Positions 1 to 64,000 of a stretch of 64,000 bases of DNA are shown here, piece by piece. Where the stretch lies: positions 59,145,188 to 59,209,187 of the forward strand of contig CM035806.1 in the NCBI GenBank assembly GCA_020466095.1, written 5' to 3'. The notes beneath the pieces are model-generated. The model had not been told where the DNA came from. It was given only the letters and a program-made list of their open reading frames with translations, and did no database searches. Each line of letters starts with the position of its first letter. The first letter of the stretch is position 1. Made by a program: the position numbers and the translations under genes. Origin of the DNA: Chlorops oryzae. Lineage: Eukaryota > Arthropoda > Insecta > Diptera > Chloropidae.

Positions 1-1273
1 CGTAGGAGATTTTTCGGTGAAATTCTATCTCTTTTATGAACGGTCTATTTTTAAAGCTGTTAACTATTATATCCTCGAATATTATCGGTTTATTCGTAAA
101 GTCGTCCCCCATTTCACTTTCCATACCCAAGTATCTGTCTTCTATTACCGCTTTCTGGTTAAAAAACTTCTCCCTTCCAATTTTTATACTGCAATTGAAA
201 ATGTGATTAGTGCGTTACCCTCTATTGTTAAATTATTTTTGTCGCATGTATGTTCTATTTTTAACTTTCTTGCATTTTTTATTAAAATCGTCCCTTCGTC
301 CACGTATTGGATATGTGTTTTATTATTATATATGAAATTGCAACTCTTTTGTATTACACAGTGTCGGCTTCGTTTTAACTCTTTCAAAACAGAATTCTCT
401 TGATATGTGAAAATTGTTCCGTTTATTGTTGTTATTATTTCGTCATTTGCCATTATTTCAAAAAAATTGTTGTTTGGGACTGCTGTAATCATTCTGACTT
501 CTGTTTTTACCACCGATTTTGGCACCTTGATTACTATTATAACGGAACTTTCGACATAGGATAATATTCCTACTCGTATGAGCTTTAGTTTGAATAAATC
601 AATCTCAAATCTTTTTATTTCTTCTGCTGTTAAAATATTGGGGTGGATTAATCCATGCTTTGCTGCTGCTATGCTATCCTGTATCAGGTTTACTTTTTCT
701 TCAATTACGTGTAGCTTTAGCATTTGGTCATTGAATAGTATGTGCTTCATTAAGTTTGTGCTCCTGCTATCTACTGCATTGATTATTTGCCTTCCTCATA
801 ACACCTAAAGTTTCATTAAAATACGTGTTTATGCTTATTTGTTCGTTGAGACCACCTATGGCATTATGACTATTTTCTGTCGCCACCTTTAGATGCCCCT
901 CAATCTCCTGCCTGTCCTGGTCATCCATGATCCCAAATAACCACTTTGTCGCGGTTCCGACCGCATCAATCAACCCCCTTTTCTGGCGGCTATGTTCGGA
1001 CGGCGTTATTGACACTAGTTTTGACTTAATTTTCTTTATTTCGCTAACCAGTAAATTTTTATTGTATATTTCTACTTGATTTATGTATTTTTCAATTGAC
1101 TCTACCATACTTGCGATTTCCTTTGGGTGTACAATGTGCAGGATTGTGTACGAGTCTTTTACTATGTCTGTTTTCCGCAACTGAATGTCAATGAAGCCCC
1201 TCTGGTCCATAATCGGTGTCGTTATGAGGTTAGTCCCAGTTGTTACTATTAGTGAAATTAAGATTGCCCAAAT
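1..1273 (-). pseudogene. env: A1 env, F-type envelope glycoprotein, broken and cut by the window edge
   Basis: The frame opens right after a TTTTCAG acceptor (1280-1274) and starts with a hydrophobic signal-peptide-like stretch, without its own ATG. A furin-type site R-Q-K-R (around 980) is followed by G-L-I-D-A-V-G and the motif L-F-G-I-M-D-D-Q-D, the cleavage and fusion-peptide region shared by errantivirus Env and baculovirus F proteins. The first open stretch ends at 767; a second runs 750-184, and homologous coding continues to base 1 in a shifted frame with the I-V-N-S-F-K-N-R-P motif just before the expected membrane anchor, which lies outside the window. Env would mediate membrane fusion of particles at the cell surface. 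At least two breaks make it a pseudogene. Confidence is high for family, low for function. Confidence 0.85.
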
Positions 1274-1280
1274 CTGAAAA
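1274..1280 (-). promoter_or_regulatory. 3' splice acceptor for env (A1)
   Basis: The minus strand reads TTTTCAG followed by ATT, with the signal-peptide codons starting exactly at ATT. The same acceptor in the same codon phase precedes env in copy A3 (51838-51844). With the ATG at the splice donor near 16851, splicing would give ATG joined to ATT, in frame. Acceptor and phase are seen; splicing itself is inferred. Confidence 0.7.
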
Positions 1281-1989
1281 TGACGAAGCACAATTTTGCT
1301 GGATTAGCCCCCATGATATAAAGGTATCGTATTGTTGCTTTGGTCGTCAAAAGTTTAGTGTGACCTCGGCAGATAGCTTTCTTTCAAGTCTGGTATGCCG
1401 ACACTTTGCCCATTCTTCTTTACTTTGAGTTATTTTTTCGTTGGGGGTGTCATAGAACTTTTCTTGGTCATGAGTTTGTCACTTCCTCCATAATGCGCAA
1501 TCTGGTAAGTTGTCTCTAACGGCTTGTATAACTCTAAATTAATCTTATTTTGTTCTAGAACGCCCGAATTTTCCCTAAGATCTTTAACGAAGCTCAATTT
1601 CTTCTCCCGACGGTGGATTCTGCCCTTGCTGTTTCAATTCAGCGTACCATGGCAATATTTCTTATGTTTTTCTTTGATTTTTGTTGGCTACCCGGTTCCC
1701 TCTTCTGGATTTTGAATGACTGTCTCATGGTGAGGGAGTTTTTATTTTTTTTTTTTTGTTTTTGTATCTATATATATAATATTATTTTTTTTTCTCTGAT
1801 TTCTTTCAGTTTCTGGTCTGTGTTTATATTTATTTCCTCGTTTTCTATGATGCTATCTTGTCGTGTATCTCTACCTGCTTGGATTATTTTTACCCTCGTT
1901 TTTCTCCACTCATTCGGAAATTTTACGTTATTCGACAATGCCACCCTTATTGTGTCCGGACCTGTATTTTTCGTCTACAGAAAGGACGG

Positions 1990-2478
1990 TACCACTTAAT
2001 TAACAGCGTTGCTGAAAGAAAATCCCTCGGCCGATTTCTACATCCCTTAGGCCTAGGACAACTCCCGTGCTATGATACCTTCATATGTTTACTTGCGCGA
2101 ATGGAAATGTGTCTGCGCGAGGACTTCGAGCGTGAATTTCATTTAACTCCCAGGGATTGGAACCACCAAGACTGGTTCGAAACACTGGAGAAGCTATCGT
2201 CTAAATACGACGAGAACCTTTCGTTTCGTGGCAACGCTTTTCGGTTGTTTTTTGACGAGGTGACTACCTACGTTAAATGGAATCATTACGAGTCCTTACT
2301 AAACAGGGAAATCTTTTTTGGGGTGCTCCCTCCTCGAGAAGACCCGACACATAGCTTTCTCAGATCCACGTATTCGTTGGATGACATGTCGTATGTAGAC
2401 CCTGAGCCCACTATCAACCTACTATATTGCTGTGGGTGTGATGGTAAGCTCGACTACGGTAGATTGCTTATGTATTAG
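1990..2478 (+). CDS. Antisense ORF between PTP and env (copy A1), unknown protein
   Basis: I do not recognise this protein. It runs opposite to the element, in the 1.4 kb between the end of PTP (2709) and the env start (1273). Its conserved part begins with Y-H-L at 1990 and includes R-D-W-N-H-Q about 60 residues on. The same motifs, Y-H-L and R-D-W-G-H-Q, occur exactly 60 residues apart and on the same relative strand in copy A3 (51732-51235). I count about 17 identities in those 60 positions without gaps. Shared residues often use different synonymous codons. No comparable sense frame exists here. An AATAAA lies 15 bases after the stop. The N-terminus is unclear: the frame is open to 1858 without an ATG, and a 1-nt shift near 1989 or an intron is possible. 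Confidence 0.6.
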   Translation, partial: YHLINSVAERKSLGRFLHPLGLGQLPCYDTFICLLARMEMCLREDFEREFHLTPRDWNHQDWFETLEKLSSKYDENLSFRGNAFRLFFDEVTTYVKWNHYESLLNREIFFGVLPPREDPTHSFLRSTYSLDDMSYVDPEPTINLLYCCGCDGKLDYGRLLMY

Positions 2479-2492
2479 TATTTAAAACTAAA

Positions 2493-2498
2493 AATAAA
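2493..2498 (+). terminator. Poly(A) signal AATAAA after the antisense ORF (A1)
   Basis: AATAAA begins 15 bases beyond the TAG stop of the antisense ORF. Copy A3 also has AATAAA about 50 bases beyond its antisense stop. In AT-rich DNA a single hexamer means little; presence at the same relative place in two diverged copies is what makes it worth recording. Confidence 0.45.
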
Positions 2499-2708
2499 TG
2501 TTTCATACGTTCTAATTCAGAATTTATTATCTCTTATTTTCCTTGTTAATTGGGTAAGTTCTTTAGGTATACTTGTTTTTTCATTTACACCCGTAAAATG
2601 GTGTCATTTAATGAAATCGACAAACTGCTTACTTGATTTATCTACTCTTGTACCGCGCGCCCATCGCAAAAGAGTATGCAAAATTGACTTTCTGCTTTTT
2701 TCTGCCCC

Positions 2709-3424
2709 TTACTCCAACCAAGATATCTTTCTATATTTTGCTTTGTTCTCCTGCTTGTTGTAGTGGTAAAGCGCTCTGTATATTAATGTGTATTGGTCTT
2801 TATTACCTACTGCATTAGCCCGTTGTTCACGAATTTCTTCCACTATCTTAGGAATATTTGGTTTCAAACCTGCGTTGAGACTGTCGATGGCTATATCTAA
2901 TGCTATGATTGTGCCGGTTCGTCCAATGCCGGCCATACAATGAATGATCATTGTCGAGTATGTATTATTATTTTGCTTCACTTTTTTCCAGAACTTCAAT
3001 AGCTCTGCGGGGTTGGTAGTCTGGCCAACTTAAAAACTGCCAATGCGATACTACTCGGATTTTATCATTTTTTAAATTTCTCAATTCTATTTTACTATGA
3101 ACGTAATTATTTTCTGTAATTGTTTCTAAAGTACGAATTTGCAAATTTCTACATTTAACTATGTCATTTATGCTTCTTCCCCAATATTGCCAACTTTCTG
3201 CTTTTTTATTTGGTTCTGTGAACATAACTATATCGAAAGAATTTTCGTCCCAAACCATATGCCAAAAGTCATTAAATGTTTGTTTTGTCGGCTTTTGAGT
3301 GGCAATGTATTTTTGTGTACAATGAAATCCCTTCACATAGTTGGCATGAATGTAATCTGATCTCCTTTTGCTTGTTGATTTGAGCTTCACTCGGCTATGA
3401 TCGAAACACTTCACGTTTGAGAAT
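2709..3424 (-). pseudogene. A1 protein tyrosine phosphatase domain
   Basis: Classical PTP motifs appear in order on the minus strand: C-F-D-H-S-R-V-K-L, D-Y-I-H-A-N-Y-V, Y-I-A-T-Q, D-F-W-H-M-V-W, the H-W-Q-F..W-P-D loop carrying the general acid Asp, the signature H-C-M-A-G-I-G-R-T-G with the nucleophile Cys and phosphate-binding Arg, and a Q-Y-x-x-I-Y segment. It would remove phosphate from tyrosines of proteins. It lies directly downstream of integrase; a 1-nt loss in an A-run near 3430 separates the frames, and a second 1-nt shift near 2990 lies between the W-P-D loop and the signature. Catalytic residues are intact, the frame is not. The domain is about 235 residues, slightly short for the family. 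Confidence 0.9.
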
Positions 3425-5066
3425 CTGTTTTTGATTTATTTTTCAAAAAATGACTAATTGTATTTTCATTGTTTACCTTCGACAGCTTTTCGTATTCTTC
3501 GACTATGTCGTTCATATTGGTTGCATCTTCTAAAATATCTGATGTATTTGATTGTTTGGGATCTAATATACATTCTACTGCGCAGATTTCTTGTTTATGA
3601 ATCTTAACTAAGTTTTTATGGTAAGTTTTCTTTTTCCCTTTTATCAGTAACCGCACATTGGTTGGAGAAGGAATCTCGACTACCTCATACGGCCCTCGCC
3701 ACACTGGTGAAAATTTGTGCTCTTTGGTTTGATTTTTTAGCCAAACCTTATCTCCTATCTTGAACTGCCTTTCCTTCGTAGTTTTATCGTAATATTTTTT
3801 TGACTTTGCCTTCGCGTTCTTTTGGTTATTTCTTGATATTTCATAGCTCCTTTGAATCTGATACTTTAGAATTTTACTGTAATCGTCTGGATTGTATAGG
3901 GGTGCAGGTTTTTGTTTTAAATTTAATGGAATTTCAAATTCGAAGCCAAAAAGAATTCTGCAGGGTGTTTGTTTTGTGGATGAATGGACTGTGTTGTTAT
4001 GCACGTGTATAGCGTGGTGCAGCCATTCATCCCAATTGGTGCCATCCTCCTTGACGAAATTTCGGAGGAATTCCGCAAGCGGTCGGTGAGTCCGTTCAAG
4101 AGCGCCGTTGGCTTGTGGGTGGTACGGGGAAGTTTGAGACTTCTTTATTCCGAGAATTTTGCAAACTTCGTTAAACAATTTTGACATGAAATTTGTCCCG
4201 TTGTCCGTTACTAGTGTCCGTGGAATATTAAACTTTGAAATTATCTCGTTAAAATATGCTCTTGCTATAGTTGTTTGCTTCCGCATCAGGGATGGCAATA
4301 CAGAGAAAGTATTTGGAAAAATCATCCAAGAAGGTGAGGATGTACTTATTTCCTCTAGGTGAGACTGGGAGTGGTCCAACTATGTCCATAAAAACTTTGT
4401 CGAATGGCCTATGGGGAGTGTCCGTTATGGTCATTGGCAATCTTTCGGCTCTCGAGCTTTTGTTCTGTTGGCAGAGTTTGCATGCGTTGACATAATTTTT
4501 AATTTGTTTTTGCATGCCCTCCCATTTAAACTGCCTCCTAATTCGGAAATACGTTTTCAAAAATCCCTTATGACCACCGATTGGTGTATCATGAAACGCC
4601 TTTAATACTTTTTCTATTTCTTTTGACTCGGTAAGGAAAACCGCTGTGTCCACATTTACTGAACTTTCTTCGTTTCCATTAAATATTTCTACTATGGCTG
4701 GTTCTGTTGGTTCTTCTTGCTTTAGTGCTCTCGATCGTGTTACGATTGATACTTCACCTTTGAGTGTAGGAAGTCTGCTGAGGGCGTCTGCGTTTAAGTT
4801 ATTCTTCCCTGGTTTATAGCAAATTTCAAAATCATATTCTAGCAGTTTCAGACGAAAACGACCTAGCCTTGTATCCTGCTCTTTCAAATTTGCTATGCCC
4901 TTGAGGGGCTTATGGTCTGTGTATATTTTGAAGTGGTTGCCCAAAAGATATGTTCTGAAATTTTTTACTGCCCAAACTATTGCCAGAAACTCCTTCTCTA
5001 TTGTTGAATAACGTCTTTCTGTCTCGTTAAGCGCTCTACTGGCGTAATAAATGGGAAGATCATGTG
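3411..5066 (-). pseudogene. pol: A1 pol, 3' part: RNase H end and integrase
   Basis: From 5066 the RNase H region (L-P-I-Y-Y-A-S-R, Y-T-D-H-K-P-L, A-D-A-L-S-R-L) is followed by the integrase: zinc-binding His pair (G-G-H-K-G) and C-K-L-C-Q, catalytic D in F-M-D-I-V-G-P-L, D in T-D-N-G-T-N-F and E in G-A-L-E-R-T-H. A C-terminal segment with D-K-V-W-L-K-N-Q and W-R-G-P-Y-E-V-V resembles the usual integrase tail. A 1-nt insertion near 4290 breaks the core domain. The tail leads through a charged linker into PTP, with only a 1-nt shift between them. Confidence 0.9.
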
Positions 5067-5486
5067 TGTTGTTCAAACCAATTAATAAGACGAAGGGCAC
5101 GGCTTTAAGTCACAAACAGGAATGCTCCCCTTTATTTGATTGAGCTTACATTTATATACTTAAAGCTAAACATTTGGAATTGTTTGGAATTGCTTACTGT
5201 ACCCATGAAACAAACACAAATTGTTAACGTAAACATATTGCGGAGCTGTGGCGGTGCCAACGAGTGTAGCATGCGATAAGCCAGTACTTCAAGCCCATGC
5301 CTGTGTGGCTTCAAATTGCAAGACTTGAACGGAAGCATTTCAGACGCTAGGTCAGCGTATTTCACTCAACGAATTGCTTCCCACGAATTTGTTAGTATTA
5401 AGAATTTATACAATGTTGCAGATGATGGCTTTGAGAGTTTATACAAAGTTGCGCATGTTATCGCATAGCAACATCGCCGGCATTCA
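5067..5486 (-). repeat. 3' LTR of element B
   Basis: On the minus strand it begins TGAATGCCGG and ends ACAACA. It matches 12034-12453 with one visible difference. A TATATAAATG box is read on the minus strand near 5155. It is preceded in the element by a purine tract (5487-5505). Confidence 0.93.
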
Positions 5487-5505
5487 CCACACCTCCCTTC
5501 TTTTA
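5487..5505 (-). promoter_or_regulatory. Polypurine tract of element B
   Basis: The minus strand reads AAAAGAAGGGAGGTG immediately before the 3' LTR, the expected second-strand primer position. Confidence 0.75.
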
Positions 5506-5634
5506 AAGCTTGGTCGTTGATCTGTAGGTCAAACGATCATGCTTATGTAAATGTTTTATTTTGCTTAATTTGTAATAAAGTATAATGTAACTATAATGAA
5601 TATGCTATATTAACTATTAAATTACCTATGATAA

Positions 5635-5790
5635 TGGAATATTTGAATATTGGAATATTAAAGTATATGAAACTTAAACTATTTGAATATTAATTATTAG
5701 AATATTAAATTTTTGAATATTAATTATTAGAATATTAGATTTTTGAATATTAATTGTTAAATTATTTGAATATTAGTGCAGTTGAATATT
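5635..5790. repeat. AT-rich imperfect tandem repeats in the 3' end of element B
   Basis: Units of roughly 25-30 bases built on GAATATTAATTATTAGAATATT repeat imperfectly about five times between pol and the polypurine tract. No coding potential is seen. The stretch 5506-5634 holds nothing I can identify beyond element B 3' UTR. Confidence 0.7.
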
Positions 5791-5802
5791 GGAGCGCTCC
5801 TT

Positions 5803-8800
5803 TTATTCATTAAACTTTTTTATTCTATCCCTATGTACTTTCAATGTTTTGTTATTAGAGTCTCTAACAGTCAAGTTGTTCCTATTGTCTAGATCCATCA
5901 CTACATATGGGCCTAAATACCTATTATCTAGCTTATGGCCTGTTTCGTTTGTAATTAGGATTTTGTCACCTATTTTTATGTCTAAGTTTTGTATTACAAT
6001 TTCGTTTTTACAGTGATTGCGTTGAGTTTTATATTTTTCAATCAGTAGTCTTGCTCTATTATAGGCTGATTGAAGTCTGTATTTCAGTTCCTTTGAATAG
6101 TCTTCTATGTTATAAACTGGGTCTATGTGATCCATATTTTCGAACAAAGTTGGCGTTTTTCCATAGACTATTTCAAATGGACAAAAATTGTGTACAGCGG
6201 ATGGGGTGGTGTTGTAGCAGTACGTGTAGTACTTTATGCATTCATCCCAGTCTGTTTTTTCAATCGAAAGATAGGAACGTAGGTATTGATTAAGTGTTCT
6301 ATGGTTTCTTTCTATTGTACCTAAAGTCTGGTGATGGTACGCTGTGGAGGTCAAATTCTGAATATTTAACAGTTTACATATTTCCGTCAATAGTTCATTT
6401 TTATTTTCTATTGGTATAGTAACTAAATACTTGGTCAGATCGCAAACAAGAGTAACCGCATATTCATTACCGTTTTCGGTTTTTGGTAATGGTCCTATCG
6501 TATCTACTAGCATTATGTCGAATGCTGTTTGAGGTGTTGGTGTAATGATTGAGGGTGGTTTATTGTGTGTTAACACTTTTGCTTTTTGACATTTGTCACA
6601 TTTTTTAATATACTTTGTAATGTCTTTTGTCATATATTTCCAATAGTAGTATCTTCTGATTTTTGAAATAGTTCTTGATGTTCCACTGTGGCCACCAGTT
6701 ATTGGATCATCATGGAACCTTTTGAGAATTTCGTCAATTTGTTTATAGTCTGTACCACTTAAATGGGTCACTCGAGGTAATAGCGCTATTTGTACATTTT
6801 TCAAATTTTTGTTGCCCTTTTCTTTGAACTCATGAGTTTTTATTTTATTAAATATATCTTCTCTCGGTGACATAAAAATTAAATTGATTCCCAACATGCC
6901 GGCTTGGGTTTCAAGCCTTGAGAAGAATCGTTCTAAGTCGATCTCCTCATTAACATAAAGGTCGTCAATCTGTATGCGAGTTACCGTTTGCTTCCCCTTT
7001 TTCAAATAGCAATTATTCTTAACAAATTTGAGTTGTATCGCTTTCTTATTTGTTGGGAAACCTATGGCATCGTACACGTTGGGCACTGTAATTGCAGTTT
7101 TAGTGGTGACTTCTTTTTTGTTATTAGATCTGGCATTTTTGTTTTGTTCTGATCGAGTAGTAACTTTTAAGATGTTACTTGCTGTATTGTTAATTTCCTT
7201 TAATTCATTTAAACTTATTCTGGACAGTGCGTCCGCTACAAAATTTTCTTTACCCCTAAGATATTCGACATCGAAGTCATACTCTTCAAGCTCAAGTCGG
7301 ATTCTAGTCAATTTTGACGATGGGTTTTTCATTGAGAACAAATAAGTCAGCGGCCTGTGATCGGTTCTTACTAAAAATTTAGTACCATACAGGTAAGGTC
7401 TAAAGTGTACAATTGCCCAATGAATTGCAGTCAGTTCCTGTTCTATTGTTGATTTATTTCGCTCTCCTGGTGTAAAGGATTTCGATGCATATGCTACTGG
7501 GAGTTGCTCGCCGTTGTGTTCTTGGCTGAGCACAGCTCCACAGGCATTTTTGCTAGCATCTGTTGTTACCAAAAATTTCTTTGAGAAGTCTAGGTATTGT
7601 AACAAGGTTGGTGATATCAATGAATTTTTGAGATATTCGAAGGCTTTTTCGCATTCAGGATTCCATTCGAATTGTACATTTTTCTTGCAGAGTCGTGTTA
7701 TATGTCTAGAATAATCTGCGAAGTTCTTTATAAATTTTCTGTAGTAATTACAGAACGCTACGAATCGTTTTGCTTCATCGGCATTTTTGGGTATAGGATA
7801 GTTCTGAATAATTTGAAATTTACTATCATCAGGAAGAATGCCTTTATCGGTACACCTATGACCAAGGAAGGTTACTTCGCGCATAAAAAATGTACATTTG
7901 TGGGGGTTTAACTTTAAATTGTGCTTTTTGCACATTGTGAAGACATCAGTGAGATTTTTGAGCATATGTTTCTCTGAACAACCCAAGACAATTATGTCGT
8001 CCATATAGAGAAATGCTTGTGAAGGCGCTAGGCCGGCGAATGCAATAGTCATCATGCGCTGAAAAGAGCTTGGTGCGATCTTTAGTCCATATGGTAGTCG
8101 CGTAAAACGATAAGATCCACTATTAGTGGAAAAGGATGTGATATCCCTTGACTGTTGATCCAGTTCAATCTGGTGGAAACCCGACATTAAATCAAGGCAT
8201 GAGAAGTATTTTGCCCTGCCGAGCTGGTCTAGTATGTCGTCAATTCTTGGCAACGGGAACTTATCCGCCAATAGCTTTTTATTGATTTGGCGGTAATCAA
8301 CAACTAAGCGCCAACGTTTTTCTTTAGTGTGAGCTGTCGATTTCTTCGGCACTAATAGGAGTGGGCTGTTATAGGCTGACACAGAAGGTTCTACTATTTT
8401 GTCTTGAACCAGCTTTTGAACTTGTCTCTCGACCTCCTCTTTATGCGAGTGTGGGATTCTATAATTCTTGATATAACTGGGTTCTGAATCAATGACTTTT
8501 AATTTTTGTTTATAGAAATTATTTTTTGAGATTGCCTCGTTTTCGAGACCAAAAATATCGCTGTATTTTGTACAAAGGTCTGTAAGTTGTTCATATTGTT
8601 GGGATGGGAAATTTTTAGAAAGTGTATCTAGGACTTCTTTTTGTCTACTGTTTAAACATTTAAAATCAATTATTTCGTACTCAGACAATTTTTCTGATTT
8701 AATTATAGGATTGGACAAGGTACAAATTTTATTATTAGTGTTTAGGATTCGAACAAAAGGGTTTTCTGAATTAATGATTGTGTTTCCTATAAAAATTCCG

Positions 8801-9273
8801 GACTGGATCTCCTGATTTGGAATCAAGATGTCATCTGTGATTTCCAGGTCAATTTTTCTAATGACCTCTGACCTTGCAGGTATATTCAATGTTCTTTCTG
8901 CATGGCCGGTATATATAGGTATTCCAATATCTTTATAATTATTTGGTCTTATGATAAGCCAATCTTTACCGTTGAGGAAATCTAGTGCACAATTAAAGGT
9001 TTTCAAAAAATCAATTCCCCAGATACCATCGCATGGTATCGGGAATTCTTCTTCTACGATGTGGTATTTAAAAGGAATTATAATATCTTCTATTTGTAAA
9101 TCAACGTTTATGGTTCCTATTGAGGTTATTGTTCCCTGTCCGATGCCACTTATTTCAGATGTTTCGTGGTCATTAAATGTTTTGTTTTCTGTAAAGTTTC
9201 TGTTTTTGAGTAGCGATATTTCTGCTCCCGTATCTACTAGGATTGTTAAAATTTTGTTGCTAATTGGTTCCAA
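5803..9273 (-). CDS. pol: Element B Pol polyprotein
   Basis: One open frame of about 1156 residues. Order: aspartic protease (L-V-D-T-G-A-E at about residue 12), reverse transcriptase (W-R-L-V-V-D-Y-R-Q, then Y-M-D-D catalytic box near residue 425), RNase H (T-T-D-A-S-K, R-T-D-H-R-P-L, A-D-A-L-S-R), integrase zinc finger (G-G-H-S-G ... C-D-K-C-Q-K), first catalytic Asp in V-D-T-I-G-P-L, Glu in G-T-I-E-R-N-H. The usual second integrase motif T-D-x-G is not visible between them: the text jumps from P-I-E-N-K-N-E-L-L to the E-I-C-K-L-L segment, so about 40 residues holding the second Asp look deleted, in frame. The first codon is not ATG; the frame is open upstream and lies -1 to gag, so fusion by frameshifting is likely. 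Confidence 0.93.
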   Translation of the reverse strand: MEPISNKILTILVDTGAEISLLKNRNFTENKTFNDHETSEISGIGQGTITSIGTINVDLQIEDIIIPFKYHIVEEEFPIPCDGIWGIDFLKTFNCALDFLNGKDWLIIRPNNYKDIGIPIYTGHAERTLNIPARSEVIRKIDLEITDDILIPNQEIQSGIFIGNTIINSENPFVRILNTNNKICTLSNPIIKSEKLSEYEIIDFKCLNSRQKEVLDTLSKNFPSQQYEQLTDLCTKYSDIFGLENEAISKNNFYKQKLKVIDSEPSYIKNYRIPHSHKEEVERQVQKLVQDKIVEPSVSAYNSPLLLVPKKSTAHTKEKRWRLVVDYRQINKKLLADKFPLPRIDDILDQLGRAKYFSCLDLMSGFHQIELDQQSRDITSFSTNSGSYRFTRLPYGLKIAPSSFQRMMTIAFAGLAPSQAFLYMDDIIVLGCSEKHMLKNLTDVFTMCKKHNLKLNPHKCTFFMREVTFLGHRCTDKGILPDDSKFQIIQNYPIPKNADEAKRFVAFCNYYRKFIKNFADYSRHITRLCKKNVQFEWNPECEKAFEYLKNSLISPTLLQYLDFSKKFLVTTDASKNACGAVLSQEHNGEQLPVAYASKSFTPGERNKSTIEQELTAIHWAIVHFRPYLYGTKFLVRTDHRPLTYLFSMKNPSSKLTRIRLELEEYDFDVEYLRGKENFVADALSRISLNELKEINNTASNILKVTTRSEQNKNARSNNKKEVTTKTAITVPNVYDAIGFPTNKKAIQLKFVKNNCYLKKGKQTVTRIQIDDLYVNEEIDLERFFSRLETQAGMLGINLIFMSPREDIFNKIKTHEFKEKGNKNLKNVQIALLPRVTHLSGTDYKQIDEILKRFHDDPITGGHSGTSRTISKIRRYYYWKYMTKDITKYIKKCDKCQKAKVLTHNKPPSIITPTPQTAFDIMLVDTIGPLPKTENGNEYAVTLVCDLTKYLVTIPIENKNELLTEICKLLNIQNLTSTAYHHQTLGTIERNHRTLNQYLRSYLSIEKTDWDECIKYYTYCYNTTPSAVHNFCPFEIVYGKTPTLFENMDHIDPVYNIEDYSKELKYRLQSAYNRARLLIEKYKTQRNHCKNEIVIQNLDIKIGDKILITNETGHKLDNRYLGPYVVMDLDNRNNLTVRDSNNKTLKVHRDRIKKFNE

Positions 9274-9329
9274 TATTCTAATGTAAATGCTAAGATTGAG
9301 ATTGAGAGTATATATATTATGGTTTTCTT

Positions 9330-10583
9330 TTACCGTCTTAGGGGTTCTTGGGAGTTTTCCGAATTGGGTTCTGTGGCTTGCGCCAAACGAATGTTGCTTG
9401 CTTGATTGTTAGCATAGTTTCCTCGGCTGTAGCCTCGGTTGTTTCTAAAATTGTTTCTCGAATTTTGGTAGTTATTTCTGTTAGTATTCTGGTTGTTATA
9501 ACCACCACGACCACGGTAGCGACCTCTCCAGGTGCTACCTCTCCAATTTCGAGAGTTATAATTAGATCTTCTATTATAGTGTAAAATTGAGTTTTGTTGC
9601 CCTGTTACTTCGGTGCAACTGTTAACAAATTTGCAAACAGCTTCGTTCATATTGCCGAACGAACCTGCTTCCATAATTACTTTGACTCTGTCATTACCGC
9701 AATTTTTTGTTATAGCTTTAACTGCGGTTTGAGTGGAATATTTGCCTGCTAGCTCGGAAGTTAGGCCGTCATTAATGTAGGCGTTTTCCAATGCTTGAGT
9801 CAATTCCTCAATTTCTTTAGCATATGCATTGGCAGCTTTACCATGCTGTTTGATATTCATTATTTTGGCCGTTAATACTTCGACCGTTTCACCTTTTACT
9901 GATGATTTTAATTTTCTTACAATTTCATTTATTGAATTTTCATTAGAAATTAAATTTCTAGCTGTACCTTTTAATTTGGACTTTATTAGAGTGACTGCTA
10001 TGCTCTCGTGGCTTTCGGTCACTAATTTCAGCAATTCTATTGCATCTAGAAAACTTCTCAAATTTTCAGACTTACCATCAAACTCTGGAAGGAGTTTTGT
10101 GGCGTTATTTAAAAATTCTGTAACTGTGGATGGCATTTTGATTAAAATGTTGGCTTGTATATTCTGAGAGGTTGAGGCTTGATCCTGCATTGGTGGACCA
10201 AGTTTTGTCAAAGATGTGGCTAGGGGCGTTTCAAGGCTAGAATCTTCGTCACTAGTTTCTGGTTTTTGATCCGTCTTTATTAGGCTAGTGATACCTGGTG
10301 ATATTGAAATTTTTAGTTCTAGTCTGCTAAATAAGACGTGTAGTTTTGTTTTCAAATTTTTTAGTAAAGATTCTACAATCTTTTTATGTTGAGGTGTCAA
10401 AACAGAAATGAAGGGGCGAATAAATGAGGCTGTCCTATTGTGCTGTTCAATTAAAATTTTTATATGTTTATTTCTGGTTTTTTCTAATGGCAGATTTGTT
10501 TTATTGAGGCATTTATAAGATTTTTCGAATTCTTTTTTGATTATTCGCAGTTCTTTAATAATTTTTTCCCATTTTGCTGGCAT
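9330..10583 (-). CDS. gag: Element B Gag
   Basis: An intact 417-residue frame beginning at a true ATG. The middle carries the L-L-P-E-F-D-G-K motif that recurs in elements D and E. The C-terminus has no zinc knuckle; instead it is rich in Arg, Gly and Asn (for example R-G-R-Y-R-G-R-G-G), a likely RNA-binding tail. Gag would form the particle. Its start lies only four bases after the stop of a small upstream ORF (10588-10818), an unusual spacing. Confidence 0.9.
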   Translation of the reverse strand: MPAKWEKIIKELRIIKKEFEKSYKCLNKTNLPLEKTRNKHIKILIEQHNRTASFIRPFISVLTPQHKKIVESLLKNLKTKLHVLFSRLELKISISPGITSLIKTDQKPETSDEDSSLETPLATSLTKLGPPMQDQASTSQNIQANILIKMPSTVTEFLNNATKLLPEFDGKSENLRSFLDAIELLKLVTESHESIAVTLIKSKLKGTARNLISNENSINEIVRKLKSSVKGETVEVLTAKIMNIKQHGKAANAYAKEIEELTQALENAYINDGLTSELAGKYSTQTAVKAITKNCGNDRVKVIMEAGSFGNMNEAVCKFVNSCTEVTGQQNSILHYNRRSNYNSRNWRGSTWRGRYRGRGGYNNQNTNRNNYQNSRNNFRNNRGYSRGNYANNQASNIRLAQATEPNSENSQEPLRR

Positions 10584-10587
10584 CGCC

Positions 10588-10818
10588 TTAAACAGAATTT
10601 GCTAATGCATATTTCTTTTTCAAGTTTTTATGGAAAAGCTTGTAAAAAGAGTATAAGAATCTGATTATTAAAATGATTGTACATATGTACATGCAGATTT
10701 GAATGTCTATATTTTCAACTGAGGTCGGCAGGATTTTGATTTCATTGACTATTTCGGGCTGGTTTTCTGTCTTTTTGTTAGTGTTTAACATTTCGGACAA
10801 AATTAATATGGCGTGATT
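10588..10818 (-). CDS. Small membrane-protein-like ORF upstream of element B gag
   Basis: From an in-frame ATG at 10818 the frame encodes 76 residues, ending TAA four bases before the gag ATG. It contains a strongly hydrophobic stretch (I-C-M-Y-I-C-T-I-I-L-I-I) followed by a basic tail (H-K-N-L-K-K-K-Y), the look of a single-pass membrane protein. I do not recognise a family. The tight stop-start spacing could allow termination and reinitiation of translation; alternatively it is a chance frame in the leader. Confidence 0.4.
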   Translation of the reverse strand, partial: NHAILILSEMLNTNKKTENQPEIVNEIKILPTSVENIDIQICMYICTIILIIRFLYSFYKLFHKNLKKKYALANSV

Positions 10819-10845
10819 CATAAAAGGAATAAAAGTGGCTTCCAA

Positions 10846-11528
10846 TATTTGGGCACAGATTGAAATATTATCAGGAATTAAAGTTTTAAGTGTTGCCTTC
10901 CTCTTTTTGACAATTTTATGAGAGGTTTAATATAGAATAAATTATGAAATTTTCATTTTTCCATTTTGCTATATTGAAGAAAATTCAAGAAATTTTAAAT
11001 TGAAAGTTTTAAAATTTAAATTCGATTTTTGAGTTTTATCTCAATTTTAAGCGTAAAATTTCCGTGTGATTTTACAGTTTACAATTAATGCTTATATCTA
11101 TAGCTGGTAATTAATTTTTGTTGTTGTTTTTATTATTATTTTTTTTTTGGTTTTTATTTTTGGTTTTTGCAAATTGAAATTAAACATTGAATTAAATTAA
11201 ATTTAAAAAATTTTTTTTTTTAGGTAAAATTTTTATTAGAGTTCATGAATTTGAATAAAGTGAAAGCTAACTAGCTCAAAAGATTTAATTTCATTTCACT
11301 TGCTTTAATTGATTTTGGTCAATAATACATTTTTTGTATTTTTTTTTTTTTTGTGAGGGACATTTGTTTTAAATAGAAATCACTTTGCTTGACAATAAAT
11401 TTTTTGATTTCATTTAAAAGTCATTTTAAATTCATACAATTTGTTTTTTTTTTTTTTTTTTTTTTTTACAATAATGAATGTGTGATCTGCGTAATCGCAC
11501 TGGTCACAAAAAAAACTCGATGGAGTGC
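10846..11528. other. Element B leader, AT-rich with homopolymers
   Basis: Non-coding in appearance: long A/T tracts, including a run of about 20 T at 11444-11466, and no ORF, RNA gene or repeat family I recognise. Confidence 0.6.
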
Positions 11529-11861
11529 TTATGCAGCACCCTTTTTCTTCTTTCGGAGTGTTAGATCTGCTTCTATGGCCAATAGTTCCTTCCACAATGC
11601 TCTCTGGTTGTTGGAGTCCAAGTTTTTCTTCAGTTCCTTTGTTATGTGAGCACGTCTTTTGAGATTCCTGTTGGTTTTGCCGCCTCTTTTCCTTTTATTT
11701 GGCACGATCGGGATTTTAGTTAATTCGTCATCCTTACGGGCTTGCTTAGCTTTTTCCCTTTTTACAGAGATTTGCCTGGCTCTGTATTCTTCAATAGTAA
11801 TAGGCCTTGGCCCGGCCTTTGGGTCTTTTAGAGCTTCCTTGAATTGTTCCTCTTTTTGCAT
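11529..11861 (-). CDS. Basic accessory ORF at the 5' end of element B
   Basis: An open frame of about 110 residues from an in-frame ATG at 11861, the first sizeable frame after the 5' LTR. It is very basic, with P-R-P-I-T-I-E-E-Y-R-A-R, P-N-K-R-K-R-G-G-K and K-R-R-A-H-I segments, and ends L-R-K-K-K-K-G-A-A. Just upstream the segment Q-K-E-E-Q-F-K-E-A-L is tandemly repeated. I do not recognise a function; it could be a captured host fragment or a nucleic-acid-binding accessory protein. Standard mdg1/412 elements lack such an ORF ahead of gag. Confidence 0.45.
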   Translation of the reverse strand: MQKEEQFKEALKDPKAGPRPITIEEYRARQISVKREKAKQARKDDELTKIPIVPNKRKRGGKTNRNLKRRAHITKELKKNLDSNNQRALWKELLAIEADLTLRKKKKGAA

Positions 11862-12020
11862 TCTCAATGTTAAAGCTTCCTTGAATTGTTCCTCTTTTTG
11901 CGTTCTCAATGTTAATAATTTTGTTTAGTCCACTGGATGCATGAGTTGGATGTCGAGCAGCTTAATTAGTCCTTATTGGTCTTGAAGAAATTTCTCGATT
12001 CCGTCATGGTTCGATCTCAA

Positions 12021-12033
12021 CACGATCGCCATG
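12021..12033 (-). promoter_or_regulatory. Primer binding site of element B
   Basis: On the minus strand TGGCGATCGTG begins two bases after the 5' LTR, similar to the tRNA-Arg primer site of mdg1/412 elements. Confidence 0.65.
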
Positions 12034-12453
12034 TGTTGTTCAAACCAATTAATAAGACGAAGTGCACGGCTTTAAGTCACAAACAGGAATGCTCCCCTTT
12101 ATTTGATTGAGCTTACATTTATATACTTAAAGCTAAACATTTGGAATTGTTTGGAATTGCTTACTGTACCCATGAAACAAACACAAATTGTTAACGTAAA
12201 CATATTGCGGAGCTGTGGCGGTGCCAACGAGTGTAGCATGCGATAAGCCAGTACTTCAAGCCCATGCCTGTGTGGCTTCAAATTGCAAGACTTGAACGGA
12301 AGCATTTCAGACGCTAGGTCAGCGTATTTCACTCAACGAATTGCTTCCCACGAATTTGTTAGTATTAAGAATTTATACAATGTTGCAGATGATGGCTTTG
12401 AGAGTTTATACAAAGTTGCGCATGTTATCGCATAGCAACATCGCCGGCATTCA
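12034..12453 (-). repeat. 5' LTR of element B
   Basis: Partner of 5067-5486, same length and one visible difference. On the minus strand it starts TGAATG and ends ACAACA. Confidence 0.93.
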
Positions 12454-14732
12454 CTGATTCCTCCTGGGAAAGGACTGCTCCTAGCGCCTCATTGCTAGCA
12501 TCGGTTGTGAGAATGAAAGTTTTCTGAAAATCAGGATATTTTAGGATCGGGGGGTTGGTTATAGCTTTTTTAGCTGGTTCATTGCCTCTTGGCATTCGGT
12601 ATCCCATTTAAATTTGACGTCCTTTCTAAGAAATTTTGTTAAGGGCAATGCTATTTTTGCGGCACTAGGTATAAACTTTCGGTAATAGTTAATCAATCCT
12701 AGGCTTGATTGTAGCTGTTTTACCGTCTTGGGTGGCGCAATGTTTTTCACGCATTCTACCTTGGCGGGGTCCGGTAAAACACCTGCCTTCGAGCACTTGT
12801 GGCCCAGATATACTACTTCCCGTTTTAAAAATTGACACTTCTCTGTTTGTAGTTTCAAGTTGTTTTCCCTCAGGACGTCTAAAACCTTTCGTAATCGTGT
12901 TTCATGCGTTTGTAAATTACTGGCGTATATGACGATGTCATCCAGATACACAAAACAATCCACTCCCTGCAAACCTGTCAAAATACTATTCATTATGCGT
13001 TGAAACGTTGCCGGCGCGCCTGTGAGGCCGAACGGCATCCTTGCAAACTCAAAATGTCCTAGCCCTGTGCTAAACGCAGGTTTCTCCCTATCCTTGCCGT
13101 CGACTAACACCTGGTGATAGCCGCTAGCTAAGTCTAAAGTAGTAAAATAGCGACTACAGCCCAACTGATCTAGAATTTCGTCAATTCGAGGTATCGGGAA
13201 CACCTGCTTTATTGTTACGTCATTTACTTTCCTAAAATCTACTACTAATCTCCATTTTTTTTCGCCATTTTTTTCTGCCTTTTTTGGTACCAGAATTATT
13301 GGGGAGTTCCAAGGTGATTTACTTGGCGTAATTATGCCGTCATTAAGCATTTTGTTGACTTGAGAATTTATTTCGGCCTTTTGATGCTCTGGCAGTCTAT
13401 ATTGGTGGGTATTAATTGGTGGTTGTCCTGTTTCTGTGGGGATTTCATGCTCCAATACGGTGGTATAAGAAAGCATGTCTCCACTTAAGTGGAAAATATC
13501 GGAATAATCCTTAAAAATTCTCTGCATTGAACTTATTTCCTCACTGTTTAGAGTGTTGTCTAAGTCAACTGACTCCAGTAAGAGATTAAAACGACTATTT
13601 ACATCACTGTTTTGTTTCATTTGGTTAATATTGAGTGGTTTTAGCTCCTCAAAATTAGTACCGAGTTCCCCTTCTAAAACAATATCAGAATCAACACGTA
13701 TGGCCCTACTACTTGTATTTAAAATTGGCACATACCCCGTTTCATTTTCAACTCTTGTCAGCGTGCTTCCTACGAAAACATCCGGTAATATTTCCTTTTT
13801 GTTTATTATTATTTCCCCTGACATTCCCTTTACACAAATCGCCACTATTTTTGTTTCCCTTGCTTTTATCGTAACTGCTTCCGCAATACAAATCGTCTTT
13901 TCTTCGGAAACAACCAGTGGAATGGCTGTCACTTCACTCCCCATTTCTACTGTGCCTTTACTGCAAATATCCCCTCCAAATGCTCCTACTAACCGGATTG
14001 TTTCACACTGATTTACTTCATTTATATCTTTTAGCGCTTCTAACTTAATCAAGCTTGTGTCCGACCCAGTGTCGACCAACAACGTTACTTGATCGTTTAC
14101 AGCTTGTCCACAGGGAAATACTATAAACGCATCATTGAATATTGAGTTCGGCAATTCATCTCTCTGCCTTTGACGTTGAAGTTGAAAGTTTGATCTTTTA
14201 TTTTCTACATAATTGATTAAGCCATCTAAACAAGCTGCAGATTTTTTAGCCAACACAACCCAAAACATCACAAAGGACCAAAATAATTTCCAGAATGGAA
14301 ATCCGTCTTTCTTTTTGTTTCTGCTCTTGTTCCAAACGGGGGTCTCTACGTTAGGCTCCTCCTTCACTTCATTTCTTATCGCGGACTGACATATGGTTAC
14401 TAATCCCTTTGTAAAATTTTTTGTGTGCTCTCTTTCTCTTGGATTTTTATCCTTGTTCATTAAAACGTTTTCCTTTCTATTTTTCAATTCGTTTTCTTTC
14501 TTACTTTCTATATTCCTTACTTTCTTATCTATGTTCTGACTATCTATGTCATCGATAAAAATCTTATTAATGTCTAGTTCCTCAAAACGAACTGTCTTTT
14601 TTTTTGTATTTTTTAAATTAACTAATTTCTCTTTTTCTTTATTCTCTTCTTTGACCGGAACTAGACTTGGCCTTTTAACTGTCGACTGGGTTTGGGCATT
14701 CCGGCCTATTGGCCTTGACCGGGCCGCATGGA
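12454..14732 (-). pseudogene. pol: A1 pol, 5' part: protease, RT and start of RNase H
   Basis: The frame is open from the -1 slip site near 14733 down through a charged N-terminal region with a hydrophobic patch (F-W-K-L-F-W-S-F-V), the protease motif L-V-D-T-G-S-D (near 14075) and the RT: W-R-L-V-V-D-F-R-K, P-F-G-L-T-G-A-P, catalytic Y-L-D-D-I-V-I, and L-G-H-K-C. The downstream G-L-I-N-Y-Y-R-K-F-I motif is also present. A shift in an A-run near 12580 moves the rest ([15 protein letters not shown]) to another frame, just before element B interrupts the gene. It would process polyproteins and copy RNA to DNA. Confidence 0.9.
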
Positions 14733-14739
14733 GTTTCCC
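14701..14739 (-). promoter_or_regulatory. Gag-Pol -1 frameshift signal (A1)
   Basis: The heptamer GGGAAAC (14739-14733) stands in the correct phase (G GGA AAC) of gag. Ten bases on, CCGGTC and GGCCGG form a 6-bp stem (one G-U pair) around a 10-base loop containing the gag stop. The -1 frame is open straight into pol. Copy A4 keeps the heptamer, spacing and stem (57450-57488). Confidence 0.85.
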
Positions 14740-16748
14740 TGACTATTTCTTTCCTGCTGGGGCATTTCTTTACAAAATCTGGCTATGTGACCATAATTAT
14801 GGCACTTAAAGCATTGCATACCCCCAGGCGGCTTATCTATAAAAGGTGGTGTTTGTCTTTGGTTAACGTATTGTGTCTGTGTTCTATTCGAATTTTGTGA
14901 ATCGTATTGACTCGAATTTTGACTAAAATTTTGCGTAGTAGAATTTTGGGGTTTATTGAAATCTGGTTTCGTAAAAGCTGGAGTAAAAGGTTGGGCAGCA
15001 CCTTGGCTTCGGAAGGGATTGAAGTTTTGTATTGGGGATGAGTTAGGTTGTCCCGAGTTCTGGTTTGCTTGATTAAATTGTTCTGGTGGTCCCTGTCTTG
15101 GCCTACAGAATTTATTGCTCTCATGACCTTTCACCCTACAAATGTTGCAAAATAATTTTCTTATTCTGCTAAAACACTTGTTCTCCAAGTGCCCTATCTT
15201 TCCGCAAAACGCACAAGATTGCTCAGTCAATAATATATCTTTGCTATTGTTTTGATTGCACTTATTACTCTGTTCGTGCCCATATTCAGCACAAACACTG
15301 CAGAAAGGTGTATTCCTTCTCTGTATGCACACATCCCAAGTGTGACCTACTGTATTGCAAAAAGCACATGGAACTGTTTGGGGTCCCATAGGGACAAATT
15401 GGTTCACGGCATGAGTAGACTGACATTTTACATGGTTTTCAAAATGCAATTCTTCTGTTTCCTCAGCTAACCTGATTAAATCCGCGATTGATTTATCTTT
15501 GTTCATTTCCAGGCGGCTCTGCATGTATGAGTCTCGAACACCTAAAATGAACCTGAATGTTGCTAATCTTCTGTACTCGCTGAGTGCCGACACTGCTTCC
15601 GAGCTATTCCATAACTTATTTATAATTTCCTCGGCCTCATTTAACAGGACTTCCAATCTTCCCCCAAACGTGGAAGCTCTTTCATTAGCCTGCTGTTCTG
15701 CTCTTGCTATTTCGGAACGGATTGTCTCCAGACTCCTGCGCTTTAAGAACTCTCTCTTAATAATTTCAATTATGTCGTCTAGACTAGTTACTAATCGCTG
15801 GCTCACTTTTGTATACGCTAATCCTGACAATCTATTTTTGACGCATTTTATAATATCTCTAGATTCACTGCCACTCACAACACTTTTCAATAGTTCGATT
15901 CCTGTTATGAGCTTTTCTGCTTCCCAAAATAATTCTGAGGTTTTTGAGCCTGAAAATTGTGGTACCAGGTGAGCCACTTTTTTCATTAATTCATCCGCTT
16001 GCAATTGCGTTACCATTGTTCTATGAATTTTCGGTATGTTTTTTGGTGTGACGGACGGTCGCTCAAAACGTTCTGTGATAGTTGTTCCTACAGGGGCTGC
16101 TGTAGTAGATGGCAATTCAAAATTTATTACGTTGCTGCTAGCTGTTCCTACAGGGGTTGTAGTAATGGTTGGAATCTCAACGTTTTCTGTGTTAGTACTC
16201 GTTGTTCTAATCTTCCTTGCGGTATTCGGGCTTGGTGTTGGAGAAGTTGCACAAACTGTTCTTAATGTACTTTTTAGTTTTCTAACTTCTTGTTTCAGAT
16301 ATTTGACTTCTTCTTCACTTACTTTTAGACTTGCTTTGTCCTTTTCTAAAGCTTCTGCTGTTTCTTTTCCTACTGACTGTTTTAATACTTCCTTAAGGGT
16401 TTCGTTTTCTCCTTCTGCCTTTTCTATTAATTTGTTTTGTTCCTCGATTTGTTTCCTTAATTTTTTACAGTTTTTTTCAAGAAGTATTACGGTGTCTTCC
16501 AATGTCTTTATTTTTTCTCTTAAGGTCTGACTTAATGCACCAAATGTACCCTTCACCTGGTCGATTAGGAAGCTTGCTTCTTCAAGTTTCGTAAATTGTC
16601 CTAACACTGCTTGATCCTTAATTAATTGTGAGCTTTCCTTATTTAGTCCTGCCTCCTTTATTAACTCCCAAGTACTTGCTACGATTGTTTTTGCATCTAT
16701 TTCTGACTGATGTAGATGTTGTCTGAGTTTGTCTAATTCGTCTTCCAT
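14706..16748 (-). CDS. gag: A1 Gag with five zinc knuckles
   Basis: An intact frame of about 680 residues from ATG at 16748, chosen because it aligns with the M-E-K-E start of copy A4; the frame is open a little further without ATG. The N-terminal third is rich in charged heptads (coiled coil likely). A capsid-like region follows, with the L-V-P-Q-F-S-G motif. Near the C-terminus are five knuckles: three CX2CX4HX4C and two CX2CX4HX5C. Gag packages RNA into particles. Classical gypsy-type errantiviruses lack zinc knuckles, so this is unlike them. The last codons contain the slip site. Confidence 0.9.
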   Translation of the reverse strand: MEDELDKLRQHLHQSEIDAKTIVASTWELIKEAGLNKESSQLIKDQAVLGQFTKLEEASFLIDQVKGTFGALSQTLREKIKTLEDTVILLEKNCKKLRKQIEEQNKLIEKAEGENETLKEVLKQSVGKETAEALEKDKASLKVSEEEVKYLKQEVRKLKSTLRTVCATSPTPSPNTARKIRTTSTNTENVEIPTITTTPVGTASSNVINFELPSTTAAPVGTTITERFERPSVTPKNIPKIHRTMVTQLQADELMKKVAHLVPQFSGSKTSELFWEAEKLITGIELLKSVVSGSESRDIIKCVKNRLSGLAYTKVSQRLVTSLDDIIEIIKREFLKRRSLETIRSEIARAEQQANERASTFGGRLEVLLNEAEEIINKLWNSSEAVSALSEYRRLATFRFILGVRDSYMQSRLEMNKDKSIADLIRLAEETEELHFENHVKCQSTHAVNQFVPMGPQTVPCAFCNTVGHTWDVCIQRRNTPFCSVCAEYGHEQSNKCNQNNSKDILLTEQSCAFCGKIGHLENKCFSRIRKLFCNICRVKGHESNKFCRPRQGPPEQFNQANQNSGQPNSSPIQNFNPFRSQGAAQPFTPAFTKPDFNKPQNSTTQNFSQNSSQYDSQNSNRTQTQYVNQRQTPPFIDKPPGGMQCFKCHNYGHIARFCKEMPQQERNSQGNSMRPGQGQ

Positions 16749-16848
16749 AGAGTTGAATCTTTGCGGTACTGCACCGTTTTTACATATATTTTCTAACAAA
16801 GCGAAAAACAACGGGACTCTTACACAGTTTATTCATAATTTTCCACTT

Positions 16849-16853
16849 ACCAT
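16849..16853 (-). promoter_or_regulatory. Leader ATG abutting a splice donor (A1)
   Basis: The minus strand reads AAAATG followed by GTAAGT, a consensus donor. Joining to the env acceptor at 1274 places ATG directly before the signal-peptide codons in frame. Copy A4 has ATGATACAG followed by GTGAGT at the same place. The leader 16854-17240 otherwise holds nothing identifiable. Confidence 0.7.
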
Positions 16854-17240
16854 TTTTATTTTTCGACTTTTCCTTTTGCTGCTTTTCGTCTCGGATTTCG
16901 TTTTCTTGCTTCTTGTCTGGAACTATCTGAAACAGTTTTGTTTTCTTCGTAAAACAATTAAAAAAAAAAAAAATTTCTCAATCAACAATTTCAAGAGGAT
17001 ACTGGCGGCGAAAACGTTCACCGTCAATATAGTCTTTATTTGAGATTATTTCAATCGTCCGCAAGTCCAGATCTGTGAAAATAGGCTTTAGCTAGGCGGT
17101 GCGACTCGTCGTGTTTTAAAACTGGTTCCAGTTCCGCTTCAGCTATGCTTTAATTTTTCCACAGATCATGCACACGTTCAAGACAATCTGATATGAAATC
17201 GTTGTGAGTCCAGGTTTGGATCCAACTGACAGTTGAATAC

Positions 17241-17251
17241 CGGCTGCGCCA
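17241..17251 (-). promoter_or_regulatory. Primer binding site of A1
   Basis: TGGCGCAGCCG on the minus strand, three bases after the LTR end. It resembles the tRNA-Ser-type sites of 17.6/297/ZAM-like elements. The same site occurs at 47687 (first base changed) and 52594. Confidence 0.75.
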
Positions 17252-17254
17252 ATT

Positions 17255-18021
17255 TGTTGTGGCTAGGGTGTGTACTGAAAAGGACACACAGCCTAATGCC
17301 AAAACGTTATATATTTTCGTGTATTTTACAAATACACAGCCCTAACTTCCTTCTTTCAAATAAATGTACATCGAAGGATTCTTTTCACTCTTTTTATTTA
17401 TATCTTAAAACACTTATTCCTACTGCAATAACTCCTGAATTACACTCGAATGACTTCCCTAATTCCCTAAATTACAATAAACGCTCAGACTTGAATTGTT
17501 GTTGCCGTTGGGTCAGTACAAGCCAATTCGAACCGGAACGTTGAATACTTAATCACCAGTCCTTTTCCAATTGTCGATCATCTGCTTTTATAGGGAGAAA
17601 GTGCCTAGCATGCACTTTCTGGCTGGAACTTCGGAATGCGGAAAACGATGTGGCAATGCTGCGACTGCTGACCTAATTCTTGGTGATGTCGTCATAGTCA
17701 CTTGTTGCTTTGTTTCTGTGTTCTACTTTGCATTTGCTGATCATGCGAAACTGATTCGTTCGTCGTTCTCGCCGTTCGTCGTTCTCGCCGTTCGTCGTTC
17801 TCGCCGTTCGTCTGTTTGTCCGTTGCGATTGATCATATTTCGTCGCTTGCTGCGGTTATTGTCTTCGACTTCGGCGTTGTTTCGACCTTGACCATGAATT
17901 TACCATTTTGTCAGCTTTCATTTCAGGGTCGTTTGTTTATTTTCGTTCGCTGCGGTGTTATTTGATTTGTTGTCGATCAGAGTCAACGTGAAAGGTTTGT
18001 GAGTAGACACGGCTCACAACA
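17255..18021 (-). repeat. 5' LTR of A1
   Basis: 767 bp, TGTTGTGAG to CACAACA on the minus strand. A TATAAAAG box lies near 17590 (minus strand). Within it, near 17757-17812, a 16-base unit (CGTCGTTCTCGCCGTT) repeats about three times. Pieces of a related LTR in opposite orientation flank element D. Confidence 0.8.
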
Positions 18022-18520
18022 CCTGTTTGGGTTTAGAATGCAAGTCGGCAAATGGAACCGAGCACAACAACAACAACGGCAACTTGATGGTACACGCAGG
18101 TCATCGTAGAACTTACGAAATAGTTCCAGAAGCTTCGACCTACAACTACGCAATATTCGACTAGCATTGATTGGGAAATCGACTATGCAGCATCGACACT
18201 TTTGTATTATAAAAGCCAATGATCGAGAATGAGGAAGTACACTTAGCGAGAAGCAGTTTGCGAGATCTCAACTCTTACGTATGTACTCACCAGTGGCAAC
18301 AGCGGAAGAGTGTGGATCTTAGTGTTGTAAGGATTGAGGGAAGTTTCGAGTGTCAGTTAGGAGTAAATATAAGGTACTAATCTGTGAATAGACAATAAGG
18401 ACTCTAGCCTAATAAAAGATTCGAAAACAATCTATTTGGTGTCCTTTCATTTTGTTTATTTGCACTGAAGTATTCAGACGTTGTATTCAATCGGGAATAC
18501 AGCAGAAAATACTTCAACAT
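18022..18520 (+). repeat. LTR fragment, plus orientation
   Basis: Contains a TATAAAAG box (about 18207), an AATAAAAG signal (about 18410) and ends TTCAACA. It partly resembles the LTR of element C. Its 5' end is cut at the A1 LTR, so A1 may have inserted into it. Confidence 0.5.
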
Positions 18521-18965
18521 ACATAAAATATACTTCCTGTTATTTATCGTTAAATTGTTAACACTCTTCCTTTTGAATTAATTAAAACACTTTTATTATA
18601 CCGGTTCTCTATACTTCCGAGAACATATCAAAAACTAAATTCCACTATTCTAAAAATTTCACCTCTACTTATAACTTACACCTAGGTTCGCCGCTGCGAA
18701 CTCTGCTGCAGTCTCTTCTGCTGCTGCCTCAGCGACCTTCTTGTGCATTCCAGTTGCACTCTGCATTCTCGCTCTCTTCATTTCCGCGTGTGTCGTCTTG
18801 ACCCAGTCCTTTCCATGTCTGCTTACGGGTGCATTTTGCGTTGCCCCGTATTCGTTGCTGAGCTTAATGCATACAGTAAGCCCCCGAAACTGTTGTATGT
18901 TCTCATGCTCACATCAATCAACATGGTTTTGTTGTTGAGGGCATGCGGGGTAGTGAATTGCTAGT
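18521..18965. repeat. Degenerate LTR-like sequence related to 57648-58164
   Basis: Shares the block AGGTTCGC.GCTGCGAACTCTGCTGCAGTC and flanking AT-rich sequence with the solo LTR at 57648-58164. No gene seen. Confidence 0.45.
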
Positions 18966-19120
18966 TCAGTTGTGCCCGTTATTATTCTAAAAAAATTTGT
19001 AATATTTTTCTTTATTTCTGCTGTTCTATGGGGCTTTAGTGAATCTAAGATGTATAATTTTTTTTTTCTGATAATTATTAGCATCCAGTGGTTTTTTTCG
19101 CATATAGGGTATACCCAATT

Positions 19121-19402
19121 TTATAAATTCTTCACATCACCATTCTTCACTATACTTTTAAGCCTAATTTCGGGCGTAAGCTTGTTGGCTTCTGCTGCCG
19201 CTTTTATGCCTTCGTACGCAAAAGAGTTAAAAATGTTTACTTTATTTTTCACTGATTCGTGCTTGTTGAGCAACCAATTTAAAAATATGTTGATGTGGAT
19301 GTCTGTCAACCACTGGTTGTTAATCAGTTTATCGTACTCCTGTATTTTTATTGGAACGGACCGTTTTCCTATTTTATACGAGCATATTTGAACGTTAGCC
19401 AT
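19121..19402 (-). pseudogene. Ulp1/C48 SUMO-protease-like N-terminal fragment
   Basis: A 93-residue frame starting at ATG. The pattern W-L-T-D-I-H-I-N followed about 30 residues later by I-F-N-S-F-A-Y-E resembles the W-L-N-D..I-N and x-F-N-S-F-F-Y segments at the start of Ulp1-family cysteine proteases. The catalytic His-Asp-Cys part is absent, so it is a fragment. Such domains occur both in host genes and in DNA transposons; the surroundings suggest the latter. The sequence from 18966 to 19120 shows nothing recognisable. Confidence 0.4.
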
Positions 19403-19539
19403 TTTTTTTTTATTAAAGTTTGTGGTTTGGTTGAAATATGCTCGTTATTTGTATACTTACTATTTTTTGTTTGTTGTTTTGTTTTTTGCTGCCTTGGTGT
19501 ACCTTTAAAGATAAAATACATAAATGGGTTAATGTGAAA

Positions 19540-20000
19540 GAGTTAGTGTCCGACCGAAGGTTCGGCTTCGGCCTCGGTAATCGGCATAATCGGCCAATTC
19601 TTAATCTCCGGCTTCGGCTTCGGCTGGAAAAAGCCGAATATTTAAGCCGAATATTTTTGCATTTTAATGGAAGTAAAAAAGTCACGATAGATTTTCAATT
19701 GCTTCATTGAGACCTTTTACACTAGTGAATTATTGCCGTAAATTTTTGCACAATTGCACAAAATTTTTCAACATTAAACGCATGGCCGAAAAATATTTAT
19801 CTGCCCCTCCAACAAGCGTGGCCAGCGAACAACTCTTTAGCGCTGAGGTGTTATTTTGTTTTTTGTGCTTGTCAAATGAATAAAGACTGATTTTGTTTCC
19901 TTACTGTAAAATGTTTTGCATTCGGCTTCGGCCTTCGGTCTTCGGCCGAAGTCTTCAACTCTGCCGATTGTTCGGCTTCGGCTAAAAATCCCCCTTCGGG
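19540..20000 (+). mobile_element. hAT remnant with GCCGAA-type subterminal repeats
   Basis: Two clusters of TTCGGC/GCCGAA repeats (19548-19650 and 19917-19990) flank a short plus-strand coding scrap near 19785-19850 with Y-L-S-A-P-P-T-S-V and S-E-Q-L-F-S-A, the conserved start of the hAT C-terminal dimerisation domain. The left edge begins GTGTCCGACCGAAG. This is probably a deleted hAT element. From 20001 to 20200 I see nothing definite beyond sequence that may be the 3' end of A2. Confidence 0.6.
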
Positions 20001-20201
20001 GACAAAATTATATTTTACTTTGCGATCAAAACCGTTTAAATGGTGGCGTATGTAAAAGTGCATTGACTTTAAAATTCTTCGTTGGCCAATGAAATATTCA
20101 TTTCTTACCTTTTTACTCAATTTCGCTTACGATCGTAACAATTATTGTTACAAAATCGCCCGGGGTTGTTCAATATGTTCGTGACTCTATTTGTGTTATT
20201 T

Positions 20202-20963
20202 TTAAAATTCTGTATTGCTTTCCCGTTCCGTATATCGTTTCAGTATGGATTTGATGCTCTCTTTTCTACTTAATCTTACGTTATCCTTTTTCATGTCCTG
20301 ATGAACTTCTACTTTCACCCCTTTTCTTCTAGATATTATGAATATTCCCAAAAACCCACCGATAATTATTAAAAACAATGTTCCACTGATGCCATATGAT
20401 ATATTGCGATGCCATATTTGCTCTTTTATGTATGGTCTATTTTTAAAACTGTTAACTACGATATCCTCAAGGATTGTTGAACTATTTGGCATTAATTTAT
20501 TGTCTGGGTAGAAAAATCGGTCTTCAACTATTGATTTAGAGTTGAAAAATTCCTCTGCTCCAATTTTTAGTCTACGATCTGCGAAATTTATAAGGGCGTT
20601 ATAGTCTAGCGTTATATTTCTTTAATCGCAATTTTGGATGATTCTGAAGTGTTGTGCGTTTTTTACTATAATGGTGTCTTCTTCTATGTATTGTATAAGG
20701 GTTTTGTTATTGAAAATAAAATTGCAATTATTCTGAATTGTACAATGACTACTTCTTTTTAATTCTTTTAAAATTGCATTCTCCGTGTAGGTAAATATTG
20801 TACCGTTAATGGAAGTTATTAGCTCGTCCTCCTGCATTATCTGGAAAAATTCTCTGTTCGGTATGGCTGTTACTAAATTTACTTCTGTCTTTATGAGTGT
20901 TCTTGGAACCTTTATTACTATGGTTATTGAATTTTGAGCGTGAGCTAGAATTCCCACCCTCAC
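20202..20963 (-). pseudogene. env: A2 env, C-terminal part with membrane anchor
   Basis: Two frames. The first (20963-20622) matches the post-fusion-peptide ectodomain of A1 env (F-T-Y-T-E-N-A and L-K-E-L-K-R-S). The second (20492-20202) has the V-N-S-F-K-N-R-P segment, a 20-residue hydrophobic anchor (T-L-F-L-I-I-I-G-G-F) and a basic cytoplasmic tail of about 45 residues. The signal peptide, furin site and fusion peptide are missing: a deletion joins the ectodomain straight to the end of PTP at about 20970, also removing the antisense-ORF region. Not functional for fusion. Confidence 0.85.
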
Positions 20964-20976
20964 GAATTTTAACTTA

Positions 20977-21720
20977 TTATTCAGGTCCCATTGCCTGCCT
21001 GTGTAAAATTAGAGTTTGGTATATGAAGAGGTATTGGTTTAAGTCGCTTACCGCGTTCGCGCGTTGGTTGCGTATATTTTTTACTATATCTGGAATACTT
21101 AATTTACTATATTCATTCCATTCCGAGAGTGCAATATCCAAAGCAATGAATGCTCCTGTGCGGTTTATCCCTGCGCTACAGTGGACTATCAATTTTTAGC
21201 AGATATGTTCTTTCTCCAACATCTTTTGATGTTGTTTAATTTTATTCCAGAAAACCAAAAAGGACTTCGGGTTGGGTGTGCCCTTATCTGGCCATGTTCT
21301 AAACTGCCAATGAATAATACAACGGTTTGATTTGGATTTTAAGCTTTTAATTTCTAATATGCTCCTAGTACTATCCCTGTCGGTCAACACCGTTTTGGTC
21401 TTAATTTCGAAATCTTTGCATTTAAAAATATCTTTATTTTTCTTTCCCCAATATTGATAGCATTTTATTTTGCCTTCTTCTATTATGTTTCTTAGCACCA
21501 CTATGTTTAAAAAATTTTGCTCCCAAACCATTTCCCAGAAATTGTTTACTGTGTTATGCAGGGGACCTTGCGTCGCTATGTATTCGTTTTTTTTCTGGCC
21601 TCCACTCACATAATTAGCGTGTATGTAATCTGAGCTGTTTTCGCTTGGAGTTTTGAGCTTTACTCGACTATGGTCAAAACATGGAACTTCAGCATATCGG
21701 TTTTTGGATTCATTATTTTC
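20977..21720 (-). pseudogene. A2 protein tyrosine phosphatase domain with altered signature
   Basis: Motifs in order: K-N-R-Y phosphotyrosine loop (about 21700), C-F-D-H-S-R-V-K-L, D-Y-I-H-A-N-Y-V, Y-I-A-T-Q-G-P, F-W-E-M-V-W, Y-Q-Y-W-G, H-W-Q-F-R-T-W-P-D, then after a stop at 21196 and a frame change the signature H-C-S-A-G-I-N-R-T-G, and Q-Y-L-F-I-Y. The second glycine of the usual H-C-S-A-G-x-G-R is Asn here; Cys and Arg remain. The N-terminal 666-base frame (21861-21196) also includes the charged linker from integrase. It is broken by the stop, and its activity cannot be judged. Confidence 0.88.
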
Positions 21721-21861
21721 GAAATTTTCTGTTTTATTCTTTGAAATTTGCCTTTTGATTTTTTTGTGCTCGATTGTTAACCCTTCTGTGTCCAAATTTC
21801 CTAGTGAATTTTGTAAATATTTTGCGTGAACTGCTTTATTTGAATTTGAAATGTTTTTCAC

Positions 21862-23635
21862 TGTGTAATTTTAGCAAGTTTTTGTGCAGAGTTTTCTCTT
21901 TACCTTTGATACGCAGACGGACATTAGCTGGGGGAGACGTGCAAACTACTTCGTATGGCCCTCCCAAATTGGTGAAAATTTATGTTTTTTAGTTTGATTT
22001 TTTACCCAAACTTTATCTCCTGCTGAGAACTCCCTTTGTTTTGAATTTTTATCGTAATACGCTATTGACTTTTCTTTCGCGGCTTTTTGGTTAGTTATAA
22101 CTATTTCATAGCTGCCTTGTATTTGGTATTTCAAAATTTTGCTGTAATCGTCTTGGTTGTATAAAGGCGCGGGTTTATGTTTTAGTTTTACGGGAATTTC
22201 GAAGTCCAAACCGAAAAGCGTTTTACATGGTGTTTGTTTCGTTGTTGAGTGAGCCGTGTTATTATGTACGTGTATGGCGTGGTAAAGCCATTCATCCCAA
22301 TTTGTGCCATCCTCGTTGACAAAATTTCGAAGAAATTCTGCAAGAGGTCGATGACTCCTTTCGAGAGCACCGTTGGCTTGTGGATGGTACTGAGAAGTTT
22401 GAGATTTCTGTATTCCAAGAATTTTACAAACTTCTCTAAACAAATTTGACATGAAATTTGTCCCGTTGTCTGTTACTAGTGTCTTTGATATATTGAATTT
22501 TGAAATAATTTCATTAAAAAATGCTCTCGCTACTGTTGATGCCTGCGCATCTGGAATTGCGACGCAGAGGAAATACTTTGAAAAATCATCCAAAAAAGTT
22601 AAAATGTACTTATTTGCTCCTGGTAAGTCTGGAAGTGGCCCCACTATATCCATAAAAACCTTATCGAATGGTCTCTGGGGCGTGTCTGTTATTGTCATTG
22701 GGATTTTATCTATTCGAGAGCTTTTTTTTTTTTGGCAAAGTTTGCATCCGCTAACGTAATTTTTAATTTTTTGTTGCATGCCTTCCCACTTGTATTGCTT
22801 CCTAAGTCGAAAGTATGTCTTAAAAACCCCTTTATGGCCTCCTATTGGAGTGTCATGAAAAATTTTTATCACCTTTTGGATCTCTGCTGGATCCGTAAGC
22901 ACCACTGCTGTATCTTCATTTACTAATGGGTTCTCATATTCCATGCTTAGATCCACTGAAGGATCTTCTACTTGTTCCTCGTTTTGTTTTGTTTTGGATC
23001 GGGTTACGGCTGCAATTTTACTCTCTGAGACTGGAAGTCTACTTAACGCATCAGCATTGAGATTGTTCTTTCCAGGCTTGTAGTGGATTTCAAAATCGTA
23101 TTCTAACAATTTTAGACGGAAACGGCCTAATCTAGTGTCCTGATCCTTTAGATTAGCTATTCCCTTTAGTGGTTTATGATCTGTGTAAATTTTAAAGTGT
23201 TTTCCTAACAAATACGATCTAAAATTTTTAACTGCCCACACTATTGCTAAAAATTCCCTTTCAATCGTTGAGTATCTCCTTTCCGTCGCACTCAGTGCCC
23301 TACTAGCATAATAAATTGGGAGATCTTTCCCTATTTCTCCTTGTGAAAGGACGGCCCCTAGCGCCTCATTACTTGCGTCTGTTGTAAGGTTAAATGGCTT
23401 TTCAAAGTCTGGATATTGGAGGATTGGTGGGCTAGTGACCGCATTTTTTTAGCTGATCCATAGCTTCCTGACACTGTGCACTCCAATTGAATTTCTCCTC
23501 TTTCCTTAGCAATTTAGTCAAAGGCAATGAAAGTTTTGCTGCTTCGGGTATAAATTTCCTGTAATAATTTATCAAACCTAGAAATGACTGTAATTGCTTA
23601 ATATTTTTGGTGGCATATTTTAGAGCTAAAATCAT
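21862..23635 (-). pseudogene. pol: A2 pol: RT end, RNase H and integrase
   Basis: A frame from 23241 to 21946 carries Y-T-D-H-K-P-L, A-D-A-L-S-R-L, G-G-H-K-G, C-K-L-C-Q-K, F-M-D-I-V-G-P-L, T-D-N-G-T-N-F and G-A-L-E-R-S-H, that is RNase H plus a complete integrase core. Upstream RT sequence (23635-23432, G-L-I-N-Y-Y-R-K-F-I) is in another frame. A shift near 21950 breaks the link to PTP. The copy is truncated at about 23635; gag and most of RT are absent. Confidence 0.88.
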
Positions 23636-23860
23636 TTTATTAATCTATATAAATTTACTTTCAAATCCAATTTCAATAAATTTTTCATTTTTATATCCAA
23701 TTATAAATAAATTGTAACTCATTTTTACTTAAATATAAACCACACCTTGATCGGATATATATTTTAATAAAAATTATTGAAAATTATTATTCTTATAAAA
23801 TATTCTTATAACAACGGTATATAAATTGCTAAACAAATTTAAGCAAGGTTCAACGCGGAT
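23636..23860. other. AT-rich stretch, nothing identified
   Basis: A/T-rich sequence with no ORF or repeat I can assign, between the broken end of A2 and a family-A LTR fragment. Confidence 0.4.
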
Positions 23861-24027
23861 TATCGATTATAAAACAAGTTCCAGTTTGAATTGGTTTGTA
23901 CTGACCCAACGGCAACAACAATTCAAGTGTGAGCGTTTATTGTGCTTTAGAAAATTAGGGAAGTCTTTCGAGTGTAAGTCAGGAGCTGGCAACGACCATT
24001 GTAATAAGAATAAGTGTTTGGAGATAT
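23861..24027 (+). repeat. Family-A LTR fragment (plus), left of element D
   Basis: Reverse complement of about 17405-17545 in the A1 LTR. It continues on the other side of element D near 31630-31735, so D inserted into a plus-oriented family-A LTR. Confidence 0.75.
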
Positions 24028-24673
24028 TGTAACGTTCGGTCCTGAACGTTAGCAGAGAAGCCAGGATCAATCCCAAGTTAATTCTTCTGAATTAACTTTT
24101 TCGGCATAAAAAGACTAAGATGTTTTTTTATTTGCTTTTAGAAGTGGACCGGTATACGGCGTGAGCTAGTATCCGTCATCCAACTTCTTACTTTATTTAG
24201 TTGAAGTCTTAGTCTGCGTTTCTAGTACAAAATATCATAGCTTATATACTAATTTTGGCTGCGCGAAAGTGCTGAAGAAACATATGGACTCTTTGTTTTA
24301 TTTTAAGAAATTTTAGCTGCGTTGGAAAAATCAATCCAAAACAATTCGATGTCATTGAATTGTAATGGGTTCATATTTCATGTGAAACATGCATGCTTAC
24401 TTGTACCTTTTTGTTATTGGTATCGCTTTTCGTCAAAAAAACGAAAGGCAAGGGCTGACCGTTGCCGGCGTGTGTGCATATTGCAGCTTGTGCGTTTTTT
24501 GAGTGTAAGCAATTGTTCGAGGCATTTATGACTGAGACAATTGCTTCTTAGTGCATTGGCAAAATAAAACGTAAAAGAAAAGAGTGAAAGAAATTGAAAG
24601 TATTGCCCGACATTGCTAGGTTAAAATGTTGTGCAGTGCAAAATAATGTTTTACCATATGTTATCTTACAACA
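24028..24673 (-). repeat. 3' LTR of element D
   Basis: 646 bp; on the minus strand TGTTGTAAG to CGTTACA. The polypurine tract (AAAAAAGGGGGAAGG, minus strand) is at 24674-24688. The stretch 24689-24961 is AT-rich 3' UTR without features. Confidence 0.85.
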
Positions 24674-24961
24674 CCTTCCCCCTTTTTTGAAAAATCTTTA
24701 CATTAGAGATTTTTCATACGAGTATATCTTAACATTTTAATTTAATTAATATGATTTTTCTTATATCAATATTTTTGGTTTTTAATAGTAAAATCTTGTA
24801 TGTATTAAATTTATTGAGTCAATTATATAAAATTTAAAATTCTAATGCTACTTTTATAAAAATTTTAATATTATTTATTGGTAATTGAATTTCTAAAGCT
24901 AATTATTGAATTTATTATATGTAGTGCACTACTAGGTATATTTTGGATTAAAATTACAATA

Positions 24962-27900
24962 TTAAGCTAATTTTAATCTATTCTTGTGTACATTTAAAAT
25001 TTTATTTTTGTATTTTATTTTACAATTTCCTAAATTATCAATATCAACTACTGTACAAGGTCCCTTATAAATGGGATCCAATTTATGATTGGTTTCGTCT
25101 TTCAGGTATACAATATCATTTGGCTTTATTATAAGTGGTTTAGCCTTTTTGTCATATTGAAGTTTCGTAATAATTTTTGATTTTTCATAACAGTCATGCG
25201 CTCTTTTGTGTGCTTCTTGCAATCTAAATTTAATTTCTTTGTCATATGCATCAAAGTTGTAAACAGGGTCAGTTGTTTTATTCTCCAAAAATTTTGGGAT
25301 ATCTACTCGTTTTCCAAAAACTAATTCAAAAGGTGTGTATCCATGTATTGTCGATGGAGTCGTATTATAACAGAATGAAAAATACTTAAGCCATTCGTCC
25401 CAGTCAGATTTTTTTACGTTTATGTAGGAACGAATGTATTCATTAAAAATTCTGTGATTCCTTTCGACTGTACCTAGTGTTTGGTGGTGATATGCAGTAG
25501 ATGTTTTGTGTTCAATTTTGAATAATTTGCAGATTTCTTGAAGTACCTGATTTTTATACTCAGTTCCCATATCAGTAAGTAATTCTTTAAATGGACCAAA
25601 AGTTAAAATGCAATTGTCTATAATAGTTTTAGCAACTGATTTGGCTGATTTGTCGGGAACTGGTATAGCTATTAGATACTTTGTGAAATCGCAAATCATT
25701 GTAACAGCATATTCATTTCCATTCTCAGATCTAGGTAATGGACCTATTGTATCTATTTGTAGTCGGTGGAAAGCTTTTGTTGGGGTTTCTGTTTTTACCA
25801 ACGGTTCTAAGAAATTTTTCCCTGATTTGTTTGTTTTACATTTCTCGCATTTTCTAACAAAGTCTCTTACGTCTGTTGTCATATTCTTCCATATGTAATA
25901 TTTTCGTAATTTTGCTAACAGTCTTGTGATGCCAGGGTGTCCACCTAATACAGGGTCATCATGAAACTTTATTAAAAGTGACTGAATTTCTTGCTTGGAA
26001 GTAATTTCTTTAATTTCGGGTGCTATGACAATTTCTACCTTTTTTAATATTTCGTTGCCTATTGATTTAAATTCATTTATGTCGACATATTCAAATAATT
26101 TATTATTAATCGCGATTTTTATCTTTTTATAGCCTATATTGCCAACTGTATTTTCAAGTTTCGGAAAAAATTGCACTAATGCAAGTTTTCCGTAAGCAAT
26201 AAGGTTTTTCAATTTTAGTTCATGAACTTTCAATTTTCCTTTAAATAACATAAGGGTGCACCTGTTATAATCAAATTTTAGGCAAGGTAGTTTTTTGACG
26301 TCTTGAGTCACTAATGACTCATAAATTTTGAGAGCTAATTCTTTTTGATCGTTTTTTGGATTTTCGGTTTTTATTTATTTTTGTTGTCTTGTTTGAGCCC
26401 TTGTTGTAATTTTTAAGATAGCTGCACTGCTATGCGTTATGCCTTTGATTTGCCCAAAATCAATTCGAGATAATGCATCTGCTCCGCAGTTATCTTTTCC
26501 TTTGATATATTCTATAACAAAGTCGTATTCTTCTAAATCTAATCTCATTCGTGTTAGCTTTGATGATGGATTTTTCATCGAAAAAAGATTAGTTAATGGT
26601 TTGTGATCACCATTTATTACGAATTGTTTTTCCATATACATAAGGTCTAAAAAATTTAATCGCCCAATGGATGGCTGTTAATTCTTGCTCAATTACAGAC
26701 TTATTGCTTTCGCCTTTTGTGAAAGATCTTGACGCGAATGCAATGGGTAACTGGACACCATCGTAATTTTGTGATAGCACTGCGCCGCACGCTATCTTGC
26801 TTGCATCTGTCGTTATGCAAAAGTCTTTATTGAAGTCAGGGTATTTCAGTATTCGAGGGGAGAGGAGTGATTGTTTTAGATAATTAAATGCTTTTTCGCA
26901 GTTTTCAGTCCATTCAAAAATTGAGTTTTTTCTTGTTAATTTTGTGCAAAAGTCTTTATTGAAGTCAGGGTATTTCAGTATTCGAGGGGAGAGGAGTGAT
27001 TGTTTTAGATAATTAAATGCTTTTTCGCAGTTTTCAGTCCATTCAAAAATTGAGTTTTTTCTTGTTAATTTTGTGAGGTGTATTGAATGATGTGAAAAAT
27101 TTGGTATGAAACGTCTGTAATAATACATGAAGGCTACAAAACGTCGTGCTTCGTCCGCGTTTGTAGGTTTGGGGTAATTTAGAATTTTGTCATATTTTGT
27201 ATCGTCGGGTAATATGCCGTTGTCCGTACATTTGTGTCCTAGAAAAGTTACTTCATGTCGGAAAAATGTGCATTTATCTGGGTTTAATTTCAAATTAGTC
27301 GATCGACAGATGTCAAATATGAGTTTGAGATTATTTAACATGTGTTTTTCCGAGCATCCAATTACTATTAGGTCGTCCATGTATACAAAGGCTTTATTGG
27401 GACCTAAACCTGAGAACGCTAATGACATCATTCTTTGAAATGAGTTTGGAGCAATTTTTAAGCCAAAGGGTAATCGCTTAAACCTAAACGAGCCTTTGTC
27501 GCTGGAAAATGATGTTAAGTCTCTTGATTTTTCATTTAGCTTGATTTGATGAAAACCAGAGACTAAATCTAGGCAAGAAAAATATTTTGCTCTTCCAAGC
27601 TGATCTAGTATGTCATCTATTCTCGGTAATGGGTATTTGTCGGAAACTAATTTGTTATTAAGCTGTCTGTAATCGATTACTAATCTCCATTTTTTTTTCT
27701 GGATTACCTGGAGATGTTTTTTTCGGGACAAGTAGGATAGGACTATTGTATTGTGAGGCTGAGGGTTCTATGATATCGTCTTGTAACATTTTTGTAATTT
27801 GTTTGTCTATTTCGGGTTTGTATGTGTGTGGTGTTCGATAGTTTTTGATATAAACTGGTGTTTTGTCTGTTAATTGAAGATTCTGTTTATAGAAGTTGTT

Positions 27901-28640
27901 AAAAGTTACTTTGTCTGAATCTAATGCGAATATATCGGTATAATTTTCACATAATGTTAAAAATTTGGATTGGTTCTGTGAGGAGCAATTTTTCTGTAAT
28001 TTATCTAAAACTATGTTTTTTCTATTGGGTAAGTCTTGTTTGGCATCTATGTTTACTATATGGTAGCATGATAGGCTTTCGGTAATTATTTTTGGATTAT
28101 TGATTGTTATATTTTGATCTAAAGTATTTAATATTTTAACGAAAGGTATATTTTTATTAATGATTGTGTTAGCTATGTAAATGCCTTTCTCTATTTCTTG
28201 CGTAGGGATTAAAATTTCGTTTTCGATAGCATGAATATTAATTTTCCTAATAACTTCTGCTCTAGCTGGTAGTGTAAGGTAATTTGGAGATGGACTATCA
28301 AAAATTGGGATTTCTATATTGTTGAAATTGTCAGGGCGTATTATTAAGCGATTGTGAATTTCTAGGTTGTAATCTATGATGCAATTAAATTTTCTTAAAA
28401 AGTCTAATCCAATGATTCCATCGCATGGGACAGGGAAGTTTTTGTCTACTATTTGAAAATTGTGTGTGAGACTGTGATCATTGATGAATAAGTTTGATAT
28501 AATTTCTCCTTTTGTTGGTATGGTGCCTTCACCAATGCCATTCAATTGAAATATAATGTTATTATTTACGCTTTATGAACGAATGTGATTATTTTCCTTG
28601 TGTTTAGATATATCTGAGCCAGTGTCTATGAGAAAAATGC
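24962..28640 (-). pseudogene. pol: Element D pol
   Basis: The protease D-T-G-S-D lies near 28620. RT has W-R-L-V-I-D-Y-R-Q and Y-M-D-D-L-I-V-I-G-C-S-E-K-H; RNase H has T-T-D-A-S-K and A-D-A-L-S-R; integrase has G-G-H-P-G, C-E-K-C-K, I-D-T-I-G-P-L, T-D-M-G-T-E-Y and G-T-V-E-R-N-H. Breaks: a frameshift in an A-run near 27690, another near 26630 and a gap near 26340. A 129-bp unit in the RT to RNase H connection is duplicated in frame (26817-27075). Unlike element B, D keeps the second integrase Asp. Confidence 0.9.
26817..27075 (-). repeat. 129-bp in-frame tandem duplication in element D pol
   Basis: The same 129 bases occur twice head to tail, apparently identical, encoding a 43-residue segment (L-T-R-K-N-S-I-F-E-W ... 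N-K-D-F) twice. Confidence 0.9.
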
Positions 28641-28700
28641 TTGTTGAATCATTTAAAGATGATTCGAGGGACACGTAATTATTTAGTTTTAGATTTATGT

Positions 28701-29620
28701 TTAAGATTCGGAGTTCGTTTGCGGTAGATTCCCCAGGTGGGCAGGCTGAGGAGCTATACCGTTTTCCGGGTTTGTCGCCACATAGTGGGTGTTTCTATTG
28801 TTATGTCCACCCCTGTTTTGGCTATTATTTGGATGACCTCTATTGAAATTATTTCGGCTATTAAAATTGCGATTGTGGTAGAAATTGTTATTATTTCCAT
28901 ATCTGGGGTTGGGGTTTCTATTGTTGTAAGAATTATATCTCCCGCGGCCTCTAAAATTATTGTTTGGTCGTCCTCTTGTAGTTCTTATATTATTTATGTT
29001 GCGGGTTTGGTCGTCTGATGCTGAACTGACGGAAACCAGTTTTGTGATGGCTTCATTCATTGTGTTGAATTGGCCAGCTTGCATGATTATTTTGGTTTTT
29101 TCAGATTTAGCGTTAGTAATCATTGAATCTACTGCCGCTTGGACTGCAAATTTTTGTGCTAAATCAGTGGTTAGTCCGTCAGATATATATGCATTATGGA
29201 GAAGGTTTGTAGCCTCTTCCAATTCTTTTGCATATTCATTAATGTTTTTGCTGACGAGTCACTTTTAACATTTGTTTTAAGTTTGTCTATGATTGAGATA
29301 ATTGAGGATTCTGTTATTAAATTTCTGGCAAATTCGGTTAGCTTCGTCTTTATAACTGATACCGCGAGAGCTTCGTGAGATTTCTTAATAGATTCTATTA
29401 TTAGAAGGGCGTCTATGAACCGCTGCAGGTTTTCAAATTTACCATCAAATTCTGGTAGCAGCTTAGAAGCTGTATTTAAGAATTCTATCGGCGTCATGTT
29501 TCGTTCGTGCGTTAAACTAGCAATAGGGTTGTCGTCAGTTGATCCGTGTTCTGAGCCTGTGTCAAGCGATAGTTCGTTATCTGATTCGTCTAATTTTTCC
29601 TCAAAATCAATGGAATCCAA
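28701..29620 (-). pseudogene. gag: Element D gag
   Basis: Two overlapping frames. The first (29620-29171) holds L-L-P-E-F-D-G-K and the second (29222-28701) holds the region after A-Y-I-S-D-G-L and an Arg/Gly/Asn-rich tail (R-G-R-P-N-N-N-F-R-G-R-G). They are homologous to element B gag in order; a frameshift near 29240, with a small deletion, separates them. Confidence 0.85.
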
Positions 29621-30811
29621 GGTTGGTTCTATTGTTGCAATAGTTTCAACGTTGATATTAATGAATTCTAATATTCCTGAATTCCTGATGGGACGTCTAT
29701 ATTATAATTTAGTTTTGTAAATAATTTATCGAGTCTACTTTTTATTCCCTTAGAGAAATTACTGACTACTAGTTTATTTTTTTGATGCAATGTTGTGTAA
29801 TGGAGCGTAATAGTGTGCGCTATTAAATTATGTTGATTTATTAAGGATTTTGTAGGTGTATTTGAATTTGCGTTGTCTGCTAACTTGGAATGGTATTAGT
29901 TTTGTTTGAAGCATTTGTAGCGATATTTCGTAAAATTTCGTTTTATTTCAGCTAATAGTTGCTATTGTTATATGTTTCACATTCCATATTTAAAATTTGG
30001 TTCCAGGTCACATTCCTCGACTCTGGTACTTTTTCTTTATTATTTTATTATGTATTTGGTAAATTTTTAATGCTACGTTTAATCACAGGATATGATTACT
30101 AATATTAATAGGAGAAGTTCTAATTTTTTCGCCATGCAAAAGTTTCGATAAGTGGTATCGTAATTTCGTTTATTACGTTGATCCTTGGGGTACTGATTTT
30201 TTGATTCCTGACCTCCCATATTGAAATGGACTTGAATTGCTCGAATTAAAAGGCTGTACGATGTTTTGAATATATTGTTAAATTTCTAATATTAATAATG
30301 TTTTCTTTTTTTGTGTTAATCATTGTCTTTTTCATAATAATTTATTTGAATTTGGCGTATCTCGGGTTAACTGCATATTTATGGATATCATTATTAAATT
30401 AATAGGATTATGCTCTAAGTATGGTACGCTTTCGACTGAAATTTTATGCAATATGTTTAATAGGTATTGAGCACCGGTTGGGAAATCGGTTCGTTGCCAG
30501 TATCCATATGCCGTTAACCCTCTTGATATATTACTCTGAATTGGTTTCTATATATAAAATGTGAACTTTTCCTAGTTTTCATAATTGAATATAAATTAAT
30601 AATTTTTTTTTTTTTTATTTGAGTTTATAACAATGAGTCTTAATGAGTCTATCAGGGTAGGATGCTATTTAATGCGGGATCATCTTTATCAAGGTTTCAC
30701 TAGACGTATCGGGAGGATCTTCTAATCATTTCGCCGAAACCGTTTGTCGAGTGACTCAGGATCTTCAGCTTTCCTTTCAGGAAATCGGCTCGACGTGTGC
30801 CAGGATCGCCA
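29621..30811. other. Element D leader
   Basis: AT-rich, no convincing ORF. Part of it (about 30340-30620) is repeated in degenerate form at 34960-35200. The primer-site sequence TGGCGATCCTGG (minus strand) lies just below 30812. Confidence 0.6.
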
Positions 30812-31588
30812 TGTAACGTTAACGGTCCTGAACGTTAGCAGAGATAGCTCTATTGGTATCTAATCCCAAGTTAATTCTTCTGAATTAACTTTTTCGGCAT
30901 AAAAATACTAAGATTTGTTTTTTTTATTTTGACTTTATAAATGCAAGTATGGACTCGGTAAGTAAGGCGTGACGCTAGTATCACGATCTTCGCAATCTTC
31001 TTACATTTGCGAACCGTTGTGAGTGGAAGGTCTTCAGTCTGCTTTCTAGTACAAATACTCATAGGCTTATATACAATTTTAACAGTCGCTGAAAGTTGCT
31101 GAAGAAACATATGGATCAATCTTTGTTTTATTTTAAGAAATTTTAGCTGTTGGAAAACATCAATCAAAGACTAATTCGATGTTTTTGAATTGCTTTTAGA
31201 AGTGGAGGTTCATATTTCATGTGAAACCGTGCATCCAGACTTACTGTACCTTTTTAGTTGAGTCTGGTATCGCTTTTCGTCAATAAAGTTAAACGAACAG
31301 GCAAGGGCTAAGAACCGTTGCCGGCGTGTGTGTATTATTAGCAGCTTAGCTGCGTTTTTTGAGTGTATAGCAATTGTATCGAGGTCTATTTCATGAACTG
31401 ATGCATACTTGTACTTTTCTTAGTCGCTATTCGTCAAAAAAAACGAAAGGCAAGGCTGAGGGTCATATGACTCTTTTTTGAGTGAAAGAAATTGTTAAAG
31501 CTATTGACTCGACAATTGCTAGTGCATTGAAAATAAGTTAAGATGCAGTGCAAAATGAATGTATTTACCATATTGTTATCTTACAACA
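30812..31588 (-). repeat. 5' LTR of element D, with many small insertions
   Basis: Aligns along its length with 24028-24673 but is 777 bp because of many scattered 1-6 base insertions. A truncated echo of the LTR end (CAGTGCAAAATAATGTTTAC) follows at 31592-31612. This may be an assembly error or an independently decayed LTR. Confidence 0.7.
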
Positions 31589-31744
31589 TTTTCAGTGCAA
31601 AATAATGTTTACAGAGTTGATCTTAAAGCAATACTAATAAAGAGTTGAATAGAATCGGTGTGCGTTATTTGAAAGAAGGAAGTTAGAGTTGTAAAATATA
31701 TAACGTTCTGGCATTAGGCTGTGTGTCCTTTTCAGCAACTAAAT
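31589..31744 (+). repeat. Family-A LTR fragment (plus), right of element D
   Basis: From about 31630 it is the reverse complement of 17270-17400 (TTTGAAAGAAGGAAGTTAG, GCATTAGGCTGTGTGTCC). It stops at TTTTCAG, where element C sequence begins. Confidence 0.7.
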
Positions 31745-32211
31745 AGCAGGAACAAAAACTACAACAACACGCGTATAATGTATCACAACAATCGAATTTA
31801 CTGCATCAGCAACTATCGGCGCAAGCAGCACAACAACAACGGAATGCAACAAGCGAATAATACAATAAGTTCGCCGATTGGAACCACAGCAACACAGTCA
31901 AACACACCGCCGCCGCCACCAGCACCATCAAAAGCACCGCCAGCAACACCAACCACCGAGACTATGCAAATTCAACATTTTCTTACTCGCGCTGCTAATT
32001 TACGGCACGATACAGGCATAACTACATCCACAACCAGCACCATCACACCATCCAAGCAAGCAACCTACCAGAGCAATACCAGTGACATCGGTGAGCCTAC
32101 AGACACTATCTAACATCATGGCAGGCTGACCCGAGTCTCAGATTTCAACCTGGTAGCGGCAACGTTTTATGAACAGCCACGATCCTTGTGACTTGCCGAG
32201 GAGGGGAGGGA
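31745..32211 (+). mobile_element. 3' end of element C, CA-rich, with polypurine tract
   Basis: Contains an open frame of about 130 residues (31721-32113) rich in Thr, Pro, Gln and Asn, including a run of Pro; it could be the tail of a gag-like or unknown protein. It ends in the purine tract GAGGAGGGGAGGGA (32198-32211) directly against an LTR. No RT is visible, so the element class is inferred from the tract and LTR. Confidence 0.5.
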
Positions 32212-33597
32212 TGTTGTGAGTCAAAAATCGTCACGTCACACTCCAACATCACGTTACCAGCACCAAGCCCAAATTACGAATACATCAAAATTCAGAGGAG
32301 TTCGACGACACAACACCAAGCTTGAAATTCAATACTCTTCAGTAACAACAACAACAGTCTGCCACGAGAAGTTCAAGGCGAAACGAAAAAGCAATAAACA
32401 AACACTACGCCGGCAGAAAAGCGGATGGACTACCGTTGACTTGAGAATGTGAGCAAGAACAACAACAACATTAGAACGTAACAATTACGTAAACAAGCAC
32501 AGCGATCGCCGGTACCAAACTTGGCACAAGGCCGCCCCAAGGAAAGGGCAAGCGAGGAAAAATACGAAAGACCACGAGCAAGCAAGTCAGCAATAAGCAA
32601 CGGCATAAGCGGTGCATAAGAGGTTCAACGTCTTCAAAGGCAGACCTACATCAACAATAGAAACACAGCAATAAAGCTATTGGCGTAACTCGCAACAACA
32701 ACAGGTGATCGAGAAGGGCATGAAACGCAGTAGCAAGAGACTAACCGTGATAAGACGAAAACAACGACAACAAGTGCAACGTAGGCACACCGGTAGGGGA
32801 AGTTCGAAGTCATGCTGATGAAATCAATCAATATCCAATATTACTAGATCGGCAATATTGATCTATTTAAGCGAAGCTTCGATCTATGGATGGGGACTTG
32901 CAGTTTGGCATCGAAAGTCTAATCATATCTTAGCTTTGTCGCACCTACTTACGAGCCAGGACGACAAAGTGTGGATCTCAGTGTAGCGAGGGATAAGGGC
33001 AGCTAAGTAAGCCAGAATAGGACTGATATATTTAAAAAAAAGGACTTTGTTGCCAAATAATTCATCGCATGAATTCAGATTGTAAAGTGTGTCGTTTATT
33101 GAAGATACTTCGATTTTTATACATAATAAATGCTTAGTCAACTAATATTTGAATTTGGCTTAATATTAATAAATCAACAAAGAAGTTTACATTACGAAAC
33201 AATGTTGCGAAATCGATCAAAGCAAAATATGAATTTTGGGAGAAAGCTTACGTGAGCATAGCGACAGCTCGGATATCATGCCGACGCGCATGCAGTACAA
33301 TCGATCAGTTCCCAAGCGATAAGGAACCAAAGAACTTTTATGTAATTAAAACGAAACAAAGAGTCAACAAACCGTTGTGTTGTCAAGGCCGCAATGCATT
33401 GTTTGGATATCAACAACAATGCTGCGATCGTTTGTTTGTCATCGTTTATTTGAACTTGAACTTGATTATGTATTTATTGTTTATCGCGTATAGGCTTTGC
33501 ATGCTCTCTACAACTTAAATAAAGAACAATTGAAATTGAAGTCGATGGCATTTTGATTTGTGGTCTTCGCTTAGACGTCCATCTCCAGCTCGCAACA
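32212..33597 (+). repeat. 3' LTR of element C
   Basis: 1386 bp beginning TGTTGTGAGTC and ending CGCAACA, with AATAAAG near 33515. The beginning matches the start of family-A LTRs (46829). It is CAA-rich, as in many fly LTRs. Short frames in it are not credible genes. Confidence 0.6.
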
Positions 33598-35320
33598 CCA
33601 GTTTCTCGTAGTTCTTTATCATGCTGGCAACTTACTTCTTATACTCTGGACTTTTTCGGTTTCCTAAGAAGATTGGAAAACTTTGCAAAGGTGCTTTTTC
33701 CTCATCATTAATCTTACTTATAAAGTCATTATCTCTGAACAGTTTTCGAATTCGAGGACACGGTTTGTAGGTACTTGAAACATTTACCTGTTTTTAATAT
33801 AAACCAACTTGTCTCGGTCAAGTTATAATTTAGCGTGCAATTGAAACGTCTGATAAAATGAAGACCTATTATACCATCTTATGGTATAGGAAAATCGTTT
33901 TGAACTACTTGGAATGTATGAATGAATTCAATATTAGAAATAAAAATGATAGTTTCAATAGAACCTAAAGTTGTAAGTATACCTTCACCTATTCTATTTA
34001 ATTTTAATGTTTTATACGTATCTATATGTGATTAATTATTAACAATGTTTTGCTTAATAGTCCATACATCAGAACCTGTGTCAAGGAGATATATATTTGA
34101 TTAGTCATTTAGAGATGACTCAACAACTATATAATTACAAAATTAAAGGTGTATGCTGAGCAATTTTAAGCCTGATTCTGAGTTTGGTAGCACCCCAACG
34201 CTTTCTGGGTCACTATATGTGGATTTTAATTCACTGTGCAAATTATTCCATTCCATTACCATAAAATTGTGATTTGAAAAGCATGTTATTTTTTTTATTT
34301 ATATATTTATATAAATATATTTCCGCGACTTATATATTTTTTCTTAAAGATTCGGTTGTGCATTCGGTAAAATTTTTCAGCTAATTTTATGGATGAAATT
34401 ATAGTTATAATCAATAAGAGAAGCTCAATTTGTTTGAATTAAATGATTCTACTTTGGTGTCGATTTCGTTACTGACGTTAGATTTGGGATCTGAGATCTT
34501 TGGCTCGTATGCATAAAGATGAGATCAGACCTTTTTCTCGAGTTTTTGAGCAATTGCTTAGTTTGATATGCAAAAAGACTAATTGTCCTATGAGTTTCAA
34601 ATTGGGTATTTAAGTTTTATCTCGAACGACTCAAGTTAGAGATTCATCTCATTTTTATGCATACGAGCCTTTGATTTTTGGTCACCCATGGTGAAATTTA
34701 AAAGATTTTGATTGAATAATAATTTGAATAGTTTGAAAATATAATGTTTATTTATATCTTTAGGGGCTGTCCATTAATTACGTAAGCATAAAAGGGGGGG
34801 GGAGGGGGTTCGAAAAATCTTACGCCTGCTTATAAAGGGTGTCTGATTTATACTAAAGTATGCTTACGTGGGGGGGAGGGGGAACAAAAATGGTCAAAAT
34901 CGCCCTTACGTAATTAATGGACAGCCCCTTACTACATTTATAAAAATTTGGCGTATAATGGATTGACACCAAATTTGTGATCTTTATTAATTCCTCAGTT
35001 GTATTCTAAATATGGAACGCTTTCAAGTGAAACCCGTTCGAATTTCATTAAATATTGGGAATCTGTTGGATAGTCTGTCGGTTTCCACCACCATACACCA
35101 TTAACTTTTTTATGAATTGTATTTTGTGTGATATATATTATTTCCTTTGAGCTTTTCTTTTTGAACATATTGAAGATTTAATTGAAGTGAAATTATTTAA
35201 TGTTATTTAACGCAAACGAAAGAGAGAAAAATTTTTTTGAAGTGAGAGAAGAGGGGGAAAAATAAGTTTTGGTGAAAGTACTAGTTGCATCCGGGCAATA
35301 TACCTCACGCTTCCTATAGG
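33598..35320 (-). pseudogene. Element E: decayed mdg1/412-like protease/leader remnants
   Basis: Near 34010-33840 the minus strand resembles the element D protease region (G-E-G-I-L-T-T-L-G, F-P-I-P-Y-D-G-I-I-G-L). Sequence at 34960-35200 resembles the element D leader. All frames are broken and pieces are missing. A Harbinger-like MITE sits at 34763-34928. Confidence 0.6.
34763..34928. mobile_element. Harbinger-like MITE
   Basis: 166 bp with a perfect 24-base terminal inverted repeat GGGGCTGTCCATTAATTACG..., flanked by TTA on both sides (34760-34762 and 34929-34931), the 3-bp target typical of PIF/Harbinger. Internal G-runs follow each repeat. No coding. Confidence 0.8.
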
Positions 35321-35328
35321 GTAATAAG

Positions 35329-36613
35329 TAAGGCAACAGGAAATATGTATATAAATAAAAAATATTTTTTTACATTTTTCCAAACACAAAATTTTTTTTT
35401 TTTTTTCCATAAATATATCGAAATTAATCTAGTTGGCATAGATTTTTTTGCCGTCCAGAACAAATGCAAAACTTCTTTTAAAATATAACCACAAAGTTCT
35501 AAAATGCCTAAAGTCAAAGAGGACACTTCGAGCTTCCTTCGCCGGATTGCAATTGAAAATCCAAATGTTTTTCGGACTGATGGTTCAGTTCTTTTTTGCG
35601 TTCTATGCAGTATAGATATAAAAGCCTATCAAATAAGTCAAGTAAAACAACACTTGTCGACCGTACAGCATCTTTTAGCCACTGAACGAAAGCAAAAACA
35701 AGAAGTTGGTTCAAGCCGAAATCTTTTGACAGCAAACCACGAAACTTGTATAAACCCAAAGCAGAGTGAATTCGCTATGGATTTAACAAACTGCTTTCTT
35801 AGCTCAAACATTCCTCTCCATAAAATTCGACATCCCAGGGTAAAAACATTTTTGGAGAAATACACGAATTTTTCTGTTCCCTCAGAATGGAGCTTAAGAA
35901 CCAATTTTTTGCCAAAAATATATGCAGCAAAAAACGAAGGTATAAAAGTTTTGAAAAAAATCGCATGTATTTTAGAAGGTGGTAAATTAGAGGAGGGCTC
36001 AGACAATCTTGGCGCAATGAGCCCTATTGAGCTGGCAGCTTACAAGTTTGCACCAGTGACACCATGCGACGTAGAGCGTTCTTTCTCAACTTATAAACGC
36101 ATTTTAGAGGACTCGCGTCGATCATTCATATTCAACAACTTGAAAAAATATGTAGTACATTGCAATAAAATAGACTAAACAAACTATAAATTGTATTTTA
36201 ATGTAATATGAACTTTTCCGCAAAGCACTACCTAGCCAACAGCTTTTTCTATACTTATTTGACTACCCTGCACAATAAACACTACTTTCAAAGTGGAATG
36301 CTATATTTGGGGTACCCGGAGGACAGGTTCAATTGAGCCAATTTCGTGTTATGTTAGGGAACCTGAGGGACTGGTCCAAACTGGCAACATTTTCACTTGG
36401 GTTTTGGCCCCATATACTCTTTCCAAATTTCATTCAAATCGGTTGATCATTATTTTAGTTAGCGTGCAAAAGAAAACTAGATCTCTTTTATTCGGCATTT
36501 AAAAAAATATTTTATAAAAAAAAAAAAAATTTTCAGGTTTAAAAAAAAATATTTCAAAGTAAATATAAAATATTTCAAAGTAAATATTATCGAAAATATT
36601 TCCTGTTGCCCTA
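35329..36613 (+). mobile_element. hAT element, 1285 bp, internally deleted
   Basis: Terminal inverted repeats TA(A/G)GGCAACAGGAAATAT at both ends and a perfect 8-bp target duplication GTAATAAG (35321-35328 and 36614-36621). It carries one open frame (35504-36178). It sits in element E remnants. Confidence 0.9.
35504..36178 (+). CDS. hAT-derived protein: zinc-finger N-terminus joined to hAT dimerisation C-terminus
   Basis: 224 residues from ATG. The N-terminus has a BED/CGGBP1-like finger: C-V-L-C (about residues 28-31) and later Q-V-K-Q-H-L and H. The C-terminus has F-A-P-V-T-P-C-D-V-E-R-S-F-S-x-Y-K and L-K-K-Y-V-V-H-C-N, the hAT C-terminal dimerisation motif. The catalytic RNase H-like core between them is missing, yet the frame is open. 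Full hAT transposases are around 600 residues. Such a DNA-binding plus dimerisation remnant could act as a repressor of full-length elements, as truncated transposases do elsewhere; that is inference. Confidence 0.75.
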   Translation: MPKVKEDTSSFLRRIAIENPNVFRTDGSVLFCVLCSIDIKAYQISQVKQHLSTVQHLLATERKQKQEVGSSRNLLTANHETCINPKQSEFAMDLTNCFLSSNIPLHKIRHPRVKTFLEKYTNFSVPSEWSLRTNFLPKIYAAKNEGIKVLKKIACILEGGKLEEGSDNLGAMSPIELAAYKFAPVTPCDVERSFSTYKRILEDSRRSFIFNNLKKYVVHCNKID

Positions 36614-36621
36614 GTAATAAG

Positions 36622-37354
36622 CTTTGAGCTCTGCTGTGTTGAAAGTCAGATTGCAATGTTGCAATGATGTGTGGGTTCGTCTGTACACAAATCGTGGTAA
36701 AATTCAGTTTATTTTATGTGAGTGTATTAACTGTATGAAAAGTCAGATTGTGAATGGGCAAGGTCGGTTTATACAAGCTCCCCTCAACCGTCTTAGTGAT
36801 TTTGGGAAGTGTCGCTTGCCGAGAATTGGAGTTGTTGATGTGCTCGTTCCTGATGAAGCATATCTGTTGCCGTTGTATGAGTTTGCGCCTCCAGGATTAG
36901 ATACATTATGGTTCTGGTTAAATTGGTTTGTAAATCCACATTTGCTTCTTTATCTATTAAAAGATCCTCGATTGTTTTAAAAAGAACCACGATTGTTATG
37001 TGTGTATCTACGACCACGTCCGCGACCATGGTATGCTGAATTAGTTTTGTGTCTCTAAAACATTACAGAGGAGGTTGCGTTAGTAATGTTAGCGTTATAG
37101 AACTTGGTCATTGTTGCTTTCATGTCATTAAACTATCCGCTTTCCATAATTAGCTTAACTCTATCATCAGCGGCATTTTGGGTAACGGTTTTTATACCTG
37201 TTTTTGTTGCATACTTTAGTGTTAATTCCTGGGGGCGTTTTCCAATTGCTTACACAGATCGGATATTTCCTTTGAAAATGTAGTGGCGTTTTCAGCGTGT
37301 TGCTTAGTGTTTGCTAACCTGGATTCGATCACTTCTGTCGATTCACCCTTAACA

Positions 37355-37393
<39 letters not shown>

Positions 37394-37641
37394 CGATTTT
37401 ATTACTTCCCTGATGGTAACCCCAGTTGTTATTTTATTGCTTACTGTGCCTTTGAGTTTGGTCTTTATGACACTGATTGCAATTTCCTCATGATTTTCTT
37501 TCAATATATTTTTAAGTTAAAACGCATCAATAAAGCTTTGTAGGCTTTCTGGACTGCCATCAAATTCTGGGATTGTTCTAGATGTAGACACAGACATCTG
37601 CTCACTAATGTAGCGTAATTTCTTGACCTTTTTATCACAGT
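36622..37641 (-). pseudogene. gag: Element E gag remnant
   Basis: The minus strand has degenerate gag like that of B and D: S-P-E-S-L-Q-S near 37540, K-Q-H-A-E-N-A near 37300 and an Arg/Gly-rich scrap near 37015. Stops and shifts throughout, and a T-run at 37362-37391. The Mutator-like element inserted at its 37642-37650 target. Confidence 0.7.
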
Positions 37642-40600
37642 TCTTTAATATGCTCCATTAGGGTGCGTCTTAGCCATATGAAGAAAATATTTTTTTGATA
37701 TACGAACCGTAACTCCCCCTAAAAATGTTCCTTTCGGTATAAAAACATGTTCTGCAAAAAACTTTGACAATCGGAAAAGAGGAAGGCGTGGCGCCGCCCC
37801 CTAAAAAATTAAAAATTTTTTCCATATTTTTGACGAAAATCCAAATTTTGAATTAAAAAGAGGTGCACACATTTTAAAGTTTTGCAAACGTTTTCTGTGA
37901 CATGAAACAAAGAACGGATTTAAAAGACTCTAAAATCCTCAGATATTTTAACCCATTACCACCAAGTCATCTCGTTTGAGAACACTGATTTTCTGGAAAA
38001 CCATTACAAACCATTAAATGCAAACATAAATAAAATAAAAAAATCTACGTTTTTGTTTTGATATGTCGACGTTAATGGGTTAAAGACACGGAGTTTTTCT
38101 TCAATTTTAATTTTAAGGATTTAGTTGACTAAACGCTTTCCTTGATTAAGGTGAATTAATTTAATTTAATTTTAATTAAATTAAAATTAAGCTACAAACA
38201 ATTTACTTGACGACTTCCCGAGACGAAAATCTATTTCACTTAACATATTAATATCGCATTGAAAGTGCGGAAAAACTTTTATAAAATATAAACATACGAA
38301 GTAGTTTATTAAAGAACTTAAGCAACATGCATGTTTACAAGAGTAGACTTCTTGGCATCTGGATAGCGCTTACGATATTCTGCTACAATTTGCAATATTA
38401 ATTGTTTTTCTTCCTCGTTTTGTGACAAGACTTTGTTGTAATCTTCCATCAGCTTTACAGCCCGTTCTGCGGAATCATTCACAACATTCAGCCTTTTCAC
38501 AATATCAAGTCCAGTATTAAATGGAATGCAAAAGTCATTTTTTCTTCAAAGACACAGCGGAGACGAATTTCAAAAATGTGGTGTCGACATGGTAAGTATA
38601 GCAGGTCTTTTCCTAATTTTTGCTCTAGAATCACGCAAGCGCTTTGAAGCCGCCCCAGATTTGATGCAGTGGTGTCGCAACCTAGAGCCGCAACCTTTTC
38701 CACTAGATCCCACTCTTCGAGCATGTCAAAAATTGCAGCAGCCTGCTTTTTTCCAGTACCAGCAGATATCGCCGGAATTCCAAGCAACTGTTCAGTTCCA
38801 TTGAAAGATATGACCACAGGAAGACGTTCAACGTTCTCTTTACCCGTCAGCGATGCTAACAATTTTCCGTCCCAATGCACAGTAACAGCAGTAACCTCTT
38901 CTTCCAGGAAAGTTTTTCGATTTCTTTTTCTTGTTTCAAGACGTAGCCGTGTACGACATCGACGAATAGAAGAAGCGCTTATGACTAAATCGTTTACGTC
39001 ATGCTTAAGAGCCTCTGCAACTGCTATAACTATTCGAACTGCATCACGGTCACTTATCTTGCATTTGTCCAGGACTGAAACAAGCTCTGGAGTTATAAAG
39101 CTGATCTTGCCTCGTTTATTCTTGGGACAACTCGGAGATGGTTTTTCCTGGGATACGGACATATTTCCAATGACTTCATGTTCATCAGATGTTGACAATG
39201 CATCAAAATTGTCGACAGCACTGTTTACTTCAAGGAAAAGCAATCGGAAACATTTTAAAATTTTTTATATCCATACAAAATTAATTTGCTACGAACCTTG
39301 TAAGCTTGCTTCATGCCTCTCCTGTCTAAGTTTTTCTGCTTCTTCTCGAAGAGCTTTTCTTTTTTCTTTTTGAAATAAGACGCAGTCACTTCCAATCATA
39401 CATCCAGGCCGCCCTTTTTTTCTTTGACTAAGAAGAAAATTTCTATCTTCTTCGATATTTATCATATCCTTGGCGCTAGCATGGGCAATGTCAAATAAAT
39501 AATCCAACTTCTCAGTGAAGACTTTTTGACGTTTCTCCTGTAAGGATGTCTGCTTCTTGCTGGACTTCTGCAATACCTTCCATTCATTGTATAGTGCCTC
39601 TACTTTTAAAACACACTTGTCGGCATTCCTAGTTGGAATTCGTGCTTTTTTCCACTTAATCTCAACTTCTTTAACCACAAAGTGAGCACTTGATCGTAGA
39701 TTCAATTTGACTTTACGCATATTGTAAAAAAGTACCCGCAAAACTTGGCCGTTCGATGGTAACTTAGCTCCTGTTATTTCAATTTCGTCGTAGTTAAGCA
39801 GAAACAACTTGCCGTCTTGTTTCCATTTTACCTTTTAACTTTTAACATCTATCTACTTCAAATCAGAAACGCATAGAACTATAGCTGCAACTTCGGCCAA
39901 AAGCTATTGCATGGTACACCATACTTCTATTACGTGGTTCACCAAACTATGGCGTAGTTCACCACAGCTGAAATTTTTCACCAAAGGCTATAGTTCTATA
40001 TGGCACTGACCATCAAAACAACACATCGCTAGAAAGTAGCCTTTTGGCGAGGAAAAAACAGCTGATATTCATTTATTGAACGCTTTATTTTCAAAAGCTT
40101 TTTCATATTTCAAATTCACGTTAACGTATTTGCACAATGGGTTTCAGTAAAATAGATTTTCGCCTCTGTAATTCGTCAAATAGTTTTTGGTAACTTTACC
40201 AAGAAGAGCGTTTAGTCCTGTAAATTAAAATTGATGAAAGCCTCCGTGTCTTTAACCCATTAACGTCGACACATCAAAAAAAACGTAGATTTTTTTTTAT
40301 TTTATTTATGTTTGCATTTAATGGTTTGTAATAGTTTTCCAGAAAATCAGTGTTCTCAAACGAGATGACTTGGCGGTAATGGGTTAAAAAATCTGAGGAT
40401 TTTAGAGTCTTTTAAATCCGTTCTTCGTTTCATGTCACAGAAAACGTTTGCAAAACTTTAAAATGTGTGCACCTCTTTTTAATTCAAAATTTGGATTTTC
40501 GTCAAAAATATGGAAAAAATTTTAATTTTTTAGGGGGCGGCGCCACGCCTTCCTCTTTTCCGATTGTCAAAGTTTTTTGCAGAACATGTTTTTATACCGA

Positions 40601-40672
40601 AAGGAACATTTCAAGGGGGAGTTATGCTTTATAGTGCGAGGTTCAAAAATAAGGCGCACCCTAATGCTCCAT
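37642..40672 (-). mobile_element. Mutator-like DNA transposon with about 0.48-kb inverted repeats
   Basis: The element proper is 37651-40663. Ends read TAGGGTGCG(T/C)CTTA and the inverted repeats extend about 470-490 bp (37651 to about 38140; about 40195 to 40663). A perfect 9-bp target duplication ATGCTCCAT lies at 37642-37650 and 40664-40672. Long inverted repeats with 9-bp duplications fit the Mutator superfamily; the transposase family itself I cannot name with certainty. A second copy begins at 62791. Confidence 0.85.
38318..39807 (-). pseudogene. Transposase-like gene of the Mutator-like element
   Basis: Three minus-strand frames. First (39807-39289): W-K-K-A-R-I-P-T-R and I-E-E-D-R-N-F-L-L-S-Q-R, ending at a plausible short intron (GT near 39298, AG near 39236). 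Second (39243-38497): V-H-W-D-G-K-L-L, L-G-C-D-T-T-A-S-N and C-R-H-H-I-F-E-I, a D...CxHH arrangement as in RNase H-fold transposases. Third (38500-38318): A-E-R-A-V-K-L-M-E-D-Y-N and Y-P-D-A-K-K-S. These belong to an abundant uncharacterised arthropod protein family. Relative to that family the part between the second and third blocks appears deleted, and a frameshift lies at about 38525. Confidence 0.65.
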
Positions 40673-41029
40673 GCTATCTTTATGTGTTGATTGTATGATT
40701 CAATCAGGTTTTTTTTATCTTGTAATTTTCGGGGTTTTGGGATAGTTTCTCTTTTAATATTCTTTTCGTCGTTGTATTAAAGTTGTCGCTTCTTACATGT
40801 AATTCGTCTGTCATTTCAATTCAATTCAATTTTGTTAAGTTAATTTATTTTGAAATTCTAAGAGCTCGGTAAATAAGTTGTATAAAAGTTAAATATTTCC
40901 ATTCAATAACATTTCCATTCTACATTGAAATGGTTCCAGGCGTGTTACAAAACTAAACTTATAATTTATTTATTTAATTTTATAATTTATTTAATTTTAT
41001 TATAATTTATTTATTTAATTTTATTTTGT
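40673..41029. other. Element E remainder and AT-rich repeat
   Basis: Sequence continuing the E remnant after the Mutator-like insertion, then an AT-rich repeat of (T)TTATTTAATTTTATAA type at 40965-41030. No gene. Confidence 0.4.
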
Positions 41030-41231
41030 TAAGGACATAAAGTTTTCTTCAAAACGTATGGTAGAATCAAAAGACAACTCAAGTGGGAGGGAATCCAAAT
41101 ACAGATGAAAAATTACGCTGACGCATGCCAGCTTTGTCAGAAGAACAAAAGCTGCCGTTTAAGGAAAATGCTCATGGCGTTAACAGATACACCTTTTAGA
41201 CCATTTGATAAGGTGTTCATGGATATAGGAT
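41030..41231 (+). pseudogene. Family-A integrase fragment
   Basis: Encodes W-E-G-I-Q, C-Q-L-C-Q-K-N-K and T-D-T-P-F-R-P-F-D-K-V-F-M-D, the zinc-finger and first catalytic Asp region of family-A integrase, then breaks off into LINE sequence. Its second half is part of the tandem duplication and recurs at 44225-44301. Confidence 0.75.
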
Positions 41232-43759
41232 ATAGGATTTTTTGTAGTGGCTATTAAATTTTTCGTAAAGACAGAGTACATAAGAATGGAGGTGGTGTTT
41301 TAATGCCAGAATTTATTTGGATTAAAGTTCACTTACGGAAAAACAACTTGTTTCTTTGCTGCTCTTATATTCCACCTAATAGTGATATTTCCTTGTCATC
41401 CAGATTCTATATCAACTTTGTGTAATATGATGGATGACACTGATAATGTTATTGTTGCTGGCGACTTTAATCTTCCTCATGTTTACTGGGACCTTTTGGA
41501 AGATACAAATTTTCTACTGCCACGTACATACAACGAAAATTATTTCCTTGATAAATTGAATTAATCGTCGCTTATGCAGATAAATTATGTGAAAAACTGT
41601 AATGATCGACTTTTGGATCTCATATATGTTGATGAAAGCGTAAGTGTGAAATTGGATCGAACTTCTCCATTTTCTGTGCCCGAGGACGTTCACCATCCTA
41701 CTGTGGAGTTACTTTTCGAGATTTGGACCGATAGAAGTATCCGATCACACTGTTTTGCAAAAACTGATTACGTAAAACTTAAATCCACTATAGCCGAAAT
41801 CAACTGGCTGTCTATCTTACAAAATAAAAACTTCGAATCAGCGCTAAACGAGATTTATAATATCTTATGGAAATTTATTGACTTATGTGTGCCTAAAATA
41901 AAGGTGAAATCAGTCAGGAGCCCGGTGTGGAGTGCAGCTCAACTGAAATACTTAAGAAACCTGAAAAGTCGTCGCTTCAAAAAATATAGGAGGTCCGGAT
42001 CACTAATTGATTATGCCAGATATTCTGAAATTCGTTATCGTTTCTTCAAATGTAATGATAGTTGCTATAAAAACTATCTTAATCGAGTCAAATGCAATAT
42101 TCGATCCGACCCAAAGAAATTTTATAATTTTGTTAATGACAGGTGAAAGAGCAATGGTTAACCAATTCATATGAATTATAATGGGAATTTTTCGACTTCC
42201 GGTAATGATGTGTTGAGCATGTTTGCTGATTTCTTTCAATCTCTGCATAAATACTCTGCTGTATACAACTATCCTGAGCATCCACATTCATATTTTTTCA
42301 TCAATAGTCCAGTAATTAACAGTTCGATTATACTTGGTTATTTAAAGAATGTTAAATCATCTCATTCTGCAGGACCGGATAATATTCCGAGCTGTATAAT
42401 CAAATCTTGCGCTGATGTATTAGTGTTCCTCTTGCAGAACTATTTAATTTGTCGTTGAGCACCGGTATTTTTCCTGACATATGGAAAAAATTCCTACATC
42501 ATTCCTCTTCACAAAGGGGGATTAAAATCTTTAATAAATAATTATCGAGGAATAGCTAAGCTTAATGCTATTCCTAAGGTTTTTGAGCATATCATTACTG
42601 ATCAGATTACCTCAAGTTTAATTGGAAACATATCTCCCGATCAACATGGCTTCGTAAAAGGTAGATCTACGGTTACAAATTTACTTGAATTTACTGCGAC
42701 GATAACTGATGGATTTATTGCTAAGGCTCAGACTGACGTGATATTCACGGACTTCAATAAGGCATTTGACAGCATTAATCATTACCTGCTACTCGAGAAG
42801 TTGAATATTGCAGGATTTCCTTCTGTGCTTCTTAAATGGCTTAAATCTTATTTGTTAAAAAGGAAACAACGTGTTCTTTTAAATAATGTAGCATCGAAAC
42901 CTATTTTGGTACATTCTGGAGTTCCACAATTTGTGTTACATTCTGGAGTCAAAATTTGCTTAACAGTTATGGATATTACATATCAGTCATTACTCCAGGA
43001 TGACTTGAACCGCCTCTCTATCTGGTGTGACAAAAACCAACTTCAAAGTTTAGCCAAGTGTAAGCATATGACATTCTCTTGGAATTCTGCATATGAAACG
43101 GCATACTTCTTGTGTAACACTCCACTAGCTTCTGTTGACACAATTCGAGATCTAGGATCTAGGATCATATTGAACACATCGTGAATAAAGCGAAATCGTC
43201 TCTGGGTTTCATGAAGCGCTGGTCTAAAGAATTTAAAGATCCGTATATAACTAAGCTGCTGTTTACTTCTCTGGTTCCCCCAATGCTGGAATATGCTTCT
43301 TCTGTTTGGAGTCCCCGTTACAGTACACATTCCGACAAAATTGAATCGGTCCAAAAGCAATTTTAGCTCTTTGCTTTGAGTCATTTGGCCTGGGACACAT
43401 CAAGAAATCTTTCACCATATGAATGGCGTTTAAAGCTTATTCGTCTTCCAAGTTTGCATAGCAGACGGCCTGTAGCAAATTTTATGTTTATGCATAAGCT
43501 ACTGAACGGTTCGGTGAAATCTCAACGATTGCTGGCTCGAATTGACTTAAATGTTCCCTTGAGAATGTTACGACGCTATGTTCCGATTCGTTTAAAATGC
43601 TGTTCAACAAATTATATTGAACACGAACCTTCGAGATCAATTTGTATCGATTACAATAATTTGTATGACTTTATTTGTCCATCATTTCATAGTTATTTCA
43701 TAAAAAACCAACTAATTTTGTATTTAAATTCTTTGTAACTTTTTTTTAATTCGTGCATG
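41232..43759 (+). pseudogene. Non-LTR retrotransposon (LINE), copy 1
   Basis: Endonuclease part has V-A-G-D-F-N-L-P-H; RT part has S-A-G-P-D-N-I-P (about 42380), F-T-D-F-N-K-A-F-D-S-I and S-G-V-P-Q; the C-terminal region has C-K-H-M-T-F-S and S-S-V-W-S-P-R-Y. The stretch with the catalytic Y-A-D-D box is missing after V-P-Q, and many frames are broken. The 3' end reaches the LTR at 43760. Family: CR1/Jockey-like group, not resolved. Confidence 0.8.
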
Positions 43760-44224
43760 TGTTGTGAGTCGCGATCTCGCTTAGACTCACAAACATATTT
43801 TTCCTTCTCCTTCTACACGCTCGCAAACTAAATCAAAACAACAAAGTGCGAATGAAGCATAAACAAAAGGAAAGAAAGCTAAAAGACCCAAAAGCAAAAG
43901 GCAGTGACCTGCCTTTATGAATTTCTACTTCAAGGTGATTCCATGCTACTCAAAAGCACTATCCAGCGTAAATTGCTGACAAATGCAAACATGCAGTTCG
44001 GCCGCTTGCAACAACAACAACACCGGCACAGTATATGCCCGATTGACAAACATGAGCGCTGGCGCAGCGAATGAACAATTGCAATCCGATCGCTGGCAAT
44101 AACAACAACAACACACGTCAAGAGTTTTTATGTAAAAGCAACAACAACTACAAAAGAAGAACTAAGAACATCGGAATAGCTGTATGTAGTACCAATATGG
44201 CATGTTGGTACAATTGCGGGTGAA
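43760..44224 (+). repeat. Partial family-A LTR in duplication unit 1
   Basis: First 465 bases of the LTR that is complete at 46829-47682, cut at the duplication junction. Confidence 0.8.
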
Positions 44225-44301
44225 CCGTTTAAGGAAAATGCTCATGGCGTTAACAGATACACCTTTTAGACCATTTGATAAGGTGTTCATGGATATAGGA
44301 T

Positions 44302-46828
44302 ATAGGATTTTTTGTAGTGGCTATTAAATTTTTCGTAAAGACAGAGTACATAAGAATGGAGGTGGTGTTTTAATGCCAGAATTTATTTGGATTAAAGTTC
44401 ACTTACGGAAAAACAACTTGTTTCTTTGCTGCTCTTATATTCCACCTAATAGTGATATTTCCTTGTCATCCAGATTCTATATCAACTTTGTGTAATATGA
44501 TGGATGACACTGATAATGTTATTGTTGCTGGCGACTTTAATCTTCCTCATGTTTACTGGGACCTTTTGGAAGATACAAATTTTCTACTGCCACGTACATA
44601 CAACGAAAATTATTTCCTTGATAAATTGAATTAATCGTCGCTTATGCAGATAAATTATGTGAAAAACTGTAATGATCGACTTTTGGATCTCATATATGTT
44701 GATGAAAGCGTAAGTGTGAAATTGGATCGAACTTCTCCATTTTCTGTGCCCGAGGACGTTCACCATCCTACTGTGGAGTTACTTTTCGAGATTTGGACCG
44801 ATAGAAGTATCCGATCACACTGTTTTGCAAAAACTGATTACGTAAAACTTAAATCCACTATAGCCGAAATCAACTGGCTGTCTATCTTACAAAATAAAAA
44901 CTTCGAATCAGCGCTAAACGAGATTTATAATATCTTATGGAAATTTATTGACTTATGTGTGCCTAAAATAAAGGTGAAATCAGTCAGGAGCCCGGTGTGG
45001 AGTGCAGCTCAACTGAAATACTTAAGAAACCTGAAAAGTCGTCGCTTCAAAAAATATAGGAGGTCCGGATCACTAATTGATTATGCCAGATATTCTGAAA
45101 TTCGTTATCGTTTCTTCAAATGTAATGATAGTTGCTATAAAAACTATCTTAATCGAGTCAAATGCAATATTCGATCCGACCCAAAGAAATTTTATAATTT
45201 TGTTAATGACAGGTGAAAGAGCAATGGTTAACCAATTCATATGAATTATAATGGGAATTTTTCGACTTCCGGTAATGATGTGTTGAGCATGTTTGCTGAT
45301 TTCTTTCAATCTCTGCATAAATACTCTGCTGTATACAACTATCCTGAGCATCCACATTCATATTTTTTCATCAATAGTCCAGTAATTAACAGTTCGATTA
45401 TACTTGGTTATTTAAAGAATGTTAAATCATCTCATTCTGCAGGACCGGATAATATTCCGAGCTGTATAATCAAATCTTGCGCTGATGTATTAGTGTTCCT
45501 CTTGCAGAACTATTTAATTTGTCGTTGAGCACCGGTATTTTTCCTGACATATGAAAAAATTCCCACATCATTCCTCTTCACAAAGGGGGATTAAAATCTT
45601 TAATAAATAATTATCGAGGAATAGCTAAGCTTAATGCTATTCCTAAGGTTTTTGAGCATATCATTACTGATCAGATTACCTCAAGTTTAATTGGAAACAT
45701 ATCTCCCGATCAACATGGCTTCGTAAAAGGTAGATCTACGGTTACAAATTTACTTGAATTTACTGCGACGATAACTGATGGATTTATTGCTAAGGCTCAG
45801 ACTGACGTGATATTCACGGACTTCAATAAGGCATTTGACAGCATTAATCATTACCTGCTACTCGAGAAGTTGAATATTGCAGGATTTCCTTCTGTGCTTC
45901 TTAAATGGCTTAAATCTTATTTGTTAAAAAGGAAACAACGTGTTCTTTTAAATAATGTAGCATCGAAACCTATTTTGGTACATTCTGGAGTTCCACAATT
46001 TGTGTTACATTCTGGAGTCAAAATTTGCTTAACAGTTATGGATATTACATATCAGTCATTACTCCAGGATGACTTGAACCGCCTCTCTATCTGGTGTGAC
46101 AAAAACCAACTTCAAAGTTTAGCCAAGTGTAAGCATATGACATTCTCTTGGAATTCTGCATATGAAACGGCATACTTCTTGTGTAACACTCCACTAGCTT
46201 CTGTTGACACAATTCGAGATCTAGGATCTAGGATCATATTGAACACATCGTGAATAAAGCGAAATCGTCTCTGGGTTTCATGAAGCGCTGGTCTAAAGAA
46301 TTTAAAGATCCGTATATAACTAAGCTGCTGTTTACTTCTCTGGTTCCCCCAATGCTGGAATATGCTTCTTCTGTTTGGAGTCCCCGTTACAGTACACATT
46401 CCGACAAAATTGAATCGGTCCAAAAGCAATTTTAGCTCTTTGCTTTGAGTCATTTGGCCTGGGACACATCAAGAAATCTTTCACCATATGAATGGCGTTT
46501 AAAGCTTATTCGTCTTCCAAGTTTGCATAGCAGACGGCCTGTAGCAAATTTTATGTTTATGCATAAGCTACTGAACGGTTCGGTGAAATCTCAACGATTG
46601 CTGGCTCGAATTGACTTAAATGTTCCCTTGAGAATGTTACGACGCTATGTTCCGATTCGTTTAAAATGCTGTTCAACAAATTATATTGAACACGAACCTT
46701 CGAGATCAATTTGTATCGATTACAATAATTTGTATGACTTTATTTGTCCATCATTTCATAGTTATTTCATAAAAAACCAACTAATTTTGTATTTAAATTC
46801 TTTGTAACTTTTTTTTAATTCGTGCATG
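44302..46828 (+). pseudogene. Non-LTR retrotransposon (LINE), copy 2
   Basis: Near-identical to 41232-43759 through the tandem duplication, with the same defects plus one extra 1-base deletion near 45553. Confidence 0.8.
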
Positions 46829-47682
46829 TGTTGTGAGTCGCGATCTCGCTTAGACTCACAAACATATTTTTCCTTCTCCTTCTACACGCTCGCAAACTAA
46901 ATCAAAACAACAAAGTGCGAATGAAGCATAAACAAAAGGAAAGAAAGCTAAAAGACCCAAAAGCAAAAGGCAGTGACCTGCCTTTATGAATTTCTACTTC
47001 AAGGTGATTCCATGCTACTCAAAAGCACTATCCAGCGTAAATTGCTGACAAATGCAAACATGCAGTTCGGCCGCTTGCAACAACAACAACACCGGCACAG
47101 TATATGCCCGATTGACAAACATGAGCGCTGGCGCAGCGAATGAACAATTGCAATCCGATCGCTGGCAATAACAACAACAACACACGTCAAGAGTTTTTAT
47201 GTAAAAGCAACAACAACTACAAAAGAAGAACTAAGAACATCGGAATAGCTGTATGTAGTACCAATATGGCATGTTGGTACAATTGCGGGTGAAGGTCGCG
47301 GTCAAGCTTATGCAATATGTTCGGGAAGAATCGACGACGATCGCGGACCATGGGAATATTCAATATTGCAAGATCAGCAATATTGATCTATATAAACGGA
47401 GCTTCGACGGACTGGAGGGGCACTTCTGCACACGTACTCATCCAAGGGCCACGACGTAGAAGTAAATAGTCAAGCAATAGGGATATTTGTATTTGGAAGT
47501 ATATGATTCATTTTGTTAAATAAAGGATTAAAACCTATTTGTTGGTGTCTTTTATTTGATAAAGGAAATACAGGGACTATTATACGCTGGACATTGTCTG
47601 AGCGCTTGGTACCCTACGTTGTAATTTAGTGACGTTTGTGCGCTCGACACAGTTTGAGCGCTGTGCACACTATACTACAACA
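46829..47682 (+). repeat. 5' LTR of A3
   Basis: 854 bp, TGTTGTGAGTC to CTACAACA, with TATATAAAC near 47388 and AATAAAGG near 47520. Followed by TTTA and GGCGCAGCC, the family-A primer site with its first T changed to C (47687-47696). Confidence 0.85.
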
Positions 47683-47696
47683 TTTACGGCGCAGCC

Positions 47697-49559
47697 ACCC
47701 AAAAACATCGAAAGAATTGCAGTCCTTTCTCGGTTTGATCAACTATTATAGAAAGTTTATACCCGAGGCAGCTCAAATACCCTTGCCATTAACAAAATTA
47801 TAAAAAAAAAAGAGAAATTTATTTGGAATAAGAATTGCCAAGACGCAAAGGATAAATTGAAAAATGCAGTTACAAGCCCCCCCATATTACAATATCCTGA
47901 TTTCGAAAAGTTATTTATTCTTACAACAGACGCAAGCAACGAAACATTAGGTGCGGTATTGTCGCAAGGTGAGCCAGGACAGGATCTGCCAATATACTAT
48001 GCTAGTAGGGCACTTAGTGCAACCGAGAGACGATATTCCACGATAGAAAAGGAGTTTTTGGCAATCGTGTGGGCAGTTAAAAATTTCAGAACATACCTTT
48101 TAGGCAAACATTTCAAAATTTATACCGACCATAAACCACTGAAAGGAATAACAAATTTAAAAGAGCAAGACACGAGATTAGGACGTTTTAGATTAAAACT
48201 TTTAGAATATGACTTCGAAATTCTTTATAAACCTGGGAAGAACAACCTTAACGCGGATGCATTAAGCAGGCTTCCGAGTTCAGACAGACCAATAGGAGTA
48301 GTTACCCGATCAATGTCACAAGACACTCACGAACAATTAGACGAATTACAAAACGTAATTGCAAATGACAATCTAAACGAAGATATAGCAGTGGTGCTTA
48401 CTGATCCAATAGAAATACAAGACGTGATGAAAATTTTCCATGACACCCCAATAGGAGGCCATAAAGGTTTTGAAATCAGAAAACAATATAAATGGGAGGG
48501 CATGCAACAACAAATTAGAAACTACATTAAAGCATGCGAGCTTTCCCAGAAAAACAAAAGCTCTCGAGTAGACAAAATGCCTATGTCAATAACAGACACA
48601 CCCCATAGACCTTTCGATAAAGTTCTTATGGACATAGTCGGTCCACTTCCCATTTCGTCCAGGGAAAATAAATACATTCTTACATTTTTAGATGACTTTT
48701 CAAAATATTTTGTATGTACAGCTATCCCAGATGCAGAAGCATCAACAGTAGCTAGAGCTTTTTTCAATGAAATCATTTCAAAATTTAATATCCCAAAAAC
48801 GCTAATAACAGACAATGGCACCAATTTTACATCAAAACTCTTCAATGAAGTTTGTAAAATTCTTGGAATAAAGAAATCATAAACTTCACCCTACCACCCC
48901 CAAGCCAATAGTGCTCTCGAAAGGAGTCACCGACCTCTTGCGGAATTTCTCCGAAATTTTGTCAATGAGGATGGCACGAATTGGGATAAATGGCTGCATC
49001 ATGCGATGCATGTACACAACAACACAGTACATACATCCACAAAACAAACACCATGCAGAACACTTTTCGGCTTCGATTTCGAAATTCCCATTAAATTAAA
49101 ACATAAACCGAGTCCACTGTATAATTCAGACGATTACAGCAAAATATTAAAATTCCAAATCCAAAGAAGCCACGAAATAGTTAGAAATAATCAAAAGAAA
49201 GAAAAAGAGAATTCAAAAAAATACTATGATAAGAAAACGAAGATGAGGAATTTTGCAGTGGGCGAGAAAGTTTGGATTAAAAATCAGAACAGAATAAATA
49301 AATTTTCGGCAATTTGGGAAGGTCCTTATGAAGTCGTGTCCATTCCATCGACAAGTAATGTGCGATTGCGAATAAAAGGAAAAGAAAAGACGTTTCATAA
49401 GGATTTACTCAAACCTTTTGAAGATAAAATTGGCACAATCGAAAAACTAAAAGTGCAAGAATTAAACACTTTTTTAACAACAAAAAGTTCAGAGCAGATA
49501 TCAGACGAATTCAATAAATTGAACCAAATTGTAGAAAATGGCAGAATAAACACATTTGC
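47697..49559 (+). pseudogene. pol: A3 pol: RT end, RNase H and integrase
   Basis: RT tail (G-L-I-N-Y-Y-R-K-F-I) in a broken stretch, then from 47857 an open frame with T-T-D-A-S-N, Y-T-D-H-K-P-L, A-D-A-L-S-R-L, G-G-H-K-G, M-D-I-V-G-P-L, T-D-N-G-T-N-F, a TAA at about 48880, and in the same frame A-L-E-R-S-H, V-W-I-K-N-Q and W-E-G-P-Y-E-V-V. In the zinc finger the first Cys pair reads C-E-L-S-Q, so one Cys is lost. The frame runs on through a charged linker of about 80 residues into PTP. Confidence 0.88.
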
Positions 49560-50301
49560 GAAAAATAAATCAAAAAATCGTTATTCAAATTTACCCTGTT
49601 TTGAACACAGTAGAGTAAACCTAAGTTCATCCGAACAATCAGTTTATATCCATGCGAATTTTGTTGATGGATTTGACAGAAAAAGGTAATACATTGCCAC
49701 TCAGGGCCCATTAATAAATACCATTAATGACTTTTGGCAAATGGTGTGGGGTCAAAATTGTTATAACATAGTTATGCTATCGGAGATACAGGAACATGGA
49801 ATATAAAAATGCTTTCAATATTGGGGAAAAAATAGAGGCACGTGCGTTAAGTCCAGCAGTTTCATTATAAAGACGTTGAAAATATATAAAACCGACTCTG
49901 GTATACAGAGCGAATTATTATTAAAAAATTTGGAAACCAGAGAAGTCAGAAAAATTCTCCACTGGCAGTTTTTACACTGGCCGGACAATGGTACTCCGGA
50001 GCCAGCACGTTTACTAAAATTCTGGTTGGAAATACAAAATCACCAAAATTCTATAACAACAGAACATAGTTTGTCCAAAATAATAATACACTGCAGCGCC
50101 GGTCTTGGCCGAACATGTACTTTGATAGCAATAGATATTGCCTTAAGGACCATAAATTCAGGATCCAAAATTAGATTACCCGACACAGTAAGAATACTTC
50201 GCGAACAGCGCGTGGGCATGATGACGTGCATGAAACAATATAAATTTGTGTATGACGTTTTGAACTGCTACGTCAAACAACATTTGAAGCACAAAATTTA
50301 A
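49560..50301 (+). pseudogene. A3 protein tyrosine phosphatase, same frame as integrase
   Basis: K-N-R-Y loop (49573), C-F-E-H-S-R-V, Y-I-H-A-N-F-V, Y-I-A-T-Q-G-P, D-F-W-Q-M-V-W, C-F-Q-Y-W-G, H-W-Q-F-L-H-W-P-D, signature H-C-S-A-G-L-G-R-T (about 50091), and Q-Y-K-F-V-Y. Nucleophile Cys, Arg and general acid Asp are all present. Two TAA codons (about 49687 and 49804) interrupt it without shifting the frame. It ends at 50301. This copy shows most clearly that PTP was made as the C-terminal domain of Pol. Confidence 0.92.
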
Positions 50302-51234
50302 TAGTTAGTAGATCTTAGATTAGGTTAGAAAGACCTTAACAAAAATATTCACCATTACAGTAAAAACGACGACCACAGATAAGGTAGAAATTCCGAGAAT
50401 ACGACACAATGACGCAAAAACCTGCAGAAACAAACCAAACTTAAATTCATTATAAAATAAGAATAATAATGTAACCTGAAATATTCGAGATCAAATCCTC
50501 AGTCAGGAGAAACCTCAGGCAACCAGGAAACAGAGTACCTAAAAAGTACACGTTAATCGGCAGATAATTAAAAGAATACCAAACTCACAGGTTGTAGGGT
50601 AACCGTCCGATGTCTTTCGACATCCGCAGAAAAAATTCCTAACGGGAAAACTCTTTCGTTGTAAAAAACACAGGAGAGCAGTCAAGCAATTGCCGGAGAA
50701 AAAGAAAACCTTAAACCCCCGGACAGAAGCTTTACCACATTCCGGTGAAAACAATATAAATTTCGCACAGAAGTTTTCCTTTTAGTAAAAAGTTTTTACA
50801 TTATTGCACTAATCACTTCTGTTCACTAAATTTTTCACTAAATGATTTTCAATAAAACTTCTATCGCAGAAGTTCAACTCTCTTCAATCACACTGAACAA
50901 ACTGATTCGAAGATGCTATCATAGCAGAAAAACATACGAATTGTCTGAGCGACATACGCACTGATAAATTCAAACCAGAGCTACAAGTATGCACATGCAT
51001 ATTATATAGCGCGCCACACATAGAATTCGACGAACGAGAACGAAAAACAAACAATGAAATTGGCATCTACTCACCCAGCAAGAAAGTCTAAAACTGAAAG
51101 GGCTGTTCAAAAATTCTAAGCCAAACCAAAAATTCAAAAATAAGAAAGCGTTTTCTAAAATTTTTGTTTTATCAAAATTTTTATTCATCAGCCCACAACG
51201 CTGGGGGGCTGTCATCAAACTTCCCATCCGGGGT
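50302..51234. other. Region between PTP and antisense ORF (A3)
   Basis: No sense-strand gene is visible. The antisense poly(A) signal lies at 51180-51185. A plus-strand CAATAAAAC at about 50850 may be a signal or chance. Confidence 0.5.
51180..51185 (-). terminator. Poly(A) signal AATAAA after the antisense ORF (A3)
   Basis: AATAAA on the minus strand, about 50 bases beyond the antisense stop, matching the arrangement in A1. Confidence 0.45.
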
Positions 51235-51732
51235 TTAACCAACATACAAGCTTTTTGTATTTCTGGGAATATCCCATTCAGAAGACAACTCCCGACTAGT
51301 CACAAAATATGGCCGAACTGCGGGAGCAAACAAGTGTAACCGGTCGAGAAGGTCCGATAGCCGGTAGGGGTCTTTAGTCGGCTCACCCTCTTTGTTAAGT
51401 ACTGCATTCGGCTCCAGTTTTTTCCGCAATAGGCGTTGCGAAATCACCAGCAAATTCTCCTCCCACGGTGTGGCAAAGTTATACTCCTCACATCACTCTG
51501 CCAAATTAGAAATACGCCGCTGGTGTCCCCAGTCGCGTATCTTAATCCCCTGGGCCTCCTCGTAGCGCAACCGCAAAACGATCTCCAGCACACTTTTCAA
51601 AATTATGACCATCCTAGGCCATACCTCGTCTATCTTGCAAAATACAGGGAGGGTCCGTTTTAAGCAGGCGTCCACCTGATAATTCTCCTCCAAATGATAA
51701 TCCGCTCCAAACTTTTCTAAATAAAACTCCAT
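51235..51732 (-). pseudogene. Antisense ORF between PTP and env (copy A3), unknown protein
   Basis: On the strand opposite to the element: from an ATG at 51732, about 165 codons to TAA at 51235, with one internal TGA (about 51492). Y-H-L is at codons 12-14 and R-D-W-G-H-Q about 60 residues after it, both shared with A1 (1990-2478). Segments such as V-L-E-I-V-L-R-L-R-Y-E-E align without gaps with M-E-M-C-L-R-E-D-F-E in A1. A TATATAAA lies 36 bases upstream of the ATG and AATAAA downstream of the stop, the signs of a separate transcription unit. I do not recognise the protein; it has no obvious signal peptide or zinc motif. Confidence 0.6.
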
Positions 51733-51767
51733 GTCGAATAAGTGTAATAAAACGGATTTCAGGACAA

Positions 51768-51775
51768 TTTATATA
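51768..51775 (-). promoter_or_regulatory. TATA box for the antisense ORF (A3)
   Basis: TATATAAA on the minus strand, 36 bases before the antisense ATG, lying between the divergent antisense ORF and the env splice acceptor. Confidence 0.45.
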
Positions 51776-51837
51776 AAAATTGCAACATAATTAGCAGGGG
51801 TTTCCAACATTTCAAACACAGCTAAAAACAAATCAAC

Positions 51838-51844
51838 TTTTCAG
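51838..51844 (+). promoter_or_regulatory. 3' splice acceptor for env (A3)
   Basis: TTTTCAG followed by ATT, same sequence and codon phase as in A1 (1280-1274). Confidence 0.7.
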
Positions 51845-52584
51845 ATTTTAATTACGATTCTGGGAATGGCTGGGGCAACCCAAGGAGGGTTAGTGGTAAC
51901 CCCAATCACAGATCAGCGCGGATTTATAGAGGTTCACATGCAGAAGACAGAAATAGTAAAAGAATCTTTCACAATTCTACATGTTATCCATCCGAAAGAA
52001 ATTTTAAAAATTATAAATTCAATTGAATCACTCGTTATGTCTACAGAGGTACAAAATAAGGGATTTTTGGTAAGCGAGATAACAACAGTAAAATCAAAAC
52101 TGAAGTCAATAATGCCACCATTGAGAAAAAGAAGAGGACTTATTAACGCAATAGGAAGAGCGGGAAATTGGCTGTTCGGGATAATGGACGATCAAGACCG
52201 CCAAGAGATTGAAGAACACCTAAAGAAAAATTTTTAACAGCATAACAAAGGGTAATGAGGATATTTTAAAACGTATGATATTTAATGAACAATTATATAA
52301 ATTGAAAAATATAGAAGAAAAATTAAATTTGATCCAGGACAGCATAGCTGCAGCCAAACACGGCCTCATGCACCCCAGCACCCTTAACCGAAGAAGTAGA
52401 GAGATTCAATTTAAACTTTTTAAAACTTAAATGGGTTAGAGTAGGAATAATGATATGTGTAGATGAAACATTGGTGATAGTGGTAAAAATTCCTACACGT
52501 CTAGAAGAAATAGAGGTTAATCTTATTACCCCGGTACCAAGTTAGGAATTTTACGAAATTATGGCAGAAGACGAATTAGTAAAA
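51845..52584 (+). pseudogene. env: A3 env, F-type envelope glycoprotein, truncated
   Basis: The frame opens at the acceptor with a hydrophobic leader, then D-Q-R-G-F, a furin-type R-K-R-R followed by G-L-I-N-A-I-G and L-F-G-I-M-D-D-Q-D. It stops at 52237; later sequence (N-L-I-Q-D-S-I-A-A-A-K-H-G-L) is in another frame with further breaks. The membrane anchor is missing because the sequence joins a primer site at about 52584. Defective. Confidence 0.85.
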
Positions 52585-52593
52585 CAACATTTA

Positions 52594-52605
52594 TGGCGCA
52601 GCCGG
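52594..52605 (+). promoter_or_regulatory. Primer binding site of A4
   Basis: TGGCGCAGCCGG preceded by ACAACATTTA, which looks like an LTR end plus spacer. The leader 52606-53097 has no gene; CTGTGATAGTCTTAAACAG near 52935 recurs after the fold-back element near 55310. Confidence 0.75.
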
Positions 52606-53097
52606 TTTTCGACTAAGGATAGTCGGGTACGAATCACGATCCTTTTGGCCACAGTGGGGTAAGATTGATATATATTGGATATATTTGAGTTATTCATTGG
52701 AACCTACTGAACAGTGGTGAAACCTAATTCGTCAGGATCCGGGTGTGAGTGAAACTTCCGAAGGACACTTTAGCAGCACAATCGCAATAAGGGCATAACA
52801 GAGTACCTTGAATAAAAATTTTATAGCCGGTATTCGACTGACTTTCAGTTGGATCAAACTCAGTTCTCTAAAAGTTTTTTTTAAATTATTGATCGTGCGG
52901 TTTGATTTATGACGCTATTCAGCTAAATTGGGACTGTGATAGTCTTAAACAGTAATTAGTTATTATCAATCTTGCAGAAAAGCTCGTCAAATTTAACTGC
53001 ATTAGCGATTATAATTTTTAAGCAAAGTTTATATCGACAAGGTTTGCTTGCCAATATAACTGAGCAAAAAAGCTTGAAAGAATATTAAAATTTTATA

Positions 53098-55272
53098 GTG
53101 TACATTAGGGCTGCTCTTAATTCCCGAAATGGAATTTCAATCGGTCTCAGGGTCCAGAAGTGTTCCATTGGACATGGAGGAGAAACGTGAGAAATTTGGA
53201 AGCAATCGGATAACGGGAACCCGTGGCAGTTTTCAATTGAAGTTTGGGAAATTTTCAAAAATAGAGAGGAAACGGCCCTTAACTCCCCACAAGGCGCCCC
53301 CTACGGATATATAACGTATGGCCAACCCCCATTATTTTTTTACTTCGAACATTTTTTCTAAACAAACCTACCCCCTATCTCCCCTCCTTAAGGGGGCTCC
53401 CATACAAAAATAATTTTTTTTTTAATTTTCCCCCCATCTTCCTAACTAGCCCCAGAGTGCTCCTAGAGGAGTCAAATGTATGACCGACCCCCATTAACTT
53501 TGTCCCCCTAACAATTTCTCCGAACATACTTAACCTCTATCTCCCCCCCTTAAGGGGGCTTCCATATAAAACTACCTTAATTTGAGCAAAAATTCATACA
53601 AAATGGCCGTCACTACAGTCAAACCCCTCCTAGGGGGCTGATATATATGACCGACCCCCATTATTTTTTTACCCCAAACATTTTCTTCAAACATACCTAC
53701 CCTCTATCTCCCCTCGTTAGGGGGGTCCCCATACAAAATTAGGCTTAAATTAAAGAAAAATGCCTCACGAACTTCAATCTATAATATAGATGCCGTAGGA
53801 ACAAGAAAGATCATGTTCAGCATGCATATTCGAAAAATTTACAAAATTACCTTTTAAACCAGCCTAATACGAAGAATATTGGATTCATTTTTGGTATGTT
53901 ATAATAATATGTTATAATTATTACCTTTTTTTAAAACTGAATTTTGGGTTCCATCCCCTAACTGGCCAAATAATGACCCTAGTAGAAAAAAAATATATTT
54001 TCGAGTCAAATGCCGCAAACCTCAGTCTATGACGAGTTTTTTGAGACTATAACCATTAAAATCGGTAAGTAGTTTCTATTCATAAAATTAATTCAAAACA
54101 AATATTTTTTGAAACGCATTATTCACTGTTTTTACGTTCGTTTCTTGAGTCTTTGCATGCGTACAGACCGAGAGAGCCATGCGTACAGACCGAGAGAGAC
54201 ATGCGAAGACCTAAGAAACGAACGTGAAAACAGTGAATAATGCGTTTCAAAAAATATTTGTTTTGAATTAATTTTATGAATAGAAACCACTAACCGATTT
54301 TAGTGGTTATAGTCTCAAAAAAGTCGTCATAGATTGAGGTTTTCGGCATTTGACTCGAAAATATATTTTTTTTCTACTAGGGTCATTATTTGGCCAGTTT
54401 GGGGATGGAACCCAAAATTCAGTTTAAAAAAAAAGGTAATAAAATATATCATATTAGTAAAACACACCAAAAACTAATCCAATATTCTTCATATTAGGCT
54501 CGTTTAAAAGGTATTTTTGTAAATTTTTCGAATATGCATGCTGAACATGCTCTTTCTTGTTCCTACGGCATCTATATTATAGATTGAAGTTCGTGAGGCA
54601 TTTTTCTTTAATTTAAGCCTAATTTTGTATGGGGACCCCCCTAACGAGGGGAGATAGAGGGTAGGTATGTTTGAAGAAAATGTTTGGGGTAAAAAAATAA
54701 TGGGGGTCGGTCATATATATCAGCCCCTAGGAGGGGTTTGACTGTAGTGACGGCCATTTTGTATGAATTTTTGCTCAAATTAAGGTAGTTTTATATGGAA
54801 GCCCCCTTAAGGGGGGGAGATAGAGGTTAAGTATGTTCGGAGAAATTGTTAGGGGACAAAGTTAATGGGGGTCGGTCATACATTTGACTCCTCTAGGAGC
54901 ACTCTGGGGCTAGTTAGGAAGATGGGGGGAAAAGTTTTTAAAAAATTATTTTTGTATGGGAGCCCCCTTAAGGAGGGGAGATAGGGGGTAGGTTTGTTCA
55001 GAAAAAATGTTTGGAGTAAAAAAATAATGGGGGTTGGCCATACGTTATACATCCGTAGGGGCGCCTTGTGGGGAGTTAAGGGCCGTTTCCTCTCTATTTT
55101 TGCCAATTTCCCAAACTTCAATTGAAAACTGCCACGGGTTCCCGTTATCCGATTGCCTCCAAATTTCTCACGTTTCTCCTCCATGTCTAATGGAACACTT
55201 CTGGACCCTGAGACCGATCAGAAACTCGCTACAAAATTTCTCCATAGAGTTAAGAGCAGCCCTAGTGTACAT
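53098..55272. mobile_element. 2.16-kb fold-back (palindromic) DNA element
   Basis: The element proper is 53106-55264, bounded by TAGGGCTGCTCTTAA inverted repeats and a perfect 8-bp target duplication GTGTACAT (53098-53105, 55265-55272). The two arms (about 1.06 kb each) are near-perfect inverted copies meeting near 54180 around a loop with a duplicated 20-base unit. Each arm holds three degenerate repeats of a pattern with ACCCCCATTA...CTATCTCCCCT...GGGG. Nothing coding is credible. The 8-bp duplication suggests a hAT-type mobiliser. Confidence 0.9.
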
Positions 55273-55520
55273 ACATGATCGGCTACGAAAATTCGCCTTG
55301 AATTGGGGCTGTGACAGTCTTAAAAAGTAATTAGTTATTACCAAGACAAGCCGAATAAAAATTCGTAAGCAAGATTGTATGGTAAAACGCTTGTAAAATA
55401 TTTTTGAAGAATACCAATACTTTCATAATAAATATCCTTATAAAAAGTGAAAATAAGTATTTTTTAAATAAATTATCAACGGTAGCTGTGCAACGAAGAA
55501 TAAAATATTGTTCAACAAAC

Positions 55521-55535
55521 ATGATACAGGTGAGT
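55521..55535 (+). promoter_or_regulatory. Leader mini-exon: ATG ATA CAG at a splice donor (A4)
   Basis: ATGATACAG followed by GTGAGT, a consensus donor, 54 bases before the gag ATG. Joined to the env acceptor phase this gives an in-frame start. Counterpart of 16849-16853 in A1. The rest of 55273-55583 shows no gene. Confidence 0.7.
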
Positions 55536-55583
55536 ACAAAAAACACTATTTCATCATCTTGAGTCCTATTTTGCAAAGTACAC

Positions 55584-57455
55584 ATGGAAAAAGAAATAGA
55601 TTTACTTAAGGATAGATTGAAGGTATTCGAGGGCGATTCAGACACCATTTTACGTGAAGCAAGGGAGTTAGTTCACCAAGCAAATTTAAGCAAGGCAATT
55701 TTAAGCTTAATTAAGGACCAAACCGTACTAGGGCAATTTTCGAAAATTGGCGAAGCAGCCTTTTTGGTCAACAAAGTTAAAGATACAGTAAGTGCATCGG
55801 AACAATCCACGAGCGAAAAAATTGAAGAATTAGAACTGAACATAAAAGCCCTGAAAAACAGTTGCAAATCGTTTAAAAACCAAATAGAAAATCAAAATAG
55901 TTTAATAGAAGAAGCAGAAAAAGAAAATCAGATTTTAAGAGATACTTTAAGTAAAGAAGTCGGTCCTACGGTTGCGGACACCATTCAACACAGCAAGAAA
56001 AAACTTAAAGAAAGTGAAGAAGAAACTGCATTTTTAAAACAGGAATTAAGAAAATTAAAAAACACATTGAAAACAGTCTGTGTCCCGTCTCCGGTTTCAA
56101 CTCCAAATCCTGCACGGAAAACTAGACTGGCAAACCAAAACGTTCAAATTGCCTTTACACCCACTGCACAGACTTCAAACCAATTTGTTTTTCCACCCCC
56201 TCCAAAGACAACAACAACTACTCAACATATTATTCCAACGATCCAAACAAATAACACAACAGTCGATAATATTGAAAATTTGAGCGCTGCTCAGCCAACA
56301 ATAAACATGACCACTAATATGCAAGTAGATGAATTGATCCAAAAGGTAAACAGACTTGTACCATACTTTTCAGAGTAAAACAATCCAGAGTTGAGCTTAG
56401 AAGTAGATAAATTTATCACTGGTATCGAGTTACTTAAAAGCGTTGTGGGCAACTTTAACATAATAGACGTTATAAAATGCATAAAAAACAGATTAAGAGG
56501 CATGGCCTACATGAAAGTAAGCCAGAGATCAATTAGTAACATAGATGAGCTTTGTGATTTGATAAAGAGAGAATTTTTTAAGAGACGAACCCTTGAAACT
56601 ATTAGGTCAGAAATAGCAAGCTCAGAGCAAAATAATGACGAGAGAGCATCAGCATTCGGTGGTAGATTAGAATTTTTATTAAATGAAGCAGAAGTTGTAA
56701 TTAAAAAATCATGGAATGATGTAGAGGCACTGTCGGCGCTTAGCGAATATAGAAAGCTGGCAACCAGCAAATTCATTTTCGGTGTGAGGGATCCTTATAT
56801 GCAAAATAGACTTGAAGGTTCAAAAGATAAATCACTTGAAAACCTAATTAATTTAGCAGAGGAGTCAGAAGACCTCCATGCAGAAAACTATAATTACTGC
56901 AACCAACTTTTATATAAAACACCCCCAGTAGGAACACAAACGATTAAGTGTTCTTTTTGCAATTTGGAAGGGCATACTTGGGATATCTGTGCCCAAAGAA
57001 AAAATACTCCATTTTGCACCAGTTCTGCCCAATATGGTCACCAGTTTAGCGCAAAATGCGATAAAATAATAAGGCTATGACTCCAAATACAGAAATATGT
57101 TCATATTGTGGAAAGAAGGGTCATTCAGAGGGAAAATGTTTTAGTAAAATGAAAACCTTGTTTTGCAAAATTTGTCAGTTGAATGGTCATTCGAGCAACC
57201 CCTTTTGCAGACAAAGGCAGGAAAAAAATAATATGCAGAACACTCAACAACAAAATAACGATTCACTTGGGCGAGTCCAGAATCAACACAGAGGGAGAAA
57301 TTTTAGTAGAATTAGAGCAGAAAATTTTAACGGGGAGGAAATGAAAGAAACCAACCTTCGAATAACGCAAATATTCAATGCTTCAATTGCTCACAGTTTG
57401 GACATATATCCAAATTTTGTAGAGAGCAAAAAACGATAAATAATTGTCAGGGAAA
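55584..57455 (+). pseudogene. gag: A4 Gag
   Basis: ATG at 55584. N-terminal coiled-coil region (L-I-K-D-Q-T-V-L-G-Q-F matches A1), capsid-like part and knuckles C-S-F-C...C, a damaged second knuckle (C-T-S-S), C-S-Y-C...C, C-K-I-C...C and a last C-F-N-C...C near 57380. A stop near 56376, a shift near 57075 and another near 57300 break it. The gag stop follows the slip heptamer immediately. Confidence 0.88.
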
Positions 57456-57488
57456 CTAGTAGCGGCCCGGTCAAGGCCAATAGACCGG
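57450..57488 (+). promoter_or_regulatory. Gag-Pol -1 frameshift signal (A4)
   Basis: GGGAAAC at 57450-57456, ten-base spacer, then CCGGTC (57467-57472) and GACCGG (57483-57488), a perfect 6-bp stem where A1 has a G-U pair. The -1 frame is open into pol for about 160 bases. Confidence 0.85.
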
Positions 57489-57643
57489 AACGCCAAATTA
57501 AATGTCAAAATTTATAGGCCTAATCTAGTCTCCTTAAATAAAAAGAAAGTTAAATTCTTAGATAACAAGGAAAAATATAAATTAGAGGAGCTAGAAATTT
57601 CAAATATACTCTTTTTTAAATGAAAAAAACCTTGAAGAGGAGA
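57457..57643 (+). pseudogene. A4 pol start, truncated
   Basis: The -1 frame from the slip site resembles the beginning of A1 pol (R-P-N-L-V, K-K-V-K-F) and ends at a stop near 57620; protease and RT are missing. Confidence 0.6.
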
Positions 57644-58168
57644 CAAGTGTTGAGTTTTTATTCTTGTGAATCAAGTCCGGTTCGAAGGACCAAAATGTTG
57701 TGGTTTTTGTTCTTGTGAATCAAGTCTGGTTCAAAGGACCAAAATACTATTTACTACTTTAGTTACGTTTTTTAAAGGTTTTCCTCTTGTTTATTCACTC
57801 GCTTTTTTGTTATAACTCCACCGTCGACTTATTAAAGCTAACTCTTGTTAACAATCCCAAAAAAATATCAACTTAAAAATATTCTTAAAATTACTTAAAA
57901 CTAGGTTCGCTGACGCGAACTCTGCTGCAGTCGTACGCCCCCGCTGGCGTCTTTTCGCTTTAGTTTCTGCTGACGTCTTCGTCTTGCGCAACTTTTTTTC
58001 GCTCACTTTGTTTGAATTCTAGTTCTTCAATATTTTGCTGGAATGCATTCTTTGCCTTGCACTCAACTGCCCCAATTTAGACTTTTTAGGCCGTTGGTGC
58101 TTATTGTTGTTTTCTTTCTTTCGCTCAGCAGTGTCCTCACGATATTTGTGACATGATCACAACACAAG
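57644..58168 (-). repeat. Solo LTR with a duplicated 48-base end block
   Basis: 517 bp (57648-58164) with a 4-bp target duplication CAAG on both sides. On the minus strand the last part is two tandem copies of about 48 bases, each containing TTTTGGTCCTT(C/T)GAACC, which looks like a tRNA primer site. Related to 18521-18965. Confidence 0.7.
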
Positions 58169-58180
58169 ACTAAAGTGCCA

Positions 58181-58559
58181 AAATAGAAAAAACTAATTTT
58201 CACCAATATGGCAAGGAGCGTATGAAATAGTTTCAAATGTAAAATTAAAAATAATGGGAAAAGACAGAACATTTCATAAGAATTTGGTAAAATTAAATCG
58301 CAAAATAAATTGTATAAAAACCGAAGAAACTCAGAGGCTATTCGATGAAAAGAAGAAGAAAAAATAAAAACAAAGTAAAGTTAAATTACCTACCGACAGT
58401 GCAGTAATATGTCAAAACGATAGATCAAAGAACAGATATGCGGATTTACCTTGTTTCGAACACACACGAGTCAAGCTGAAAGCAACCGAAAGGGGGAATC
58501 AGATTACATACACGCCAACTTCAGAGACGGACATAATGCAAAAATAATAAGACGGGTGA
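58181..58559 (+). pseudogene. A4 integrase tail and N-terminal PTP fragment
   Basis: The integrase tail (F-S-P-I-W-Q-G-A-Y-E, F-H-K-N-L-V-K-L) leads through a linker with a stop near 58365 to K-N-R-Y-A-D-L-P-C-F-E-H-T-R-V-K-L and, after a 1-nt shift near 58490, D-Y-I-H-A-N-F. The rest is lost in the gap. A fourth diverged copy with PTP following integrase. Confidence 0.85.
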
Positions 58560-58659
58560 NNNNNNNNNNNNNNNNNNNNNNNNNNNNNNNNNNNNNNNNN
58601 NNNNNNNNNNNNNNNNNNNNNNNNNNNNNNNNNNNNNNNNNNNNNNNNNNNNNNNNNNN
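58560..58659. other. Assembly gap (100 N)
   Basis: Exactly 100 N, the usual placeholder for a gap of unknown size. Left is plus-strand family A, right is minus-strand BEL/Pao, so adjacency is unproven. Confidence 0.99.
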
Positions 58660-60560
58660 TGGTGCCACTCGTGACTTGGCGCAAAGCAGATTGACTATGA
58701 TCGTGCCATCTTTAGTGCATGCCCGAATGTAAATTGCAGCGCCGTATGCCTGTTCGGATGAGTCCACAAACGTGTGCAATTGAATATGGTCCGGCTGAAC
58801 TAGGTTGTGGTTGAAAATATGCCGAGGAGTTTTCACGTCGTTCAATGTAATTATGCCTTTTTGAAACTGCCTCCACTCATGCTGCAGGTTTTCTGGTAGC
58901 TCGTCATCCCAAGCTAGTTTTAGTTGCCACAATTGCTGTGTGAAAATTTTTGCCTTTACGAGTACCGGTCCTAACATTCCGAGAGGTTCAAATAATTTTC
59001 CAAGGTCAGAGCGCACAGACCTTTTTGTTTGTGGCCTCGATGTTGTTTGTATGTATGCTCTGCCACAGAGCTGGTCAGTTTTTGGGAGCCATATTACTCC
59101 CAGGGCCTTTTGCGCCAGATTTGCTTCCGAATTGAAATCGAGACTTATCTCTTGATCCTTTGCAGCTACTCCAGCTAAGAGTTGTGGATGATTCGCACAC
59201 CATTTTCTTAAGTTAAATCCGGCTTCTCGAAGTATTGCAGTCAGTTGAGTTTTTGCTTCCAATGCTGTGTTAAGTTTATCAGCTCCACTGAGACAGTCGT
59301 CGACATAGAAATCATCATGTAGTATGGTGGCTCCTAGTGGATATCTCTCCATGTTCTTGTTGGCTAAGTGTTGAAGACATTTGGTTGCCAAGTATGGGGC
59401 CGAAGTTGTGCCATATGTCACTGTAGTCAGCCGGTAATATTTGATTTCTTCCGATGGGTCTTTTCTCCAGATAATTAATTGATGATTTTGGTCACCATCT
59501 TGTACCAGGATCTGCCGATACATCTTCCCGATGTCTGATGTGAACACAAAACGGTGCATGCGGAACCGTAATAATATTGAAAAGAGTTCGCTTTGAACCG
59601 TAGGACCCGCTTGTAACACATCATTAAGTGCCAGTCCAGTTGATGTTTTTGTCGAAGCATCGAAAACAACACGTAATTTCGTTGTGGTGCTTTCGGGCTT
59701 CAGGATGCAATGATGCGGTATAAAGTACCTTGGTGCGGGGACGTTTTAATGTCGACTTCCTTCATGTGTCCAAGTCTTTCGTACTCGGTCATGAACTCAG
59801 TATACATTTCTCTTATGGTTTTGTCCTTACTAAGACGTTTTTTCTAGTGCAAAAAAACGCTTAAGGGCAACTTGATGTGATTCGCCCAAAGCAGATGCAT
59901 TCTCTAACCATGGTAGTTGCACAATGTATTTGCCGTCATGGTTCCGGGCTATAGTTTGGTCAAAATGGTTCTCGCATTCCGTTTCTGCGAGTGTCATTTG
60001 TCCATCTATTTTTCCAGTAACAACCCATCCTAATGCAGTATTTTGTAATATCGGCAAACTGTTGTTAAATTTGATTTGTTCTGGTCGCATTAGCTGATGA
60101 TAGAATTCGGCTCCAATTAATGTATCGATTCTGTCGGTGTGATTAAAGTTTGTATCTGCAAACTTAATGTTCTGAGGGAGTGGCCATTTTGATGTATCAA
60201 TTGTTTGCGTGGGTTGCGGTGACACTATGTTAGGAAGAACCACTGCTTCAATTCTGGTGGAGAACTTGCCATGTGTCGAATTTAGCTGTACATTTACTCG
60301 CTGGTTCGCCTTTCGAGTGGCTCGGCCAATGCCTTCAATGCATAGCGATGATTCAACCGGTTATAACGCTAGTTTTCTTCATAAGTCGCTCTGTTACGAT
60401 ATTTATTTGAGAGCCGGCGTCTAGCAGTGCTCGGAACTCGCAGCTTCGTCCATTGATTCCGGTAATTATGACTCTAGCAGTGGCTAGCAGGACGTATTTA
60501 TGGCTGGGTTTAGCTTGATTTGAAGCCGCTACTGTTGCCATTTCGGTTGTTTCATCCGTG
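58660..60560 (-). pseudogene. pol: BEL/Pao pol: protease and reverse transcriptase
   Basis: Protease-like L-L-D-A-G-S-Q-I-N (about 60420), then L-L-G-A-E-type and I-L-Q-N-T-A-L-G-W-V-V segments (60243-59830), then RT with F-T-S-D-I-G-K-M-Y-R-Q-I, catalytic F-Y-V-D-D-C-L-S-G and the F-D-P-L-G-type motif F-E-P-L-G-M-L-G-P, all typical of BEL/Pao. At least three frame breaks. RNase H begins (F-V-D-S-S-E-Q-A-Y-G-A-A) and is cut by the gap. Confidence 0.9.
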
Positions 60561-60625
60561 CATGTTTTCTTTTCTGACGATGTCGCTGTAGATGCTGTGT
60601 TGGATTGTTTTTCGGAAATTTTTGT

Positions 60626-62084
60626 TCAATCATTTCCCTTAGCTGAATTTTCTAAATGTAAGAGTGTGTTATGTTTTTTGGAACATTTATCGCAAGACCG
60701 AGACTGGCATTCTTTTGCACGATGATCATTTTTGAAACAATTAACACAGAGTTTTTGTGATTGTGTCCACTTCAGCCGCTCTGCAACACTCATTTTGAGG
60801 AATTTTCCACAGTAATAAATTGGATGTCCCTCTCTGGAGCATACTTTACAAAGTGTGACCTTGCTTGCTGCAGCTGAGGTAGAAGGCTTTAGTTTTTGCT
60901 TTCCATTGACGACTTCGAGAGTTTGGAACCGAATTTGCAAGAAGGAGAGCAGCTCTTCGTCGTTGGAATAGCTCGCGGATACCTTTGAGGTTGTTCGAAC
61001 AAGAGATGCCTTGTTTGTCTAATTTTTGAATTAGGATTTGGGAGAGTAATGGATCCCATTGAGAGGTGTCGATACCCATGTTGTTGATGGCCGCCAGACC
61101 TTCTATCACAATGTCGTGGAATTCCTTGATTTCCCTTGCGTCAGCAGTCAGTTTTGCTTGCATCAAAATTTTGTTTATTAATGTTGATATCAAAATTTTT
61201 TTGTTTTAAAATCTGTCCTGCAGGATACCCCTGGCAGTTTCATAATTGTTTTCTGTCAATGATAGGTGCCTTATTAATCTCTCAGCATTCCCCGTCACGT
61301 TCGATTTCAAGTACCACATTTTTTGTACCGCTGGTATTTCTTGGTCATGGACCATTCTCACAAACAGATCTGAAAATGTCTGCCATTTTAAATAGTCCCC
61401 ATCGAACTTGTCTATAGAAATTTTCGGCATTTTGACTTCTGGCTGTCTTCTATTATTCGCTGATGTTTGCATTCGATTTTTTGACAGCATCGCCAACTTT
61501 TGTTGCACCAATTCCTCGATCTGGATATATGTGTCCATATTGTATCCTTCTTTGCTTGGGTCAGAGCATTCTCCCCAAATAAAAAAGTTTGCATCTTCTA
61601 CTTGTTGCCATAGCTTTTTGATTGCGGCTACAGCTTGTTCTGGTGCTTCTTCATTTGTTTTACTGTTCAATAGACGCCTCAGTGACGAAATCATTGCTCC
61701 TTGTTTACGCATGATTGGGCTCAGCCTGCTTATGTGTTTCTCACCTTGGTTCACATTTTGTAGTGGAGTTGCTTGTGGTGTTGGCTTTAGCTTACTCATT
61801 GAGGATTCAATTTCTTCTCTGAATTTAAAAACGAGATCCAGCATTTTCGTATAGAAATCGTCCTTAAAGTACTCTTCGTCGGACGGAATGGGGTTCATCA
61901 GTCTCATTTGGTTGTCATTGGATTCGAAACGAGTCCATGCTTCGTCCATCCGCTTTAGTCGCTCTTCCAAGTAGCCTGGCGTCTGCTTTCTCTCCTTAGA
62001 ATCCTTTTTGTAATTCTTTATGATTCTATGAATATTGTCTGCCAACGTTTTTTGAGATTCTATCAATGTTGAGACTTGCTCCAT
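60626..62084 (-). pseudogene. gag: BEL/Pao gag
   Basis: The first frame (62084-61206) has an N-terminal helical part and the BEL/Pao motif F-D-G-D-Y-L-K-W-Q-T-F. It continues in a second frame (61193-60846) and a third (60940-60626) with zinc knuckles C-K-V-C-S-R-E-G-H, C-V-N-C-F-K-N-D-H and C-D-K-C. Frameshifts near 61200 and 60900 inactivate it. Confidence 0.88.
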
Positions 62085-62363
62085 CGTGCAATGTATCTTC
62101 AGTTTTCTTCTTCTGTTGATTTATGTCCAACGTGTTATTGAAGTTTTTTGTTGAATGATGAATTGATGTTTGATTTTTGCCAATATGTAGCAAAACGTAT
62201 CCTTTATCGGTGTCTGACCGAATATTGATGCGAGCGTTGAAACGGTTTGATTCGCGACGAACTAAACAAAATTCACTATGAAATAACGGTTTTTTATGAT
62301 TCCGCGTTTTGTGATCAATTTGATCCTGGTGGATCTTGGTCCACACTTGTATATGATGTGGGA

Positions 62364-62790
62364 CCGTCGGGGTCACCAATGTTAAAGTTTAGAAAAGGGG
62401 AGCTAAATCAAATTACCGTGCAGCACATAAACTGCAGATATTTTAAAGTTAACTTGTATCAGACAGCACATGAACTGTTGATACTCGAAGTCAATATGAA
62501 CGCTTAAGTGAATTAATCAGGCAAGAGTTTAGAATTGGACTTATTTTTATTGATCGTTTGTACTTCTTTTATAAAATTTTATTGCTTAGTATGCTATTCT
62601 TATGACCAATATTTTGTTTATTTAATTAAATCGAATATTATGCACAAATATATTGGTTACGTATGAGCGAAACGAAATTTGATATCTTTTGAGTTCAACG
62701 TATGACTTTTTGTCTTAAATGCATTAAATGCTTACAAATGGTTTTTATTGTTTTTCATTTTCTTTTTTTATTCTTTCGTACAAAACTAAA
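62364..62790 (-). repeat. BEL/Pao primer site and 5' LTR
   Basis: TGGTGACCCCGACGG (minus strand, 62378-62364) is a primer site of BEL type; the LTR end CTTTAACA adjoins at 62380. The LTR extends right to about 62790, where the Mutator-like copy begins, so its far end is probably cut. The leader 62085-62363 shows no separate gene. Confidence 0.65.
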
Positions 62791-64000
62791 CAGGGTGCGT
62801 CTTAGCCATATGAAGAAAATATTTTTTTTATATACGAACCGTAACTCCCCCTAAAAATGTTCCTTTCGGTATAAAAACATGTTCTGCAAAAAATGTTGAG
62901 AATCGGAAAAAAAGAAGGCGTGGCGCCGCCCCCTAAAAAATTAAAATTTTTTCCATATTTTTGACGAAAATCCAAATTTTGAATTAAAAAGAGGTGCACA
63001 CATTTTAAAGTTTTGCAAACGTTTTCTGTGACATGAAACGAAGAACGGATTTATAAGACTCTAAAATCCTCAGATATTTTAACCCATTACCACCAAGTCA
63101 TCTCGTTTGAGAACACTGATTTTCTGGAAAACCATTACAAACCATTAAATGCAAACATAAATAAAATAAAAAAATCTACGTTTTTGTTTTGATATGTCGA
63201 CGTTAATGGGTTAAAGACACGGAGTTTTTCTTCAATTTTAATTTTAAGGATTTAGTTGACTAAACGCTTTCCTTGATTAAGGTGAATTAATTTAATTTAA
63301 TTTTAATTAAATTAAAATTAAGCTACAAACAATTTACTTGACGACTTCCCGAGACGAAAATCTATTTCACTTAACATATATCGCATTGAAAGTGCGGAAA
63401 AACTTTTATAAAATATAAACATACGAAGTAGTTTATTAAAGAACTTAAGCAACATGCATGTTTACAAGAGTAGACTTCTTGGCATCTGGATAGCGCTTAC
63501 GATATTCTGCTACAATTTGCAATATTAATTGTTTTTCTTCCTCGTTTTGTGACAAGACTTTGTTGTAATCTTCCATCAGCTTTACAGCCCGTTCTGCGGA
63601 ATCATTCACAACATTCAGCCTTTTCACAATATCAAGTCCAGTATTAAATGGAATCAAAAGTCATTTTTTCTTCAAAGACACAGCGGAGACGAATTTCAAA
63701 AATGTGGTGTCGACATGGTAAGTATAGCAGGTCTTTTCCTAATTTTTGCTCTAGAATCACGCAAGCCTTTTGAAGCCGCCCCAGATTTGATGCAGTGGTG
63801 TCGCAACCTAGAGCCGCAACCTTTTCCACTAGATCCCACTCTTCGAGCATGTCAAAAATTGCAGCAGCCTGCTTTTTTCCAGTACCAGCAGATATCGCCG
63901 GAATTCCAAGCAACTGTTCAGTTCCATTGAAAGATATGACCACAGGAAGACGTTCAACGTTCTCTTTACCCGTCAGCGATGCTAACAATTTTCCGTCCCA
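62791..64000 (-). mobile_element. Mutator-like element, second copy, cut by window end
   Basis: Begins CAGGGTGCGTCTTA and is near-identical to 37651-38880. The inverted-repeat region is followed by the same transposase-like gene. The right end and target duplication are outside the window. Confidence 0.88.
63445..64000 (-). pseudogene. Transposase-like gene fragment of the second Mutator-like copy
   Basis: Frames 63988-63644 and 63657-63445 match the gene at 38318-38890, including C-R-H-H-I-F-E-I and A-E-R-A-V-K-L-M. At the junction this copy has one base between two shared blocks where the first copy has two, so both are frameshifted but differently. Cut by the window end. Confidence 0.7.

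Follow-up and report, generated by a model that had tools for sequence, protein, structure and literature searches.

A classical protein tyrosine phosphatase (PTP) is fused behind integrase in an env-bearing Ty3/gypsy family, and our analysis confirmed that this fusion is real. The explanation that accounts best for it, to which we assign a probability of about 0.8, is that the PTP was captured behind integrase, was inherited with Pol, and has been kept as a catalytically competent enzyme.

The 64-kb window, by which we mean the whole stretch of DNA that was analyzed, is a nest of transposons holding at least four decayed copies (A1 to A4) of one such family (Table 1). In the stretch from RNase H to integrase, A1, A2, and A3 were 72.7 to 75.7% identical to each other at the DNA level; A4, judged by its gag, is a more distant copy. 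The order in A1, read on the minus strand, was gag, reverse transcriptase (RT), RNase H, integrase, PTP, and env, with a gap between RT and RNase H that holds another Ty3 element. The Pol domains followed the order RT, RNase H, and integrase with an H2C2 zinc domain, as in Ty3/gypsy elements (Pfam, pieces of A1, A2, and A3). An aspartyl protease was recognized in the A1 frame by eye only, with no Pfam match. Downstream of pol, an env related to the baculovirus F protein was identified by Pfam in A3 and A1 and by similarity in A2; the second A1 env frame had no match in Pfam, and no env was seen in A4, whose sequence runs into an assembly gap. No complete copy of the PTP-bearing element was present in the window, where every copy is broken, and no long terminal repeat (LTR) pair found there could be assigned to this family; the 3′ end of A1 lies at the window edge.

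Table 1. Coordinates of the PTP-bearing family in the window
Feature	Position	Strand	Evidence
A1 gag frame, 701 aa	14706..16811	-	CCHC-like knuckles by eye; no Pfam match
A1 RT frame	12559..14487	-	Pfam RVT_1, 8.1e-35
A1 RNase H and integrase	3411..5100	-	Pfam and similarity
A1 PTP, two frames, shift near 3020	2733..3432	-	PF00102, 2.8e-34 (first piece)
A1 env, two frames	184..1291	-	Baculo_F, 1.7e-9 (first frame)
A2 RT end, RNase H, integrase	21946..23614	-	Pfam and similarity
A2 linker and PTP, one stop within the domain	20986..21861	-	PF00102, 3.8e-48
A2 env piece	20580..20975	-	60% identity to second A1 env frame, 132 aa
A3 RNase H, integrase zinc-binding domain and core, to internal stop	47857..48882	+	RT_RNaseH, 8.3e-37; rve, 3.2e-17; Integrase_H2C2, 6.4e-10
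A3 junction: integrase tail, C-terminal domain, linker, PTP N terminus, one open frame	49006..49689	+	PF00102, 1.2e-8; P0001 aligned from 49231
A3 PTP middle piece, bounded by two stops	49690..49806	+	
A3 PTP C-terminal piece: HWQF, WPD, HCSAGLGRT	49807..50301	+	PF00102, 5.2e-29
A3 env pieces, Baculo_F-like	51839..52581	+	Pfam Baculo_F, 1.8e-6
A4 gag pieces	55584..57480	+	50% aa identity to A1 gag
A4 integrase C-terminal domain, linker (one stop), PTP N terminus, then assembly gap	58170..58534	+	tblastn

The nest contains other features as well. The element nested in A1 (5065-12454) is younger and belongs to a different Ty3 family; it has two 423-nt LTRs that are 99.8% identical and a 1,156-aa Pol frame in which tblastn gave no PTP match among the matches listed. 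A 3.07-kb unit with LINE-like frames lies in tandem duplication at 41155-47293 (99.9% identical), which is either recent or an assembly artifact; an extra integrase fragment of the PTP-bearing family (41033-41227; 63% aa identity to A2 over 65 aa) ends where this duplicated stretch starts. A 1.2-kb repeat occurs at 37660-38874 and 62792-64000 (98.7% identical); part of it is present a third time, inverted, at 40194-40624. A large near-palindrome with arms 95 to 98% complementary around a 40-nt center lies between the A3 env and the A4 gag (53140-55218). Open frames antisense to the element occupy the interval between PTP and env: in A1 a frame of 232 codons (1783-2478, plus strand), whose length was reached by 0 of 500 Markov shuffles, and in A3 frames of 91 and 85 codons separated by one stop (51235-51768, minus strand). 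The two sets are weakly similar to each other (5 of 2,000 shuffles) and have no Pfam match. This interval was considered as a conserved stretch and rejected: A1 and A3 had no DNA match there, just the weak antisense similarity. In the A3 spacer, a different frame holds the longest open stretch, whose length of 109 codons is not unusual (122 of 500 shuffles). No Rfam or tRNA matches were obtained in the window.

The PTP lies directly behind the integrase C-terminal domain in A1, A2, and A3 (Pfam Y_phosphatase, PF00102) and in A4 (a tblastn fragment). The original prediction had described a single A3 frame running from RNase H through integrase and a charged linker into a PTP, broken by three stops and by no frameshift, and open reading frames and Pfam agreed on this layout (47857-50301; stops at 48880-48882, 49687-49689, and 49804-49806). 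In the model of P0001, a related protein described below, the last part of the charged linker (residues 98 to 109) forms one of the helices of the PTP fold. PTP sequence had also been claimed at the same place in A1, A2, and A4; the position was borne out, but A1 and A2 are frameshifted and A4 is a mere fragment. In A1 there are frameshifts near 3020 and at the integrase/PTP boundary, the latter within the sequence KNKSK/NR, which is uninterrupted in A3. In A2 the integrase and the PTP share one frame, and the C-terminal domain between them is shifted. In A4 a single frame contains both the integrase C-terminal domain and the start of the PTP, separated by a stop, and the PTP fragment (58413-58534), detected by tblastn only, is followed by a run of N (E value = 2.8e-7 with the A2 PTP; E value = 3e-12 with P0001, integrase C-terminal domain included). 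Within the material searched, no copy extended past integrase without a PTP, and the two other Ty3 families in the window had no PTP match among the tblastn matches listed (queries, element PTP and P0001).

An intact fusion was sought and was found once, outside the window. P0001 (362 aa, from a 1,312-nt ENA contig) consists of an integrase C-terminal domain, a linker, and a complete PTP in one intact frame, so the integrase-PTP fusion is not an artifact of decay. Its identity to the A2 query is 39% over 220 aa; for A3, compared across the C-terminal domain, the linker, and the PTP, it is 42.8%. AlphaFold predicted five strands at residues 8 to 58 with low confidence, the helix already mentioned, and a PTP fold mostly with pLDDT values above 90 (208 of 362 residues at 90 or higher). 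No second independent fusion occurred among 141 retrieved proteins, where a scan with P0001 residues 1 to 122 matched P0001 alone, and a protein search with residues 1 to 142 likewise returned only P0001. These protein searches covered candidates of 199 to 633 aa, and full-length Pol therefore lay outside them; a profile search listed 120 of 3,667 matches, mostly receptor-type PTPs, and the databases searched may be poor in insect genomes. Among viral contigs, queried with P0001, the A3 junction, the bracovirus protein P0098, and two alignments, no relative was confirmed by tblastn; prokaryote genome contigs yielded no relative, and there were no matches in phages (A1 integrase query) or plasmids (P0001 query). 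A chlamydial PTP from the prokaryote contigs (27%) was judged unrelated.

We compared the element PTPs with host PTPs, and PTPN9/Meg2 emerged as the likeliest host source, with support that was not uniform across copies. For P0001 the best single-domain solved chain was PTPN9 (188 bits, with the next type, RPTP alpha, at 165), and for A1 it was again PTPN9 (87 against 80); two-domain receptor chains outscored PTPN9 for both by summing two domains. For A2 the best single-domain chain was PTP1B and for the A3 C-terminal piece PTPN14, with PTPN9 absent in both cases from the best 60 listed. Among the 141 retrieved proteins, a Glossina PTPN9 was the best match for A1, the best for P0001 after P0001 itself, and second to P0001 for A2; it was not the best for A3. 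The motif HWQF before the WPD loop occurred in 2 of the 141 (P0001 and the Glossina PTPN9) and also in A1, A2, and A3. A Foldseek search with P0001 returned PTP-MEG2 as its first four matches, followed closely by PTP1B. The linker was tried as proof of a PTPN9 origin and rejected: 28 of 5,000 shuffles reached its score, and higher scores were reached by several receptor-PTP linkers when the linker stretch compared was slightly longer.

In the N-half tree under a mixture model (40 rows, 143 columns), A1, A2, and P0001 formed one clade (support, 99/88), which under plain LG+G4 received an SH-aLRT value of 55.8 and a bootstrap of 88; in this tree the copies were not scattered among different host genes. 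In the C-half tree (36 rows) the four element pieces were not one clade in the best trees, and a single clade was not rejected (p-AU = 0.54). Grouping the element rows with PTPN9 gave p-AU values of 0.53 (N half) and 0.31, and of 0.45 for P0001 alone, with one PTPN9 row in the trees; none of these groupings was rejected, and no tree contained a supported clade of PTPN9 with the element PTPs. A long-branch warning applies to the full-domain tree (33 rows). The N-half tree was built without C pieces, the C-half tree without N pieces and five rows lacking the C half, and the full-domain tree without all window pieces and the same five rows; A4, CvBV domain 1, and the N-terminal and middle pieces of A3 were left out of every tree.

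Next, we looked at substitution patterns between the copies, a check proposed with the original prediction. In the PTP frame, pairs among A1, A2, and A3 showed pN values of 0.33 to 0.35, pS values of 0.66 to 0.78, and pN/pS ratios of 0.45 to 0.49 (Fisher tests, P values from 1e-11 to 8e-20, which are approximate as the tests take sites as independent). The bias was synonymous in the true frame, and the ratio was near 1 in shifted frames, where controls gave values of 1.0 to 1.27 and 29 to 35 stops. With DNA-only alignment, the true PTP frame gave 0.39 to 0.48 in all five comparisons; shifted frames gave 0.97 to 1.53, one of them departing from 1 (P value = 0.02) in the opposite direction. These counts include neutral change after insertion, which masks part of the constraint. 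Integrase had a pS of 0.65 to 0.76 and a pN of 0.13 to 0.15, and the PTP protein has thus changed about 2.3 to 2.7 times faster than integrase at a like synonymous depth; because synonymous sites are near saturation, an equal age of the two is only a rough estimate. The results are most simply explained by one PTP capture that was co-inherited with integrase under purifying selection. The claim that an ancestral element took a host PTP into Pol and retained it is supported by the intact P0001 frame, the A1-A2-P0001 clade, the purifying selection, and the similar synonymous depth.

The retained residues bear on what has been selected. The KNRY loop (KNRF in A1), the WPD loop, and HCX5R were found in A1, A2, A3, and P0001, and all four kept the catalytic Cys, the Arg, and the WPD Asp. 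The Q-loop Gln was replaced in all four, by G in A1, S in A2, T in A3, and S in P0001; some other PTP rows also lack it. By established PTP chemistry, the phosphocysteine step of the element PTPs should work, and the loss of the Gln suggests slower release and hence slow turnover, or partial trapping of substrates.

We propose that an env-bearing Ty3/gypsy lineage acquired a classical PTP catalytic domain, whose source was most likely a PTPN9/Meg2-type enzyme, and that this domain came to lie in frame after the integrase C-terminal domain. The capture probably took place when reverse transcription switched templates to a spliced host mRNA. The substitution pattern and the retained residues would mean that the PTP was inherited with Pol and that its catalytic competence was kept by purifying selection while the lineage diversified. 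The PTP would be made as the last part of Pol, would be packaged with RT and integrase, and could be freed by the element protease, and it may then dephosphorylate phosphotyrosine proteins of the host, either in the producing cell or in the cell that receives the particle. We put such a catalytic role, exerted on host phosphotyrosine by a Pol-borne PTP, at even odds. To dephosphorylate STAT3, Meg2 does not require its lipid-binding domain, and its reported targets include EGFR and ErbB2; a role in promoting vesicle fusion is also reported (PMC3446372). STAT or receptor-kinase signaling and vesicle-fusion factors are the first candidates because they are the ones reported for Meg2, and a particle-borne domain of this type could damp STAT or receptor-kinase signaling or aid secretion. 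The PTP might instead be retained because it has a structural or binding role in the particle, in which case selection would be preserving something other than catalysis. The replaced Q-loop Gln would fit such a role, as would the case of the BmNPV PTP, a captured host phosphatase that serves as a structural protein of the virion and whose activity is not needed for that (PMC3320614). A purely structural part would have no need of the Cys, the Arg, and the WPD Asp, which are kept in four of four sequences, and we regard this reading as unlikely.

Wasp bracoviruses raise the question of a shared viral origin, in which a retroelement PTP passed to wasp proviral segments or a polydnavirus PTP passed to the element, as opposed to separate host captures; such an origin would be compatible with our preferred explanation. 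The PTP of Cotesia vestalis bracovirus also had PTPN9 as its best single-domain chain (179 bits, with the next type at 146), and the motif PC[FW][DE]HSRV was confined, among the 141 retrieved proteins, to P0001 and this bracovirus PTP. The best viral structure match of P0001 was a PTP of Microplitis mediator bracovirus. Bracovirus PTPs are described as intronless, and at least one is thought to have been moved by reverse transcription (PMC3573978). Element and bracovirus PTPs were united in the C-half tree (93/96), but the grouping had values of 62/21 in the N half and 71/52 in the full-domain tree with its long-branch warning, and it involves one named bracovirus protein; P0002 grouped with the bracovirus row in the mixture-model N-half tree. 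Moreover, the bracovirus rows have Glu at the position of the WPD Asp. An IHAN motif was rejected as a further tie, as it occurred in 8 of the 141 proteins, including nematode and other PTPs. A link between the element and wasp bracovirus PTPs is thus possible and suggestive only, and we consider one viral origin for both rather improbable. We hold as similarly doubtful the wider idea that a retrovirus-like element evolved a Pol-delivered PTP as a permanent enzymatic component of its life cycle and that its lineage is the source or the sister of the PTP families that parasitoid-wasp viruses deliver into caterpillars.

Two further alternatives concern whether the fusion belongs to a working element. 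P0001, known from its one short contig alone, could have been domesticated by its host, or its contig could be chimeric, and it would then not show the element's intact state; we find this very unlikely, as its domain order and junction are the same as those of A1 to A4 and the selection signal among A1, A2, and A3 is independent of it. That host PTP sequence landed in dead elements as junk, in separate events, would suit the broken state of every window copy and is hardly credible given the junction common to the copies, the intact P0001 frame, the A1-A2-P0001 clade, and the purifying selection on the PTP.

We found no retroelement with a PTP among the matches listed from the open full-text literature, and we know of none that keeps a host signaling enzyme as part of Pol. 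It is the retention of such an enzyme as a part of Pol that gives the finding its interest. The family shares gag, RT, RNase H, integrase, and an env of the baculovirus F family, in the same order in A1, with env-bearing Ty3/gypsy elements (errantivirus-like Metaviridae) and differs from them in the PTP fused behind the integrase C-terminal domain. The PTP genes of bracoviruses and ichnoviruses are likewise classical PTPs in an insect viral context, and those of bracoviruses supplied the nearest viral structures and some shared motifs; unlike the element PTP, they are separate genes on proviral segments without integrase, with Glu for the WPD Asp in the one examined. The baculovirus PTP is of the dual-specificity type. 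In BmNPV, too, an insect virus has captured a host phosphatase, but there it is a separate gene encoding a structural protein of the envelope (PMC3320614). By several measures, P0001 and A1 are closer to PTPN9/Meg2 than to any other host type; the element, though, has the phosphatase domain only, without the CRAL-TRIO domain and without the Q-loop Gln. Acutely transforming retroviruses also carry a captured host signaling gene in a retroviral genome; in them the captured gene usually replaces viral genes, and the viruses are short-lived and defective, whereas here the PTP appears to have been added to Pol and kept over near-saturating synonymous divergence.
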